From positions 1,094,323 through 1,158,322 of the forward strand of contig RPFO01000312.1 of the NCBI GenBank assembly GCA_009746045.1: a stretch of 64,000 nt of DNA, read 5' to 3'. Of the stretch, positions 1 to 64,000 are shown one piece after another; position 1 is the first letter of the stretch, and each line of letters begins with the position of its first letter. The translations under genes were made by a program, and so were the position numbers. The notes beneath the pieces were generated by a model, which was given only the letters and a program-made list of their open reading frames with translations, made no database searches and was not told the DNA's origin. The DNA comes from Mesostigma viride (lineage: Eukaryota > Streptophyta > Mesostigmatophyceae > Mesostigmatales > Mesostigmataceae).

Positions 1-6
1 AGGGCC

Positions 7-1878
7 ATGATGCGACGACACGCGCAAGGCCGGATCTCGGTAAGCACGGTGGTGGCCGAGCTGCAGGCCAAGGTCGACGCGCTGACCAAGGCCAAGTCGG
101 GTGAGTCGTCTGCCACAAGACAAGCGCGCCCGCAAGGCGGCCACGGTGCTAGCAGGAACCAAGGGGGGTCTCGCAACGCCTCATCGCATGATGCAACCCA
201 GGGTAACGCCGCTGGCGGCAACAAGGACGCTGCCGCTCCGCCGACGCGAGCTGGGGGGGGCACGTCCTCACAGACGGGTAGGACGGATGCGCGCAAATCG
301 GGCTGCTTCCTGTGCGGTCAGGATGGGCACATCAAACGTGATTGTCCCAAGGCGTGTAAGAAGTCACACCCGGCAACGGTCCGCACCCATCTGGCGGGGC
401 AGTGCCCAGCGCCGGGGGTGCACTTTGCGGACGTGGAGGACAAGAAGGTGGACGCGGGGGTGGTCATCATTCAGCCGACGGGCGAGGCGGGGGGACGTGA
501 AAGGGAGGATGGGGGATCGCAGGTTCAATACAGGGACGAGGACTTCTGGCGGCCAGCCGACGTGATGGCGTTGGACATCCACGCAGTTGGCGCGCGAGGG
601 AAGCAAGCACGTGCACCGCCGTCGTTTCAGGTGGGGCAGCCAAGTGAGACTGTGGGGCAGCTGCCTCAGTCCTTTCGCATGGCTCCCGCTCGGACCGGCT
701 CCACCCTGGAACACGACAATCCTGCTGGGGCAGAGCAGCGGCGCAGGTTGTTGCCATTATACCCTATGCCGTCGGTCGTGGACACGCCTGCATACACTCC
801 CCGGCAAGTGGTCGAGTGGTTCGGTCAGCGGGCCGTGGAGGTGCTCGGGTCGCATGCGTCAGAGGTACAGCGGTACGCTGACACAATGGACGCCCGTAGG
901 TTGCACAACGCTGAGACAGCCACATTTGTCGGGCATCGCCCTGCATCGGCTTCGGTAATCGTGGGTCATGTCGCTCATGGTGTCTTGGACAACGCGCAGC
1001 GGGCGTGCGTAGTGCCTAGGGCACCCACTGTCACCTCATATCCGGATGGCGAGCCAGCAATGGCGTTTCAGGCGCAGGGGCACGGGGAGCCCCTGAGCAA
1101 CGTGGTCTACAGTACTGACCATGAATTGGTCGTGAAACTGGACAGCGGGGCCCAGCCACTCGTTATCAGTGCTCGGCTGGCCCAGTTGCTCAACCTAACC
1201 AGGGAGAATGGCGGGCTGCGGGACAGTCATGTGTCCGTGGCGGGCTGGCAGGGCCCTGCCGCTAAACCCTTTGCCATGACTGCGGTCCAGGTAATGGTCA
1301 TCCTCAACCCGCTCAGGCCATCCGACATGGCCTGCATCCCTGTGAATGCCCTTGTGACCGAGCAGTCATCGTATGACGTGCTGGTCGGCATGGAGGTCAT
1401 GTTTCCCATGCGGCTCGAGGTACGCATGTGGGAAGGCCGCGCGGTGTACATCGTTGACAGAGACGGTGACGCCATGCGCCAAGCAAGCATCCCGGTGAGC
1501 TGCTACAGCTCGGACACTGGGGCAGTGCGTGTCTCGACGGTCAACCGGGTCGAGGCTGGCTCGCACGACGCGGTGGTGGAGGTACGGATGGGGGAGGTCA
1601 CGGCAGCTGGGGGGGCTGTGCGTGATAAGCATCGGCCGTGCATCCCAACAGCGCTGGTGGGACGGGCCTCATTGCACAGCACGTGGGCGGCGCGACAGCA
1701 GCCGCAAGCGCGGCAGGCCCTTTTGCGTCAGCACGTCACCAACGCGGTGCGGCAGCAACAACTCTCTCATCTCCCGCGGCAATCGCAGTCCAAGTGGCTG
1801 TCGCGACAACCGAAGGTAACTTCTGTGCCGATGTTGTGGCAGAGTCGCGGGTCTTGTCCGAAGGGGTTGTATTGCTAG
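7..1878 (+). CDS. Gag-protease polyprotein of the gypsy element (5' end outside window)
   Basis: Open from the window edge for 623 codons, so the first ATG may not be the true start. A CCHC zinc knuckle (C100, C103, H108, C113; CX2CX4HX4C) marks the nucleocapsid part of Gag, which binds genomic RNA. Residues 1-95 are low-complexity and basic. An aspartic-protease active site, DSGA, lies near residue 379 (codon GAC at 1141) and is followed by a retropepsin-like hydrophobic stretch, including a DVLVGMEVM segment near residues 457-465. The stop at 1876-1878 lies 10 bases inside the methyltransferase frame, which is offset by -1; both frames are open together from 1638 to 1878. Capsid homology is not obvious by eye. 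Confidence 0.8.
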   Translation: MMRRHAQGRISVSTVVAELQAKVDALTKAKSGESSATRQARPQGGHGASRNQGGSRNASSHDATQGNAAGGNKDAAAPPTRAGGGTSSQTGRTDARKSGCFLCGQDGHIKRDCPKACKKSHPATVRTHLAGQCPAPGVHFADVEDKKVDAGVVIIQPTGEAGGREREDGGSQVQYRDEDFWRPADVMALDIHAVGARGKQARAPPSFQVGQPSETVGQLPQSFRMAPARTGSTLEHDNPAGAEQRRRLLPLYPMPSVVDTPAYTPRQVVEWFGQRAVEVLGSHASEVQRYADTMDARRLHNAETATFVGHRPASASVIVGHVAHGVLDNAQRACVVPRAPTVTSYPDGEPAMAFQAQGHGEPLSNVVYSTDHELVVKLDSGAQPLVISARLAQLLNLTRENGGLRDSHVSVAGWQGPAAKPFAMTAVQVMVILNPLRPSDMACIPVNALVTEQSSYDVLVGMEVMFPMRLEVRMWEGRAVYIVDRDGDAMRQASIPVSCYSSDTGAVRVSTVNRVEAGSHDAVVEVRMGEVTAAGGAVRDKHRPCIPTALVGRASLHSTWAARQQPQARQALLRQHVTNAVRQQQLSHLPRQSQSKWLSRQPKVTSVPMLWQSRGSCPKGLYC

Positions 1879-2860
1879 AATTGTTTGCTGGGATGGGAGG
1901 GGGGCTGGCTGGCTTTCTCGCTGCAGGCGGTACGTGCCACACGTTGATCGCCGTAGAGCCGTCTCCTACCGCTCGGGCAGTGTATAGGCATCACTGTGCC
2001 CAGCTGTCTGCCCTGTATCCATCTCAGTTCCTCCGTCTGCGTGGACAGATCCGTTTGGGGAGTGCCCTCAGGATATCCGTGCATTGGGGAGGTTCATGTG
2101 CGAGGCCTTTTGAGGCGGCACAAGAGGATAGACCTCGTCCTCGCGGGCTGGGAATGTCAAGGGTTGAGTCAGGCCGGCGTAGGACGCGGGCTTGCGGATC
2201 CTAGGAGCGGGTTGTTTTGGGATCTGCTTCGAGTCGTTGGACTCTTGCAGCAGCTGCAGGACCAGCCACTAGCGTATCTTTTTGAGAACGTGGTGGCCGA
2301 CGACAGCCCTCACGAGGTAGTGAGGAAGGACTGGGCCCAGATCGTGGACATCTTAGGGGCACCAGTCACGTGCGACAATGCAGGATTGGGCGGGCTCACC
2401 CACAGGTACCGCGCATTCTGGACCAACCTTGCACTCACCACCACCATCCAGGCAGTGGTAGATGCGATCACACGACAGCACGACGGCATGCCCGCGGAGG
2501 TGGCGCTGCCACCACATTTGGTCACGCAGCGGTAGACGTCGCCGATCGGCACCCTTACGCGCCCGTCAATCACGTAGGTAAGCCTATGTGCGCTCTTCCC
2601 ACCTTGGTTAGTTACCAGGGGTCATCGGCCTACAGGGACCGGGGCAAGGGTTTGGTATGGGACACCGGTACGGGTTTGTTGGTGCAGCCGCCCGCTGAGT
2701 TTCGGGAGGTGAGCATGGGGTTCCATGTGGGGGCGTCCGCCGCTGAGGGGGTTTTAGAGGCCACTAGGTGGTCTCTCGTTGGGCAAGCCATGTCAGCCTT
2801 CCAGGTTGGGTATGTTCTGCGGGCCGCAATGCAAGTGCGCCAGGGTGGGGGAGATATCCC
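1866..2860 (+). pseudogene. C5-cytosine DNA methyltransferase domain embedded in pol (frameshifted)
   Basis: This lies between protease and RT and shows the ordered motifs of the DNMT/DCM superfamily. Motif I, LFAGMGG (1884-1901), binds S-adenosylmethionine. A DIRALG segment fits motif III (about 2065-2085, third frame). Motif IV is AGWECQGLSQAG, with catalytic Cys codon TGT at 2155-2157. Motif VI is ENV (2284-2292). HRYRAF fits motif VIII (about 2401-2418). After a variable target-recognition-like part (ALPTLVSYQGSSAYR), motif IX/X-like REVSMGF (about 2703) and GQAMS (about 2781-2795) follow. The usual Pro before the catalytic Cys is Glu (ECQ for PCQ). The domain is spread over three frames, so this copy cannot be translated intact as assembled. 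It would be expected to methylate cytosine in DNA; that is inferred from the family. Confidence 0.88.
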
Positions 2861-3247
2861 CACACCGCCACCGCCTGTCAGTGCCCACGCGGCTGGTGTC
2901 CGGCCAACAGCGTCCGGCGGCACTGGGTCGCCATGGAGATCGCGGCTGCTTCAACTATGGAGCGTTATCCTCATGACGTCCTTGTTGTCCAGCACGGTGT
3001 TCGCTGGAGCGCCCACCCTGCAGCAATCGGTCGGTCGCGCAGTCCGTGCCATTCAGCAGGTGAGCGTCACACCCGGTGTAGCCGCATTTTCCCTTTTCCA
3101 CGATGCCGCTGTCCGGGGGCCTTGTCTCGACAGTAGGAGTGCCGCAGTCGCAGATCCTGCTGCCTCTCACATATGGGCCATAGGTGAGCACCTCACCGCC
3201 ACGCAACGCAAGGCTATGGAGCACTGGTTGCATTCTGCACGCTCAGT

Positions 3248-4969
3248 TTCGCTTTCAGCAGTGAAGAACTAGGGTGCTACAACGGGGGCTGCATGGGGGT
3301 CCCACTAGATACGGATCAGCCCTTATTCAGGCGGCAGCATAGGCTGAGCTTGGCTGAGCTGGAATTCGTAGATGCTAACTGTCGAGAGCTAGAGGCAGCT
3401 GGGATCATCCGCGCTTCATCCTCCAGTTATGCAGCTGCCACGGTGGTCGCACCCAAGAAGGATACCATCACAGGCGAGTGGACAGGTATGCGCATGGCCA
3501 CTGACCTGCGTCAGCTGAACGCGCACACTCCTGTTGATAGGTACCCCATGCCTCGGGTCGATGATGTTTTGGATAAAATATCTCCCCAGGTCAAGTATGT
3601 GTCGTCGCTAGATTTGCGTAGCGGCTTCCATCAGATCAAGGTCGTAGAGGCAGATCAGCGCAAGCTGGCCTTTTGGGGTGGGACCCGTCTGTACGAGTGG
3701 GTTCGCATGCCATTCGGACATCGCAACGCTAGTGCGGTGTTCCAACGTGCCATGGACCAGGTGCTGGCAGGGTTGCCATTTGCAGCCTGCTACATAGACG
3801 ATGTCATTGTCTTTAGCGAGACATTTGACCAGCACTTAGCTCACCTCGATCAGGTTCGGATCGCCCTAGATAAGGCCAACCTGCGGCTGCACCCTGAAAA
3901 GTGCAAGTTCGCCCAACAGACCATAGGGTTTCTTGGTCATCAGATTGTACCAGGTGGCCGGACCCCTGAGGCAGCCAAAGTGGAAGCCATCAGCAACGCC
4001 GCAGTGCCCATCGACATCTCGGGGGTGCGCGCGTATCTCGGGCTAGCTGGCTATTATCGAGGATATATTCAGAATTTCAGCACCAAAGTCAAACCCCTGA
4101 CTGAGTTGTTGAAGAAGGGCAATGTCTGGGCGTGGGGTCCGGCTCAGCAGCGAGCCATCGATACCATCAAACAGGAACTGACTGCCGCTCCTATCCTACG
4201 CGCCCCCGACTATGCTCTGCCCTTCATTCTTTACACCGATTGGTCCAAGGTAGGCCTAGGGGCTGTGCTAGCACAAAAGGACGATGCGGGGCGCGAGCAT
4301 GTTATCGCGTACGCTAGTCGGAGTAACAACTCTGCCGAGAGTCGGTACTCTTCCTACGAGGGGGAAGCGTTAGCCGTTGTGTGGGCCATCAAGCACTTCA
4401 GGCCATATCTCTTTGGGCGGGTGTTCACACTTGTCACTGATCACCAGCCCTTATTGTGGTTGATGACCAGCGACAAACTCACGGGTAAGCTGGCCCGGTG
4501 GGCAATGATCATTCAGGAGTACCACCTGACAATCGTCCATCGGCCAGGTGTGGATCACTCCAACGCGGACGTCCTGTCCAGGTATGCTCTACCAACCACT
4601 GTTGACAACACTGGTGCGCGGGCCCTAGGGGCCGAGAGCTCGCCTGGGTCTGTGGTTTTTGTTAATGCTGCAGGCTTCGCTGACGCCGACGCCGAGGCAG
4701 ACTGGCGCGCAGTCGAGTATACAGTCGCAGACTTTGCGGCAAGCTGCAATGCAGTTCACCCTTCTCCCTTCACCCCTGCCGCTGGCCTCCTCGCGTTGGA
4801 GGAAGGTAATTCTCCGTCCTTTGACATTGACAATACCTTGGCACGATACCTAGCACTCCAGGTGGTGTTGGTTGGCCATCTCACAGTGGAATGCAACATG
4901 GGTGATGTGTGGCTCGATGGGCGTGTGTTGGAGCAGGTCCAAGGGATAGCTCTCACCCCACCCCGTTGA
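3248..4969 (+). CDS. Reverse transcriptase and RNase H of the gypsy element
   Basis: The frame can be followed upstream of the first ATG (3293) to about 3248, where VFAFSSEELG fits the usual lead-in to gypsy RT. The RT core has the LDLRSGFHQI block, the MPFGHRNA block (MPFGL-like) and the catalytic YIDDVIVFS (Asp-Asp codons at 3797-3802), followed by GFLGHQI. RNase H follows with FILYTDWSKVGLGAVLAQ (first Asp), a YEGEALAV Glu and a TDHQPLLWL Asp. The domain extends to HRPGVDHSNADVLSR, the normal end of gypsy RNase H. The frame ends at TGA 4967-4969 after a C-rich run, and integrase continues in another frame, so a one-base indel near 4960 is likely. Confidence 0.92.
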   Translation, partial: FAFSSEELGCYNGGCMGVPLDTDQPLFRRQHRLSLAELEFVDANCRELEAAGIIRASSSSYAAATVVAPKKDTITGEWTGMRMATDLRQLNAHTPVDRYPMPRVDDVLDKISPQVKYVSSLDLRSGFHQIKVVEADQRKLAFWGGTRLYEWVRMPFGHRNASAVFQRAMDQVLAGLPFAACYIDDVIVFSETFDQHLAHLDQVRIALDKANLRLHPEKCKFAQQTIGFLGHQIVPGGRTPEAAKVEAISNAAVPIDISGVRAYLGLAGYYRGYIQNFSTKVKPLTELLKKGNVWAWGPAQQRAIDTIKQELTAAPILRAPDYALPFILYTDWSKVGLGAVLAQKDDAGREHVIAYASRSNNSAESRYSSYEGEALAVVWAIKHFRPYLFGRVFTLVTDHQPLLWLMTSDKLTGKLARWAMIIQEYHLTIVHRPGVDHSNADVLSRYALPTTVDNTGARALGAESSPGSVVFVNAAGFADADAEADWRAVEYTVADFAASCNAVHPSPFTPAAGLLALEEGNSPSFDIDNTLARYLALQVVLVGHLTVECNMGDVWLDGRVLEQVQGIALTPPR

Positions 4970-6143
4970 TTGGTCCTCAGCCCAGCGTGACGCTGAGTTG
5001 AATAGGGTGCAACATAGGGCGGTCACCTACTCGTGGGATGCCGGGGTCCTCCACAAAATGATCGGCAAGCGCAAAGTGGTGGTGCCGCCGCCTCACAAGC
5101 GGGTCGCCATCGTCCAGCAAGCCCATGAGCGGTATGGCCACCTGGGTGGTAACCGCACTTTGGCGCTAGTGCGCGCCTCTTATTGGTGGAACGGCATGCG
5201 TGCCACAGTCGCGCAGGTCGTCGCTCGCTGCGCGCAGTGTGCCCGGGTGAAGGCCCGGTTCAATGTGGACCACGATGCGAAAGAATTGATGAGCCTACCC
5301 ATCAGAGGGCTCTTCTACCGCTGGCACGTAGACCTGTGTGGGCCCTTTGATGAAAGTGCAGATGGCCACAAGTATGTCATGGTGTGTGTCGAAAGTTTTA
5401 GCAAGTGGGTCGAGCTCATCCCCATTGCTGACAAGCAGGCCGCCACCACCGCCAAGCACTTCGCCGACATCATCGCCAGGTTTGGCGCCCCCGCGGAGGT
5501 GGTCACCGACCAGGGCGGGGAGTTTCGTGGGGAATTTCAGGAATTGTTGGATGCATGTCTCATTGATCACCGTCGCACTTCTCGCGAGCATCCTCAGGCC
5601 AATGGTTTGGCTGAGAGATTGGTGCAGACTGTCAAGCAGGCTTTGCGCAAGTGGAGCCTGCAGTCAGCATCATTCACTATGTGGGATCGTGAACTGGCGT
5701 GGATAGCCATGGGTTACCGAATGTCACCCCAGGAGTCGCTCGCCTGTTTCTCCCCGTATTTCCTGTTGTTTGGGCGCGCACCCTTGCTCCCCACGGAGGC
5801 GCAGAGTGCACACCCCACCCCTATGGCGTTTGACAACGCCAGTCAGTTTCTGGCTGAGGTGACCGCACGGGCGGCTACTTTCCGCAAGGTTATGCCCATC
5901 GCCATGAACAACTTGTTCATCGCCCAGCACCGAGATACCCTGCGCTACGCTCAGCGCCGGGGGGGCGCTTACATGGCCCGTCAGCTGCATTTTCGTCCGG
6001 GGCAGTTCGTCTTTCTCCGCACGCAGCTGACCGACACTCTTGACGTGACTGCGGGGCCGACCATCTTGCGGATCGTCGCCATCAAGCCATCTGGGGTCGC
6101 CATTTGGAGGGCGTCGACGGCAGTCGCACCACCGATAACGTAA
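4964..6143 (+). CDS. Integrase of the gypsy element
   Basis: The frame is open from about 4964 (DWSSAQRDAEL) before the annotated TTG at 4998. An N-terminal HHCC zinc finger is visible as HERYGHLGG followed by CAQCARVK. The DDE catalytic core shows WHVDLCGPF (first Asp), VVTDQGGEF (second Asp) and a Glu in ANGLAERLVQ. The C-terminal module contains FRPGQFVFL and IVAIKPSGVAI, like the GPF/Y region of Ty3 integrases. The frame closes at 6143, but the natural continuation (LEGVDGS, then NLSPC) is in the frame that leads into the PHD finger, so one base was probably gained or lost near 6100. The enzyme would insert the cDNA into host chromatin. Confidence 0.92.
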
Positions 6144-6436
6144 GCAACCTCAGTCCGTGTTCGTTGCCCAACTTATTGCCTGACCTCGCCCCGCACACGG
6201 CCAGGCGGGTCAAGGACGCACAGTGTCAGGTTTGCCATCGCGTAGACCAGGGGGATACCATGTTGCTGTGTGATCACTGTAATTGTGGGTGGCACATGCA
6301 CTGCTTGCAGCCAGCGCTCACCACCGTGCCAGCGGGCCAGTGGTTTTGCCCAGTTTGTGTCGCTGCCCGTTTCGCAACCAGTAGCGTCACCATTTCCTTA
6401 GCTGCTGTGGTGTTGGCACGGTCGCTGGCCATGTGA
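6104..6436 (+). CDS. PHD finger at the C-terminus of the integrase
   Basis: The first codons complete the integrase tail (EGVDGSRTTDNVSNLSPC). A textbook C4HC3 PHD finger follows at 6224-6358: CQVC, CDHC, a His-x-x-Cys in WHMHCL, then CPVC, with the usual Trp (GQWFCPVC) two residues before the last Cys pair. PHD fingers commonly read histone H3 tails, methylated or not at Lys4. At the end of an integrase the module would be placed like the chromodomain of chromoviruses, where it could steer integration. About 25 hydrophobic residues follow before the stop at 6434-6436. The methyltransferase, 3.5 kb upstream, belongs to the same element. Confidence 0.85.
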   Translation: MEGVDGSRTTDNVSNLSPCSLPNLLPDLAPHTARRVKDAQCQVCHRVDQGDTMLLCDHCNCGWHMHCLQPALTTVPAGQWFCPVCVAARFATSSVTISLAAVVLARSLAM

Positions 6437-6462
6437 GGAGCCATGAGAGCCAGCGAGGGGGG

Positions 6463-6603
6463 AATCATGGGACAGGTCCTCGCCCACCCCACCGGGCATG
6501 CAGTTAAGGCAGGCACGTCAGCTCAGCTCATTTGGGTTTTACCAAAGCTGAGCATGGCCAGCCGCCATGGTGGCGCCGGAGATTGTGGTACGCAGACGCG
6601 ACA
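6463..6603 (+). repeat. 141-bp direct repeat, copy A (candidate LTR start)
   Basis: By eye identical to 7768-7908. It lies just after the gypsy coding region and a purine-rich tract, where a 3' LTR should begin; the first TG is at 6468. Past the repeat the two copies diverge completely. It may be the start of a 3' LTR, with the second copy from a tandem or nested LTR, or simply a duplicated segment. Confidence 0.55.
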
Positions 6604-8768
6604 GCTGTCACGGACGCGAGCTATGTCATCCGGGCGCCCACTATGCACAAGACCGGTGACGTGCGCAAGGAATTTGTTTTCTGCGCATTTTCGACAAAGG
6701 CTAGTGACCGGGGGGGGGACACTAGCACTTGCAGCATAAGAGCGGACGAAAGTGCACGTGCGCGCGCGCCGGGCCAGGCACGGCTGGGCGCGCAGCACTG
6801 ACGTACTTGAGCGGACGGCAGCACAAGTGCGCAGCGTCGAGAGGATCATACGCGAGTTAGTGGACAGCTGGAGCTGGAGCTGGAGCTGGAGCTGGACTGC
6901 TGGACTTCAACAGCGCCGAGGCTATTGACAGGCCAGGTGTCTTTGTGGTGTAGAATAGCGGGTCAACGTTATGAGGACTGGACAGAAAATGGAAAAGGAC
7001 AATTTGCGGTGCGGAGCCAGATCGCTGGAATGAATGCGAAATCGCTGGCAGCCCTACAAAGGGATTTCTTCTAGAAAGGAAAGATTAGAAGCAATGTTTG
7101 CTGGGCCACTCACACGCAAGGTGTGAGCGTGCAGATTGTTTGAAGGATATTATGCTTCGACCTTGGTGGTCGTGACTCAATGCCGGACATTCCCAGGGAC
7201 AGAAATGCCGGAGCCTCTAGGAGATGAGATCGGCAACAGGGTAGCAATTTAGATTTGTCGGGATGCCTTCCTGCTTTTGTTGGCATGTGTGGTAGAAAGC
7301 CAGGACGGCAACTGGAATGCAGTTTCTATTTGCATGGTTCAGGCAGCAAGGTAGTTTGGGCATTCCTGGCTGGACTGACAAGTGTGGCGTGTGTCATGCG
7401 TGTGGCATGACGAATGGTTTGGTTCATAGTCGAAGAGGACTCTCACGTAGCGTGTAGTCTCTTCGAGTCTCTCGTTAGTGGCCTTCGTGTTTCTCCCTTT
7501 CCTTGGGAGCAAGGCCGGTAGCATGTCATGGAGCGCTGCCTAACTGCGGGCTCGTGAGCATGGAGTGCATCGATATTGAGACTATCAACGTGTTGTAATT
7601 GTATTAACCGTTTCTCAATAAATTCCGCATGTGCGGCTTCATCATCAGACTGTGCAAAGTGTGTGTTGTGAAAACATTGTTCTATAGCAGGGGAGGCAAA
7701 AGCATTAAGGTAGTCATCAGGCACGAGGGACAGTTCCTTGTCCTCGGCTGAGAACCCTCCTTTCGTTAATCATGGGACAGGTCCTCGCCCACCCCACCGG
7801 GCATGCAGTTAAGGCAGGCACGTCAGCTCAGCTCATTTGGGTTTTACCAAAGCTGAGCATGGCCAGCCGCCATGGTGGCGCCGGAGATTGTGGTACGCAG
7901 ACGCGACACGGGTCTCTTAGTCCGGACCAAAGTGGCCGCCGCCCGGGCCTGCGGCCGCAACTAGCTGCAACTGCTACTGTAGCGGCTTGTCGGGCGTGGT
8001 CATCGACGCCTACAGATTCGGTAGTTTCCGGGTCACCTTGCGATGGCACCCAGTATTTACGATCACCGCCCCAAACTTCGGCGTCGTAACTTAACGCGGT
8101 ATGACTGTCCACTGTACACATACGGCGATCCAAACTTGAGGCGTGAACGTACTGCATGTGTGTTCGCGAAGGCAACAAGACGGTTCCAAGTCACGTGAGC
8201 GATGTCGCTGAACGACGTCGGAACTAAAACACTTGCAGGTATGAAGGAACCAAAAGGCTGGCAATCCATTGATAAATAAATTGACAGACATCCAGCGTCT
8301 CCCCTACGTGAGTAGTAGTACGTGGCCAGTGACCAGTTGCTATCGCCCTGGTTGTTTTCAATGGGGATTCTCCCATTCGACCCCGTCTAGGTACCTTGCT
8401 ACCTTGGTAGCTCTGCCAGGATAGCTGCTGTGGTAAACATGCAAGTCACTCCGGCCATGCATCCGTCGCCGTTGCCGTTAACGCCGCTTAACTCTCTATC
8501 TTATGCCACGCACAGAAATCAGCAGCAACATGCGGGCACGGCCGTGTGTAGGCATTCAGCAAGTGCTGAACGGTAATCTGGGGAGACTTGACAACGCTGA
8601 TAGGGCAAGGAACAGGTGCGAACACAGGTTTGAAGTTAAGAGTGGAAAACGCAAACGGATGGTACGGATATATGGCTCAATGTCAAGTTCTCGCGGCACG
8701 TATTATAGTCAAAGTTTGAGTTTTTCTCCCGTCGATGGTTTGAGCCAGGCGTATGACCGGTAGGACGC
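6604..8768. other. Non-coding stretch after the retrotransposon
   Basis: Apart from the copy B repeat, no convincing gene is visible. It contains a short (GGAGCT)n run near 6868-6897 and an AATAAA near 7617, which would suit LTR or UTR sequence. Short ORFs here have no recognisable domain. Confidence 0.5.
7768..7908 (+). repeat. 141-bp direct repeat, copy B
   Basis: Second copy of 6463-6603, starting 1,305 bases later and also preceded by aatca. If the LTR starts TGGGACAGG, this copy would begin a second LTR directly abutting the end of the first. The other LTR boundary cannot be fixed from this window. Confidence 0.55.
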
Positions 8769-8830
8769 ATGAAGGATCAAGTGTCTCGGCTGAATGAGGG
8801 ACGCCTTGCCTTTGGCTCGGGCGGGGGTCC

Positions 8831-8861
<31 letters not shown>

Positions 8862-11833
8862 AGGCTGGCCCATGCTGCGTTGGTGAGCACGTATTTCAAC
8901 CCGGACGAACACTGGCAAGGCCCGGAGGTGGCCCACCGTGCGGTCTTCGGCTACGGGTATCTCACCTGGGAATGGGAGCAAGGCATCCGCAGCTTCTTCC
9001 ACCCCATGCTGTTTGCCGCCCTGTACAAACTGCTGGCACTTGCACGACTCGACTCCCCTCGCGTGCTCGCCCTCGCGCCGCGGTTGCTGCAGGCGGTGGC
9101 CGCGGCTGTGGGGGACCTGTACACGTGCAAGCTCGCCCTGCAGGTGTCGGAGCGTCCAGCTGTCGCCACGTGGGCGGCCGTCTTCCAGGCTTGCAGCTGG
9201 TTCCTCTCCTTCTGCATCGTGCGCCCCTTGTCCAACAGCTCCGAGGCCGTGCTGACCGTGGTGGCGCTCTCCCATTGGCTGCGCGCCACGCACGGGCCAG
9301 CCCCGCCCCCACCCCCGCCCCCGAAACATGAAACAGCCCCTGTCATGCCACCCGCATTGAGTGCGCCGTCAGCATCCAACGCGTCCAGGGACCTCCGCTT
9401 GGCCCTATTTCTGGCATCCGTGTCGTTTGTGGTGCGGCCGACGAGTGCCATCCTGTGGGCACCCCTCGCCATGTGGCGCATCGTCACGCTGCCATCTGTC
9501 CCCGCCCGTGCGCGCTTCGTCTTTCTCAACGTGCTCCCTTGCGCGCTGCCCCCCCTGCTGGCCTGCGCGGTGGCCGACCGTTGGTTCTACGGTACCTGGG
9601 TGTTCCCCCCCTGGCGCTTTGCCCGCTTCAGCATGGCGGGCGCCAGCTGGTACGGCACCCACCCGTGGCACTGGTACGCCACCAACGGCCTGCCCTCCAT
9701 GGCCGGCACGACGGCTCCCCTTGCGGTCGCCAGCATGCTGACCACGCTAGGGCACAGGATGCACCCAATGGGGAGGGGCCTGTGCGCGCGATGGAGGGGC
9801 CGGTACTCGCCGCTGCCGGAAGAGGAGCAAGGCGGCGCATGCGACGGTGGACGCGTGGCGCCGAGCGCAGGCGCCTGCTCCGCTAGGTGTGCAGGTGCCA
9901 GCACACGGGTGCATGCTGGTGCTGGTGGTGCAGACGCCAGCACACGGGCATGCCAAGTAGGCACGGAGCCGGTCACGGTTCCGGTTCCCACCGCCGCTAC
10001 GGGGGAGCCGGTCAGGAAGGGCAGCTGTGGCGATGGAGCGACGTCAGCTCGCCGGTACGGCGCAGGGGCAGGGCTGGCCGGTGCATCGTTGGTGCCCCGG
10101 GAAGTCTCACGGGGTGAGGGGGCCAAGGCAGGTGTGGTGGTGGAGAAAAATGACAGGGGCAAGGGCAGGAGCAAGAGCAAGGAAAAGAGCAAGGGCAGTG
10201 GCAAGAGCAAGGGTGACGGTGAGGGCGAGGGGGGGGTGATGGGGAGGGTAGCATGGACCGTGGGTCCCTGGTGGGAGTGGCGCCCAGCCAGTGTCACCTG
10301 GGGCCCACCCCCGCGGTGCCGTGCGACAGTGATGGACGCGGAGCACTTACCCTGTCGCTACTCATCCTGTGGGTGGTGGCGGCTTATTCTTGCGTCAGCC
10401 ACAAGGAGTTCCGTTTCGTGCTCCCGTTGCTGCCGTTGATGCACGTGCACGCGGCGATGGCCATGGTTGCGCTGGACGCGGCCCTGACAGGTGGTAGGAG
10501 CAGCAGTGGCCCTGATGGCAGTGGCGGTGACACGCAGGATGCCAGGGTGGGCAGGGGGAAGGCAGCGGGTGGCCGGCCTGCGAAAGGGAGGTCTGTCATA
10601 GATGCGGGTGCCAGTGGCGTGGGTGATGACGAGGCCGGTGGGGGTAACGAGGGGCTCCCCGTGCCTGCCAGGTGGCGTGGTCGCGCCCGCGTGGCCCTCC
10701 TGTTTGTCCTGCTCGCGCCGCAGGTGCTCGCGGGCGTCTATTTTAGTGCCGTACACCAGCGGGGCGTGACGGATGCCATGGCGTGGGTGGCAGCCGAGGC
10801 GTCGGCCTGTCGCGTTCGGTCGCTGGACATGCTCATGCCCTGCCACGCGACGCCCTTCTACTCACACACGCACGCGCGCGTGCCCATGCGCATCCTGGAC
10901 TGCTCGCCGCCCCGCTTGCCCCCGCCCTGCTTCCGCCCGCTGGCGCCAGCTGGCATGCTGGTGGGCAGCCAGGGGTGTACCTCTGGCCCTGCCCCCACGT
11001 TCGGCGAGGTCGACACGCTTGCCGGTGTGGCTAACCCATCGAGCAACCTATCGAGGGAATGTGTCAAGTGGGTGGATCCGCGCGACGGCATCGAACGATG
11101 GGTGCCGCCTGCCGCCGCCTGCAACACTGGGGCAGCACCAGGGAGTGGGTGCCAGCTGTCAGGTGCACCCGCGGGAGGAGCCCCGTCCACCGGGGCGACC
11201 GTGGCGACCGAGGTATCAGAGAGAGGCGCAGGGGACGCCTTGCTGGTAGTTGGGGACCATGATGCTGGCAGTTGTGCTGGGGAGGGTGGTGAGAATGACC
11301 GTACCCAAGCGCGACTGGGAGCTGATGAAGCGGACGCGTTTATGGTGGACCCGCTCGGGTTCCTCTGCGCGCGGTACTACGACCTGTCGGCGGACGTCAC
11401 ACCCACAGTAGGGGGCTGTGTGGTTGAATCGTCTTCCCAGTGCGCCTGGCATGCTGATTCTAGTGCCGCAGTTGAACCCTTTTGTAAAGGTGTGGACAAG
11501 TCTTTATTGGACCCCATGCATGGTGACTCAACTTGGTCGCATGGTGACGCCGTTTGCCTTCCAAATGCCACCCACATGAGGATGCCAGCTTTATGCCCGG
11601 ACCCAGACATGCACGAAAGGCATAGCTCAAGGTACTGGGGGCCACGTGACCGGCTGCTGCCGTCCCATTTCATGATGTTCAGCTCGTTGCTCCCGCAACT
11701 AGAGGTGTTCCTGGTCGCCAATGACTACCATCCAGTCGCCCGCTTCTTCCATGCTCACTTCGCAGTTGACCGGGGACTACAGGCAGAGGTAATTGTGTTC
11801 ACTCGGGGTCAATGTGAGCTCAGCAAGATTTGA
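8769..11833 (+). CDS. PIGB: GPI mannosyltransferase 3 (PIGB/GPI10-like), frame change in the middle
   Basis: This ER-membrane GT22 enzyme adds the third mannose to the GPI anchor precursor from dolichol-phosphate-mannose. The first part (from ATG 8769) has the luminal-loop motif TYFNPDEHWQ at residues 41-50, whose acidic pair is the GT-C catalytic site, then hydrophobic helices and the GTHPWHWY block that is diagnostic of PIGB. The second part, in another frame from about 10341, has SHKEFRF with its hydrophobic helix, LMPCHATPFYSH, PMRILDCSPP, DEADAFMVDP and a C-terminal LPSHFMMF...LLPQLEVFL. Between them, about 9770-10340 is Lys/Gly/Ser-rich or repetitive and not conserved. It could be an intron (possible GT donors at 9803 or 9887, acceptor near 10330, phases compatible) or an insertion with a frameshift. 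Low-complexity insertions also lengthen the second half. Confidence 0.8.
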
Positions 11834-12230
11834 GATCCCCATCAAGACAAGTTGTCCTCCTTGTACCAGTGTTCTTATGTATTACATTAAGCAATGTTTG
11901 CCTCTTATATAGGTGTATTCTTAGGCCTTTGCTTAGGACTTCTACGCTAAGCGAGACAACGAATGTTGTAGAACCGGCCATGGACCCCAAGTAGCTGCAC
12001 TTCGTCATATTTGATCAATACTCTCAGGTATGGCATTCTGTGAAATTGTTTATCTGTCTCAGTTTCCTTGCTCATGACACATTCATGATGCCATCACAGA
12101 ACTGAGATCTCAAAAGCAAGCGCCATCTATATTGCTCACGCATATCTGTGGCCTCTGGACGATGGGGCAGCCTTACCATAGCCGCATCCGCTTTTCTTCT
12201 TGTTCAGGTGCACCCACAGTTGAGCATGCA
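11834..12230. other. Downstream flank of PIGB
   Basis: AT-richer, non-coding by eye, and probably the 3' UTR and flank. I see no other feature before the hairpin tag at 12231. Confidence 0.4.
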
Positions 12231-12244
12231 CTCCCGTTGGGGAG
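12231..12244 (-). other. CAAC-loop hairpin tag (LINE-type 3' end)
   Basis: On the minus strand this reads CTCCC, loop CAAC, GGGAG, preceded by GGGTTAATGTT, as in the LINE tails at 39.5 and 58.9 kb. In sense direction the 1.3-kb hexanucleotide array lies immediately upstream of it. Confidence 0.7.
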
Positions 12245-12266
12245 CCGCAGAACATTAACCCTTATA

Positions 12267-13504
12267 TGATGATGATGATGATGATGGTGGTGGTGATGGT
12301 GATGGTGATGGTGATGGTGATGGTGATGGTGATGGTGATGGTGATGGTGATGGTGATGGTGATGGTGATGGTGATGGTGATGGTGATGGTGATGGTGATG
12401 GTGATGGTGATGGTGATGGTGATGGTGATGGTGATGGTGATGGTGATGGTGATGGTGATGGTGATGGTGATGGTGATGGTGATGGTGATGGTGATGGTGA
12501 TGGTGATGGTGATGGTGATGGTGATGGTGATGGTGATGGTGATGGTGATGGTGATGGTGATGGTGATGGTGATGGTGATGGTGATGGTGATGGTGATGGT
12601 GATGGTGATGGTGATGGTGATGGTGATGGTGATGGTGATGGTGATGGTGATGGTGATGGTGATGGTGATGGTGATGGTGATGGTGATGGTGATGGTGATG
12701 GTGATGGTGATGGTGATGGTGATGGTGATGGTGATGGTGATGGTGATGGTGATGGTGATGGTGATGGTGATGGTGATGGTGATGGTGATGGTGATGGTGA
12801 TGGTGATGGTGATGGTGATGGTGATGGTGATGGTGATGGTGATGGTCACGGTCACGGTCACGGTCACGGTCACGGTCACGGTCACGGTCACGGTCACGGT
12901 CACGGTCACGGTCACGGTCACGGTCACGGTCACGGTCACGGTCACGGTCACGGTCACGGTCACGGTCACGGTCACGGTCACGGTCACGGTCACGGTCACG
13001 GTCACGGTCACGGTCACGGTCACGGTCACGGTCACGGTCACGGTCACGGTCACGGTCACGGTCACGGTCACGGTCACGGTCACGGTCACGGTCACGGTCA
13101 CGGTCACGGTCACGGTCACGGTCACGGTCACGGTCACGGTCACGGTCACGGTCACGGTCACGGTCACGGTCACGGTCACGGTCACGGTCACGGTCACGGT
13201 CACGGTCACGGTCACGGTCACGGTCACGGTCACGGTCACGGTCACGGTCACGGTCACGGTCACGGTCACGGTCACGGTCACGGTCACGGTCACGGTCACG
13301 GTCACGGTCACGGTCACGGTCACGGTCACGGTCACGGTCACGGTCACGGTCACGGTCACGGTCACGGTCACGGTCACGGTCACGGTCACGGTCACGGTCA
13401 CGGTCACGGTCACGGTCACGGTGACGGTGACGGTGACGGTGACGGTGACGGTGACGGTGACGGCGACGGCGACGGTGACGGTGACGGTGACGGTGACGGT
13501 GACG

Positions 13505-13594
<90 letters not shown>
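12267..13594. repeat. Compound hexanucleotide array GGTGAT / GGTCAC / GGTGAC / GGTGAG
   Basis: Starts as ATG triplets, then (GATGGT)n to 12846, (CACGGT)n 12847-13422, (GACGGT)n to 13506 with a short GGCGAC interruption, and (GAGGGT)n to 13594. Each block differs from the next by one or two bases in the same register, so single variants seem to have spread by local expansion. The long open frames across it (Val-Met, Val-Thr or Arg-Asp dipeptides) are products of the repeat, not genes. Confidence 0.97.
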
Positions 13595-13595
<1 letters not shown>

Positions 13596-13733
13596 ACCAT
13601 GTATTCCAGCAGCTCTGAAAAGTTGCGGACATGGGGTGGAAGATGATCATGGCTAAGTGATGGCCATGGTCTATCTAATATGTAATGGTAATTATTGGTT
13701 CTATACACGAGTAACTCTGGCCGAGCCATAATG

Positions 13734-13846
13734 TCAAAGAGACAACCAGCGCAGGCCAGAAATCGGGAGAATCCGGACCATGGTAGCTCGAGCCTGCCGT
13801 TATCTTTTCCGCGTTTTCGAGTCGTTCAGGATGATGAAGATGAATG
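13734..13846 (+). repeat. Dispersed repeat, copy 1
   Basis: Near-identical, in inverted orientation, to 45385-45497. The first 20 or so bases (caaagagacaaccagcgcag) recur alone near 57881. No coding potential or terminal repeats were recognised. Confidence 0.7.
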
Positions 13847-14164
13847 GTGATGGAAATGTGTATCCTTGTGCATTGAAATTATGGCTGGCTTACGTGTGGA
13901 GCGACTAGATGACCTAGACGGTGGGGCCGGAAACAGCATGCTTGATCAGGGCGTGTGTTTCTAGCCTAACTGGCCGGGAGTGTCTAGTGGTGAGCACCAT
14001 TGCTGCGATCGATAATGTAGTCACACCCATGTTTGGGTGCAACCTGGACACTCCAAGCCATACCATGTACGCACGGCGTTGGATCGCCATGCGTCCAGGC
14101 ATAGTTGTCTCACTTCATACAATGTGCAACGCCAATGCAGGGTAGAACGCCATGCATGCCTTTA

Positions 14165-14470
14165 TTGGTTAATTCAAACTCGTGCTCCCGTTGGGGAGTC
14201 ACGGAGTATTAACCCCGATGGATGGACGGACAGACAGACGGGTGGGTGGGTAATACATAGATTCCCGTACCAGTCTAGCTATTCTATCTATTCTATGTAG
14301 ATGGGCCCGGCCCCTAGCGGTCTTGCCTGCAGGTCTTGCCATGCCATTCTTCCCACGGGAGCAAGTACGCATCTTCCCCACAGCAGGGGTGTCATTGTTA
14401 ATTCTCTACTACCTGCCGGGCCCACTTGGCCTTGTCCTGCATCTTTTTCCAAATCACGAAGAGGCGCCTA
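14165..14470 (-). mobile_element. LINE 3'-end fragment
   Basis: On the minus strand it begins with a piece of the ORF2 C-terminus (matching the IWKKMMDKAKWAQ region of the 58.9-kb LINE, at 14414-14460), then a 3' UTR with short CATC repeats and the hairpin at 14181-14203 (arms CGTG/CACG and CTCCC/GGGAG, loop CAAC), then an AATT-rich tail. The copy is strongly 5'-truncated. Confidence 0.75.
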
Positions 14471-15060
14471 AATTCAATTCAATTCAATTTAAATTATAGC
14501 ATGCCTCCGTGGGGAGATCATGTAGCACATATTCCTTGATGGGTGGGTGGAGGAAGCCGCGAAATCGAACTAACCTAACTCTAAGCTATCTAGTCTATAA
14601 AATCCTAACTACACTACTCAGCAAAACGCCCCTTCCTCTTGGGGGGCCCGGGTGGCTTGCCCACAGGGGCTGGCGTGTGAGCCTGGACAATCTTCTGCCA
14701 CCGCTTCTTGTTCTGCATGGGAGTCCAAAGAAGGGAGAGGGAGTGGATGCGGTGTTCAAACTGAGCTGGGACCACTAGGTCGGCCAGCAACATCTGGGTA
14801 TCGTTCATGGCAGGTTTACCTAGCTTCCTGGGAATGTCCTTGGGGCAAGGCCAGGTCAAAATATGCTGCCCTGGTTGGCCAAGCCGCTGGGGGCCGGCCA
14901 GACCAAGGGCGGTGTCGACCTGGCTGGTGCGAGCAAGATGTCCTACAAATGCTATCCTACGCTGCCTAATCTCGTCCGAAATACGAGGCATACCCTGATA
15001 CAAAGACTCTAATGACCTACGCTTGGAAAGCCCTACATTCAGGACCTGTCATCGAGCATC
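14471..15060 (-). pseudogene. LINE ORF2 C-terminal fragment
   Basis: The minus-strand peptide MYQGMPRISDEIRQRR, then FVGHLARTSQVDT, parallels the C-terminus of the RT ORFs at 40.0 and 59.3 kb (QLVGHLARTNQVDTS). The second half diverges. Its 3' side carries a hairpin variant (CTCC, loop GTGG, GGAG at 14505-14516) and an (AATTC)n-like tail at 14471-14490, so it appears to be a second truncated LINE next to the 14.2-kb fragment. Confidence 0.65.
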
Positions 15061-15496
15061 CTGTAAACCGTGCCGTCTAGCTTAGCTGCCAAGAGGCGCC
15101 TAGGCCCCTCATATCTTCTATCAGTCGCTCTTTCAATGCATGTGCGGGCCTTGCGGCGTTCAGATCGCCTCGATCGCTCGGCCCGTCCCACGTGAGGAGG
15201 TCAGCCTTCCCGGCCCAGCTGAGCGGGGCGTAGCCCAGGCTGCGGAAGGGCCACGAGACTTGTCTACCTCAGTGATAGCTCAGTAATTAATTAATTAGGA
15301 ACATAACTCCGTTGGGAGTGTATCGGTAGCACATATCCCAAAGATACGAGCCACGAGCCATGAGGTAGCCATGGCTGACGGCGAAGCTCCTAACTTTCAC
15401 GTTTGAGCACCAAATTTAGCCGTGAATATCACAATCGACGCGTCTTTCTACGACACATGCATGCTGATATAATTTCCCGAAGCTAGCACGCAATAT

Positions 15497-16578
15497 ATGG
15501 CGAGCAAACGCCCTTCGACGCAACGCAGCCTGACGGCTGCGCTCGGCAAATATGAAAATATGTCTGCAGCTCAGGCTGCAGCTTCGCCCACCGGCCCAGA
15601 AGGCAGCGGCGCCACTAGCCAAGCTCTAGTGGTCGCCCAGCCCCCCGAGCCAGCCTCGCCAGCAGCGTCCGGCCTGAACCCAAGCGCAGTCGCCCTGACG
15701 GGCTGCTGGACGAGTACCACTTTGACGCCAGCCAGCCCGGCTTTTTTGACAAGGTCACACACGATCGCATCCTGGCCTACATGTTTTTCGGGACGCACGC
15801 CTCTCTTATAGAACTGTGCAAGCAGCTTTCCCACCAAGGTCGCCTTGTCAATCCCTTCCTCCAGAGACGCCATTTCGGCAAGGACGTCCTCAACGCCCGC
15901 CGCCCCCACGTACCTTCAGCAATTCGCTCTTTTCTCCCTCCTTGGCCGCTCCATCGAGGAGCTCTGGCCCCTCAAGCCCCTCACCACCACCTTAACCGAA
16001 TCCTCCATCCGCTCACTCCTCGAGCAGCACGTGGCCCCCATTGCTGCAGATGTGGCGGCCATGGGCAGCACGCTGACTGCCGCCGGAGCTCCCCCTCCTC
16101 TCCACCATCTCCACCGCCACCTCCACCCTCCTCGCCTCCTCCACCGCCACCATCCCCTCCTCCACCGCCATCACCGCCCAGCTTCCGCGACATCGACCAG
16201 CGTCTTAAGGACAATGCCTTCGCTATCGAGGTCCTGCAGAACACCGCAGGCCTCGGCCGCCCAGGCAGTAAAGGACATTGCCGCCAAGCCAGCCCCTGCT
16301 GGCCTGGCCGGCGATGCTCCTCCCATCACGACCTGGGCGGACATGCAACATACCACCTCCACCACCTCCGCTGTCGCAGCCCCGCTACACCGGCAGACGC
16401 TTGACCTCGATCCGTGAGGAGGCCGAGCTCGCCAAGCGCAGCCTCAACGCCATACTCAAGAACTTCGACATGGAGGAAGGTGAGAATTCCGAAAAGCTTG
16501 AACGTGCGTTTGAGAGCAAAATCCTTGCACGTATGGGCCTTCTTGGTGAGATTGAGCTGACCGCCCACCGCCTCCCTG
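15497..16578 (+). pseudogene. L1-ORF1p-like protein, frameshifted and truncated
   Basis: Begins MASKRPSTQRSLTAAL, matching MSKRPSTQRSLTAAL of the minus-strand copy at 28295. The homologous protein moves through several frames: first about 60 codons, then a segment with GFFDKVTHDRILAYMFFGTH, then LLEQHVAPIAADVAAMGS, then [17 protein letters not shown]. Several single-base indels have therefore occurred. The conserved RNA-binding C-terminal part is missing because the frame runs into the CATC array after HRLPDP. Unlike copy 2, the GEN codons are intact here (GAG, not TAG). Confidence 0.7.
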
Positions 16579-17630
16579 ATCCATCCATCCATCCATCCAT
16601 CCATCCATCCATCCACCCATCCATCCATCTATCCATCCATCCATCCATCCATCCATCCATCCATCCATCCATCCATCCATCCATCCATCCATCCATCCAT
16701 CCATCCATCCATCCATCCATCCATCCATCCATCCATCCATCCATCCATCCATCCATCCATCCATCCATCCATCCATCCATCCATCCATCCACCCATCGAT
16801 CCATCCATCCATCCATATCCATCCATCCATCCATCCATCCATCCATCCATCCATCCATCCATCCATCCATCCATCCATCCATCCATCCATCCATCCATCC
16901 ATCCATCCATCCATCCATCCATCCATCCATCCATCCATCCATCCATCCATCCATCCATCCATCCATCCATCCATCCATCCATCCATCCATCCATCCATCC
17001 ATCCATCCATCCATCCATCCATCCATCCATCCATCCATCCATCCATCCATCCATCCATCCATCCATCCATCCATCCATCCATCCATCCATCCATCCATCC
17101 ATCCATCCATCCATCCATCCATCCATCCATCCATCCATCCATCCATCCATCCATCCATCCATCCATCCATCCATCCATCCATCCATCCATCCATCCATCC
17201 ATCCATCCATCCATCCATCCATCCATCCATCCATCCATCCATCCATCCATCCATCCATCCATCCATCCATCCATCCATCCATCCATCCATCCATCCATCC
17301 ATCCATCCATCCATCCATCCATCCATCCATCCATCCATCCATCCATCCATCCATCCATCCATCCATCCATCCATCCATCCATCCATCCAATGATCCATCC
17401 ATCCATCCATCCATCCATCCATCCATCCATCCATCCATCCATCCATCCATCCATCCATCCATCCATCCATCCATCCATCCATCCATCCATCCATCCATCC
17501 ATCCATCCATCCATCCATCCATCCATCCATCCATCCATCCATCCATCCATCCATCCATCCATCCATCCATCCATCCATCCATCCATCCATCCATCCATCC
17601 ATCCATCCATCCATCCATCCATCCATCCAT

Positions 17631-17697
<67 letters not shown>

Positions 17698-17977
17698 TCC
17701 AGCCATCCAGCCATCCAGCCATCCATCCATCCATCCATCCATCCATCCATCCATCCATCCATCCATCCATCCATCCATCCATCCATCCATCCATCCATCC
17801 ATCCATCCATCCATCCATCCATCCATCCATCCATCCATCCATCCATCCATCCATCCGGCATCCATCCATCCATCCATCCATCCATCCATCCATCCATCCA
17901 TCCATCCATCCATCCATCCATCCATCCATCCATCCATCCATCCATCCATCCATCCATCCATCCATCCATCCATCCAT

Positions 17978-18048
<71 letters not shown>

Positions 18049-18282
18049 TCCATCCATCCATCCATCCATCCATCCATCCATCCATCCATCCATCCATCCA
18101 TCCATCCATCCATCCATCCATCCATCCATCCATCCATCCATCCATCCATCCATCCATCCATCCATCCATCCATCCATCCATCCATCCATCCATCCATCCA
18201 TCCATCCATCCATCCATCCATCCATCCATCCATCCATCCATCCATCCATCCATCCATCCATCCATCCATCCATCCATCCATC
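16579..18282. repeat. 1.7-kb (ATCC)n array with CCAG sub-blocks
   Basis: Tetranucleotide array with few interruptions (about 16791-16820, 17389 and 17857) and two blocks where the unit became CCAG (17634-17720 and 17979-18047). Frames through it give Pro-Ser-Ile-His or Met-Asp-Gly-Trp repeats. It lies directly 5' of the LINE hairpin, where other copies (39.5, 58.9, 29.9 kb) have only two to four units. Confidence 0.97.
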
Positions 18283-18296
18283 AGGGTTAAATGCTC

Positions 18297-18319
18297 CGTG
18301 ACTCCCCAACGGGAGCACG
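18297..18319 (+). other. CAAC-loop hairpin tag
   Basis: Arms CGTG/CACG and CTCCC/GGGAG, one bulged A, loop CAAC; preceded by AGGGTTAAATGCTC and followed by (TTAA)n. This is the canonical form of the tag also seen inverted at 14181, 39481, 58915 and 61698. Confidence 0.85.
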
Positions 18320-18337
18320 AGTTTAATTAATTAATTT

Positions 18338-19437
18338 AATGGATTATGTAAGCAATCTAGGTCCTAGTTACAGGGTTGTGGGCACCACGGCCCTAAACGC
18401 TATGAATGCCGTACGCGGTCACACGCGGAGCCCCCAGAGACTTGGGGGTGATCACTACTTGCCATCCATCCTTGTGTACCATCTGCCTTCATATTATGTA
18501 CAGCTAGTGTACAGACAAACCAGGAGGCTGCCCGGGTGTGAGCCCGTCTCGTCTAGGGTAGCACATGTCCATGCCTAGTCTATCACGGAAAGTCCACGGG
18601 TGGCGGCCCTGCCACGCGCGGCCAGGATGCTGGGGCACGCCAGGTGAGGACATAACGCCCAGGCTGGGCGGGCTTGGTGCCAGCTAGTCTATCTGCATGA
18701 TGTGTCTACCTGATCTGTGCGGGCCAGGTGCCCGGCTAGGCCCAGGCCGGCCTGTGCCTAAGAATGTGGAAAACATATGGCAAATCAGCGTACAAATCCT
18801 CATTACTAATGTGCAAACCAAAGAAGATGTTAAGGGCCTTGCGCAGCATCTTGGTGACGTTGCCGCCTCGAGTCGTTGCTCCAGCTCCTGCGTCAGTGTC
18901 CAGGTCTCGGCGCCGTAGGTCAGGATCGTCAGAATGACGACCTTGAAGAGGTCACGCTTGACGATCCGAGGTAGGGCCGGCGGGGTTGCTCCACCAGCGG
19001 CGGTCGGGTGCATGGTCATGGAGTTGCGCTCACGCCATGCCGATCCGTGTCGTCAGGTCGTCCTCGCAGTCGGGAAGCCAGCTGCCGAGCACCGCCAGCT
19101 TGAAGCGGCCTGAAGTAGGGTAGAATTGAACTCGGTGTCGTCGATCTAAGAGGCGGAGTGGGGGCGGGGGCCCGGCCATGCCGAGAACCAGGGCCTCCCG
19201 GTTTTGGGGCTGATTTCTAGACCAACAGCCCGAGCCTCCAGCGCCAGGCAGTCCGGCAGAAGGCGGGCAGACGCCGGCTTCTCAATGACCGTGATGTCGT
19301 CGGCATAAATGAGGTCAGCTAGTAAATTCTGCCTGTTGGTCGGCCCCCCTTCCCCAAGCTCGTTCGTGATCACTAATTGGCCAGGGGCACGGCCAGCAAT
19401 GCTAGCAAAGCGGGCACGTGCCTGGCGCATTAATTAA
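18338..19437 (-). mobile_element. Truncated LINE, RT to 3' UTR
   Basis: On the minus strand, 19430-19146 carries the RT catalytic block (LLADLIYADDITVIE) preceded by RQARARFASIAGR, which parallels RKRFARIVGR in the other LINEs. 19019-18684 carries KRDLFKVVILTILTYGAETWTLT, the C-terminal block. The frame is broken between the two. The 3' UTR ends in the (TTAA)n at 18321-18337, which it shares tail to tail with the plus-strand element ending there. Confidence 0.75.
18340..18740 (+). repeat. About 400-bp direct repeat, copy 1
   Basis: Near-identical to about 19508-19890 (shared landmarks: gtcctagttacagggttgtg, gcggagcccccagagacttg, tgtgtctacctgatctgtgc). It corresponds to LINE 3' UTR sequence of the truncated copy on the minus strand. 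Confidence 0.75.
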
Positions 19438-19507
19438 TAAATAAATACTCACGTTACTGCGTCATGTGAGCATGTGTCCTCGGTGGGAGGGGAACATGGG
19501 ATGGAAT

Positions 19508-19890
19508 GGATGATGTAAGCTATCTAGGTCCTAGTTACAGGGTTGTGGGCACCACGACCCTAATCGCTATGAATGCCGTACGCGGTCACACGCGGAGCCC
19601 CCAGAGACTTGGGGGTGGTCTCCTTCATCACTACTTGCCATAGTATCCTTGTGTACCATCTGCCTCCATATTACAGATAAACCACCTGAGGCTGCCCGAG
19701 TGTGAGCCCGTCACGTCTAGGGTAGCCCATGTCCATGCCGAGTCTATCACGAAAAGTCCGCGGGTGGCGGCCCTGCCGCGCGCGGCCTGGGGCACGCCAG
19801 GTGATCCTCGAGGACGTAACGCCCAGGCTGGGCGGGCTTGGTGCCAGCTAGTCTATCTGATGTGTCTACCTGATCTGTGCGGGCCAGCTG
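19508..19890 (+). repeat. About 400-bp direct repeat, copy 2
   Basis: Second copy of 18340-18740 with small indels. It has no RT sequence attached, so it is either a second, more truncated LINE insertion or a tandem duplication. Confidence 0.75.
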
Positions 19891-20655
19891 CCTGGCGCAT
19901 GACACGCAAATACTTGTCCCCAGCGTGGGACTAGTGCACAGCCAAATTCCCTGCGATCACGGTGATTCCTTTTTGCCTGGTACCACTCGCAGGTTTGACC
20001 GTCAGATATTCAGCCCGCCAGTCTGAACCGTAGGATCTTAGTTTCGAAATAAGAGTATGACACTTTTGAAATGTTGGTGGATTTGGGGAAACTATGGAAA
20101 GGTGGCGCCATGGCGCGGTCGTATGTGTGGCCGTAGATCAATCATCGGACGGTTAAACTGGATGAGCGGAAACCCAGAACGAGAGGTCTGTCGTCAGGAT
20201 CCATTTAAACAGCGGCGAAAATCCTAGGCGGAAGGGTGGGGGTGGCAGGGCAGGAGGTGGCTGATCGATTTAACCACGGCAAACTACGGGTGCGCTGAAC
20301 CGTTGCATGGCCAAGAAATCGCGGCAGTTACAAAAGGCGTTATGACGGCGCGCACTGGACTTGTCAGCCTGGATCAGTTGCCATTCAACGAGAATATATA
20401 TTCTGCCGGTAGCCTGCTTATTTGTCCGGGCCTGGACACTTTCTAGATCGGAATCTGTATTGTCTGGCCCACTCTGGTTCCGTGAGACAACCTCTACTAA
20501 AATGGCAGCCTGAAGATTCAATCATGGCTCCGGACTGCTCCGGAGAGGGACTGCTCTGGACTGCTCCGAAAGGTGGATTCTCCCTTTTTTATTTCCGCGA
20601 GGCGGTTATTATTCAAGCGGATCACTGAACTTTTCACGCGGACAAACAACAGGTA
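19891..20655. other. Stretch without recognised features
   Basis: No gene or clear repeat recognised; short ORFs lack domains. Confidence 0.4.
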
Positions 20656-22425
20656 TTGTCTAATCACCAAGAAAATGTCCTCATATGAGGACATTTTTAA
20701 GCATGGATACCATTTGTAATAACTCACACATTTCAACATATCCATGGGTACGGCATGGAACCATGTTCATTTATGATATGTTCAAGAGTAGCAATGCTTA
20801 ACATCCATGAAATATGCTCATGGTATAATGGTTTACGATTTATGAATGCAGGGGGGTCGCTACGCGAGTGACCAACAAGCACTCAAGTAAACAATATGCC
20901 CAGAAAGAAGGCAGGGCCAGGTCATGGCTGGTCCTGAAAATGCACCCAAGGTGCCCACAACATGTCTACATTACACCCTCGCTATCCTAGACCCTGCAGC
21001 CTGCCGGGGGGGGCACAAAATGTAACTGGCAGCCAGGGACCATGGTGCAGGCCAAATAGCAGGTGTAAAGCTAGCTCAAAGCTAGCTCAGTCCAAAGAAT
21101 GAAATAAGAAGCAAATACTTGCCAAGGTTAGGTCCGTGATCGTTATTGGAGGCTTGGCTGCCACCACGGTGCTCGACAATGATGCTGAAGCCTTCAATCA
21201 TATATGAAGCAGATACTGCAAAGAGGCACAAATAGCAATACAAGCACAATGTAAGCATGACAAGCTCAAGTTTCCAAGCCAGTCTAGCTCACTTGGACAT
21301 GAGGTTAAGCGTTAGAAACATATGGGCAACATCCCAGCAAGCCTTGAAAAAGTTTTCAGCAACAAGGCAGTATATGTGTTAAATCAAACTACCACATTGC
21401 AACTAAGCACAGTGACTTCTACTTGCTGCTGTTTTGACGACGCAAGGCCGTTTACCTTTTCAGTGACACCACGGGAAAAGAAAGCATTACCCAGCAAACT
21501 TCCTTTAAGTTCCCCGGACATAGGCGTAATCACAACCACGACGTTGGGCATTGAAAAGAACCGGAATCATTAAGTCTGCGGGGGTTATAAGCTACGATAC
21601 TCTTGACACGCTTATTTAGAACGATGCGGTTGCGGATGACATCCGGAACCTTGTTCTTGACGTGCGCCCAGGCCGCCAGCTGCGCGGGACAGCTCAAGAA
21701 ATATATATTAAAGGACGGTGACGCCCGGGAAGCACCCAGCCTTGCGGCAAAAGTAAAATATGGCTCGCGCTCGCCGTGGTTTTCGCCAGGCGTGACTGCG
21801 ATATCACGACGAAAAAATGGAGACTCTTTGACCCATCTAACTGCCCAGGTCCCTCTGTTGCCCGGGTCGCCCATTAACCCAGAAGCGTACCATAACCCAT
21901 ACTCGCGATATCCGCAGCTACTGGGCGGAAAAAGAAATTGTAAAACCGAACTGCATACTGACCTATCATGCCATCTACGTAGCTTCCAGATTTTCTTCAA
22001 CGATGCCAAAATCCGTTCATGAACAATATTTTCGACATATACAAAGCACCTGCACGTCAAAAGCAGCATCTTCGAAATGACTAGATGATGATCTAAAGTT
22101 CTGTCTTCATTCGGGGCAAAATAATGGCCTATAACGTTCAGGCAAGCCTCAGAACTGGAACGACCCCATAGCCGTCACTCGACAAAATGCTCGATTACAT
22201 TGCAACGTTCTTGCTGTAGTAGGTACTTTTCCTCGCCTCATATTTTCCAGGTACGGTCGGCCCCTGTCGACCCCGGGGGCTTGGCGCGCTCAGTACCTAT
22301 CCCAGTTTCGCGCCAAAACCCACCAGGGATCCTCAGGACCAACTTTGGCGCCAAAACCGCCCCCCTGACCCCCCCCGTCTCAAACGAGGACTATGTCCTC
22401 AAATGAGGACATTTGGTTTTTGGAC
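20656..22425 (-). mobile_element. DNA transposon with palindromic ends, copy 1 (about 1.77 kb)
   Basis: The left end carries a perfect 26-bp palindrome (20672-20697, half-site AAAATGTCCTCAT). The right end carries an imperfect one (22393-22412, half-site ATGTCCTCA). Just outside these, TTGTCTAATCACCAAG at the left resembles the complement of the right edge (CTGTCCAAAAACCAAA), giving imperfect terminal inverted repeats with a possible TA target duplication. A second copy starts at 62866 and runs to the window end in the same orientation. A conserved minus-strand reading frame lies inside. The superfamily is not recognised. Confidence 0.75.
21530..22069 (-). CDS. Conserved hypothetical protein inside the palindromic-end transposon
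   Basis: A 179-codon minus-strand ORF. The second copy of the element (63720-64000) keeps the same frame over the shared part, with mostly conservative changes (for example KVPDVIRNRIVLNKRVK versus KVPTVILNRIVLSKRVK), which suggests a real protein or a recently functional one. It has a Cys/Trp-containing N-terminal half and a basic segment near residues 130-160. No transposase motif is recognised; it may be one exon of a longer gene. Confidence 0.5.
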   Translation of the reverse strand: MLLLTCRCFVYVENIVHERILASLKKIWKLRRWHDRSVCSSVLQFLFPPSSCGYREYGLWYASGLMGDPGNRGTWAVRWVKESPFFRRDIAVTPGENHGEREPYFTFAARLGASRASPSFNIYFLSCPAQLAAWAHVKNKVPDVIRNRIVLNKRVKSIVAYNPRRLNDSGSFQCPTSWL

Positions 22426-22476
22426 AGTATATACTGCAACCTGGTTCAAAAAGCAACTTCCCCACCTCCCTGGAAA

Positions 22477-22860
22477 CTAAACCCCCGCCGCAGTAGGGGC
22501 ACGTGTAGGGTGTAGATCCCGTAACATCGTTATTTCATGTCCATCTACGGATACGATGGTCCGAGAAATGAAAAATTCATCGCTTTGGACTAAATCTGAC
22601 CAAATCTCGGGGACAAGTGCTTCAAGGCCACCAAGTCTGACGAAATCTACCAGTTCGTACTTGTCCCACTGCAGTGGTACAAGTTCCGCACTTGTCCCAC
22701 TCGGGGACAAGCCGTTTGTATCACTGTCCGCTCGTGGGACGCAGCCCTTTGTGGCCACTCGGGACGACTTGTAGACACTCGGGCCATGCTGCCCTCGTGA
22801 CTACAAGTCGGCCGTCGTGACCACAAAGCGCTGGTCCCACTCGGGTCCAGTGCCACAAGC
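22477..22860. repeat. Cluster of short inverted repeats
   Basis: Repeated motifs around ACTTGTCCC/GGGACAAGT, including CTTGTCCC-actc-GGGGACAAG near 22700. A longer imperfect inverted repeat runs from about 22748 (tttgtggccac ... gacttgtag) to about 22829 (ctacaagtc ... ccacaaag). It could form cruciforms and may be the remnant end of another palindromic element. Confidence 0.5.
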
Positions 22861-22971
22861 TAAACTTGCTTACTTGAGCGCCGTCCCTCCTCATTATGTG
22901 AAAGGGTTGAAGGCTCCTTTATCGTTACCTGCGTCCATGACTGAGAAGGAAGTGGCCAAGATTGTACGTAG

Positions 22972-23096
22972 GCCATATGCCCCTTCTCAGGGCTATTAAT
23001 TAATTAATTAATTAATTAATTAATTAATTAATTAATTATCAACATCACTCCGTTGGGAGTAAATATAGCACATATCCCTGAGAAGGGGCATATGGC
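22972..23096. repeat. 21-bp perfect inverted repeat around a TTAA array and hairpin
   Basis: The arms (22972-22992 and 23076-23096) are exact inverses; the inner ends read CTTCTCAGGG and CCCTGAGAAG. Between them lie (TTAA)n (22996-23039) and the short-form hairpin ACTCC-GTTG-GGAGT (23047-23060). It looks like a minus-strand retroelement 3' end whose upstream and downstream sequences are inverted copies of each other. Confidence 0.75.
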
Positions 23097-24398
23097 TTTT
23101 AATACATTCTCGGGCTACTTCATGCAAGGGTGGGAATGTAAGCTACCCCTGCTCTAGGTGCACCAGGGCACCTGCACCACCATGCTGTCTCAGGTTCAAC
23201 CCGCCTAAGGGGGGGATCCTGGCACGGGGGAGGAAGATCATCATGGCTATACAAAAACTAGAGCGTGGTATCTCAGCAGAGAGCAGCTCTCTGCATGGGC
23301 ACAGCATAACTAAATAAAACTAGGCATCATCTGGAGTGTGGCACATCATAGGCACACATGTACATGGTTAACCCCTAAATGGTCTGAGATCCTGCCGATA
23401 AATCGGCTGGATCTTCACAATTTTGCAAACCAGATGCCATCCAACCTACCCATATCCAATGGCTGTCCTTGGGGGCCAAGCATGTCCATGAGTTGCCCTT
23501 CGGGTTGGTATATCACAACCTCACATATATGCAGGGTAGGCCATATATAACTGCCGTCAAAGTCAGGGGGGTCAAGACGCGCGTTTTCATTTTTGGTAGA
23601 ATGTGCATTTTGAATTATGTTATAAGACCTAGGCACCTACCACTTCAGGGATGATAAACAACTAGTTGCTGAACAGTTTGAGCCATTGGGGTCATCATTT
23701 GGGTGGGTATACCAGCAGTTACACCCAGTACAGCCCATAGGGGTACCGTTGGTAAAAAGCAACCAAGGGGGTAAGGGTGGGCATACTACCTACTAATATG
23801 GCCATCAACCATGCCAAACAATACATTTCCCTTCCACAATGATGGGGAAACATAACTGCATCATCACACTACCCTTACATGGCACCTATGTGCAGGTGCT
23901 ACCTTGTCCATGCACGTAGGTAACGTGGTACGGATACCCTACTACGCAAGGCATGCATTCTAGGAGGCAGCCACCAACAAACTAGTGATGTTGAGCCTAT
24001 TTCAGCCTGCCCTAGCAAGGATAAACTAGGCCTAAGCTGCTATAGCTTGCCAGGTGATGGCCAGCACACCTGGTGGCACATGCTGTCAATGGGAAGCTTT
24101 TACTCACCAGTTACGTGCTTGATGATGCCACAGAGACCAGCCAACTGCCTCACACTCATGCAATATGTGTATGGGAAATGTATGACAAACATATATGGAG
24201 GTATTCAAACCCATACAGCCTCTAAAACTTATCACCATCACCCTGTGGCAGGTCAACTGACTGAGGTAAGCATCTAAGAAGGGTGTTTTAGAAAGGGGCC
24301 AGGCCAGGGTCAAGAAAGAGCATGAATAATGCAAAAAGAATGTGCTACACAAGCTAGAACGTATATATAAACGTCAAACATCGATAGGAAAACGATGC
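23097..24398. other. Stretch without recognised features
   Basis: No ORF with a recognisable domain and no obvious repeat. Possibly old transposon or intergenic sequence. Confidence 0.4.
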
Positions 24399-26124
24399 TT
24401 AACTCGTCGTCTGTCCCTGGTCCTCTACGGAGGACTGAGTTGAACTCAGTCCTCTCTAGAGGACCGAGTTTTTGGGTTTCGTAGAAAATTCGCCCCGGTC
24501 AGAATGTTTGACAAAAAAATTCTCTCAAAATTTATTCAAATACTACGTGAAAAGATCTTTCTTGGACATATTTTTGGGATTTTTTTGGATTTGGTATGCG
24601 CGGCTAACTGTACGGTCAAAGTACAGGTGGTAAGGGTACTTTTCCACGTGAAACGCGAGTTCCGGAAATGCACGACCTAGCCATGGCGGCTCGCGCCCAT
24701 GCATGCAGTTTACGTTTGCGGACGAGTTAGCCGTCCAAACTCAGTAAATAGATTTAACATGCCCTAAAGATGATATAAATCAATTTTTAGCTCGCGGGGA
24801 TGCGATTTACCCGGTGTCGGCACTGTTCTTGCTGGAAAAAACTGCGATAAGGCAGGTCGACGGAATTGATTACTGCGCTTGCTTTCCGGCGCAATTTCAA
24901 TGGCTGATAGGTTTCTTTCTACATGTTAACATGAGTTGCATTAGAATATATTGAGTGACAGTATAGATTTGATGATCTCGACCATTCTGTCACGTCATGG
25001 TCTATGTGCCGCAAAGTGCCACTTTTGCGGGCACCGCCTGGGCCAAGGTAACGCCAGCCGTGCCAGGTAAAGCCGGATAATCGTTGCCTCTTCGTTCCTT
25101 GATGTTCGTACATGAGTTTAAGCTTGCGAGGCGTTGTCAGGTTCAAGTCTTGATGCTCTTTCTTGACCGTTGCCTGCCCCTCTCTAAAACCCCCTTTTCA
25201 GATGATGTTAGCAGGCATTTGCCTTAACCCAGTGTAGTTGTGCAGGGTTTTATGAGCTGTGCAGGTTTAAACACCTTCATAGATGTTAGTTATTCTTTTG
25301 CTACGTTCATACTGCATGATTGTGTGGCCACGGGCTGCGTCAAGGGTGCATTCAAGCTTTTACGGGTGAGTGAAAAGTCTTGGTGACAAACCACTGCCAT
25401 CATGTGCCAGCAACTATGTTGGCCACATCATGGCAAGGCAAAACAGTTATAGCCATATCTATTGTTGTTTGAAACAATGGAAATATGCTTAACCTACCCA
25501 TTATATTGGTGGTTGACACTTATAACATAACCCTTTGTTGGTAGGTATCCAAGCCCATTCCCTACATGCATGCATAGGCTCTCACTACATGATAAGGCAT
25601 GATATACCTGAAGTATGATGATGCAAGTGTGTTGTCCTGTAATGCTTGAAGGGAAATGAGTTGATTGGGATGGTTGGTGGCCACGGTGATGTAGTATGAC
25701 CGCACTTACATGCTAGCAAAGTTAGCAAAAGCCCCATTCCTCTCCTGAGGACTGAGAGTTTTTTAATTGTTTCAGGCAGTTGCAGTGGCCAAATGGAGCC
25801 CAGTTTTTTGCCACGCTTCAAGAACTATGTTGTTTACATGCCTATATTTTTTCTTCATGCACCAGGATTTGATTGAATTTTTCCCACTCGTTCTTATCCC
25901 GAAAAATGCAAATTCGCGAGGGGCGCCCAACGTCCGTGTAATTTTCAGGTGTTCGGGTCAAGTTTTCACATATGCAGTATTTTTGCCAACAAAATGATAT
26001 CTAGTACACCCCAGATCCACATCAAAACATTTGGGATGGACCCCCCACCTAGTCGCTACACGCGGTTGAAAATTGTCAACTCAGTCCTCCTGTGAGGACT
26101 GAGTTGGGACAGACGACGAGTTAA
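24399..26124. mobile_element. TTAA-flanked DNA transposon with inverted repeats
   Basis: TTAA target sites (24399-24402 and 26121-26124) flank a 1,718-bp element starting CTCGTCGTCTGTCCC and ending with its exact inverse complement GGGACAGACGACGAG. Just inside both ends are palindromes built from AACTCAGTCCTC/GAGGACTGAGTT (about 24426-24456 and 26078-26105). TTAA duplication is typical of piggyBac and Kolobok elements. No transposase is visible, so it is probably non-autonomous. Confidence 0.75.
24600..25073 (+). repeat. Left arm of a large inverted repeat
   Basis: Alignable but diverged from the reverse complement of 26127-26620 (shared landmarks: ctgggccaaggtaacgcca, gagccgccatgg, gtactttgaccg). 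This arm is inside the TTAA-flanked element and its partner is outside it, so the element either captured or landed beside a related sequence. Confidence 0.65.
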
Positions 26125-26126
26125 GC

Positions 26127-26620
26127 TTTACCAGGCATGGATGGCGTTACCTTGGCCCAGGCGGTGGCCGCAAAATGGCGCATTTCGGCACACCAAAGTT
26201 GTGCAGCATGGTCGCTGGATTCGGCGATTTCTGGCCACCCTTGCACGTTTACGACTACTATGTATCATAAAAAGTACAAAGAAACCGATATATCCTTTAA
26301 AATACGCCGGAAAGGTATTGCTGTCAACGTTTCTATCGTCCGGCCTGATCGCAGTTTTTTCCAGCAAGAACGCTGCCGACACCTATCAAATGGCATTCCC
26401 GCGAACCAAAAATTGGCCTGTATGATCTTTAGGACGTATAAAATCAATATCCTAAGTTTGGTCAGAAAATTCGAACGAAAACGTAAATGCCATGCGTGGG
26501 CGCAAGCCGCCATGGCCAGGTCGTCGTTTTCCGGAATGCACGTTGTACGTGAAAAAGTACCCTGACCCCTTGTACTTTGACCGGCCAGAACACCTCTATA
26601 ACTTTGTCAGAAGTATGCAA
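26127..26620 (-). repeat. Right arm of the large inverted repeat
   Basis: Inverse partner of 24600-25073, starting immediately outside the right TTAA site. Short ORFs within it differ from the other arm and show no domain. Confidence 0.65.
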
Positions 26621-26884
26621 ACCCATATACCATGCTTTAGAGTATTTTATAAACTTTCGATCTTCTCAGCTAAACGTTTCCTAATTCTCAATAGTTTTCG
26701 CGGCATTTGGTCGCCCGAGAAGGGGCCGATGCATCGGCTGGAACTCGATTTTTGGCGGAAAATCGGCCGCAAGACCATTTAGGGGTTAAATAATGCTCGT
26801 GGCTCAGCTGGTATAGTGCCTGTAGGAGGCGTACATGTACATGGCCACGGTCTATCTATTCTACACTACTACTGCTGTATTCCC
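26621..26884. other. Flank of the ORF1 element
   Basis: Contains ggctcagctggtatagtgcc (about 26801-26820), which resembles a tRNA A-box, but no B-box or cloverleaf follows. Nothing else seen. Confidence 0.35.
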
Positions 26885-28295
26885 CTAAGCTGGGGCGTCT
26901 GGAGTCGCGGGGGCCGCGGGGGTCGCATGCCAGGGCTTGTGGCCGACGTAGATGGCCGCCCCCTTCCAGTACACCGGCTGCCCCGCCTTGGTCTGCCGGA
27001 GCTGGAGGTAGGTCGGCCATAGCTCCCGTCGCCGTTGTTGCTGTGCCAGGGTCAAGTCGTCGTCAATGGTGAAGAGAGTCTTCTCGAGCCGCTTGCGGCG
27101 TCGGAGAAAAGAAATCTTGTCCGCCGGGTTCTTAAAGGTGAGAAGGAGCGGGGGCGCCCCTGCCTTACCCCGCGTGCGGGGAAGGCGGTGGGCGACCAGG
27201 TTGATCTCACCATGAAGACCCATGCGACCAAGGATTTCTCTCTCAAACGCACGCGTAAGCTTCTCGGAATTCTAACCTTCCTCCATGTCGAAGTTCTTGA
27301 CAATGACGTTGAGGCTGCGCTTGGCGAGCTCGGCCTCCTCGCGGAGGTCAAGCGTCTGCCGTTGGAGCTGGGCTGCGACGGCGGAGGTGGTGGAGGTGGT
27401 GTGTTGCTTAAGCATGTCCGCCCAGGTGGTGATGGGAGGAGCATCGCCGGCCAGGCCAGCCGGGGCTGGCTTGGCGGCAATGTCCTTCACGGCCGCCTGG
27501 GCGGTGAGGCCTGCGGTGTTCTGCAAAACCTCGATAGCGATGGCGTTGTCCTTAATTAAGACGCTGGTCGATGTCGCGGAGCTGGCGGTGATGGAGTCGG
27601 TGGAGGCGGAAGGGGGGGGGGGGGGGGGGGGGGGGGCGGCGGTGGCGGTGGGGATGGTGGGGAGCTCAGCAGCCAGCGTGCGACCCACGGCTGCCACATC
27701 TGCAGCAATGGGCGTCACGTGCTGTGAGAGGGCGGCGTGGAGGTGGTGGTGGACGAAGGTGGATTCGGTAATGGGGGCGGGGTGCAGAAGGTCCTCGGCC
27801 GAGCGCTTAGTGAGGGTAAAGAGAGCTGCGAGCTGAAGGCGGGGGCGAGACCAGCCGGCCAGGTTGGTCGACGAGTCTGCATGATACGCGGTGGGAATAC
27901 CGGCCGTCAGCTCCGTTGCGGAAAAACTGGGTGTTGAAATGGAGTTGCTGGCACAGGGCCAGCAGTGAGGCGTGTGACCCGTAAAACACGAGCTCCAGTA
28001 TCTTGATGGGTGGCATGTCGAAAAAGGCAGGCCTGTTGGCGTCAAAGGTGGTAAAGAGCCTATCAACGTCAAAATCACGCTCAGACCAGCCAGGTTCGCC
28101 TGGGCGACTGCGCTTTGGGTCAGGCGATGCAGAGGGCGAGGAAAGCCCGGGAGGGTTCTGGGCGACCACCAGTGCGCGACTAGTGTCACCACTGCCTTCC
28201 GGCCCTGATGGCGAAGCTGCAGCCGGAGCTGCAGACGTATTTTCATTGCCGAGCGCAGCCGTCAGGCTGCGTTGCGTCGATGGGCGTTTGCTCAT
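26885..28295 (-). pseudogene. L1-ORF1p-like RNA-binding protein (nonsense and frame breaks)
   Basis: Starts MSKRPSTQRSLTAAL at 28295. The N-terminal half is low-complexity with a Ser/Pro-rich part, then LSQHVTPIAADVAAVGR, a polyproline stretch encoded by 25 C in a row (27612-27636), and a coiled-coil-like segment ([17 protein letters not shown]). The C-terminal part, LLTFKNPADKISFLRRR followed by FTIDDDLTLAQQQRRRELWP, fits the RRM plus C-terminal domain of LINE-1 ORF1p (Transposase_22), an RNA-binding nucleic-acid chaperone. A TAG at 27272-27274 replaces the GAG present in copy 1, and the frame changes near 27.9-28.1 kb. Complete, the protein would be about 470 residues. Confidence 0.75.
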
Positions 28296-28428
28296 CGTAT
28301 ATTGCGTAATAGCGTCGGAAAATTATACCAGCATGTGCGTCTTAGAAAGACGAAGCGATTATGATATTCACGACTAAATTCGGTGCTCAAACGTGAAAGT
28401 TATGAGCTCCGCCGTCAGCCATGGCTAC

Positions 28429-28664
28429 CTCGTGGCTCGTGGCTCGTGGCTCGTGGCTCGTGGCTCGTGGCTCGTGGCTCGTGGCTCGTGGCTCGTGGCT
28501 CGTGGCTCGTGGCTCGTGGCTCGTGGCTCGTGGCTCGTGGCTCGTGGCTCGTGGCTCGTGGCTCGTGGCTCGTGGCTTGTGGCTCGTGGCTCGTGGCTCG
28601 TGGCTCGTGGCTCGTGGCTCGTGGCTCGTGGCTCGTGGCTCGTGGCTTGTGGCTCGTGGCTCGT
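28429..28664. repeat. Heptanucleotide (GGCTCGT)n minisatellite
   Basis: About 33 units with two GGCTTGT variants. It sits in the 5' leader of ORF1 element copy 2. Copy 1 has only two units at the same place, so the array expanded within the leader. Confidence 0.95.
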
Positions 28665-28855
28665 CTTAGCTATAGGGCTATGTGCTACATATACTCCCAA
28701 CGGAGCTATGTGACGCAGTCGGGGTAAAATTGGCTTGGACGCAGTCTATGTGCTCATGTCCATAAAACAACGCGGAATTCTTGCATCTGCTGTATGTGTC
28801 AGCTGACATACCTCGGGTCCTCCTACAGTAGATGCCAGGCTCTCCTAGTGAGGAG

Positions 28856-30947
28856 TTAACCCGTGTTTTTTTTTTTAGAACGCGATATACTGCGTTGTAA
28901 GCTATTTATAGAACACGTCATAACATCTAGGGAAATTTTTTTTTCATAGTCATGTGTATACTTTCCTGAAAGCCCATAAATCAAAGGATTTTTTGAGCTA
29001 CTCAGACTTACAAAATGCTTATTCATTAGAGAGATACACTGGTTTGAATACAGGGGGGGTCTGACCATGACCGCGATTTGTTGACCCTAGGTCACAAGTC
29101 ATGTGCTTACTCACAAATGGTTCATGAAAAAAATCTGGCTTCTTGCACAAGCTATGGGCAACATATGCAGGCTCTGTGAAACAAAACTCAGGCCCATTGG
29201 GTCACTGGAGCTATTTTTTATTAGCATCACAATTACAACGCAGTACAACGCAGTGGGAAAAATGAGAGCCCTTCACAACATGGCGCAACGACACGAGCCC
29301 CATAAACGGGGCCATAGTGAGCTTGGAGGGTCAAAACGTTGAAAATAGGTGTTGTATAAGTTATACAGCATCAAACATGCATCAAACATCATGACTGGAT
29401 GACATAATATGACTGAATCAGGCAGCCATAGCCAAAGCATCATCCACTCTCACAACGTGTTGAGCACATGCCTCGTGGGAAGGGAGGCACTGGGTTTTCA
29501 TTCCATTTAACGTGTGCAATACTGAAAGAAAGAGGCATGTGTAATGCATGCAAGGCTTGGATAGGTTGAGCGATCCATGAGCTTACAGCTAGTAGAGGAC
29601 ATGGGGGGCCTAGGCCTCTCCGTGATTTGGAAGAAGATGATGGACAAGGCCAAGTGGGCCCAGGTCATAGAGGACAACGAGCCCCCCCCAGTGGGGAAGC
29701 GCCCGCTTGTGCAATCCCGCGGGAGGCACGCCAGATAGCTCCCCCTAGGGCAGCGAGCGGCTGCCTAGATAGATGATGTAGTTAGAATGCGGTTAGATAG
29801 ATGTAGTATGTAGCCAATGTAGATAGATTAGACCGGTAGGAATGTTTGCACCCATCCATCCATCCATCGGGGTTAATGCTCCGTGACTCCCCAACACACG
29901 AGTCTAATTAATTAATTAATTAATTACATGCAGGCAAAGATGACGCTGGAATGCATGCTAGCAAATGGTGGCAAGATGATAACAACGCATGATTATACAC
30001 CATGATTATGGGCACCTAGATGATCTTCTTGCACAATCAACGCAGTATAAACCATCAATATCCAATCCTCACGATATATTCACGGCTTGACGACGTATAC
30101 AGCACCTAAACACTGCACAACTGCAACCTGCTATGGCTGACATGCGAGCAACGTCGAGTAGGATGGCGGTCTTAGAGAGGCTGGGCAGAGGTCGGTAGAA
30201 GTAAGTGGAAAACTGGCAGAAACTAGGTAGAAACACGATATACTTACGCCTGCAAGCACTATTGAGCCGGTGGCAGAGGCCATTTCCAGGAAAATACAGC
30301 ATACCGTAGCAATAGCCACGCACGCCTTACGCTATTTGCAGGCACCATCATGCCCGGAGCTACCCAATAAAAGTCTGCACAAATCTCGGTTTAGCCAAGA
30401 GTCCGGGCGTTCGGAATGAATAAACATGTGTTAAGAAGTCGAAAAACCATGGAAATACCAAGCATGGTGCCGCATCAGACCCGAGTCTTGGCGTAATAAT
30501 ATGTATGCCGGTTTCCAGGGTTTCCGCATGAAAGTTGGGTGGGAAACTGGAAAAAACTACGTTTCCTTTGCCCCAGTACCTCAACAAACTCGTAGAAACC
30601 TAATTATCAACCTTTGAACGCATCATCATGGTCGTGCTACCCAACAGCCACTGAAATTCGCGCGAAAACTGGCGAGATCTACCTGCCGCCATCGCCGTCG
30701 TCTTCACCTTCGTCCCGCGAAAATGCCTGATTTCAGTGGTACATCTTTGTTTGCAGCTGTCACAAAAAAAATCCAAAAAATACCAGGATTTTTTCTTGAG
30801 TTCTACGGGATGTGAGGAGGCCGTCCACCGAGTTTCAGACCGAAAATCTCGTATCTACTGTGCCTGCCACGTGTCAGATTACAACGCGATACATCGCGTT
30901 CTAACCCTACAACGCGATACATCGCGTTGTAAAAAAACACGGGTTAA
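28856..30947. mobile_element. piggyBac-like non-autonomous element with palindromic subterminal repeats
   Basis: TTAA sites (28856-28859 and 30944-30947) flank a 2,084-bp element beginning CCCGTGTTTTTT and ending AAAACACGGG. The TTAA-CCC ... GGG-TTAA arrangement is the piggyBac signature. Palindromes of the type ACAACGCGATACATCGCGT follow the inverted repeats (one degenerate at 28880-28899, two at 30875-30932). No transposase is seen. A 5'-truncated LINE (29576-29931) is nested inside. Confidence 0.75.
29576..29931 (+). mobile_element. 5'-truncated LINE 3' end
   Basis: Encodes the ORF2 C-terminus (LVEDMGGLGLSVIWKKMM, then VIEDNEPPPVGKRP) to a stop at about 29738, then a 3' UTR with (ATCC)3-4, GGGGTTAATGCTCCG, a damaged hairpin (29882-29900; the GGGAG arm is lost) and (TTAA)n. 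Collinear with 58886-59240 on the other strand. Confidence 0.8.
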
Positions 30948-31070
30948 TGTTTTATTGCAACTGTGGCCTGCCTTCTTTCATGGCAGTGAGAGGATGGGTG
31001 TCTCTGTCGCCTTCTTGTTGTATAGCAAGGATGCGCAGGGATGGAAAGCAATATAACCTTGTATTATCGT

Positions 31071-31140
31071 GTCTATTAATTAATTAATTATTGTGCTCCG
31101 CAACTCCCCAACGGGAGCGCGAGACTAGTTTATTAGTGCA
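31071..31140 (+). other. CAAC-loop hairpin tag, solo
   Basis: The hairpin CTCCC-CAAC-GGGAG (31104-31117) has an outer stem of CGC/GCG in place of CGTG/CACG. One base pair is changed on both sides (T-A to C-G), which supports pairing. (TTAA)n lies upstream rather than downstream. No LINE coding sequence is attached. Confidence 0.65.
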
Positions 31141-31761
31141 TGCTGGTTGAAACGATGAGACATCACTGACCAACACCAGCGATATCTCATAATCGAGGCT
31201 CAGCAACCCACTGTGAAGGGCAGAGACATGCCATGCCACGCCCTGGCTAGTCACATAGTAATGAACAATTTTCTGTCCAAGTTCCCCCCAGTTGTTACTA
31301 AATTTAACAGGTCACCTTAACACTGGGAACGTGATGACTCCTCGCCTCTCGGGCTGGCTGCAGCACGTGGCATGCTTACATACCCACCACAGACGACACT
31401 TGTAAGCAGGGGCCAGGCAATTTGCTGACGCCAGTCGGTGGTTGGTAGCGTCAGGCTGGCTGGGGTGACTGGCTGGGGTGGTTGGCTGGGCCTGTGTGCC
31501 CACAGGTGCGGTTGTATGCACTGGCGTCCATGCAGATACCAGCTCCTGGCAGTCACCACAGGACAAGTTGCCACCATCCATAGCCATATCAGCTCCAAGC
31601 AATGGTCGGCTAAACCAGCACCGTCACGCACAGCCCCATTGGCCCTGCCAGTTAACCGATGAATGGCCTTCCCAAGTGTGAGCCACCCTTTCACACTTCC
31701 AAGTCAAACTTCGCCTGTGCTACCAACTTCCGCCTGCTAGCCAACTTCCGCCTGGGCTTCC

Positions 31762-34700
31762 TTAGTCAAACTTCTCCTGCCCGTCGGCCTTGCGCAGCTG
31801 GCCCAGGTTGGTAGGCGCCTGCGTGCCCACCACCTTGGAGCAGCCGTACTGGCTAACGTCCACGCCGGTCGCCTTCTCCCCTTCCACCTGCCCCTGGATC
31901 CACTCAAATGTCTTTGCCAGGCCGTCCTGTGGGGAGTCACAACACGGGTGTGCAGTCAATAAGGCGCGTGGTGATCAGTTAGAGACAAGTAGCACCGTGC
32001 GGTCACTGGCGAGCAACACTCAATGCCAAGAGCTTTGTAAAACGGTGAAACCAAGAGCTATTTAGGGCAGCACGTTGTGTCGCAAAGCTGGGAAGCACAT
32101 AGCAACAAAAGCAATAGCCAAAACGAAGGGCGTTGCTGTCTACAAGAATAACCAGTGGCAGGTGCCCCCCTGCTGCCACGCACCTGGAGCTTAATGCTGG
32201 GTGCCCAGCCCAGCTTCTCCTTGATGAGTGTGTTGTCGCTGTTGCGCCCGCGCACGCCCTCGGGGCCTGGGATGTGGCGGATCTTCATCTGGCGGCCGGT
32301 CAGCTTCATCACGATGCCAGCCATCTCGTTCATCGACACCATCTCGTCGCTGCCCAGGTTGACCGGCTCCTTGAAGTCGCTCTTGGTGAGGCTGGTAGGG
32401 GACAGTAGGAGGCATACAGAGAGTCATGGAGATATTGGGTTAGTTTAGTTTAGTTTAGTTTAGTTGAGGTTAGGCTAGTTTAGTCTAGTTTAGTCTAGTT
32501 TAGTCTAGTTTAGTCTAGTTTAGTTAAGTTAAGTTAAGTTAAGTTTAGTCTAGTTTAGACTAGTCTAGGCTAGTCTAGGCTAGTCTAGTTTAGGCTAGGC
32601 TAGTTTAGGCTAGGCTAGTTTAGGCGAGGCTAGTCTAGTCTAGTCTAGTCTAGTCTAGTTTAGTCTAGTTTAGTCTAGTTTAGTCTAGTTTAGGCTAGTT
32701 TAGGCTAGGCTAGGCTAGGCTAGGCTAGGCTAGGCTAGGCTAGGCTAGGCTAGGCTAGGCTAGGCTAGGCTAGGCTAGGCTAGGCTAGGCTAGGCTAGGC
32801 TAGGCTAGGCTAGGCTAGGCTAGGCTAGGCTAGGCTAGGCTAGGCTAGGCTAGGCTAGGCTAGGCTAGGCTAGGCTAGGCTAGGCTAGGCTAGGCTAGGC
32901 TAGGCTAGGCTAGGCTAGGCTAGGCTAGGCTAGGCTAGGCTAGGCTAGGCTAGGCTAGGCTAGGCTAGGCTAGGCTAGGCTAGGCTAGGCTAGGCTAGGC
33001 TAGGCTAGGCTAGGCTAGGCTAGGCTAGGCTAGGCTAGGCTAGGCTAGGCTAGGCTAGGCTAGGCTAGGCTAGGCTAGGCTAGGCTAGGCTAGGCTAGGC
33101 TAGGCTAGGCTAGGCTAGGCTAGGCTAGGCTGGGCTGGGCTGGGCTGGGCTGGGCTAGGCTGGGCTAGGCTGGGCAAGGCAAGTTTAGTCTAGTCTAGTC
33201 TAGTCTAGTCCAGTCTAGTCTAGTCCAGTCCAGTCCAGTCCAGTCTAGTCCAGTCCAGTCCAGTCCAGTCCAGTCCAGTCCAGTCCAGTCCAGTCCAGTC
33301 CAGTCCAGTCCAGTCCAGTCCAGTCCAGTCCAGTCCAGTCCAGTCCAGTCCAGTCCAGTCCAGTCCAGTCCAGTCCAGTCCAGTCCAGTCCAGTCCAGTC
33401 CAGTCCAGTCCAGTCCAGTCCAGTCCAGTCCAGTCCAGTCCAGTCCAGTCCAGTCCAGTCCAGTCCAGTCCAGTCCAGTCCAGTCCAGTCCAGTCCAGTC
33501 CAGTCCAGTCCAGTCCAGTCCAGTCCAGCCCAGCCCAGCCCAGCCCAGCCCAGCCCAGCCGAGCCCAGCCGAGCCCAGCCGAGCCCAGCCGAGTCGAGCC
33601 GAGCCGAGCCGAGCCGAGCCGAGCCGAGCCGAGTCGAGCCGAGTCGAGCCGAGTCGAGCCGAGCCGAGTCGAGTCGAGTCGAGTCGAGTCGAGTCGGGTC
33701 CAGTCGAGTCAGTCGAGTCGAGCCAGTCGAGTCGAGTCGAGTCGAGTCGAGTCGAGTCGAGTCGAGTCGAGTCGAGTCGAGTCGAGTCGAGTCGAGTCGA
33801 GTCGAGTCGAGTCGAGTCGAGTCGAGTCGAGTCGAGTCGAGTCGAGTCGAGTCGAGTCGAGTCGAGTCGAGTCGAGTCGAGTCGAGTCGAGTCGAGTCGA
33901 GTCGAGTCGAGTCGAGTCGAGTCGAGTCGAGTCGAGTCGAGTCGAGTCTGACTAGGTAGGGTAGGGTAGGGTAGGGTAGGGTAGGGTAGGGTAGGGTAGG
34001 GTAGGGTAGGGTAGGGTAGGGTAGGGTAGGGTAGGGTAGGGTAGGGTAGGGTAGGGTAGGGTAGGGTAGGGTAGGGTAGGGTAGGGTAGGGTAGGGTAGG
34101 GTAGGGTAGGGTAGGGTAGGGTAGGGTAGGGTAGGGTAGGGTAGGGTAGGGTAGGGTAGGGTAGGGTAGGGTAGGGTAGGGTAGGGTAGGGTTGAGTAGG
34201 GTAGGGTAGGGTAGGGTAGGGTAGGGTAGGGTAGGGTAGGGTAGGGTAGGGTAGGGTAGGGTAGGGTAGGGTAGGGTAGGGTAGGGTAGGGTAGGGTAGG
34301 GTAGGGTAGGGTAGGGTAGGGTAGGGTAGGGTAGGGTAGGGTAGGGTAGGGTAGGGTAGGGTAGGGTAGGGTAGGGTAGGGTAGGGTAGGGTAGGGTAGG
34401 GTAGGGTAGGGTAGGGTAGGGTAGGGTAGGGTAGGGTAGGGTAGGGTAGTATGTTAGGCGAGAGTTCCCCCCCCCCCCCCCCCCCCAAAGGAATGCACCC
34501 ATCCAAAAGTAAAAAAATTAGCGCAGTCACCAAACAGGCAAAATCTGCCCTGACCGTGCTGTAGTACAACCAGAGTAAAGCCCAGGTGTCTGAGAAGTCC
34601 ATTATTACGGGAAATGAGGGAGGTGCTGAAATATTACTGGCTGGGTGCAAGAACAGCAATTTTCTGCATGAGGGAAATGATCACTAAGCACAGCAACCCA

Positions 34701-37083
34701 TGAGTGGAACAGCATGAGTAGAAAACTGGCGATGCATGCCAGCAGTCACGAAGGCTGTGGATATACTGAAACTGGGTGAGTAGTGTCCATGTCAGCATGT
34801 GCAAGCGTGGGTGCGTGGGCGCGTGCATGCAAGCACACCCAGCGTATGCGCGTCGTACCGCAGCACCCCCTCCACGCAATCATCGATGTAGGTGAACGAG
34901 CGCGTCTGCTTGCCATCGCCCCACATCTCGAACTCGTCCTGCGAGCAGATGGCCTTGCGGCAGAAGGCGGCGGGGGCCTTCTCGCGGCCACCTGCATGCA
35001 CAGCACAAGCCACGCAAGCGCGACGATAAGTTGTGAAGTTCAGAAGTGGTTAGGATTATCAGTGCGCAGTCCAGGCACCATGATTGCATCCCAAACAAGC
35101 TTGCACACTAGGGGTTGCACGGCCATGTGCAACAGTGAACAGCAGGGCTATGACCGTAGCGCTAGAACAAAGAGAGGCAAAGAGGATGAGCAGGGCTCCC
35201 GTGCAGAAAAGAGGCAGCGAGGCAGACACAAGCGCACTTGGCAGGATTATCGAAAATGAGGCATGCAGAGAGTATAAAGCCAGGCGCGGACTCGATCCTG
35301 TCACACTGTGAGTGCCTAAGAAAAGGTGAATGCCACGAAGACGATGGAAACATTGCTCTTCTGATGACACTTTGGTGGGAGCCGCTGTGCCACATGCCTG
35401 CGTTTATGGTACTCCTACAAAATACTGGGCTACTGTACTGGTGGACGCACCTTTCCATGTCCCGTACGGGCCGTAGATGTTGTGGAAGCGCGCCATGCGG
35501 CAGGCCATGCCGAAGTCGGCCTCGTAATGCTTGCATAGCTCCTCAGTAGCCAGCTTCTCCAGCCCGTATGCGTCTTGGGGCTGCCCATGTGTCGCGGAGC
35601 AAGACACGGTGAAGAGGCCACTAGCACCGTGCATATGCCGGTCAGAGAAGAGTATTAGGTATTAAATAGGCGCAAGTACCTGAAAATTATGAGAACTGAG
35701 GGAGTGAGGAAGGGGAGGAAGGGGGGAGAGAGCAAAGGACGCTTAATACATTTCAATTCAAGTAAGGAACATGCAAGCAAAAACTTGGCCATCAACAAGC
35801 AAGGAGCTGGGCCTTGAGTGCCCCTAATTCAGCAGCCGCATTCGGCTGCTGTTGACAAGAAGTTACATAACTTTTCTGTTCACAGGAAGCACCAATGTGT
35901 GTTTGAAAATGAACCAAACCATTTTACGCAAGCAGGGAAGATTCCTCTCTAACAAATGGTGACTTAATGGCTGCCACAACACGGGCATAAGATGTCCAAC
36001 TCCGTCAAGATGAAGGGCAGGCTAACACACAGGCTGTCGCAAACTACCACATAATGACCAAATCATTCACTGTCCCGATGATTTCAAGAAGCCAATGTTT
36101 TGGTGTGCTCACCTGTACACAAAAATCCCTCTCTGCATATAAAACCCTTGAACAAGTGTGGGTAACAGTGTTTGCTGGTGTCAGTGACATTGGAATAGAA
36201 TGTTAGGCACAGTCAGATATGTGCAGAGAATGCATACTGCTGTCCTGCAGCTTAACACATCTGACCTGCCCACAGCTTTATGTTCTTCTAATAATGACAA
36301 ACTGGCGGTATCAATTATGGTTATTGTTTAATTTTTATTACATCATTCACACTGTTCTTACCTCGGCAGGCCACGCGTCTGACTCCTTAAGACCTGCAGC
36401 CATGTCGGTATCAAGCTGCTTGTACTCCGGATAGATACACGCACTTGATGCGTAGAAAAATCTGGAATAGGATACCAGCGTCAGCGAGGATACAAACACG
36501 ATTTTAAAAGATTCGAGTGTCAGAACTAGCGGCCTAACAATTTCTTCAGCAATCTTCCAAGAACCGAAATGAGCTGCAGTGTGAGAAACTCAATAGGTAA
36601 TAGATCAACCAAGAAAAAGTAGCAGCTGCGAGGTAAAGCCGCTCCCAGGCCATTTACTGCGAACGGTCTGTAGAACGCACTTGCCTGATTTTTTTTTGCC
36701 CCGTACCTTTTCACTTTATTAATGCGGCTTGCTTCCAACATGTTGAAGCTGATCATAGTGTTGTTGTACATAATAACAGCATGGTTGGATTGGATAAAGC
36801 CCATGCCGCCCATGTCTGCAGCGAAGTTGAACACATGATCAGCTCCCTTTGTGACCTTCAGGCAGTTGTCAAGAACTCGTAGGTCGACCAGATGGAATTC
36901 GTCACAGAACATATCCTCGGTCATGTGTTCATTTTTCTTCCAGTCGGAAGCAATGATGTAGTGGCCTTCCGCCTTCAGGCGACGCGCGGTGTGCGAGGCA
37001 ATGAAACCACCTGCACCAGTCACTGAAATGCGCAGTTTCTCCGTTGGCCAGTAAGGCTCCGTAGGATACTCGGCCATAGACAT
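31762..37083 (-). CDS. GME: GDP-D-mannose 3,5-epimerase (six exons)
   Basis: Exons on the minus strand: 37083-36707, 36461-36362, 35580-35451, 34991-34859, 32391-32184, 31926-31762. All junctions are GT-AG, the phases fit, and the product is 370 residues, close to the roughly 377 of plant GME. This cytosolic SDR-family enzyme converts GDP-D-mannose to GDP-L-galactose (and GDP-L-gulose), the entry to plant-type ascorbate synthesis, and also supplies L-galactose for polysaccharides. Visible: the NAD-binding TGAGGFIASH segment (residues 22-31), catalytic Cys134 in SSACIYPE, the YxxxK pair Tyr164/Lys168 in AYGLEK, Lys207 in GREKAP, and PGPEGVRGRNSDN near the C-terminus. These match Arabidopsis Cys145, Tyr174, Lys178 and Lys217. 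Intron 5 holds a 2-kb pentamer array. The reading frame is intact. Confidence 0.96.
32440..34450. repeat. 2-kb pentanucleotide array in GME intron 5
   Basis: Successive blocks of five-base units in one register: GTTTA/GTCTA (32440-32700), TAGGC (about 32700-33130), TGGGC, CAGTC (about 33190-33530), CAGCC/GAGCC (to about 33660), GAGTC (to 33950), then TAGGG (about 33955-34448). Neighbouring blocks differ by one or two bases. The two splice sites of this intron are outside the array. Confidence 0.97.
34467..34486. repeat. C20 homopolymer
   Basis: Runs of 20 C just beyond the pentamer array, still within GME intron 5. A likely site of length error. Confidence 0.9.
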
Positions 37084-37867
37084 TTTGCTCTCCGAAAGAT
37101 CGGTTTATCGGCGCTCGACTGCTTCTTCGTGGGTCCGGGGGTACACACTGGGCAGTGGCTTGCGCACAGCAGCTTTTTCTCACTTCGTCCATCGCCATCC
37201 ACATTTGCAGGCAAGAGGGCGTCTGGACACCGCACCGTGACGGTCCACTGGCAGAGCGGCCACGTCCTCCAAGCAGCGGGCCCGTTAGGAAAAGCGTTGC
37301 GCCAAGTCACCGCCAACCGATTGGAAGTTGCCGGACTTGCGGTCCGCGTTGGTCCGTGAAATGGGCTGTTCGCCTGCTACCGTACAGGTTCAAAAGTACT
37401 TGCTTGTTGTAACGAAAGCTGGTACGTGGTCCTCTGCTCCCGCAGGATCTTTTAATATTCTGGCCACAATCTCTGGTACACGTAGCCAATCTAGGGTGCG
37501 GGCCTGGGTCGAGGGCCACGCAGCCTGCGTGCAACGCTTTTTGGCTCGAAATTGGATCCTAGTTCCTGCACGTGACATGCACCGCATGCTGCTGGCTGCA
37601 TACCTCAGCATACATGGATTGGTTTATCAGCCGGCCGACACGATATCAGCGACCATTCACTTGGGCGCAGCTCAGTTGAATTGGTTACGCAGTAATCGAA
37701 ACCCTAAATGTGCAGGAACGCATTGCGATACATCTCCCTGCCGTTCACCGTTGCTTCTTCTCCTTGTAGTGAGAAGAAAACAGCCTCTTAATTGCTAATT
37801 TGTGGTTGTTAAAGCAAGGCGTGCAGCATATGACGGCGTGATTCCCGTTAAAGCACCACGTTTGCCC
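37084..37867. promoter_or_regulatory. Divergent promoter region between GME and the NTF2-like gene
   Basis: The two genes start 784 bp apart, head to head, so both promoters and 5' UTRs must lie here. Open frames across it show no domain. No TATA box or specific element can be assigned with confidence. Confidence 0.55.
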
Positions 37868-38485
37868 ATGCTAGCCTCCATGGCCACCATGAACTATTCC
37901 TGCCGGTCCTGCACATTAAACGCTATCCCGATCCCGGTAGCTAAAGTTAGCTCGCCTATACTTCCACAAAAGCATGCCCTTCCACGGGCTACCGGCGGAG
38001 CCGGACCAGCTCATTTTCTCGCGCAGAGGCCGACACTTGGTTTTAGACGAGGTTTGACCGTTTGCCTTGCAGGCGGTATGCCCTCGGATACGCAGATGAA
38101 CCCAAATAAGATGTACGAGAATATTATGAAGGCCATCGGCGCAAGGTTTGTGGCTCTCAAAAACGAGGGAAATCTGCAAGAAATATTTGCCCTTTGCTCT
38201 CCTGACGTGGACTTGTACGGCACCCAAGGACTGGGGCCTGCGTCAAAATCTTTGACGAGGTATTTCTCTCTCCATCCCGAATTGCATCACTCGGTTAAAG
38301 AGGAAGACTATCAGATCATGGGCAAAGGCGTCGTCGGCTACAAATTTGTCAAGACGTGGCGCGACAAAGACACTGGCAAGCTGATGGAATGGGCGAGCTA
38401 CGCAAACGGCAGGAATAAGATCGAAAAAATCCACCTTGGGACGGACGGCCGCATTGTTAAGGTGGAGGTGGTGGAGGTGGTCTAA
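37868..38485 (+). CDS. NTF2/SnoaL-fold protein with probable plastid transit peptide
   Basis: Single-exon ORF of 205 residues from the ATG at 37868; the frame stays open upstream to 37802 without ATG, and an ATG at 37880 (ccATGGcc) is also a good start. Residues 1-75 are Ser/Ala/Arg-rich and poor in acids, like a chloroplast transit peptide. The rest has the look of an NTF2-like fold: an N-terminal helix (YENIMKAIGARFVALKNEGNLQEIFALCSPDVDLYG), then beta-rich segments (YKFVKTWRDKDTGKLMEWASY) and a terminal strand (GRIVKVEVVEVV). Members of this fold are small enzymes or scaffolds, and the substrate cannot be inferred. The intact frame and divergent pairing with GME suggest a real host gene. 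Confidence 0.72.
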   Translation: MLASMATMNYSCRSCTLNAIPIPVAKVSSPILPQKHALPRATGGAGPAHFLAQRPTLGFRRGLTVCLAGGMPSDTQMNPNKMYENIMKAIGARFVALKNEGNLQEIFALCSPDVDLYGTQGLGPASKSLTRYFSLHPELHHSVKEEDYQIMGKGVVGYKFVKTWRDKDTGKLMEWASYANGRNKIEKIHLGTDGRIVKVEVVEVV

Positions 38486-39376
38486 ATGTTCGATATGCAG
38501 CGAGGGATCTCTTCTGTTTTTGAAACAGGGCTGATCCCAGTTTTTTAGCCGTATGGGATGATTGAGACATGTTATGGGAACTTCGTATGGGATGATTCCG
38601 AGACATGTGGGCGCACTGATTCTGTCACTCCAAACAAATGTCTCCGGTGGTTGCAAGGCACCGGACCCTATTATAGGGGTGAGGTGCACCCTTATTGATG
38701 AATGCTGTTCAGGTACTGGATTGTCAGCGGATGCGACATGCAGGCAGCCCCGCTTGGTGACATCAACCCAATGAAGCTAGGTTAGACAACCAATGATGTG
38801 TGCAACACGCTGACGCACGCCTGGAGCTGAAATAGAGCATCTGCTCTTTTGACATAGATATGTATAGTAGGAAGAAAATAGTGAGTGCCTCTAGACATTA
38901 AGGAGGCGGATTTTTTTGGGTCCTGTTTGTAATATATTATAGCATGTAATCTTTGCAAACAGCTATCTAGCACGCAAATTTGGCAAGCGTGACGTGTGAC
39001 ACATGGACTGATCTTACTCGATCTTCTCTCTGCAATCACAGGCCGCTGCAACGTGTGGGACATAAGTGATGTGTGTGAGCAATACACACAATGCCCTATG
39101 CTCCTAGACCTACATGTGTGAGACATGCAACAGACATGACAACTTGCTTTATAAGTACATCCTTGCATTGTCAGCAGATGCACGTACATGCATGAGGTGG
39201 CACCCCAAAACCCTTAAAAATTGACCTATGCTAATATCACCTGAAATTCATTTGCACAATGCTAAGTTATGATTGGGGGCACTAAATAACATCTCTAGTG
39301 AGTTTTCCATGCACTTGTTGGGGGTACTAACCCCACATATACGCCAATAGTGCGCTATAAATAGCAAAAGACGCTA
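38486..39376. other. Intergenic stretch
   Basis: 3' flank of the NTF2-like gene. No gene, repeat or RNA recognised. Confidence 0.4.
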
Positions 39377-39475
39377 ATTCATTCATTCATTCATTCATTC
39401 ATTCATTCATTCATTCATTCATTCATTCATTCATTCATTCATTCATTCATTCATTCATTCATTCATTCATTCATT
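39377..39475. repeat. (ATTC)n tail of the 39.5-kb LINE
   Basis: About 25 units directly after the hairpin in LINE sense (minus strand reads GAAT), in the position taken by (TTAA)n in the 58.9-kb copy. So it is the retrotransposon 3' tail or derives from it. Confidence 0.9.
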
Positions 39476-39948
39476 AGACTCGTGCTCCCGTTGGGGAGTC
39501 ACGGAGCATTAACCCCGATGGATGGATGGATGCGTGCAAACAGTCCTACCGGTCTAAGCTATCTATCTACAACAGCTATCTATAACATCTATCTACAAAA
39601 TCTAGCAACAACAACTCTACCCTATGGGACCTGCCTGGCGTGCTTCCCGTATGTTTGCACACGCGGGCGCTTCCCCACGGGGTGGGGCTCATTGTCCTCT
39701 ATGACCTGGGCCCACTTGGCCTTGTCCATCATCTTTTTCCAAATCACGGAGAGGCCTAGGCCCCCCATGTCCTCCACTAGCTGTTTTTTGAAGGTTCGGG
39801 CCTTGCGGCATCTAACATCACGGGGCCCAGCCCACGTCAGGGGGTGCCGGCCAGGCTGAGCTGGTCGCAGTCCCGCGGGGGGGCCACGTAGTAGTGAGGT
39901 GTCTACCTGGTTGGTGCGAGCTAGGTGCCCTACTAGCTGCAGGCGCCG

Positions 39949-41300
39949 CTAGTGCTTAATGGTGCTGGTGATATATTGCATGCCAAGGTACAGGTCCTCA
40001 TTGCGGGCACGAGCAGCATATCCTACTCTGAAAATGGATCGCAGCATGTTGGTGACCGCGCCGTCCAGCTTGCGGGCCAGGTCGGCGGTGAGGGTCCACG
40101 TCTCGGCCCCATACGTAAGAACAGGCAGGACGAGGACCTTAAACAGGTCCTGTTTCTCGATATCTTGCCCAGGGGCTTGCGCCACAGGGCCCGGTATTGG
40201 CGTAAAGCGTGCCAGGCGAGGGAGATGCGGTGGTCCACATCAGCCTCGCAGCTGGGAAGCAGGCTGCGCCCAGCAGCTTGACGCGGTCCCGATACAGGAC
40301 TCGAGAGCCGTCAAGGAGAAAGAGGTCTGGCGGGTGGGTGAGCCCAATCGCCAGAGCCTCTGTCTTCTTGCTGACCTCAAGCCCCACTGCACGGGCCTCG
40401 ATAGCCAGGCAGTCGAGCCACGCCTGCACGTGCCCAGTGCATGTCCTCGAAGAGGGTGGTGTCGTCTGCGTAGATGATGTCCGCCAGCCGAATCTCCGTT
40501 TCCGCTCCGCCATGCCAGAAGCGGTTGGCAACCTGCACCCCTGGTTCCCTACCCACGATGCGGGCAAATCGCTTGCGCGCCTGAATCATTACGTATTCGA
40601 CCGCAATAATGAACAGGTAGGGCGACAGCACGCAGCCCTGCCACACACCCTTCTGTAAAGGGCATGGTGGCGTAGTCCCGTAAGAAGTGCGCACCGAAGT
40701 GGTGGACCCTTCATACAGGTTGCGGATGACAGCAATAAGGGGGCGGGGGATCCGGAACAGCTCGAGGATGTCCCATAGCGCAGCCCAGAAAACCGAATCG
40801 AAGGCTTTGATGAAGTCCACCAGCACAAGGTGCAAAGGGGACTCACCAGGCTAAAGGCGTTGCAGTTCCTCCACAAGGCGGCGAGTAGCGAAGAGCGCCT
40901 GTACTGTGTTGCGACCTGAACGGAAGCCGTGCTGAGTCTCGCTGACTCAGGTGACCGTCCAGGGCCGTGCGCAGGCGGTTCAGGATGAGCCGCATGAGAA
41001 GCTTGAGGGGGGCACTTTGGATGCACACCCCTCTGTAGTTACCGGGGTCGGCTGGCGACCCCTTGTTCTTGTACAGCATCGTGCGAAAACTGTGTTGCCA
41101 GGCCGCTGGAGGCGGTTGCGACGACAGCAGAAGGCGGTTGCAGATATCCGGATATCCCGGAAGAGCAGCATAACACCAGTGTCCTCAAATTCGGCTTCAA
41201 GTTTCACAAGTGCGGCTGGAATCTCGTCGGAGCCAGTGGCGGCGGCGTATAACGCAAACGCTGGACCGCCTCCATGACCCCGCGAGAGGTGAAAGGAGGC
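39949..41300 (-). pseudogene. LINE ORF2, reverse transcriptase and C-terminal part
   Basis: Minus-strand blocks in order: MLYKNKGSPADPGNYRGVCI, QSAPLKLLMRLILNRL, LVDFIKAFDSVFWAALWDIL (the first catalytic Asp), PLQKGVWQGCVLSP, IRLADIIYADDTTLFED (YADD), then KVLVLPVLTYGAETWTLTADL. It is split by frameshifts near 40.85 and 40.45 kb. Collinear with the better-preserved copy at 59.2-60.9 kb. Confidence 0.85.
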
Positions 41301-41340
41301 ATGTCTGACGGGTCGCCAAGCGGGCCGATCAGCGGGGGGA

Positions 41341-42930
41341 CTAGGTAGTCCGCCGTTGACCTAGGCGGGGCCGGGGGCCCGGCGGCCGCCGCCGACCAGG
41401 GCGGCCGGGCGGGCGGCGGCGGCTGGGAGTAGGGGCGGGGGCAGCGCAGCTGTCCCCACGACCTCGGCCGTGGCCGCGGCCCAGGTACAAAGTCGCTTGG
41501 CTGGGGCGCCAGGAACGGGCATGGCGGTGGGGCCGGCCGAGGCCGTCCGGGTGCCCGAGGCGCTTGTACCAGAACCAGGCCCCCTTGCCTTCGTGCTTCT
41601 GCTGGCAGCTGCGCAGGTCCTTGACCATCTGCTGAGCGTCTGCCTTCTCAGCGGCTACTCGTAGGCGACCCGGCCGCGCAGAGCTGCTTGCAGCCCAGGT
41701 TTGGCGGTCGGGTCCCTGTTGCGGCGGGCGGAGCATCTGCCTAGCGGTGACCACTGTCGGTGCGTGACGGTGGACAGCAAGCTGGCGGCGCGGAGGCAAG
41801 GAGGGGAGGGTGCGGGCAGCCAGACGATACTTGGCAGCGATACCGCGGAGGATCACTGTAATGTCACCCGGCGGCGGAATGGCGTGTAACTGCTGGCGAC
41901 TGCCCCTGGTGTCAAAGACTGCCAGGAAGTCGTCGACCCGGTGCGACATAGCGGCCTGCTCTTCTGCTGACATCTTGTCGGCATCCTTCAGTACAATCCG
42001 GAGCACCTTGAGATCTGGCTGAGGCGCCAGTTGTCGCGACGGTTTCACACCAGGAAACCGCAATCTGATGCGAGCGAGCACAAGGCGGTGATCAGATTCC
42101 ACCGTGCTGACAGAATCTTGCAGCACGCGAGCATCGACAACTGAGGGGCTCTGAGCCCGGCGTACGCAGATATAGTCAAGGCACACCACCCGATCCGACG
42201 GCCCCCAAAAGGTGGCAAGCTGCTCTGCGGGGCGCGCGAAAGAAGCCTTGCATGCAACCAGCGCAGATTTGGCCAGCAGATCGATTCGCAAATAGAGCCG
42301 TGTTACCGTTGGCTATCGTGTTGGTGGGGGAGTACTGAGCGCCCCCAGTGCCAACTGGCAGCGTGGGGTTGGCGTCGAGCAGCATAACCAGGAAGTGCCG
42401 AGCTGGGATGTTGGCCTCCTCCTCCTTGAGGGCGCTGAAGAAGGCCTCACGTTCCGCCTGAGCTCGACCCGCATGTGGTGCATATCCCACTATAACGGTT
42501 AGCGTGTGGTGGGAATGGCCCTGAGTGGCCGAAAAAGTGGCCACTGCATAGCACACGCGGGGATCGCAACACGATGGACTGGAGGTGCGCTGATGCTGCC
42601 GGTGAGCACAAGAGGCCCACACCACCTTGACCCGGCGCGTCACCTCGATCCACCATAGTGGAACCGCCAGCCCGCACGAAGGTCATCGACCAGAAGGCCG
42701 TTGACCCCTTGCTGGGGGTCGACGGTGGGTCGGTTCTACTGGACCCCGAGGACAGCGATCTTGTTGTCGGCGCACAAGGCGATCAGCTCGTCGACGCGAT
42801 GGCGTGCTGGGGTGCGGCCACTCGAGTGCGGCGATCGTAGAAGGATCTGCAGGGAGGGTGCGCACATTAAAGCTTGCAATACCAAGAATGGGCCGTTGCC
42901 CTATTAGCGGGGGGGTGGGGGTGCATGGAG
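41341..42930 (-). pseudogene. LINE ORF2, APE-like endonuclease part
   Basis: The N-terminal strand ILGIASFNVRTL is typical of exonuclease-endonuclease-phosphatase LINE nucleases. DELIALCADNKIAVLGVQ follows but ends in TAG where Glu (QEN/QEH motif) is expected. Then TVIVGYAPHAGRAQAEREAFF, LDANPTLPV, and the terminal WGPSDRVVCLDYICVRR and TVESDHRLVL (SDH motif). Frames switch several times. A linker follows (DADKMSAEEQAAMSHRVDDF), leading toward RT. The enzyme would nick target DNA for target-primed reverse transcription. Confidence 0.8.
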
Positions 42931-43556
42931 GTGCCGTGTTGGTCTGTACGGCAGTACGGGGTATTCGGTAAAACCCGCGCGTACTGTGCACAAAAGTACG
43001 GGTATTTTCAGGAGGGGTAAAAAATACGGGAAAAAATACGCAGTACGGCAGTACGGGTATTTTTCAAGTTGTAGTTAAGAAGTACGGGGTATTTTTGAGG
43101 TGAATGCTGAAAAGTACGGGGTATTCCAAGGATGTGTGACCCTGCATCCAACAAATGTTACTACTATATAATTATTCTATGCTATTCATTAATGAACATA
43201 TAGTGGCAGTGACTTGCCACCTGCCACACTTGGATTCACATTGCAATACATCCTTCAAGTACATGTGTTTATTGTGGTCATGCAAATTATTGACCATTTA
43301 ACACCGGTCTCTTTTATTATAATACCCTTTTATTATAATGCATCAGCCTTTACAAAATTTGCATGAATGCCATCAACTCAATATAATGCATTATTGAATA
43401 TGGTATAATGCACCCAGATCTCTGCCTAGTTGATGCAGTGGATGTGATAGCACTACAATCGGCAGCTTTGCTGCACAATGACAACAAGTGCATGCCATGA
43501 ATCCCTGAAATTCGAAAAATAAAATGGCAATCAACCCATGCAGAATGAACAACACA

Positions 43557-43735
43557 ATAAACTGCCAAGGAAATGCCCGAAAAAGTAAATACGAAGTGGC
43601 AAGTAGCCCAGAAAACACACCGTCAACTGCCAGGGCATTCCTGAGAAAAGTATATGGCAAACTGCAGTTATCTGGGCATGCCCAGATAACGCTGTCAACT
43701 GCCAAGGATATGCCTGGAAAAGCACTGTGGAATCG
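43557..43735. repeat. Three degenerate 65-73-bp tandem units with a 24-bp perfect palindrome
   Basis: Units begin near 43557, 43622 and 43695 with (t)caactgcca(a/g)gg and gaaaa(a)g. A perfect 24-bp palindrome (43667-43690, half-site GTTATCTGGGCA) ends the second unit. All are within the hAT-like element. Confidence 0.65.
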
Positions 43736-44150
43736 TCTTCTGCACTGCCTTGCCAGAGCCACAAGGGCCAGCACCCGGGGCAGCGGCAGGCAGAAGGGCC
43801 TTGGCAACGCGGGCACCGAGCGCTGCCCTCAGCTCTCTCCTTTCCAACGGGGCTGCCTCAGCCGCCTGAAGCCTCCCGATCAGGCCTTCTACATTCCCGG
43901 AGTCCTTGCAAAACGCGGCTCCCTTGTTGGGGATGTGGCCGAGATGGCCGACAGCGCGATCCTTGCTAAAGCTGCCAGGCCTGCCGAACTTGTAATCGCA
44001 CAGCTTGCACGCCCACCTCTGGCCGACTACCACCTCTTCCCCATGAACGGTCTTTTCCACCTCGTCAATCAGATGCATGGAGGTATTGATACTCCTCTAC
44101 TTTTCTGTCGTTTGGGGCTCTACGCAGCGCCATGGTCGCATCTTAGTAGG
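43695..44150 (-). pseudogene. BED-type zinc-finger fragment of a transposase
   Basis: The minus-strand frame contains QRWACKLCDYKFGRPGSF, then VGHLGHIPNKGAAFC, i.e. W-x-C-x2-C ... H ... C, the pattern of BED fingers that hAT transposases use to bind their ends. A Glu/Arg-rich helix (RLQAAEAAPLERREL) follows and the frame dies without DDE or dimerisation regions. It lies inside the element with the 8-bp target duplication. Confidence 0.65.
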
Positions 44151-44629
44151 TGATTGCCTGGTGCACAATGCATGAACCGTCGCACCACCCTCCATTTTCA
44201 TCGTCCATTTCCCTCGTCCATTTTCCGCGTCCTTCTACTTTAATTGCGTCCTTCTAGAACTGCACGCTTATGATTCTGCCAGGCTGTCCCCTTACAGCTT
44301 TTCTCCCACGCAATAAAAAATCCTGTCAAAAAGGAAAAAGGTGCACTGTCACGCGCGTAGTAACTAGGGAGTAGCTATGCACTCGCTGCAATTTCTGCTA
44401 TCTCAGCACCGCGGACAGGTTCCTGGGCCTCAATCTCGCGTGACACCTGCCCCCCCGCCCTCCGCGACCTCCGAAATCGGCGAAGTCCAAAGTGAAAAAC
44501 AGCGAAAATCGTACGGCGTACGCGGTCGAAAGCGTCGGTACCGTACAATACGGCGTACTTTCATACCCGAGTTGCCGTACGGACCAACACGGTGGAGGTG
44601 GGCCGGTGTACGTTGAGAAGGGTAGTGCT

Positions 44630-44668
44630 GGAGGTGGGGGTGGGGGTGGGGGGGGGGGGGGGGGGAGG
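44630..44668. repeat. G-rich run with G18
   Basis: GGAGGTGGGGGTGGGGGT is followed by 18 G (44648-44665). Strong G-quadruplex potential; a likely place for sequence-length error. It lies in the LINE 5' region. Confidence 0.9.
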
Positions 44669-44880
44669 GTGGCGATTTGGGTTAATGCTTGTCAACGCAT
44701 GGAGCCTTTCTTTCAGGGCGGGATGCATCGTCTCCGTCCTGTCTGGGGTCGCCGGCGTGTCGACTGGGCCTCATCCCGCTCAAGGCGGGCCAGGACGCGT
44801 GTGAGGCTGGTAAACTGGCGGGAAGGTTGACCGTGGCGTGCCTGGCGACCTTGCATCCTGGTCATGCTCGCACGGTGCGA

Positions 44881-46429
44881 CGCTAATTACCTAGGCTTGG
44901 GTATGCCCCAGCCAATGCACACATTTATTTGCAAAACTGTCTGCAGCGTTTTTAGTTCCCTGAGTTTGTAGCTTGCTGAGCTATTTACATCATGAAAAGG
45001 GCAAAACCTCTAACAGTTATTAATTTCCCCGCAAAACGACCCTTTTTTGCCGGACATTGGGAATAACTTTTTATAAACACGTAAAAAAAATACTTTTTTT
45101 CAGCAGCGAAAATCCGTCTAGCAGGGGCCGGACAACTGTGTTCCAAGTCCCAGGTCCTTCCGACAAGTCTATCTCAAGTTATCAGGTCAGTATGTGTGCT
45201 AAAACCTGAGCAGAAGCTGAAGGAGGTTTTTATTTGTGCAAGCCACTTAGGCGCGATGTTTTCCATCCAAAAAGCCTGAAAGCATGCCCTACTCGATCAC
45301 AAAACATAAGCAAACAGCTGGGCACCTCATCTGCCCTCACCTGCCCTCGGCATGACCAACCTTGACAGCGCAAGCATAGCAACACATTCATCTTCATCAT
45401 CCTGAACGACTCGAACACGCGGACAAGATAACGGCAGGCTAGAGCTACCATGGTCCGGATTCTCCCGATTTCTGGCCTGCGCTGGCTGTCTCCTTGATAG
45501 CAACACAATCGGTAGGTATACATGCCAAGAGAGCATACACTATACTCAAACCAAGGTTACCTTGTTAACTTCATGATTAGAACTCAGCAAATCTATGACC
45601 AAAAGCACATATAAATAACTCTTGCACACTAACGATGACACATGCTCAAGGTTGGGGGTCACGTACTGTGACACGCACTGATGGGTTTCCTAGAGGACCA
45701 CCTGACAGGCGCTATAAGGACCACGTACTCAGTAACCAAGTAAACACAATTACACGTACTTAACGTGCCATCCAACATGCATCAAATACATGCTGAATAT
45801 GTTATGAAGTACAAAGGGGTGGCCACACACCTCATACCCCTTCACCGTCCCTCGAGCATGGCCAGACTTATAAGCATGTGAACCACTTCCGCAAGGGGTG
45901 CGCGCACCGTGCACCCACTTTTCTCAGTACGGCTGGTACCGCGAATTTTTTCGCGCAGAAAATATTCGCCGCGCCACGTCCCCTTAAGTTGCATTTAGCG
46001 ACTGATCGGTGAGCATCTTGCACATATGACCTGGCTTGCGCCTAGATGGTTTTCGATCCGGCCTGGCAATGGCGGCATGCTGCAATTCACAGTAGGATAT
46101 GCAGTGTGTAGCTCATATTATTCTCTGGAACACAGACAATACATGCAAGGCCTGGGTGCTAGATAGAAGGCTGCTGCAACAATCCAGCGTATCGCGATTA
46201 TTCAAAGCTGAATGGTCTAGTAATGTAGAAAAGCGCAGAGGTCCACATGTCATAACATCATATGCCATGAATAAATCCAACAATGATATCATGACTGCTC
46301 ACGGTTATATGATGTCATATAAGTGAATTCATTCAAGAATGGTTAAGAGGGTCTATATAGCGGTCTGCCTTGCCACCCGGATGATGGCACCTAGGTTTGC
46401 CCTGCACGTTCCATGCTGAACACACGATT
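44881..46429. other. Intergenic stretch with a dispersed repeat
   Basis: Apart from the inverted copy of the 13.7-kb repeat (45385-45497), no gene, RNA or element was recognised. Confidence 0.45.
45385..45497 (-). repeat. Dispersed repeat, copy 2
   Basis: Inverted near-identical copy of 13734-13846; its flanks are unrelated to those of copy 1. Confidence 0.7.
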
Positions 46430-48727
46430 TCAAGCACGCCGTTGGCGTTTAGCTGGCACATGCGCTTCCTGCACCGGGGCAACTTCCCTGCTGCCGGCAT
46501 CACCCCTGCCATTGCTGCTGCGTCTAAGACCGCCCACCACATTCTCCAGCCGAGTGGACTTGGGTGTTTGTAGGCACCGCTGGGACTGTGAAGCAACCAT
46601 ATCCCTTTGCGACACACTATCATGACTGTGCTCCCGTAACGGTGGCACCTCCAGGCTGGCAGCATAAGCAGGGGGCCGGTTTATTGGCACCGCCATACTC
46701 CCCCCCCCACCGCCCCTATCGTTCTCAACCCCCCCCCGAGCCCCCCTATCGCTGTCAACGCCCGCACACGCTCCACCAGACGCGGCAACCCTGCCGCCCT
46801 CGTGGGTGGAGGGATTGCCCCCACTGCCCGCCCTGGTGACGCCCGTCAACTCTTGCAAGGGGCCCCTGCGCAAGGGGCCCCTGGCAGCGCCCTGACGCCC
46901 CAGCGTGCAGGGGCCTCCGGCGGGGGCACAAGCACCAGAGGTGACCTGCGGCGGTTCCAAGTGGGGGCGTACAACCCCAACTCCTACACCACTCGGTGCC
47001 TTGCATGCTGGCGCGTCGCACGCTTGCGTGACGGGGGGGGGGTCATCACCAGCTAAAGCGACCAAGGGTGCCGCGGCTGCCCCCGGTCGAGGGACCCCTG
47101 CCAGCTGGTCCCCTGCGTCGTGCTCCAGGCGCGTGCCCACGCTGGGGCTGTCTGGCAGGGTAGCGCCAGGGGGCCCTCCAGCGGGGGCGCCCCCTCCCAC
47201 CCCCATGGGGGCCGCCAGGCCGGATACCGACGCGGACTGGGGGGGCGACACCGATGCGGGCGTGGCGCCGCCCCCATCATCAAACAGCCTGCGGTGCACC
47301 CGCAAGCTGCTGCCAGAGCCACCACTGGCCGCACGCCGGCGCGCCGCGGTGACGCCCTCGCCAGGATTATCGGCCTCCCCCGCGCCCTGCGCCGGCGGGT
47401 TTGCGTGGGCGACCGCGTGCGACGGCCGCACGTGGGAGGAGGGCACGAACGATGACAAGCCGGCGCCGCCCATGCCCGCCGTGCCAGGGTCCCTGGGTGC
47501 GGCCTGCGGCGCGCTCGCCTGGGCGTGCGCTGTGGACGGTCCGGCCCTTGGGTGCCTGGGCGCGGCCGGCTGGGAGGCCCTGGGGCCTGCAGCACAGCCC
47601 CTCCCGCCCGCGTTGCCAGCATAATTGCCCACGTTGGGCGCCGTGACCGTGCGCTGATAGGTGGCCTTGCTCATGCCGTGGAACTGGGGGCGCGCCACCC
47701 TGGCATCCCCCAGCAGGTGCTGGCTGGCGCGGCCGCCCGCCGCTTCCGCCCGCTGCACCGCCTCTCCCTCCCTCGTGGCCAGGTGCCGCCTGGCAGGGAG
47801 CGCGGGCACCCTGCCTGCGCCGGCTCCAGCATTAGCTTGCGGCTGCGAGAGGGGTGGCGGGAAGCGTGCACTGGCGGCGTGAGCGCGCATACTTGGTGCG
47901 CCTGCATCGCTTTGGGAGTAGTGGAAGGGCATGCGTGAGGGGGCCGCGGTGGCGTGGGAGGGAGCACATGCGATCACCCTGGGCTCTGCCCTCTGTGTTA
48001 GTGACGATGAGCGGAGCGCCAGGTTAGGGGCGTCCTGCGACGCCTGTGCGGGTCCTGCAGGGCGCGAGCGCCCACCCGCAGCAGGGGGCGGTGACCCAGC
48101 GGGCATGTGAGCACCGTGACCCTCACTACTGGTATGCGCTGCTTTGCCCTTGGCACGCGGGTCGCCCTGCGACTGCCAGCTGGCGTGGTCAAAGTCCCCA
48201 CGACGGTCCCGCCTGCCCTGGCTGCCGCGTGAGCACTCGGGCGCCCCTGCCAAGGGCCCCAGGGAGTCGCACCCGCCGCCATCCGCCGACAGGGGGGACA
48301 CCAGGTTCGTGATCTCTTCGCTGGCGCACGGCCCCTGCAACTGGCTGGCATGGCCCCCCTGGGAGCCTGCGTTGCGGCTCGCCTGGGTGCCGGGCAGGGG
48401 CTCCTCCCCCCACCCTGGGCCGTACTCGTCACCGGTGCCACCCGTTAGTCCCGTGCCACCCCCCTGTCTGGTACCGCAGGGTTGGGCATCTGGCCATGCA
48501 GCGCTAGCGATTCGTGGCCGGGGGCCGGCCGACATAACTTTCTCCTCCTCTTCCCCCTCCCCCCCCTCCCTTTGGCTGTCTGCGCTGCTGCCGCTATCGT
48601 CGTCGTCATCATCATCATCATCATCATCATCGTTGTCGTCGTCGTCGTCATCGTCATCATCGGGTAGCATTAGCTCGTCTCTAAGCTGTCGCGTCGTCCG
48701 TGGCAGCTGGCTGCGGAAACTGCTCAA
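46430..48727 (-). CDS. Large disordered protein; probable C-terminal exon of the Treslin-like gene
   Basis: A 765-codon minus-strand frame. An Asp tract (about residues 23-44, from an ATC/GTC trinucleotide run at 48600-48660) precedes a long Pro/Ala/Gly/Ser-rich part without a fold. Near the end, QRCLQTPKSTRLENVVGG and a basic terminus PAKRQRRA look like a phosphorylation site plus nuclear localisation signal. It lies downstream of, and on the same strand as, the 55.3-kb gene, so I infer it to be the same transcript unit, with the first codons possibly intronic. It could instead be a separate gene. GC-rich disordered regions of this sort are common in green algae. Confidence 0.45.
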   Translation of the reverse strand: MSSFRSQLPRTTRQLRDELMLPDDDDDDDDDNDDDDDDDDDDDDSGSSADSQREGGEGEEEEKVMSAGPRPRIASAAWPDAQPCGTRQGGGTGLTGGTGDEYGPGWGEEPLPGTQASRNAGSQGGHASQLQGPCASEEITNLVSPLSADGGGCDSLGPLAGAPECSRGSQGRRDRRGDFDHASWQSQGDPRAKGKAAHTSSEGHGAHMPAGSPPPAAGGRSRPAGPAQASQDAPNLALRSSSLTQRAEPRVIACAPSHATAAPSRMPFHYSQSDAGAPSMRAHAASARFPPPLSQPQANAGAGAGRVPALPARRHLATREGEAVQRAEAAGGRASQHLLGDARVARPQFHGMSKATYQRTVTAPNVGNYAGNAGGRGCAAGPRASQPAAPRHPRAGPSTAHAQASAPQAAPRDPGTAGMGGAGLSSFVPSSHVRPSHAVAHANPPAQGAGEADNPGEGVTAARRRAASGGSGSSLRVHRRLFDDGGGATPASVSPPQSASVSGLAAPMGVGGGAPAGGPPGATLPDSPSVGTRLEHDAGDQLAGVPRPGAAAAPLVALAGDDPPPVTQACDAPACKAPSGVGVGVVRPHLEPPQVTSGACAPAGGPCTLGRQGAARGPLRRGPLQELTGVTRAGSGGNPSTHEGGRVAASGGACAGVDSDRGARGGVENDRGGGGGSMAVPINRPPAYAASLEVPPLREHSHDSVSQRDMVASQSQRCLQTPKSTRLENVVGGLRRSSNGRGDAGSREVAPVQEAHVPAKRQRRA

Positions 48728-49457
48728 GGGTGCGTGGGCAGTAGACAGGTGGCGCAGGTGCCAGTGGTTAGACAGTGTGGCTAGCTAGGGCAGCAGGGAA
48801 GGTATGATGTCACAACGGGAATGTGACTGCCACAGCACCATGGTTATCAAACCTGTGTTCCTGAACGCTTGTATAAAATACGGCGGCTACCCTCCCACCA
48901 TGTTAACATCCACGTACACGACCGCTCAAGTATAGCGCTGAGGCAGGTACTGGCGGTCACAGTCAAGAGGGTCAGGCATGATGAAGCCATGCTGCAGTCC
49001 TGTACGGTATTCAACGTTCGAGGCATCCCAGGCTGTATGTGAAACAGCAAAAATACATAGTGAGCAACAGGCAGCCTGTCCTCTGGGTTAGTGTCCAGCC
49101 ACCACAGCAGCGGACCCTCGCAGGTGAACAGGCACCGTCCGCGGGTCCAGGCTTACGCTAGTGGTGGATGTTCTGATCAGATAGTGGTGGATGTGGCTAT
49201 ACTTAGGGCAGGGCAAGGCACGGGACAGGTGGCGTGGCCACCCTTGCACTAGCAGGCGTACGATGGATGACGTGGAGCGGGATTTCATGCTCATGCGTAG
49301 CTTTATGGAATGTGCAGTCCCAGTGCAAGCGTAGATAGTTGCGGGTGTCGTGCTAGTGTAGAGGATGGGTGGGCCACCCATGCCTGTGTATCCAGGAATG
49401 GCCCCATGCTAGTGTTGTGTGTGTGGGCCCAACGCAACGAGGCGCGGGCGTCGCTTA
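48728..49457. other. Probable introns and small exons of the Treslin-like gene
   Basis: A possible acceptor (TTTCACATACAG, minus strand, about 49035-49046) precedes a frame reading WDASNVEYRT, but the exon limits cannot be fixed. No independent gene is seen. Confidence 0.3.
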
Positions 49458-49790
49458 CCCCTTGACAACGACCTTTGCCAGGAAGGTTTGCGCCTGCTTG
49501 GGTGCGTGGAAGCGCAGCATGTCGCAGAGCCGCGCAAGCTCTCGCATCGCTTTGTCCCCCAGCTGCTCCTGCACGCCCCCACGCCCCTGCACGCCCCCAT
49601 GCCCCTGCACGCCCCCTCGGTGGCCACTACCGTCCGCCACGCCCGACAACCACGCTCGCTGTGCACGCGGTGGTCCTGGAGCTGCTGGCACTGCGTGGGC
49701 CACACCACCACCCCCTGCTAGGGGTGGGGCCTCCTGTGCCAGCCCCAGGGTGGCAGCGTGGATGGCCAGGCGGAGCAGGATCTGCAGCTG
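49458..49790 (-). CDS. Internal exon of the Treslin-like gene (candidate)
   Basis: The minus-strand frame begins after a pyrimidine-rich tract and AAG near 49800 with LRHQLQILLRLAIHAATLG, an amphipathic Leu/Gln helix like the conserved helix of the Sld3/Treslin domain. It ends with DKAMRELARLCDMLRFH and AQTFLAKVVVKG before a good donor (GTAAGC, near 49457). The middle is Gly/Val-rich and repetitive. Upstream in the same intron-exon series is the (GGGT)n array. Confidence 0.4.
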
Positions 49791-49889
49791 GTGCCTGAGC
49801 TTGGGGCCGAGACAAAGAAGCAGGCAGGTGAGCCGAGCGGGCGATTGGAGGGCAGGCCGGCAGGCAGGCAAACAGGTGGGCAAGCAGAT

Positions 49890-50432
49890 GGTGGGTGGGT
49901 GGGTGGGTGGGTGGGTGGGTGGGTGGGTGGGTGGGTGGTGGGTGGGTGGGTGGGTGGGTGGGTGGGTGGGTGGGTGGGTGGGTGGGTGGGTGGGTGGGTG
50001 GGTGGGTGGGTGGGTGGGTGGGTGGGTGGGTGGGTGGGTGGGTGGGTGGGTGGGTGGGTGGGTGGGTGGGTGGGTGGGTGGGTGGGTGGGTGGGTGGGTG
50101 GGTGGGTGGGTGGGTGGGTGGGTGGGTGGGTGGGTGGGTGGTGGGTGGGTGGGTGGGTGGGTGTGGTGGGTGGGTGGGTGGGTGGGTGGGTGGGTGGGTG
50201 GGTGGGTGGGTGGGTGGGTGGGTGGGTGGTGGGTGGTGGGTGGGTGGGTGGGTGGGTGGGTGGGTGGGTGGGTGGGTGGGTGGGTGGGTGGGTGGGTGGG
50301 TGGGTGGGTGGGTGGGTGGGTGGGTGGGTGGGTGGGTGGGTGGGTGGGTGGGTGGGTGGGTGGGTGGGTGGGTGGGTGGGTGGGTGGGTGGGTGGGTGGG
50401 TGGGTGGGTGGGTGGGTGGGTGGGTGGGTGGG
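49890..50432. repeat. (GGGT)n array with GGCA flanks
   Basis: About 135 tetramer units with a few TGG/GTGTGG slips; GGCA-type units flank both sides (49850-49875 and 50488-50532). It is probably in an intron of the minus-strand gene, so the transcript carries CCCA. The G-rich plus strand is strongly G-quadruplex prone. Confidence 0.97.
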
Positions 50433-50499
50433 AGTACAGGAGGACAGGTGGCGGGTGGACAGGGGGAGGCACGGACAATGCACAGCCAGGCAGGCAGGT

Positions 50500-50534
<35 letters not shown>

Positions 50535-51234
50535 TAATTGCATCCAGGATGGCACAGCAACGCAGTTGTCAAGGAAGCGGTTCGTGCTTGGTGTTGTTTG
50601 AGTGCACTCCCATGATCGGTAGCAAGCCGATGCATGCTGAATGCCAAGCACTCACACAGTGTGCACTCGCAGACCGCGCGCCCAGGCCCATGCACATGCA
50701 CACACCACACAAACCCAAAGTACAGGCGTGCGCACAAGGTCACACCTGGGTGGTACTGGCTCCCACGTGCCTGAGGATCAACTAGGGTAGCCTGAACGGC
50801 CCATCTTGTCAAGAATGGCTGCACGCCAGCCACCACCAGAAGTACCACATCCTCAGGGTGTGCTTGGATAGGCTCAGCAGACTATGTTCATGTCGGCACA
50901 AGCAGCAGATGCACGGTTTGCAGGGCCCACACCCACGAGCTGCAGCCACCACAAGGATGCCTGCTTTAAGCCATCGTCATGCCTATCACAAAGCTGTGCG
51001 TGGTTCTCCATGCGCAGCGATACGTGATCAACGCGGGCACAGCATCCCATGCACAGCGACACGTGATCTACGCGGGCAGGGCGTCCCGTAGACACATCCA
51101 GCTGCATATAACATGTGACCCATGGCCAGTAGCCACCCTCTGGCCCAGGGTTTCACGCATGCTGTCAAAGCGGAATCCAACCACTGTACGCCGTAGTGAC
51201 TATTATTTTATGTTTATAGTGCGGAAAAGGATAC

Positions 51235-54200
51235 TCTCGCGCATGCATCCACTTGTCGTCAGGTTGCGCTGCTGCTCCCTCCAACGCGGCAAGTGGCAGG
51301 ACCTGCTGGGCCATGTCACCCTGTGGCAGCCCCACCGGTGCACCCTGGGACAGGGCAGCGCTAGCCTGGGTGTCGCCCCCCTCCCTGCATGTGCCAGCAG
51401 CGGTGCTTGCCCCTTCTGCATTTTGTTGCGACCCATCCCGCGCACCGGCTTGTACGGCCATGGCATCAGGCGACAGGGTTGCCCGCTCACCGTGAACTCC
51501 CTCATCCACCCCACCAGCTGCCACTTCATTACCCCGCTGGCTTGCTCCACCCCCTTCCCCAACCCCCCCATCCCCCGGTGCGGACATGGGTCGCAGAAAC
51601 GCCAGCTGGCGCTGGTTCAGCTTCCGTGGCGCCACCAGCAGTGCCTTTCGCAGTGCCGCCCCCACCTCCTCCCACACGCCCCCACGATCCCCACCGCAGC
51701 GGGGCAGGGCGTCCCCCTGGCCGCCCTCCCTGGCCGGATGCCCCAGGGCCCCCGCCAGGTGCCCCGCCAATGCTTCAACCAACGCCAGCACAAAGGGGAG
51801 CAGGTCCGTACCCTGGGCACTGGTGGACACACCCTTGGGGCCAGCAGCAGGGACGGCGGGGCCAGAAGGCCTGGAGGTGCCTCCTTGGGTTGACGGCCCT
51901 GGCGCCGCTGCTGCCGGCTTCCCCGCTACTAGTCGGTCCTCCACCTTGCGGCGTGCCCACGCGGTGAGCTGGGGGGCGCATCGGCCACCACCCGTCCACG
52001 CGGGAACCGAGCTGAGCTCGGCGGCAAAGGATGCTAACAGGGTGTCACGGAGGGGAAGGAGTGGGTCACCCGTGGCCAAACAAGGGCCAACCAGCCCTTG
52101 AGGTGCCACAAACGATGGCCCAGCTGCAGGTCCAGCTGGCACCTGGTCTGATTGCGTGGACACGGTCGCATGCGACAGATGAGCAGGATTATGCTGGCCG
52201 CTGTCGCCATCATTAGCCTTGGGGTGCCCCTGGGCGCTGCGTTGTGCGCCCACCTGGGAACCGCCTGCAGGTGCTGCGACGCCATCGAGACGAGCCGCCT
52301 CCTCCACAGGGGAGACGGGTGCCAGCTGGCGCGCACCCATCGCGTATGCATTCCCAGGTGCATCAGGGGCCACACCTGGCTGACCCGCGGACGGCAGCGC
52401 CCACCTGTCACTCAGCCGCGTCTGCTCCGCGCTCATCTCCCGGATATCGCCCCCAAACGCTCTCCAACGCGCTCCCCCCTTGGCCTGCTTGTGCGGTGGA
52501 CCACCGCCCTCCACCCCCTTGCGCTTCCTGGTGCGCAAGTCATCGTCTGCCGCCGCCAACCACAACGCCGCCAACCGGCCCTTGCCCTCCCACTTGTACT
52601 CTCTCCCCTCCTGGCTGGTGGCACCTGCGAGCTGTTGCCCCTGTCGCCACTGTGACGTCTGCCAGTCTCGCAGCATGGCATCGTGCAGCGTCGTGGCACC
52701 GGGCAACGCGACACCTGGCAGCCCGCCCCGCAGGCCCCCCTCACGGCCACTCCCCTGGCCGGCCTCCCGCCCAGGTCCCGACCCCACCCCTGGCTGACAC
52801 CTGGCACCTGCGGCGATCGCTTTGAGGGCCATCTGGGCACGGCGCGGGAGGCGGCGGGGCACACAGGGGGGGGCCACCCGCGCATGCGCCAGTTTTACGG
52901 CACCCGACCCAGAGGGAGCTGCGGCCCCACGGTGGGTGGACGCCCCCACCGCGGCAGCAGGTGGACCCTCCTTGTCGAGCGTAGGGCCATCCTTGTCACG
53001 TTTCTTCTTGTCACAAAATTCCTGCCAGCTGACGCTGCTATCAGCCAACGGGCACGCCAGGTACCTCGCCTCCTCCCTTATGGCAGCCCAGGTGCACCCT
53101 TGCGGCCCACATGCCACCCCCCTCGCGTCATCGATGGGTGTCGCTGCTGACAGCGCGCTGACGTCGTCATGGGACCACCATGCCGGCTCATGGAACCCCA
53201 CGCTGTCATCATCGCTGCATGCACACGAGGGGCACAGGTATGTCATCACCATGTCATCACCATCACCGGATGAGTAGGGCTCCAGCAGGTACAAGCCAGG
53301 GAGGACCAACCCCCCTGGCCCACCGCCCTGACCGCTGCTGGTGGCAACATGACCTGGCCCCTTCGGCTCAAGTCCAGCTGGTTGGCTGGCGGTAGATGCC
53401 GCGACGGCACGCCCTGCTTCGCCTCCTGTACAACCCTGACGCGGCACGTCAGCCCCCCTGGCAGGCCCCCCCTCCTCCCCTTCCCCTGCTGCCACCTGTA
53501 CCAGCACACACAGGCCTTCCTGCGCCAGCCACTTCACGAACCAGCCACCCTCGGGGCCGCGCCCGCCGTGGCAGGAAAGCAGGTAGTCCACGGGGGCCGG
53601 GCGCGGGCTGGGATGGCCCGTCGGCGCACTAGATGCATCTCCTGCTCGCTGTACCCTGCCGCTGCCACCTGCAGCGCGTGGGCTGCTCGGTCCCTTCCCC
53701 CCCACGCAAGTCCCCCACGGCTGGCCCGAGGGCGCATGGGTGGATGCGGGCACAGCCAGCGTTGTCCCAGATGGCAGCACGCAACGCACGGTGATGTCGG
53801 TGGGTGTGGGCTGCCCTACCAAGGGTGCTGCCTGGCCAGCCGCCAGAGACGTGGCCGCCTTGTGGCCACCCTGCACGCCCATCTCCTCGCGCTTGACAAC
53901 GACCACAGGGTGTGATGCGCCACCTGGCCCGGCACCCCTGCCACTGCTAGCGCCGGTGCTGGTGGAGGCGTGTGGAAGGGCCTGCCCTCGGCATGCGCTG
54001 ATGCTGACACACACCGGTCGGGTCCAGGGGTTGAGCTGCAGGTCCGCCAGCAGAAGCACGCCGGCTGGTGCCGCAGCATCAGCCCGGTGACGCTCTGTTT
54101 GTCCCCTGCCCGTGGCAGAGAGAGCAGTAGACCGGTCCCTCCCTCCCACACACACCCAGCGCAGTGTGCCAGGGACCGGCGGGGAAGGCCACGCGGGTCC

Positions 54201-55289
54201 CCCTGACAGGTTCCGACGCACCTGGCCGGACAGCCACGTCAGCAGCGCCGCCGTGTGCACATTCGTTGATGTCACACCCAGCAACGCCAGCGGTAGTGGC
54301 TGGACGGCGCCCCTCCACGCCGCTGATGTCAGCAGGTCGCAGTTTGGTGCCGTGGACGCTGCCGTCGATGTTGCTGCTGCTGCTGCTACTACTGATGATG
54401 CTGATGCTGCTGATGATGATGATGCGCCCTCCTGCCCCCCCACGCGTGCGCTCACCCACACGATGGCGCGGTGGTCGCGCACGCAGCGGGAGGTTACCTC
54501 CGCCAGCTGCAACTGGAGTAGGCGCGACCCAAAGTCCGAGAAGGGGAGGGGTGGCGCGGCAGGGACCGAAGGGGACGGCGCCACCATTGCGGGCTGGTGG
54601 AGGGCTGAATGGGTCGGGTACGGGGCGCACGTGATCAGGAAGACAAGGTCCAGGGGGCGCTCCTGGGTGCCCTCATTCGCAGGTGTCTGCGGCACGTGAG
54701 GGCTGCCAGCATCGTCCTCGTCGGTGCTGCCTGGGGAACCATAGCCCTCAGGGAACCCCTCCAGGGTCTTCTGCAGGGCGTCGGCCAGGTGCTCGTACTT
54801 GCCCTGCCTGTGGCTGAACGGGGCGCTCGTCCTGCGGGACAGCAGGTTGAGCGCGGTGTCCAGGAGTTCCGGGAGCGCCGATTGGTCGCGGAGGCTACGG
54901 CAGGCGGGCCACTCCTCGCTGTGCTCCCAGGGAGCCTGGACAAGGTTGCCTGCCGGGTAGGAGACCTTCGCGTTTGCGACAACCGGCTTTGAGGAATGCC
55001 GGGATCGCGGCGAGGTCGCGCCAGAAGAGCCGTCGTCAGCCTGCATTGCCTGCCTGCGACGGTCGAGCTGCCAGGCACGGAACGCCCTCATGCCCACACG
55101 CGAATCAAACAGCTTGTACGCCCACGACGCTTTGCATTCCATTGCTCCCAGCGCCAACATTACGTTCATTATGGCCCGGATCGCATGGCGTTGCAAAAGT
55201 TCATCTGACTGCGCGGGCTCCGCCCCGGCAGGCGTGCACGCGGCCCCGGGGTTGACATCCACCAGGAACACCACCTTTCGAGGCAGCAT
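51235..55289 (-). CDS. Treslin/SLD3-like replication initiation factor, first large exon
   Basis: ATG at 55289; the frame is open for 1,374 codons, but the true end is probably a donor near 51234 (GTATCC), since the last residues look intronic. The N-terminus, MLPRKVVFLVDVNPG and then IRAIMNVMLALGAM, SWAYKLFDSR, resembles the von Willebrand-like start of Treslin/TICRR. Further patches are HLADALQKTLEGF, LDLVFLITCAPYP, SRLLQLQLAEVTSRC, HRAIVWVSARV and GLYLLEPYSS. Treslin acts with TopBP1 (Sld3 with Dpb11 in yeast) to load CDC45 at origins, is CDK-regulated and is nuclear. Long Gly/Ala/Ser-rich insertions separate the patches. The total length with downstream exons (over 2,000 residues) is compatible. 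The assignment rests on recognition by eye only. Confidence 0.5.
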
Positions 55290-56368
55290 GCTGGATGCCT
55301 GTTGATTATTTTATTTTCCCCCCGATATAGGTCGTTACAGGAAAGCGAGCTCGCTTTTCTTTTAAGGGTACGCCATGCGCTGGCTAACGTCCGATAGGGC
55401 TGGCCAATTTGGGGAAGGGACCAGCCCGTACAGCCCGAGTGTTCTTTCCACTAAAAGCAACTATGCATGCACACTACCTAAATGCGAATTCATGGAATTC
55501 GGGCCAACCTAGCGAAATTTTGAACAGGTACACATTCCGGCTGTTCTCGCGTGACTTTGATACATTCATGGCGACAGGCAATGGCGGCTTTATCTTCTTT
55601 AGTCAAAGTGGAGGCGTTGTTGCTCAGCTGTAGAACAAAACAGCAGAAGCGCGGGAAACCAAACTCGGGGAAAATATTGTGACAATCATTACTGCACGCG
55701 CGGGTAACGGGTTTGGCGGCAACGGGTACTGTATGTTGACTGTTGAGCCTACAGGCTACAGTACAGTCACGTCAGTACTGTACAGTACACTGTACCTGTA
55801 TACCTTACTGTACTGTACTGTACATTCACTACAGCCCCACCCTTTCAGGATTAATAATGGGGCCCTGAAGACCCAGGTCTGCGACCATAAACCTGAAATC
55901 AAAACCAGGGCTGACAATCTGAAACATCGAATAGGCACATACCCCCTCCCTCTGACCATACCCCCTTACTAACTGACCGCTACTTAGCAATTAGCAGCCT
56001 TTGGTGCCTACTTTAAGATCTTTTGTCCAAAACCGGCCCTGCGATCTTTAACCCAGAAGTTCCAAATCCAGGGTGTTAAGATCTTACACCTGATAATCTT
56101 ACTGTACTGTAAACCTTTCAAATTAATGGGGGTTGTGCACGCCGGATCCATGTCGGTTCAAAGTTGATACACCGGCGCTGGAATAAACTCAACCCAACTC
56201 ACCTCAAGTCCTCAACGCCGGATCACTGGGTTCACAACTGCCCTGATCAAACCCGCAGACTTCAGAGTTCAGACCTGTCAATATGCGCAACCTGTCAATA
56301 CTGTATGCGCAATGTTGCACGGTCAGGTGCCTTCTGGGAATATAGTCTATAGAATCTCTGCTGTTCAT
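55290..56368. other. Upstream flank of the Treslin-like gene
   Basis: Presumably contains the minus-strand promoter near 55300. At 55755-55832 a cluster of TACAGT/ACTGTA motifs makes overlapping small palindromes. No gene recognised. Confidence 0.4.
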
Positions 56369-56719
<351 letters not shown>

Positions 56720-56722
56720 GGA

Positions 56723-56780
56723 TCCCACGCCGCACATGGGCAGCGTGGGAATCAACAACAACAAAAAAAAAAAAAAAAAA
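56723..56780 (+). other. Hairpin followed by poly(A), next to the (GTTA)n array
   Basis: Stem TCCCACGC (56723-56730) with GCGTGGGA (56743-56750) around a 12-base loop, then a CAA-rich spacer and A18 (56763-56780). The order microsatellite, hairpin, simple tail is the same as in the CAAC-loop tags although the sequence differs. Possibly the 3' end of a SINE or another LINE family. Confidence 0.5.
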
Positions 56781-57045
56781 CAGTAGGGATTAGGAACCCC
56801 CGTCGCATCCCATCCGAATCAACAGGTTAATTTCGCCAACGTAAATAGCAACCGTGGGAAGGCCGACCAGGCCAGTGCCATTATCGCGAGAAAAACGCAG
56901 CGGGATATTTTGCCAGCTTTTTTTACGCGAAGGGATTACGGCTTGATCATTTTGCAGCACACCGAGTGTCCGCCTAGAGTTACTCGTGGCAAAGGGTTTA
57001 CCGGCAAGCTTTCAACGCCCCGCCTTATAGCGAGCAACAACAAAT

Positions 57046-57285
57046 ATGCCAGAGATGGATGGCAGGCCTGAGCCTCGCTCCAGGCGACCTCCATGCACGG
57101 TCGACTTGTCAACAGTCGACCCTGCCGCCATTGAATGGAAAATGGCGATTGCAAAGAAAAGAGTGGCCCTGATGACAAAGGGGCAGCAAATGCACAATGC
57201 CTCGATCGAGGCTATGCTGGCCCAAGAATACGCGTTGGAGCAGCAGAGGTTGCGAGAACAGGGGGTCGCTCGGAATCCTCAATAA
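57046..57285 (+). CDS. Small hypothetical protein
   Basis: 79 codons from ATG 57046. Pro/Arg-rich start, then a Lys/Glu/Gln-rich helical segment (IEWKMAIAKKRVALM ... MLAQEYALEQQRLREQ) that may form a coiled coil. Family not recognised. It could be a short gene, one exon, or the N-terminus of an element protein; no homologous copy was noticed elsewhere in the window. Confidence 0.35.
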   Translation: MPEMDGRPEPRSRRPPCTVDLSTVDPAAIEWKMAIAKKRVALMTKGQQMHNASIEAMLAQEYALEQQRLREQGVARNPQ

Positions 57286-57289
57286 GGGG

Positions 57290-58885
57290 GGTTCTGCCCC
57301 TCAGCTGAGACGGCTCTCTGAGCAGAGCATTTTATTTATGAGAACCGTTGCCGGGCCCTCAGGTCAAAGGATGAAAACCTGGGTAAATCCCTCGATTTCC
57401 CTCGATCCGTTCCGATGTCGTTGCTTTCTGTGGCTGGGCGTTGTCCGGCGCAAGACCGCCTTCGGCTTGCGCCTGGACAGTGGGGCTGTTCGAGCGGGGG
57501 CGAGCCAAAGCTTTTGGCTCGAGTGTCTGACTGATGAGGTCGCCTTGAAAGCTGAGAACTTGCAGTGCTGTAGCCTGGAGTTCCTGTACCTGGTCCGTTA
57601 TCACATCAGTTTCTTCCCGGGGGTTAAGCCACCCGAGACGGAATGGTTTTCCTCATCGAAGTTGCATCCGAGTATCTATATGGCAGTGGCATAGCACTTG
57701 CCAGGCTATTCATGTGTGCCTGAAGTAGCTAGGTCTAGCACACCCTCTTCTTCTGCACTTGCTGCCAGAATCTTTGTGCTACGGAGGCACCTATGTCCGT
57801 GTACTGCCATGCTACTCCAACTGTGGGGCTGCCATAAGATTTCTTGCTTTACAGGTTGCCCTTTTGGGTCATATCAAAGAGACAACCAGCGCAGGTCTCA
57901 ATATGTGTGTATATTAACCAATTTTTTTAAAACCGACTATTCAGTTGACGATGTTGTTACTGGTTCATGTTTGTGAACCATATTCATCTCTGAGTCTCCC
58001 ATCCATCTCCACCTTGTTTCCATTCACGCAAACAAATTGGGAGCACTGAGTGTTAGCTAAAGAGTCGGGAGGTGTGTGACTCAAGCTCCAACGCATCACG
58101 AGGGGTGTCGCGTTTGCGTGCAACTATCTCCTGCATCACTATATGTCCTGGCCATTCAGCTTTTGGGAACCCCTGGTGAGCTATAAAGCTGAAATGCCTG
58201 GCCTGGTCCCATGCACATGCAGCTGCCACATCTTTGGGAGACGTAGGTCACTGCCATATGTATCAATTAAAGAATGAGCAGACGCTTACCATGCGTCGCT
58301 CTAGACCCCCGTTGATTGGCCACAAATTAACTGACCATGTAAGGACGCCTATTGAGATGTATCCCTCGGCTCTAGAAACTGATAGCCTCGTGACTTGTCT
58401 CATGGATAAATCAGATGGTTCACAGCTGCAACTTGAATTGCACTTTTAAATTAATTATATTGGTAGTCGACCTTGTACAATCACATCCGCAATTGTGTCG
58501 CCCACGACTGAGGACGAACACACCCTACACAAGGAAACGGATGTCAACAAGCCTTGCCTCAAGATGTGAGGACAAACAAAGGCTCGACATGAAGGTACAT
58601 GAAAGAGACTATACGCTCCCGGTGTCTCTTTCCCACACATGTAGTCAAGCCCACACGAGTCACCAATTAAAGCAACACACGCTTGACACACGCTTGTCAG
58701 AATTAACACAATAAACGTTTGTCGTGATTCCTGACACAACAAAACCGCATTCCAGAAATGCGGTCCTGACATTTTCACCACACATAAGAGCATCTTTAAA
58801 ATGGCATCATGGCAAACTAAAATTGCCGCCTCACTGCCCGTTTTAAGTGGCACAAATCCAAGCATTTTTCTGTCCAGGACATATC
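57290..58885. other. Stretch without a recognised gene
   Basis: Only a 20-odd-base piece of the 13.7-kb dispersed repeat (about 57881-57904) was noticed. Confidence 0.4.
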
Positions 58886-60914
58886 TAGTAATTAATTAAT
58901 TAATTAATTAGACTCGTGCTCCCGTTGGGGAGTCACGGAGCATTAACCCCGATGGATGGATGGATGGGTGCAACATTCCTACCGGTCTAATCTATCTACA
59001 TTGGCTATATACTACATCTATCTAACAGCATTCTAACTACAACATCTATCTAGGCAGCCGCACGCTGCCCGAGGGGGAGCTATCTGGCGTGCCTCCCGCG
59101 GGATTGCACACGCGGGCGCTTCCCCACTGGGGGGGGCTCATTGTCCTCTATGACCTGGGCCCACTTGGCCTTGTCCATCATCTTCTTCCAAATCACGGAG
59201 AGGCCGAGGCCCCCATGTCCTCTACTAGCTGTTCCTTGAAGGTGCGGGCCTTGCGGCGTCTAACATCACTAGGCCCAGCCCACGTCAGGAGGTGCCGGCC
59301 AGGCTGGGCTGGTCGCAGTCCTGCGGGGGGGCCACGTGAGGTGTCTACCTGGTTGGTGCGAGCTAGGTGCCCTACAAGCTGCAGGCGGCGTTGCTTAATG
59401 GTGCTGGTGATATAGGGCATGCCCTGGTACAGATCCTCATTGCGGACATGAGCAGCATATCCTACTCTGAAAATGGAACGCAGCATGCTGGTGACCGCGC
59501 CGTCCAGCTTGCGGGCCAGGTCGGCGGTGAGGGTCCACGTCTCGGCGCCATACGTGAGAACAGGAAGGACGAGGACCTTGAACAGGTCCTGTTTCTCGAT
59601 CTTGCCCAGGGGCTTGCGCCACAGGGCCCGGTACTGACGTAAAGCGTGCCAGGCGAGGGAGATGCGATGGTCCACATCAGCCTCGCAGCTGGGGAGCAGG
59701 CTGCCCAGCAGCTTAACGCGGTCCCGATACGGGACTCGAGAGCCGTCTAGGAGATAGAGGAGCGGCGCTGGGTTGGTGAGCCCAACCGCCAGGGCCTCTG
59801 TCTTCTTGCTGACCTCAAGCCCCACTGCACGGGCCTCGAGAGCCAGGCAGTCAAGCCATGTCTGCACGTGCTCAGTGTCCTCGAGGAGGGTGGTGTCGTC
59901 TGCGTAAATGATGTCTGCTAGCCGAATCTCCGTGTCCGCACCGCCATGCCAGAATTTGTTAGCAACCTGCACTCCTGGTTCCCTGCCCACGATGCGGGCA
60001 AATCGCTTGCGCGCCTGAATCATTACGTATTCCACAACAATAATGAACAGGTAGGGCGACAGCACGCAGCCCTGCCACACACCCTTCTGTAAAGGGCATG
60101 GGGGCGTGGTCCCGTAAGAAGTGCGCACCGAAGTGGTGGACCCTTCATACAGGTTGCGGATGACAGCAATCAGGGGGCGGGGGATCCGGAACAACTCGAG
60201 GATGTCCCATAGCGCAGGCTAGAAAACCGAATCGAAGGCTTTGATGAAGTCCACCAGCACAAGGTGCAAAGGGGACTCACCAGGCTGAAGGCGTTGCAGT
60301 TCCTCCACCAGGCGGCGAGTAGCGAAGAGCGCCTGTACTGTGTTGCGACCTGAACGGAAGCCGTGCTGAGTCTCGCTGAGGTGACCGTCCAGGGCCGTGC
60401 GCAGGCGCTTCAGGATGAGCCGCATAAGAAGCTTGAGGGGGGCACTTTGAATGCACACTCCTCTGTAGTTGCCGGGGTCGGCAGGCGACCCCTTGTTCTT
60501 GTACAGCATCGTGCGAAAACTGTGTTGCCAGGCCGCTGGAGGTGGTTGCGGCGACAGCAGAAGGCGGTTGCAGATGTCCCGGAAGAGCAGCATAACACCT
60601 GTGTCCTCGAATTCGGCTGCAAGTTTTACAACTGCGGCCGGAATCTCGTCTGAGCCGGTGGCTGCGTCATAACGCAAGCGCTGGACCGCCTCCGTGACCT
60701 CGCGAGAGGTGAAAGGAGGCATGTCAGACGGGTCGCCAAGTGGGCCGACCAGCGGGGGGACTAGGTAGTCCGCCGCTGACCTAGGCGGGGCAGGGGGCCC
60801 AGCGGGGCCGGCCAGGGCGGCCGGGCGGGCGGCGGCGGCTGGGAGCAGGGGTGGAGGCGGCGCAGCTGTCCCCACGACCTCGGCCGTGGCCGTGGCCCAG
60901 GTACGAAGCCGCTC
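58886..60914 (-). mobile_element. 5'-truncated LINE, best-preserved copy
   Basis: Minus strand: RT ORF from about 60914, 3' UTR, (CATC)2-3, GGGGTTAATGCTCCG, hairpin (58915-58937), (TTAA)n tail (58890-58910). Identity with the 39.5-kb copy stops at about 60914 (41490 there), which marks the 5' truncation typical of target-primed reverse transcription. The 333-codon and 245-codon frames are in register and separated by one stop. Confidence 0.88.
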
Positions 60915-60956
60915 TAGTAATGAGTGCCGAACAACCAAACCTGAAGGTCGCAGCAT
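59193..60956 (-). pseudogene. LINE reverse transcriptase with a single nonsense codon
   Basis: 588 codons in one frame, interrupted by one TAG (near 60217-60219) that replaces the Trp of DSVFWAALW in the sister copy. Blocks: YKNKGSPADPGNYRGVCIQS, LVDFIKAFDSVF, PLQKGVWQGCVLSP, LADIIYADDTTLLED, TYGAETWTLTADL, QRRLQLVGHLARTNQVD. The first 14 codons come from flanking DNA, not from the LINE. It copies its RNA at nicked target DNA; endonuclease sequence is lost by truncation. Confidence 0.88.
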
Positions 60957-61675
60957 ATAATATCTTTCACACGATCTGCACTTTCAACTCATGACTGGCG
61001 ACGCAATCGACGCTTCAAATGACACGTGTAAAGGGTTGTCGTAAGCTGCGGCATCTGTGCCGTAAGAGGTAGCCAGGTTGAAATCCTGCCAGAAACACAA
61101 TCCCGCCTCCCCTCTAGCCTAGGCTCCACCACGCCCTTAATTCCTAATTCCTGGACAACCCACATAACGTTGTCCAGGACCTGTCTCAACCAAATCCCAA
61201 TTATCCCATGCATGACTGTGCGTCGCGCCTATATTGCCTGAGCGCCCACTCTATTCCAACAAGCATAGCCTAACCAGCGCATCTCAGTGTCCCAATAACT
61301 ACTGGTGTGCGCTGATTCTGTCGGACGCAACTCCATGTGTAACTCACGCACTGGCAGCCGGTCCCTACGCTGACTGCTCCCGATGTGGTCTGTTGCTATC
61401 AACAAGACCTATACTGCATTACTGTAATAATGCCATTCCAACCCTTGTCACCCGTAGTGACCTGTCGCATAGCTATTGCCTGCTGCACCAAGATGAAATT
61501 AAGTGCGTGCTTAGCTTACCGACTTCCTCGCATATAGCATCGCTATATCAAACGAATTGCTTCAACAGCAATTCCTGCATTGCGTCCTTTGGCAATCATA
61601 CCCCGAGCCTGGCTAGGGTCTGTTACGACACGAACATTCAAAACACAAAAGAGTACCGGCAGTGCCCTTGGCCCG
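60915..61675. other. Stretch without a recognised gene
   Basis: No element ends or domains seen. A TTG-initiated frame (61234-61686) has no recognisable features. Confidence 0.4.
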
Positions 61676-61720
61676 ATATTAATTAATTAATTAAACTCGT
61701 GCTCCCGTTGGGGAGTCACG
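61676..61720 (-). other. (TTAA)n plus CAAC-loop hairpin tag, solo
   Basis: In minus-strand sense: GGTGCTC, the hairpin (61698-61720) with arms CGTG/CACG and CTCCC/GGGAG, then (TTAA)n. Upstream sequence is unrelated to the LINE 3' UTR, so this is a very short insertion or another family sharing the tail. Confidence 0.75.
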
Positions 61721-62578
61721 GAGCACCGAAGTGCTTTTAATCCCTGTGTGTGCACTACAGGAGAAAGGGCAGAGACCCCCAGTCTCCTTCATGCCAAAGG
61801 CATGCCACAGCTGCAATCGGGCGCGGCTAGCTAAAAGGACAGGCTAACGATCCGGCAAACTGTGGGTGCAATAAGACCCATGTGAGCATGTCATAGCAAG
61901 GAGCGTGGGCCCGATATGGTATCTTGTTGAGTCGACTGGCATTCGAACCGTTGGTATCCGGGGGTAATGCCACAACCCCCTGACGTTGAACTGCTTCAGC
62001 GCTACAACGTCTCCGTAATAAGTGTTTCCCACACAAGTTGTCTATATTGCGCAAGCATTCTTGGCTACCGTATCCATGGCAGCACCGAGCGACCCGCCAT
62101 CGCTATAATGTATCCTCGCTGTGTGCGGATGCATGATCTAGCTCACAGACGTGACAGGGGGACCCCAGGGGATTCGGGGTCACGTTGCCATCCAAGTGAC
62201 CCCTATTCATGACCGGCGTCCTAGAGACAACTATGCACTATAGAGCCCTTCTGAACCACCGCCTTCGACCGCCGACCCGGCCTATGCACCGCACTTAACC
62301 GGCGTCGCGCCTCGATAGTGCGGTGCATAATAAGCCAATGTACTGCTTGATCAGTATATAGTCTATCCACCAGCTGGTACGGTGTGACGAGCTATGGATG
62401 CCGAGAATGCTCATAACTTCTACATCCGGGCATGAAATTTGGTCGGGTATTAATTGCAGTAGACGCGCCTTTTGATGACGAACACGATGGTGTAATCTTT
62501 GGCCGCCATCGCCCAAGATTTAGCGCAATATCATAAAACGCAGCACAGGCAGGGTTCGTATTTTCCGGAAACCAGCTA
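61721..62578. other. Stretch without a recognised gene
   Basis: Nothing identified; includes moderate-length ORFs without domains. Confidence 0.4.
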
Positions 62579-62863
62579 TGGCAGAATCTCCGTCAGCCGC
62601 ATCCCCTCCTCTCTCCGAGGGGGAGGATACAGCTAGCGCCTAACACTATTACGCAACTAATAGTAACGGCGGAAACCATTGCGACGCAGCCACCGGCAAA
62701 CGCGGCAGCCATTACCGCCTCCTCCAAGCGGCCTTGCATCACCCCAGCCGACGAGATGGAGAGCCAGATCCCTCCGCCATCGTCTTCTAAACCCAGCGAG
62801 GACACCCCCATTGACGACGCCATCGACGCCGCCATCGCCGACGCTGAGTTTTTTTTTTTTTTA
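62579..62863 (+). pseudogene. N-terminal piece of a gag/ORF1-like protein, broken
   Basis: ATG 62579 opens a short frame (MAESPSAASPPLSEGED). A nearby frame continues with AAITASSKRPCITPADEMES and an acidic Ala-rich stretch (IDDAIDAAIADAE), ending in a T14 run at the edge of the transposon copy beginning at 62866. The style is like the N-terminus of element ORF1 proteins. It was probably cut by that insertion. Confidence 0.35.
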
Positions 62864-62865
62864 GA

Positions 62866-64000
62866 CTATTGTCTAATCACCAAGAAAATGTCCTCAAATG
62901 AGGACATTTTTAAGCATGGAGACCATTTGTAATAACTCACACATGTCAACAAATCCATGGGTACGGTATGGAACCATGTTCATTTATGATATGTTCAAGA
63001 GTTGCAATGCTTAACATCCATGAAATATGATCATTGTATAATTGTTTACAATTTATGAATGCAGGGGGGTCGCTACGCGAGTGACCAAATAGCACTCAAG
63101 TCAACAATATGCCAAGAAAGAAGGCATGGCCAGGTCATGGCTGGTCCTGAAAATGCACCCAGGGTGCCCACAGCATGTCTATGTTACACCCTCGCAGTCC
63201 TAGACCCTGCAGCCTGCCAGGGGGGGGCACAAAATGTAAATGGCAGCCAGGGACCATGGTGCAGGCCAAACAGCAGGTGTAAAGCTAGCTCAGTCCAAAG
63301 AGTGAAATATGAAGCAAATACTTGCCAAGGTTAGGTCCATGATCGTTAGTAGAGGCTCGGCTGCCACCACGGTGCTAAACCATGATGCTGAACCCTTACG
63401 TTATAAATGAAACATATACTGCAAAGAGGCACAAGTTGTAACACAAGCACAATGTAAACATGACAAGCTCAAGTTTCCAAGCCAGTCTTGATCACTTGGA
63501 CATGAGTTGAAGCATTAGAAACATATGGGCAACATACCAGCAAGCCTTGAAAGACTTCTCAGCAACAAGGCAGTATATGTGTTGAATCAAACTACCACAT
63601 CGCAATTAAGCACAGCGACTTATACTTGCTGCTGTTTTGATAACGCAAGGCCGTTTACCTTTTCAGTGACGCAACGGGAAAAGAAAGTACTGCCCAGCAA
63701 ACTTCCGTTATTCCCCGGACATAAACGTAATCAAAACCACGAAGTTGGGCATTGAAAGCAACCGGAATTATCACGTCTGCGGGAGTTACAGGTTACAATC
63801 CGCTTAACACGCTTACTTAGAACGATGCGGTTGAGAATGACAGTCGGAACCTTGTTCTTGACGTGCGCCCAGGCCGCCAGCTGCGCGGGCCAGCTCAAGA
63901 AATATATATTAAAGGACGGTGACGCGTGGGAAGCGCCCAGCCTTGCGGCAAAAGAAAAATATGGCTCGCGCTCGCCCTGGTTTTCGCCAGGCGCGACTGC
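62866..64000 (-). mobile_element. DNA transposon with palindromic ends, copy 2 (cut by window end)
   Basis: Collinear with 20656-21797 of copy 1. The left palindrome (62884-62909) has AAAATGTCCTCA half-sites around AA. The minus-strand hypothetical frame of copy 1 is also open here from 64000 to about 63720, with mainly conservative differences. The right end lies beyond the window. Confidence 0.8.

Follow-up and report, generated by a model that had tools for sequence, protein, structure and literature searches.

We found that a 64,000-nucleotide stretch of a Mesostigma viride contig, hereafter the window, almost certainly carries a diverged copy, with broken reading frames, of an LTR-type Ty3/gypsy retrotransposon of M. 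viride, from a green-algal clade whose Pol includes a domain like the C5-cytosine DNA methyltransferase (DNMT) DNMT3. Retroelements carrying the enzyme that hosts use to silence them are a puzzle. The gypsy-DNMT kind is already known from Klebsormidium (KnitGypsy-Dnmt3), and the window element is an ordinary member of this remarkable kind. New here are the Mesostigma element, the breadth of the clade, evidence for one capture and one later move of the DNMT within Pol, and the pairing of the DNMT with a PHD finger. The best explanation overall, which we consider probable, combines such a DNMT-bearing gypsy clade with a proposed mechanism of self-marking.

The window element is 10,778 bp long, starts 2,870 bp upstream of the window and ends at position 7908, and all its features lie on the plus strand. 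It has split direct repeats in the layout A1-coding-B1-A2-B2. A1 spans 2,870 to roughly 1,710 bp before the window's start (1091453-1092614 of the contig). The 141-bp repeat B1 (6463..6603) is directly preceded by a polypurine-tract-like stretch read from the sequence (6452..6464), and is followed by A2 (6606..7771) and by B2 (7768..7908), which is identical to B1 and forms the right end. The termini are of the TG...CA type (TGTCACGG...CGACA). A 4-bp target site duplication, CGGG, flanks the element on both sides, just before A1 and at 7909..7912. A1 and A2 are 97.7% identical, with 9 mismatches and 7 gap openings over 1173 alignment columns, which points to a fairly young insertion with many indels.

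The coding part visible in the window begins in frame 1 with the 3' part of gag and the protease frame (1..1878), containing a CCHC zinc knuckle (301-351) and a retropepsin-like protease (PR; 1138-1416). Gag runs on upstream of the window, where the fetched DNA matched P0001, a EukProt protein labelled Mesvir1 that is presumably from M. viride. Next come the DNMT3-like domain in frame pieces (1860..2807), reverse transcriptase (RT) with RNase H in frame 2 (3188..4969 by Pfam; profile match 3377-4549), and a DDE integrase (INT) with an H2C2 zinc-binding domain in frame 3 (4950..6143 by Pfam; profile match 5121-5777). A PHD finger in frame 2 forms the C-terminal end of pol (6221..6358; PF00628, E 4.8e-10, in 6044-6433). 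An earlier note on this DNA had given the order PR, DNMT, RT-RNase H, INT, which our analysis bore out; it had noted neither the PHD finger nor the terminal repeats and target duplication.

The gypsy-type RT-RNase H and the DDE integrase located after RT place the element in Ty3/gypsy by Pfam, profile and RT tree. Its integrase is of the rve and H2C2 type, with target duplications present, instead of the tyrosine recombinase of DIRS elements. An ordinary LTR pair, one per end, was not found; the A-coding-B-A-B layout occurred in all four elements with a target duplication. The place of the chromovirus chromodomain is taken by the PHD finger, and no chromodomain was among the Pfam matches.

The presence of a C5 DNMT between the protease and RT, claimed earlier for 1866-2860, was confirmed, with the span right to within about 55 bases. 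PF00145 matched above the Pfam cut-off in the frame-1 piece 1957-2532 (E 2.6e-8), and our own profile, built from relatives only, aligned collinearly with 1860-2807 over positions 1-317 of its 322. This match was made up of pieces at 1860-2033 (frame 3, 49 bits), 2027-2086 (frame 2, 7 bits), 2077-2526 (frame 1, 162 bits) and 2529-2807 (frame 3, 90 bits). When positions 1-8000 were shuffled 20 times by mononucleotide, the top score was 7.0 bits; the piece at 2027-2086 thus scores like shuffled sequence, and only its position in the series speaks for it. Motif I starts from about 1872, motif VI reads ENV, and motif VIII reads RYRAFW. Known C5 methyltransferases have a proline before the catalytic cysteine of motif IV, and we found it in both DNMT3A and HhaI. 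The window motif IV instead reads GWECQ (E-C-Q, not P-C-Q/N), with the catalytic cysteine codon present at 2155-2157. Among 50 rows, motif IV was Glu-Cys in 33, Pro-Cys in 11 and different or missing in 6, and the catalytic cysteine was absent from the Pleodorina protein P0115. The catalytic residues of the gypsy DNMTs are conserved, and the domain is under purifying selection.

The frame map agreed with the earlier reading that the frames of the window copy are broken. About seven frame changes, including the one at the weak piece, were found along the window pol, and four were in or at the DNMT (by profile and tblastn); as read, the copy would be unable to make the enzyme. The change from PR to DNMT may be normal, since its direction and place are as in another Mesostigma family (C2100); damage or assembly error is the apparent cause of the others. 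With about four of seven changes in or at the DNMT, the domain could be regarded as decaying baggage in the window lineage. We consider this very unlikely, because the DNMT is open in sister copies of the same genome, with 0 indel columns in the 20 best-matching copies (best matches, not a random sample), and because the PR-to-DNMT change is followed in the C2100 family by an open frame of 1,642 aa. A1 and A2 also differ by nearly as many gap openings as mismatches, and indel-type decay or assembly error would suffice to explain the remaining changes.

In the M. viride genome, the protease-DNMT part of P0001 was found at 99-100% identity in all 50 scored places (859 candidates), some of which may be one locus on two haplotype contigs. 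This identifies the host as M. viride or a strain very close to it. None of the 50 matches contained a stop. They ran on to residue 861 or 880 in 29 places and ended at 817-818 in 21; the remaining 39 of 89 rows covered the gag part of P0001 at 43-98% identity. Four places were fetched for whole elements. Two of them (C133 and C224) contain PR, DNMT, RT, INT and PHD in a single frame of 2,074 aa, one (C1563) has a single 2,092-aa frame reaching the integrase, and the frame of the fourth (C1515) is broken. The third family, C2100, has a gag-PR frame and a DNMT-RT-INT-PHD frame of 1,642 aa that overlap by 190 bases. Recently copied, open-frame relatives thus exist in the host genome, where the earlier note had proposed to look for them. 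The window and C133 copies share 75% protein identity in the DNMT and 86-87% in RT, and the window copy belongs to a family sister to that of C133 and P0001.

Three further elements of this genome have the A-coding-B-A-B layout and their own target duplications. CTGG and GTTG were detected by script and CTTG by eye, because the start pattern coded in the script was unsuited to the family with CTTG and gave no match there. TG...CA ends with a 4-bp duplication were therefore seen in 4 of 4 elements with this layout, three by script and one by eye. At the C133 place, B+A was present at both sides (1,282 bp, 100% identical) and a clear duplication was absent, while C224 had no such repeat pair within the fetched stretch.

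Dcm-type genes are present in the assembly, and small contigs have many methylase matches, which could suggest that this one copy received a host or bacterial methylase gene by chance insertion, or that the arrangement is an assembly artefact. Other PF00145 places in the host include two Dcm-like genes (L166 and L167), one place with a DNMT1-like motif by our reading (L165), and one in which the gypsy-DNMT profile found nothing (L164). A separate gene inserted by chance into one copy, which the earlier note had named as evidence that would count against it, is ruled out by the 50 host places and the C2100 family, and we give this reading a negligible probability. The position of the DNMT is shared by all three Mesostigma families that we examined, by the 50 places and by proteins of other algae. 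No sister copy without the DNMT was seen in Mesostigma among the copies found by DNMT-region queries. These results suggest that a widespread family has the DNMT as a lasting component, and not by chance insertion.

Three protein searches, one of them covering the best 120 of 1,974 matches, yielded 140 proteins; no protein labelled Klebsormidium was among the matches listed. By our own profile, at least 57 contain the DNMT (49 of 123 and 8 of 17); the 49 were already found in the first round of this profile, made with four seed sequences. The named hosts are the streptophytes Mesostigma viride and Closterium sp. NIES-54 and the chlorophytes Tetraselmis striata (which we take to be the source labelled Tetstr1), Haematococcus lacustris and Pleodorina starrii, with phyla assigned by taxonomy look-up. 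The window thus adds a further retrotransposon DNMT in a green-lineage alga, as had been proposed. PF00145 matched proteins of Mesostigma and Closterium and did not reach several others, including P0077 (Haematococcus), P0096 (Tetraselmis) and P0115 (Pleodorina), so the chlorophyte DNMTs are identified by our own profile only. The 49 DNMT proteins fall into two types. Type A has the DNMT before RT, as in the window (17 proteins, two without RT in the model), and type B has it between RNase H and INT (32 proteins). The PHD finger appears usually to accompany the DNMT in the green-algal gypsy clade, and no ADD or PWWP domains were among the Pfam matches of the scanned gypsy proteins. An algal-looking element was also present in a contig assigned to a cyanobacterial MAG (L081); its gag-PR-DNMT and RT-INT-PHD parts share a frame and are separated by a single stop. 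Three gypsy proteins with a Dam-type methylase were also noticed (P0086, P0088, and P0111).

We constructed an RT tree of 74 rows, 26 of them DNMT-less proteins chosen by hand from 74 such proteins; the DNMT proteins P0001 and P0003, which have no RT, were left out. In this tree, all 47 DNMT proteins with RT, the window, P0047 and P0078 formed one clade (100/99). The reading frames of P0047 and P0078 end before the expected DNMT place, and no DNMT was found by profile in the 24 other rows. With the host families and L081 added, the clade kept 99 (SH-aLRT) and the three Mesostigma families grouped together at 100. Type B plus P0078 formed one clade (100/99) nested in type A. The gypsy DNMTs also formed one clade (100/100) in three runs. 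DNMT and RT have been inherited together, their distances being correlated overall (r 0.82; 0 of 2000 permutations), within type A (r 0.90) and within type B (r 0.55). The window RT lies near Tetraselmis and P0099 (99/95), whose DNMTs group with P0053 instead.

A single DNMT clade and a single RT clade of its carriers fit one capture and one move, and provide evidence for such a history of the gypsy DNMTs compared. We lean towards the view that all green-algal gypsy DNMTs, including that of Klebsormidium, descend from one DNMT3-like capture before or near the chlorophyte-streptophyte split, or from later horizontal spread. The writer (DNMT) and reader (PHD) would have been kept as a pair since then, and the DNMT would have moved once within Pol, between the pre-RT and post-RNase H places. 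Alternatively, types A and B could each have taken a related host DNMT3-like gene in two or more independent captures. Their DNMT positions within Pol differ, and two captures of Dnmt3 have been reported for DIRS elements of dinoflagellates (PMC5890265). In trees rooted on DNMT3 and M.HhaI, comprising 28 of the 57 gypsy DNMT proteins, one run split A from B at the base of the gypsy-DNMT clade and another nested A in B. The latter conflicts with the RT tree, in which B lies within A, and either position may have come first. We consider independent captures rather unlikely, because all gypsy DNMTs used group together to the exclusion of DNMT3A/3C (100/100), in trees without green-algal host DNMT3 genes, and their carriers are likewise united in a single RT clade. 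The earlier suggestion that the window represents a possible independent acquisition was also not supported, as the RT and DNMT trees put it in a clade common to chlorophytes and streptophytes and its repeat layout matches the one given for KnitGypsy-Dnmt3 (PMC5890265, Fig. 4 legend).

The gypsy DNMT is DNMT3-like, and a Dnmt3-class DNMT lies inside the gypsy Pol ORF. DNMT3 was closest by sequence profile, predicted fold and tree, among rows without algal host DNMT3s; the nearest rows to the gypsy clade were DNMT3A/3C (96/88, 98/93 and 94/91 in three runs). NCBIfam matches of gypsy DNMTs were mainly to dcm, under its cut-off in the member shown. A phage as the nearest source was rejected, as the gypsy DNMTs grouped with DNMT3A/3C and not with 16 viral-contig relatives, which were labelled phage without typing and chosen by similarity. 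Viral contigs held at least 294 DNMT relatives; the best 80, which were kept, had 23-41% identity and no RT match in their ORFs. Scans of viral contigs with the window's own DNMT and RT gave no lead. There were good matches between the gypsy DNMTs and PHROG phage methylase families (best E 1.4e-28, for phrog_116), which indicates that the DNMTs are not very distant from phage enzymes.

RNA enzymes exist among C5 methyltransferases, and the gypsy DNMT could act on genomic RNA or a tRNA primer and not on the element's DNA, or have a role chiefly in binding nucleic acid within the particle. RNA methylation was raised for the LINE-type element by the authors of PMC5890265, and the window element lacks CpG depletion. 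We regard these roles as improbable. The gypsy DNMTs are closest to DNMT3, a DNA enzyme, and far from DNMT2 in a profile search of 57 chains, which did not include DNMT1 or DNMT5 (28 bits for DNMT2 vs 86 for DNMT3), and their conserved catalytic residues would be unneeded for mere binding.

Self-methylation of the cDNA or insertion is the likeliest role of the DNMT, although we assign it only tentatively; it would be the simplest use of a de novo type enzyme in that place. We infer packaging, substrate, timing, benefit and PHD role as follows. The DNMT would be made at a fixed ratio with RT and INT and packaged alongside them; it has no frame of its own in frame-keeping copies and adjoins RT-RNase H in both types, which suggests that they are made and packaged together. 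It would methylate the new double-stranded cDNA, or the insertion site shortly after integration. The PHD finger, whose nearest solved structures are BAZ2B (E 1e-15), CHD4 and WSTF, may read histone H3, as do those of BAZ2B and CHD4, and would place or hold the integration complex on chromatin. The new copy would arrive pre-marked as silent or self DNA, which could lower its cost to the host or hide it from defences against unmethylated foreign DNA. CpG depletion, one possible long-term trace of self-methylation, was absent from the window element and two further copies. The observed/expected CpG ratio was 0.84 in the element coding part, 0.85 in the flank (7909-12000), 0.73 in window positions 14000-64000, and 0.82 and 0.86 in the further copies. 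Self-methylation therefore gets no support from CpG content, but young copies would not yet show depletion and its absence is not decisive.

In the earlier picture, retrotransposon DNMTs were independent oddities of dinoflagellates and one charophyte. Here, the trait marks a clade with representatives in two phyla and five named green algae, and one of these, a unicellular streptophyte, has dozens of near-identical copies. This suggests that Klebsormidium may not have gained its case by a separate acquisition. If a single ancient capture is true, retroelement self-methylation would be an ancient, stable strategy and not a rare accident. As Mesostigma has many copies, intact and broken, young and old, what is gained from transposon-made methylation could be tested there through methylation, expression and spread. 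In the titles and abstract starts of open-licence literature, we found no report from Mesostigma or chlorophytes of gypsy elements with a DNMT or a PHD finger.

Several known systems resemble the window element in part. Chromoviruses are gypsy elements with a chromodomain at the C-terminal end of the integrase, a chromatin reader in the same place as the PHD finger here; they are not known to carry a DNMT. The animal DNMT3A/3B/3C catalytic domains are the best profile, fold and tree match, at about 25% identity, but most gypsy forms have Glu-Cys in motif IV and the gypsy proteins scanned have no ADD or PWWP. The ChloroDNMT class of chlorophytes and charophytes is likewise a green-lineage C5 DNMT, often with PWWP, by its description in the available text of PMC12344493, which places the reported retroelement DNMT cases in Copia and DIRS families, not Gypsy. 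According to PMC5890265, citing earlier work, some DIRS elements carry their own DNA methylase of the unrelated Dam-type adenine kind. SymbioLINE-Dnmt, as described there, is also a retroelement with a C5 DNMT, but it is a CpG-depleted LINE with an orphan DNMT in ORF1. SymbioDIRS-Dnmt3 of dinoflagellates shares the Dnmt3-class DNMT in Pol and the split repeats, and differs in its tyrosine recombinase, in contrast to the DDE integrase here, and in its non-green host; its DNMTs methylate CpG de novo in yeast (PMC5890265). The closest system is KnitGypsy-Dnmt3 of Klebsormidium nitens (de Mendoza et al. 2018, PMC5890265), which, compared by description and not by sequence, likely belongs to the same clade as the window element. 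Its DNMT showed no detectable methylation in yeast, a result its authors call inconclusive, and the available text does not mention a PHD finger, a target duplication or chlorophyte relatives. It likewise has a Dnmt3-class DNMT under purifying selection in a gypsy Pol ORF, and is filed as Gypsy in print despite the same exception to the ordinary LTR pair. Its A-coding-B-A-B repeats, as in DIRS, are combined with gypsy domains in a streptophyte host, the same layout as found here.

Outside the element, which ends on its right at window position 7908, Pfam searches placed an Alg9-like mannosyltransferase gene (PF03901) next to it, in two frames on the plus strand (8757-11833). An additional reverse transcriptase fragment (PF00078, E = 1.8e-9) was found on the minus strand at 59196-60218. 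Long simple tandem arrays with a unit within 4-10 bp occupy window positions 12292-13592, 16579-18282, 32441-34449, 49890-50432 and 56369-56719. Self-comparison of L134, the stretch upstream of the window that reaches the left part of the element, also identified a tandem array of ~1.1 kb (L134 2982-4141).

Elsewhere in the Mesostigma assembly, numerous matches to the C5-DNMT family PF00145 were found on many small contigs, in frames of ~300-390 aa, and the two inspected were Dcm-like. These small-contig matches could possibly represent bacterial contamination or imported genes. A gypsy-DNMT-PHD element was also found on contig CADCWO010000201.1, which is filed under a cyanobacterial MAG. This contig is 9,285 bp long and carries an identical 127 bp at its start and end. 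The presence of the element in this MAG probably reflects algal contamination.

The protein searches also returned other gypsy proteins. P0073 was found by Pfam to match the viral fusion glycoprotein family PF24664 N-terminal to its protease. In P0119, a gypsy Pol with a Pfam PHD finger placed before INT, ~490 aa between PR and RT, the methylase position in other gypsy Pols, are without a Pfam match.

Among the best 120 of 1,974 matches, Pfam identified three gypsy Pols (P0086, P0088 and P0111) whose PR and RT flank a Dam-type N6-adenine methylase (PF05869); each also carries a PHD finger downstream of RNase H. INT was reached in two of the three, where the PHD finger precedes it. By their RTs, all three fall outside the clade of C5-DNMT-bearing gypsy elements. 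They are a convergent gypsy lineage with a methylase and a PHD finger.
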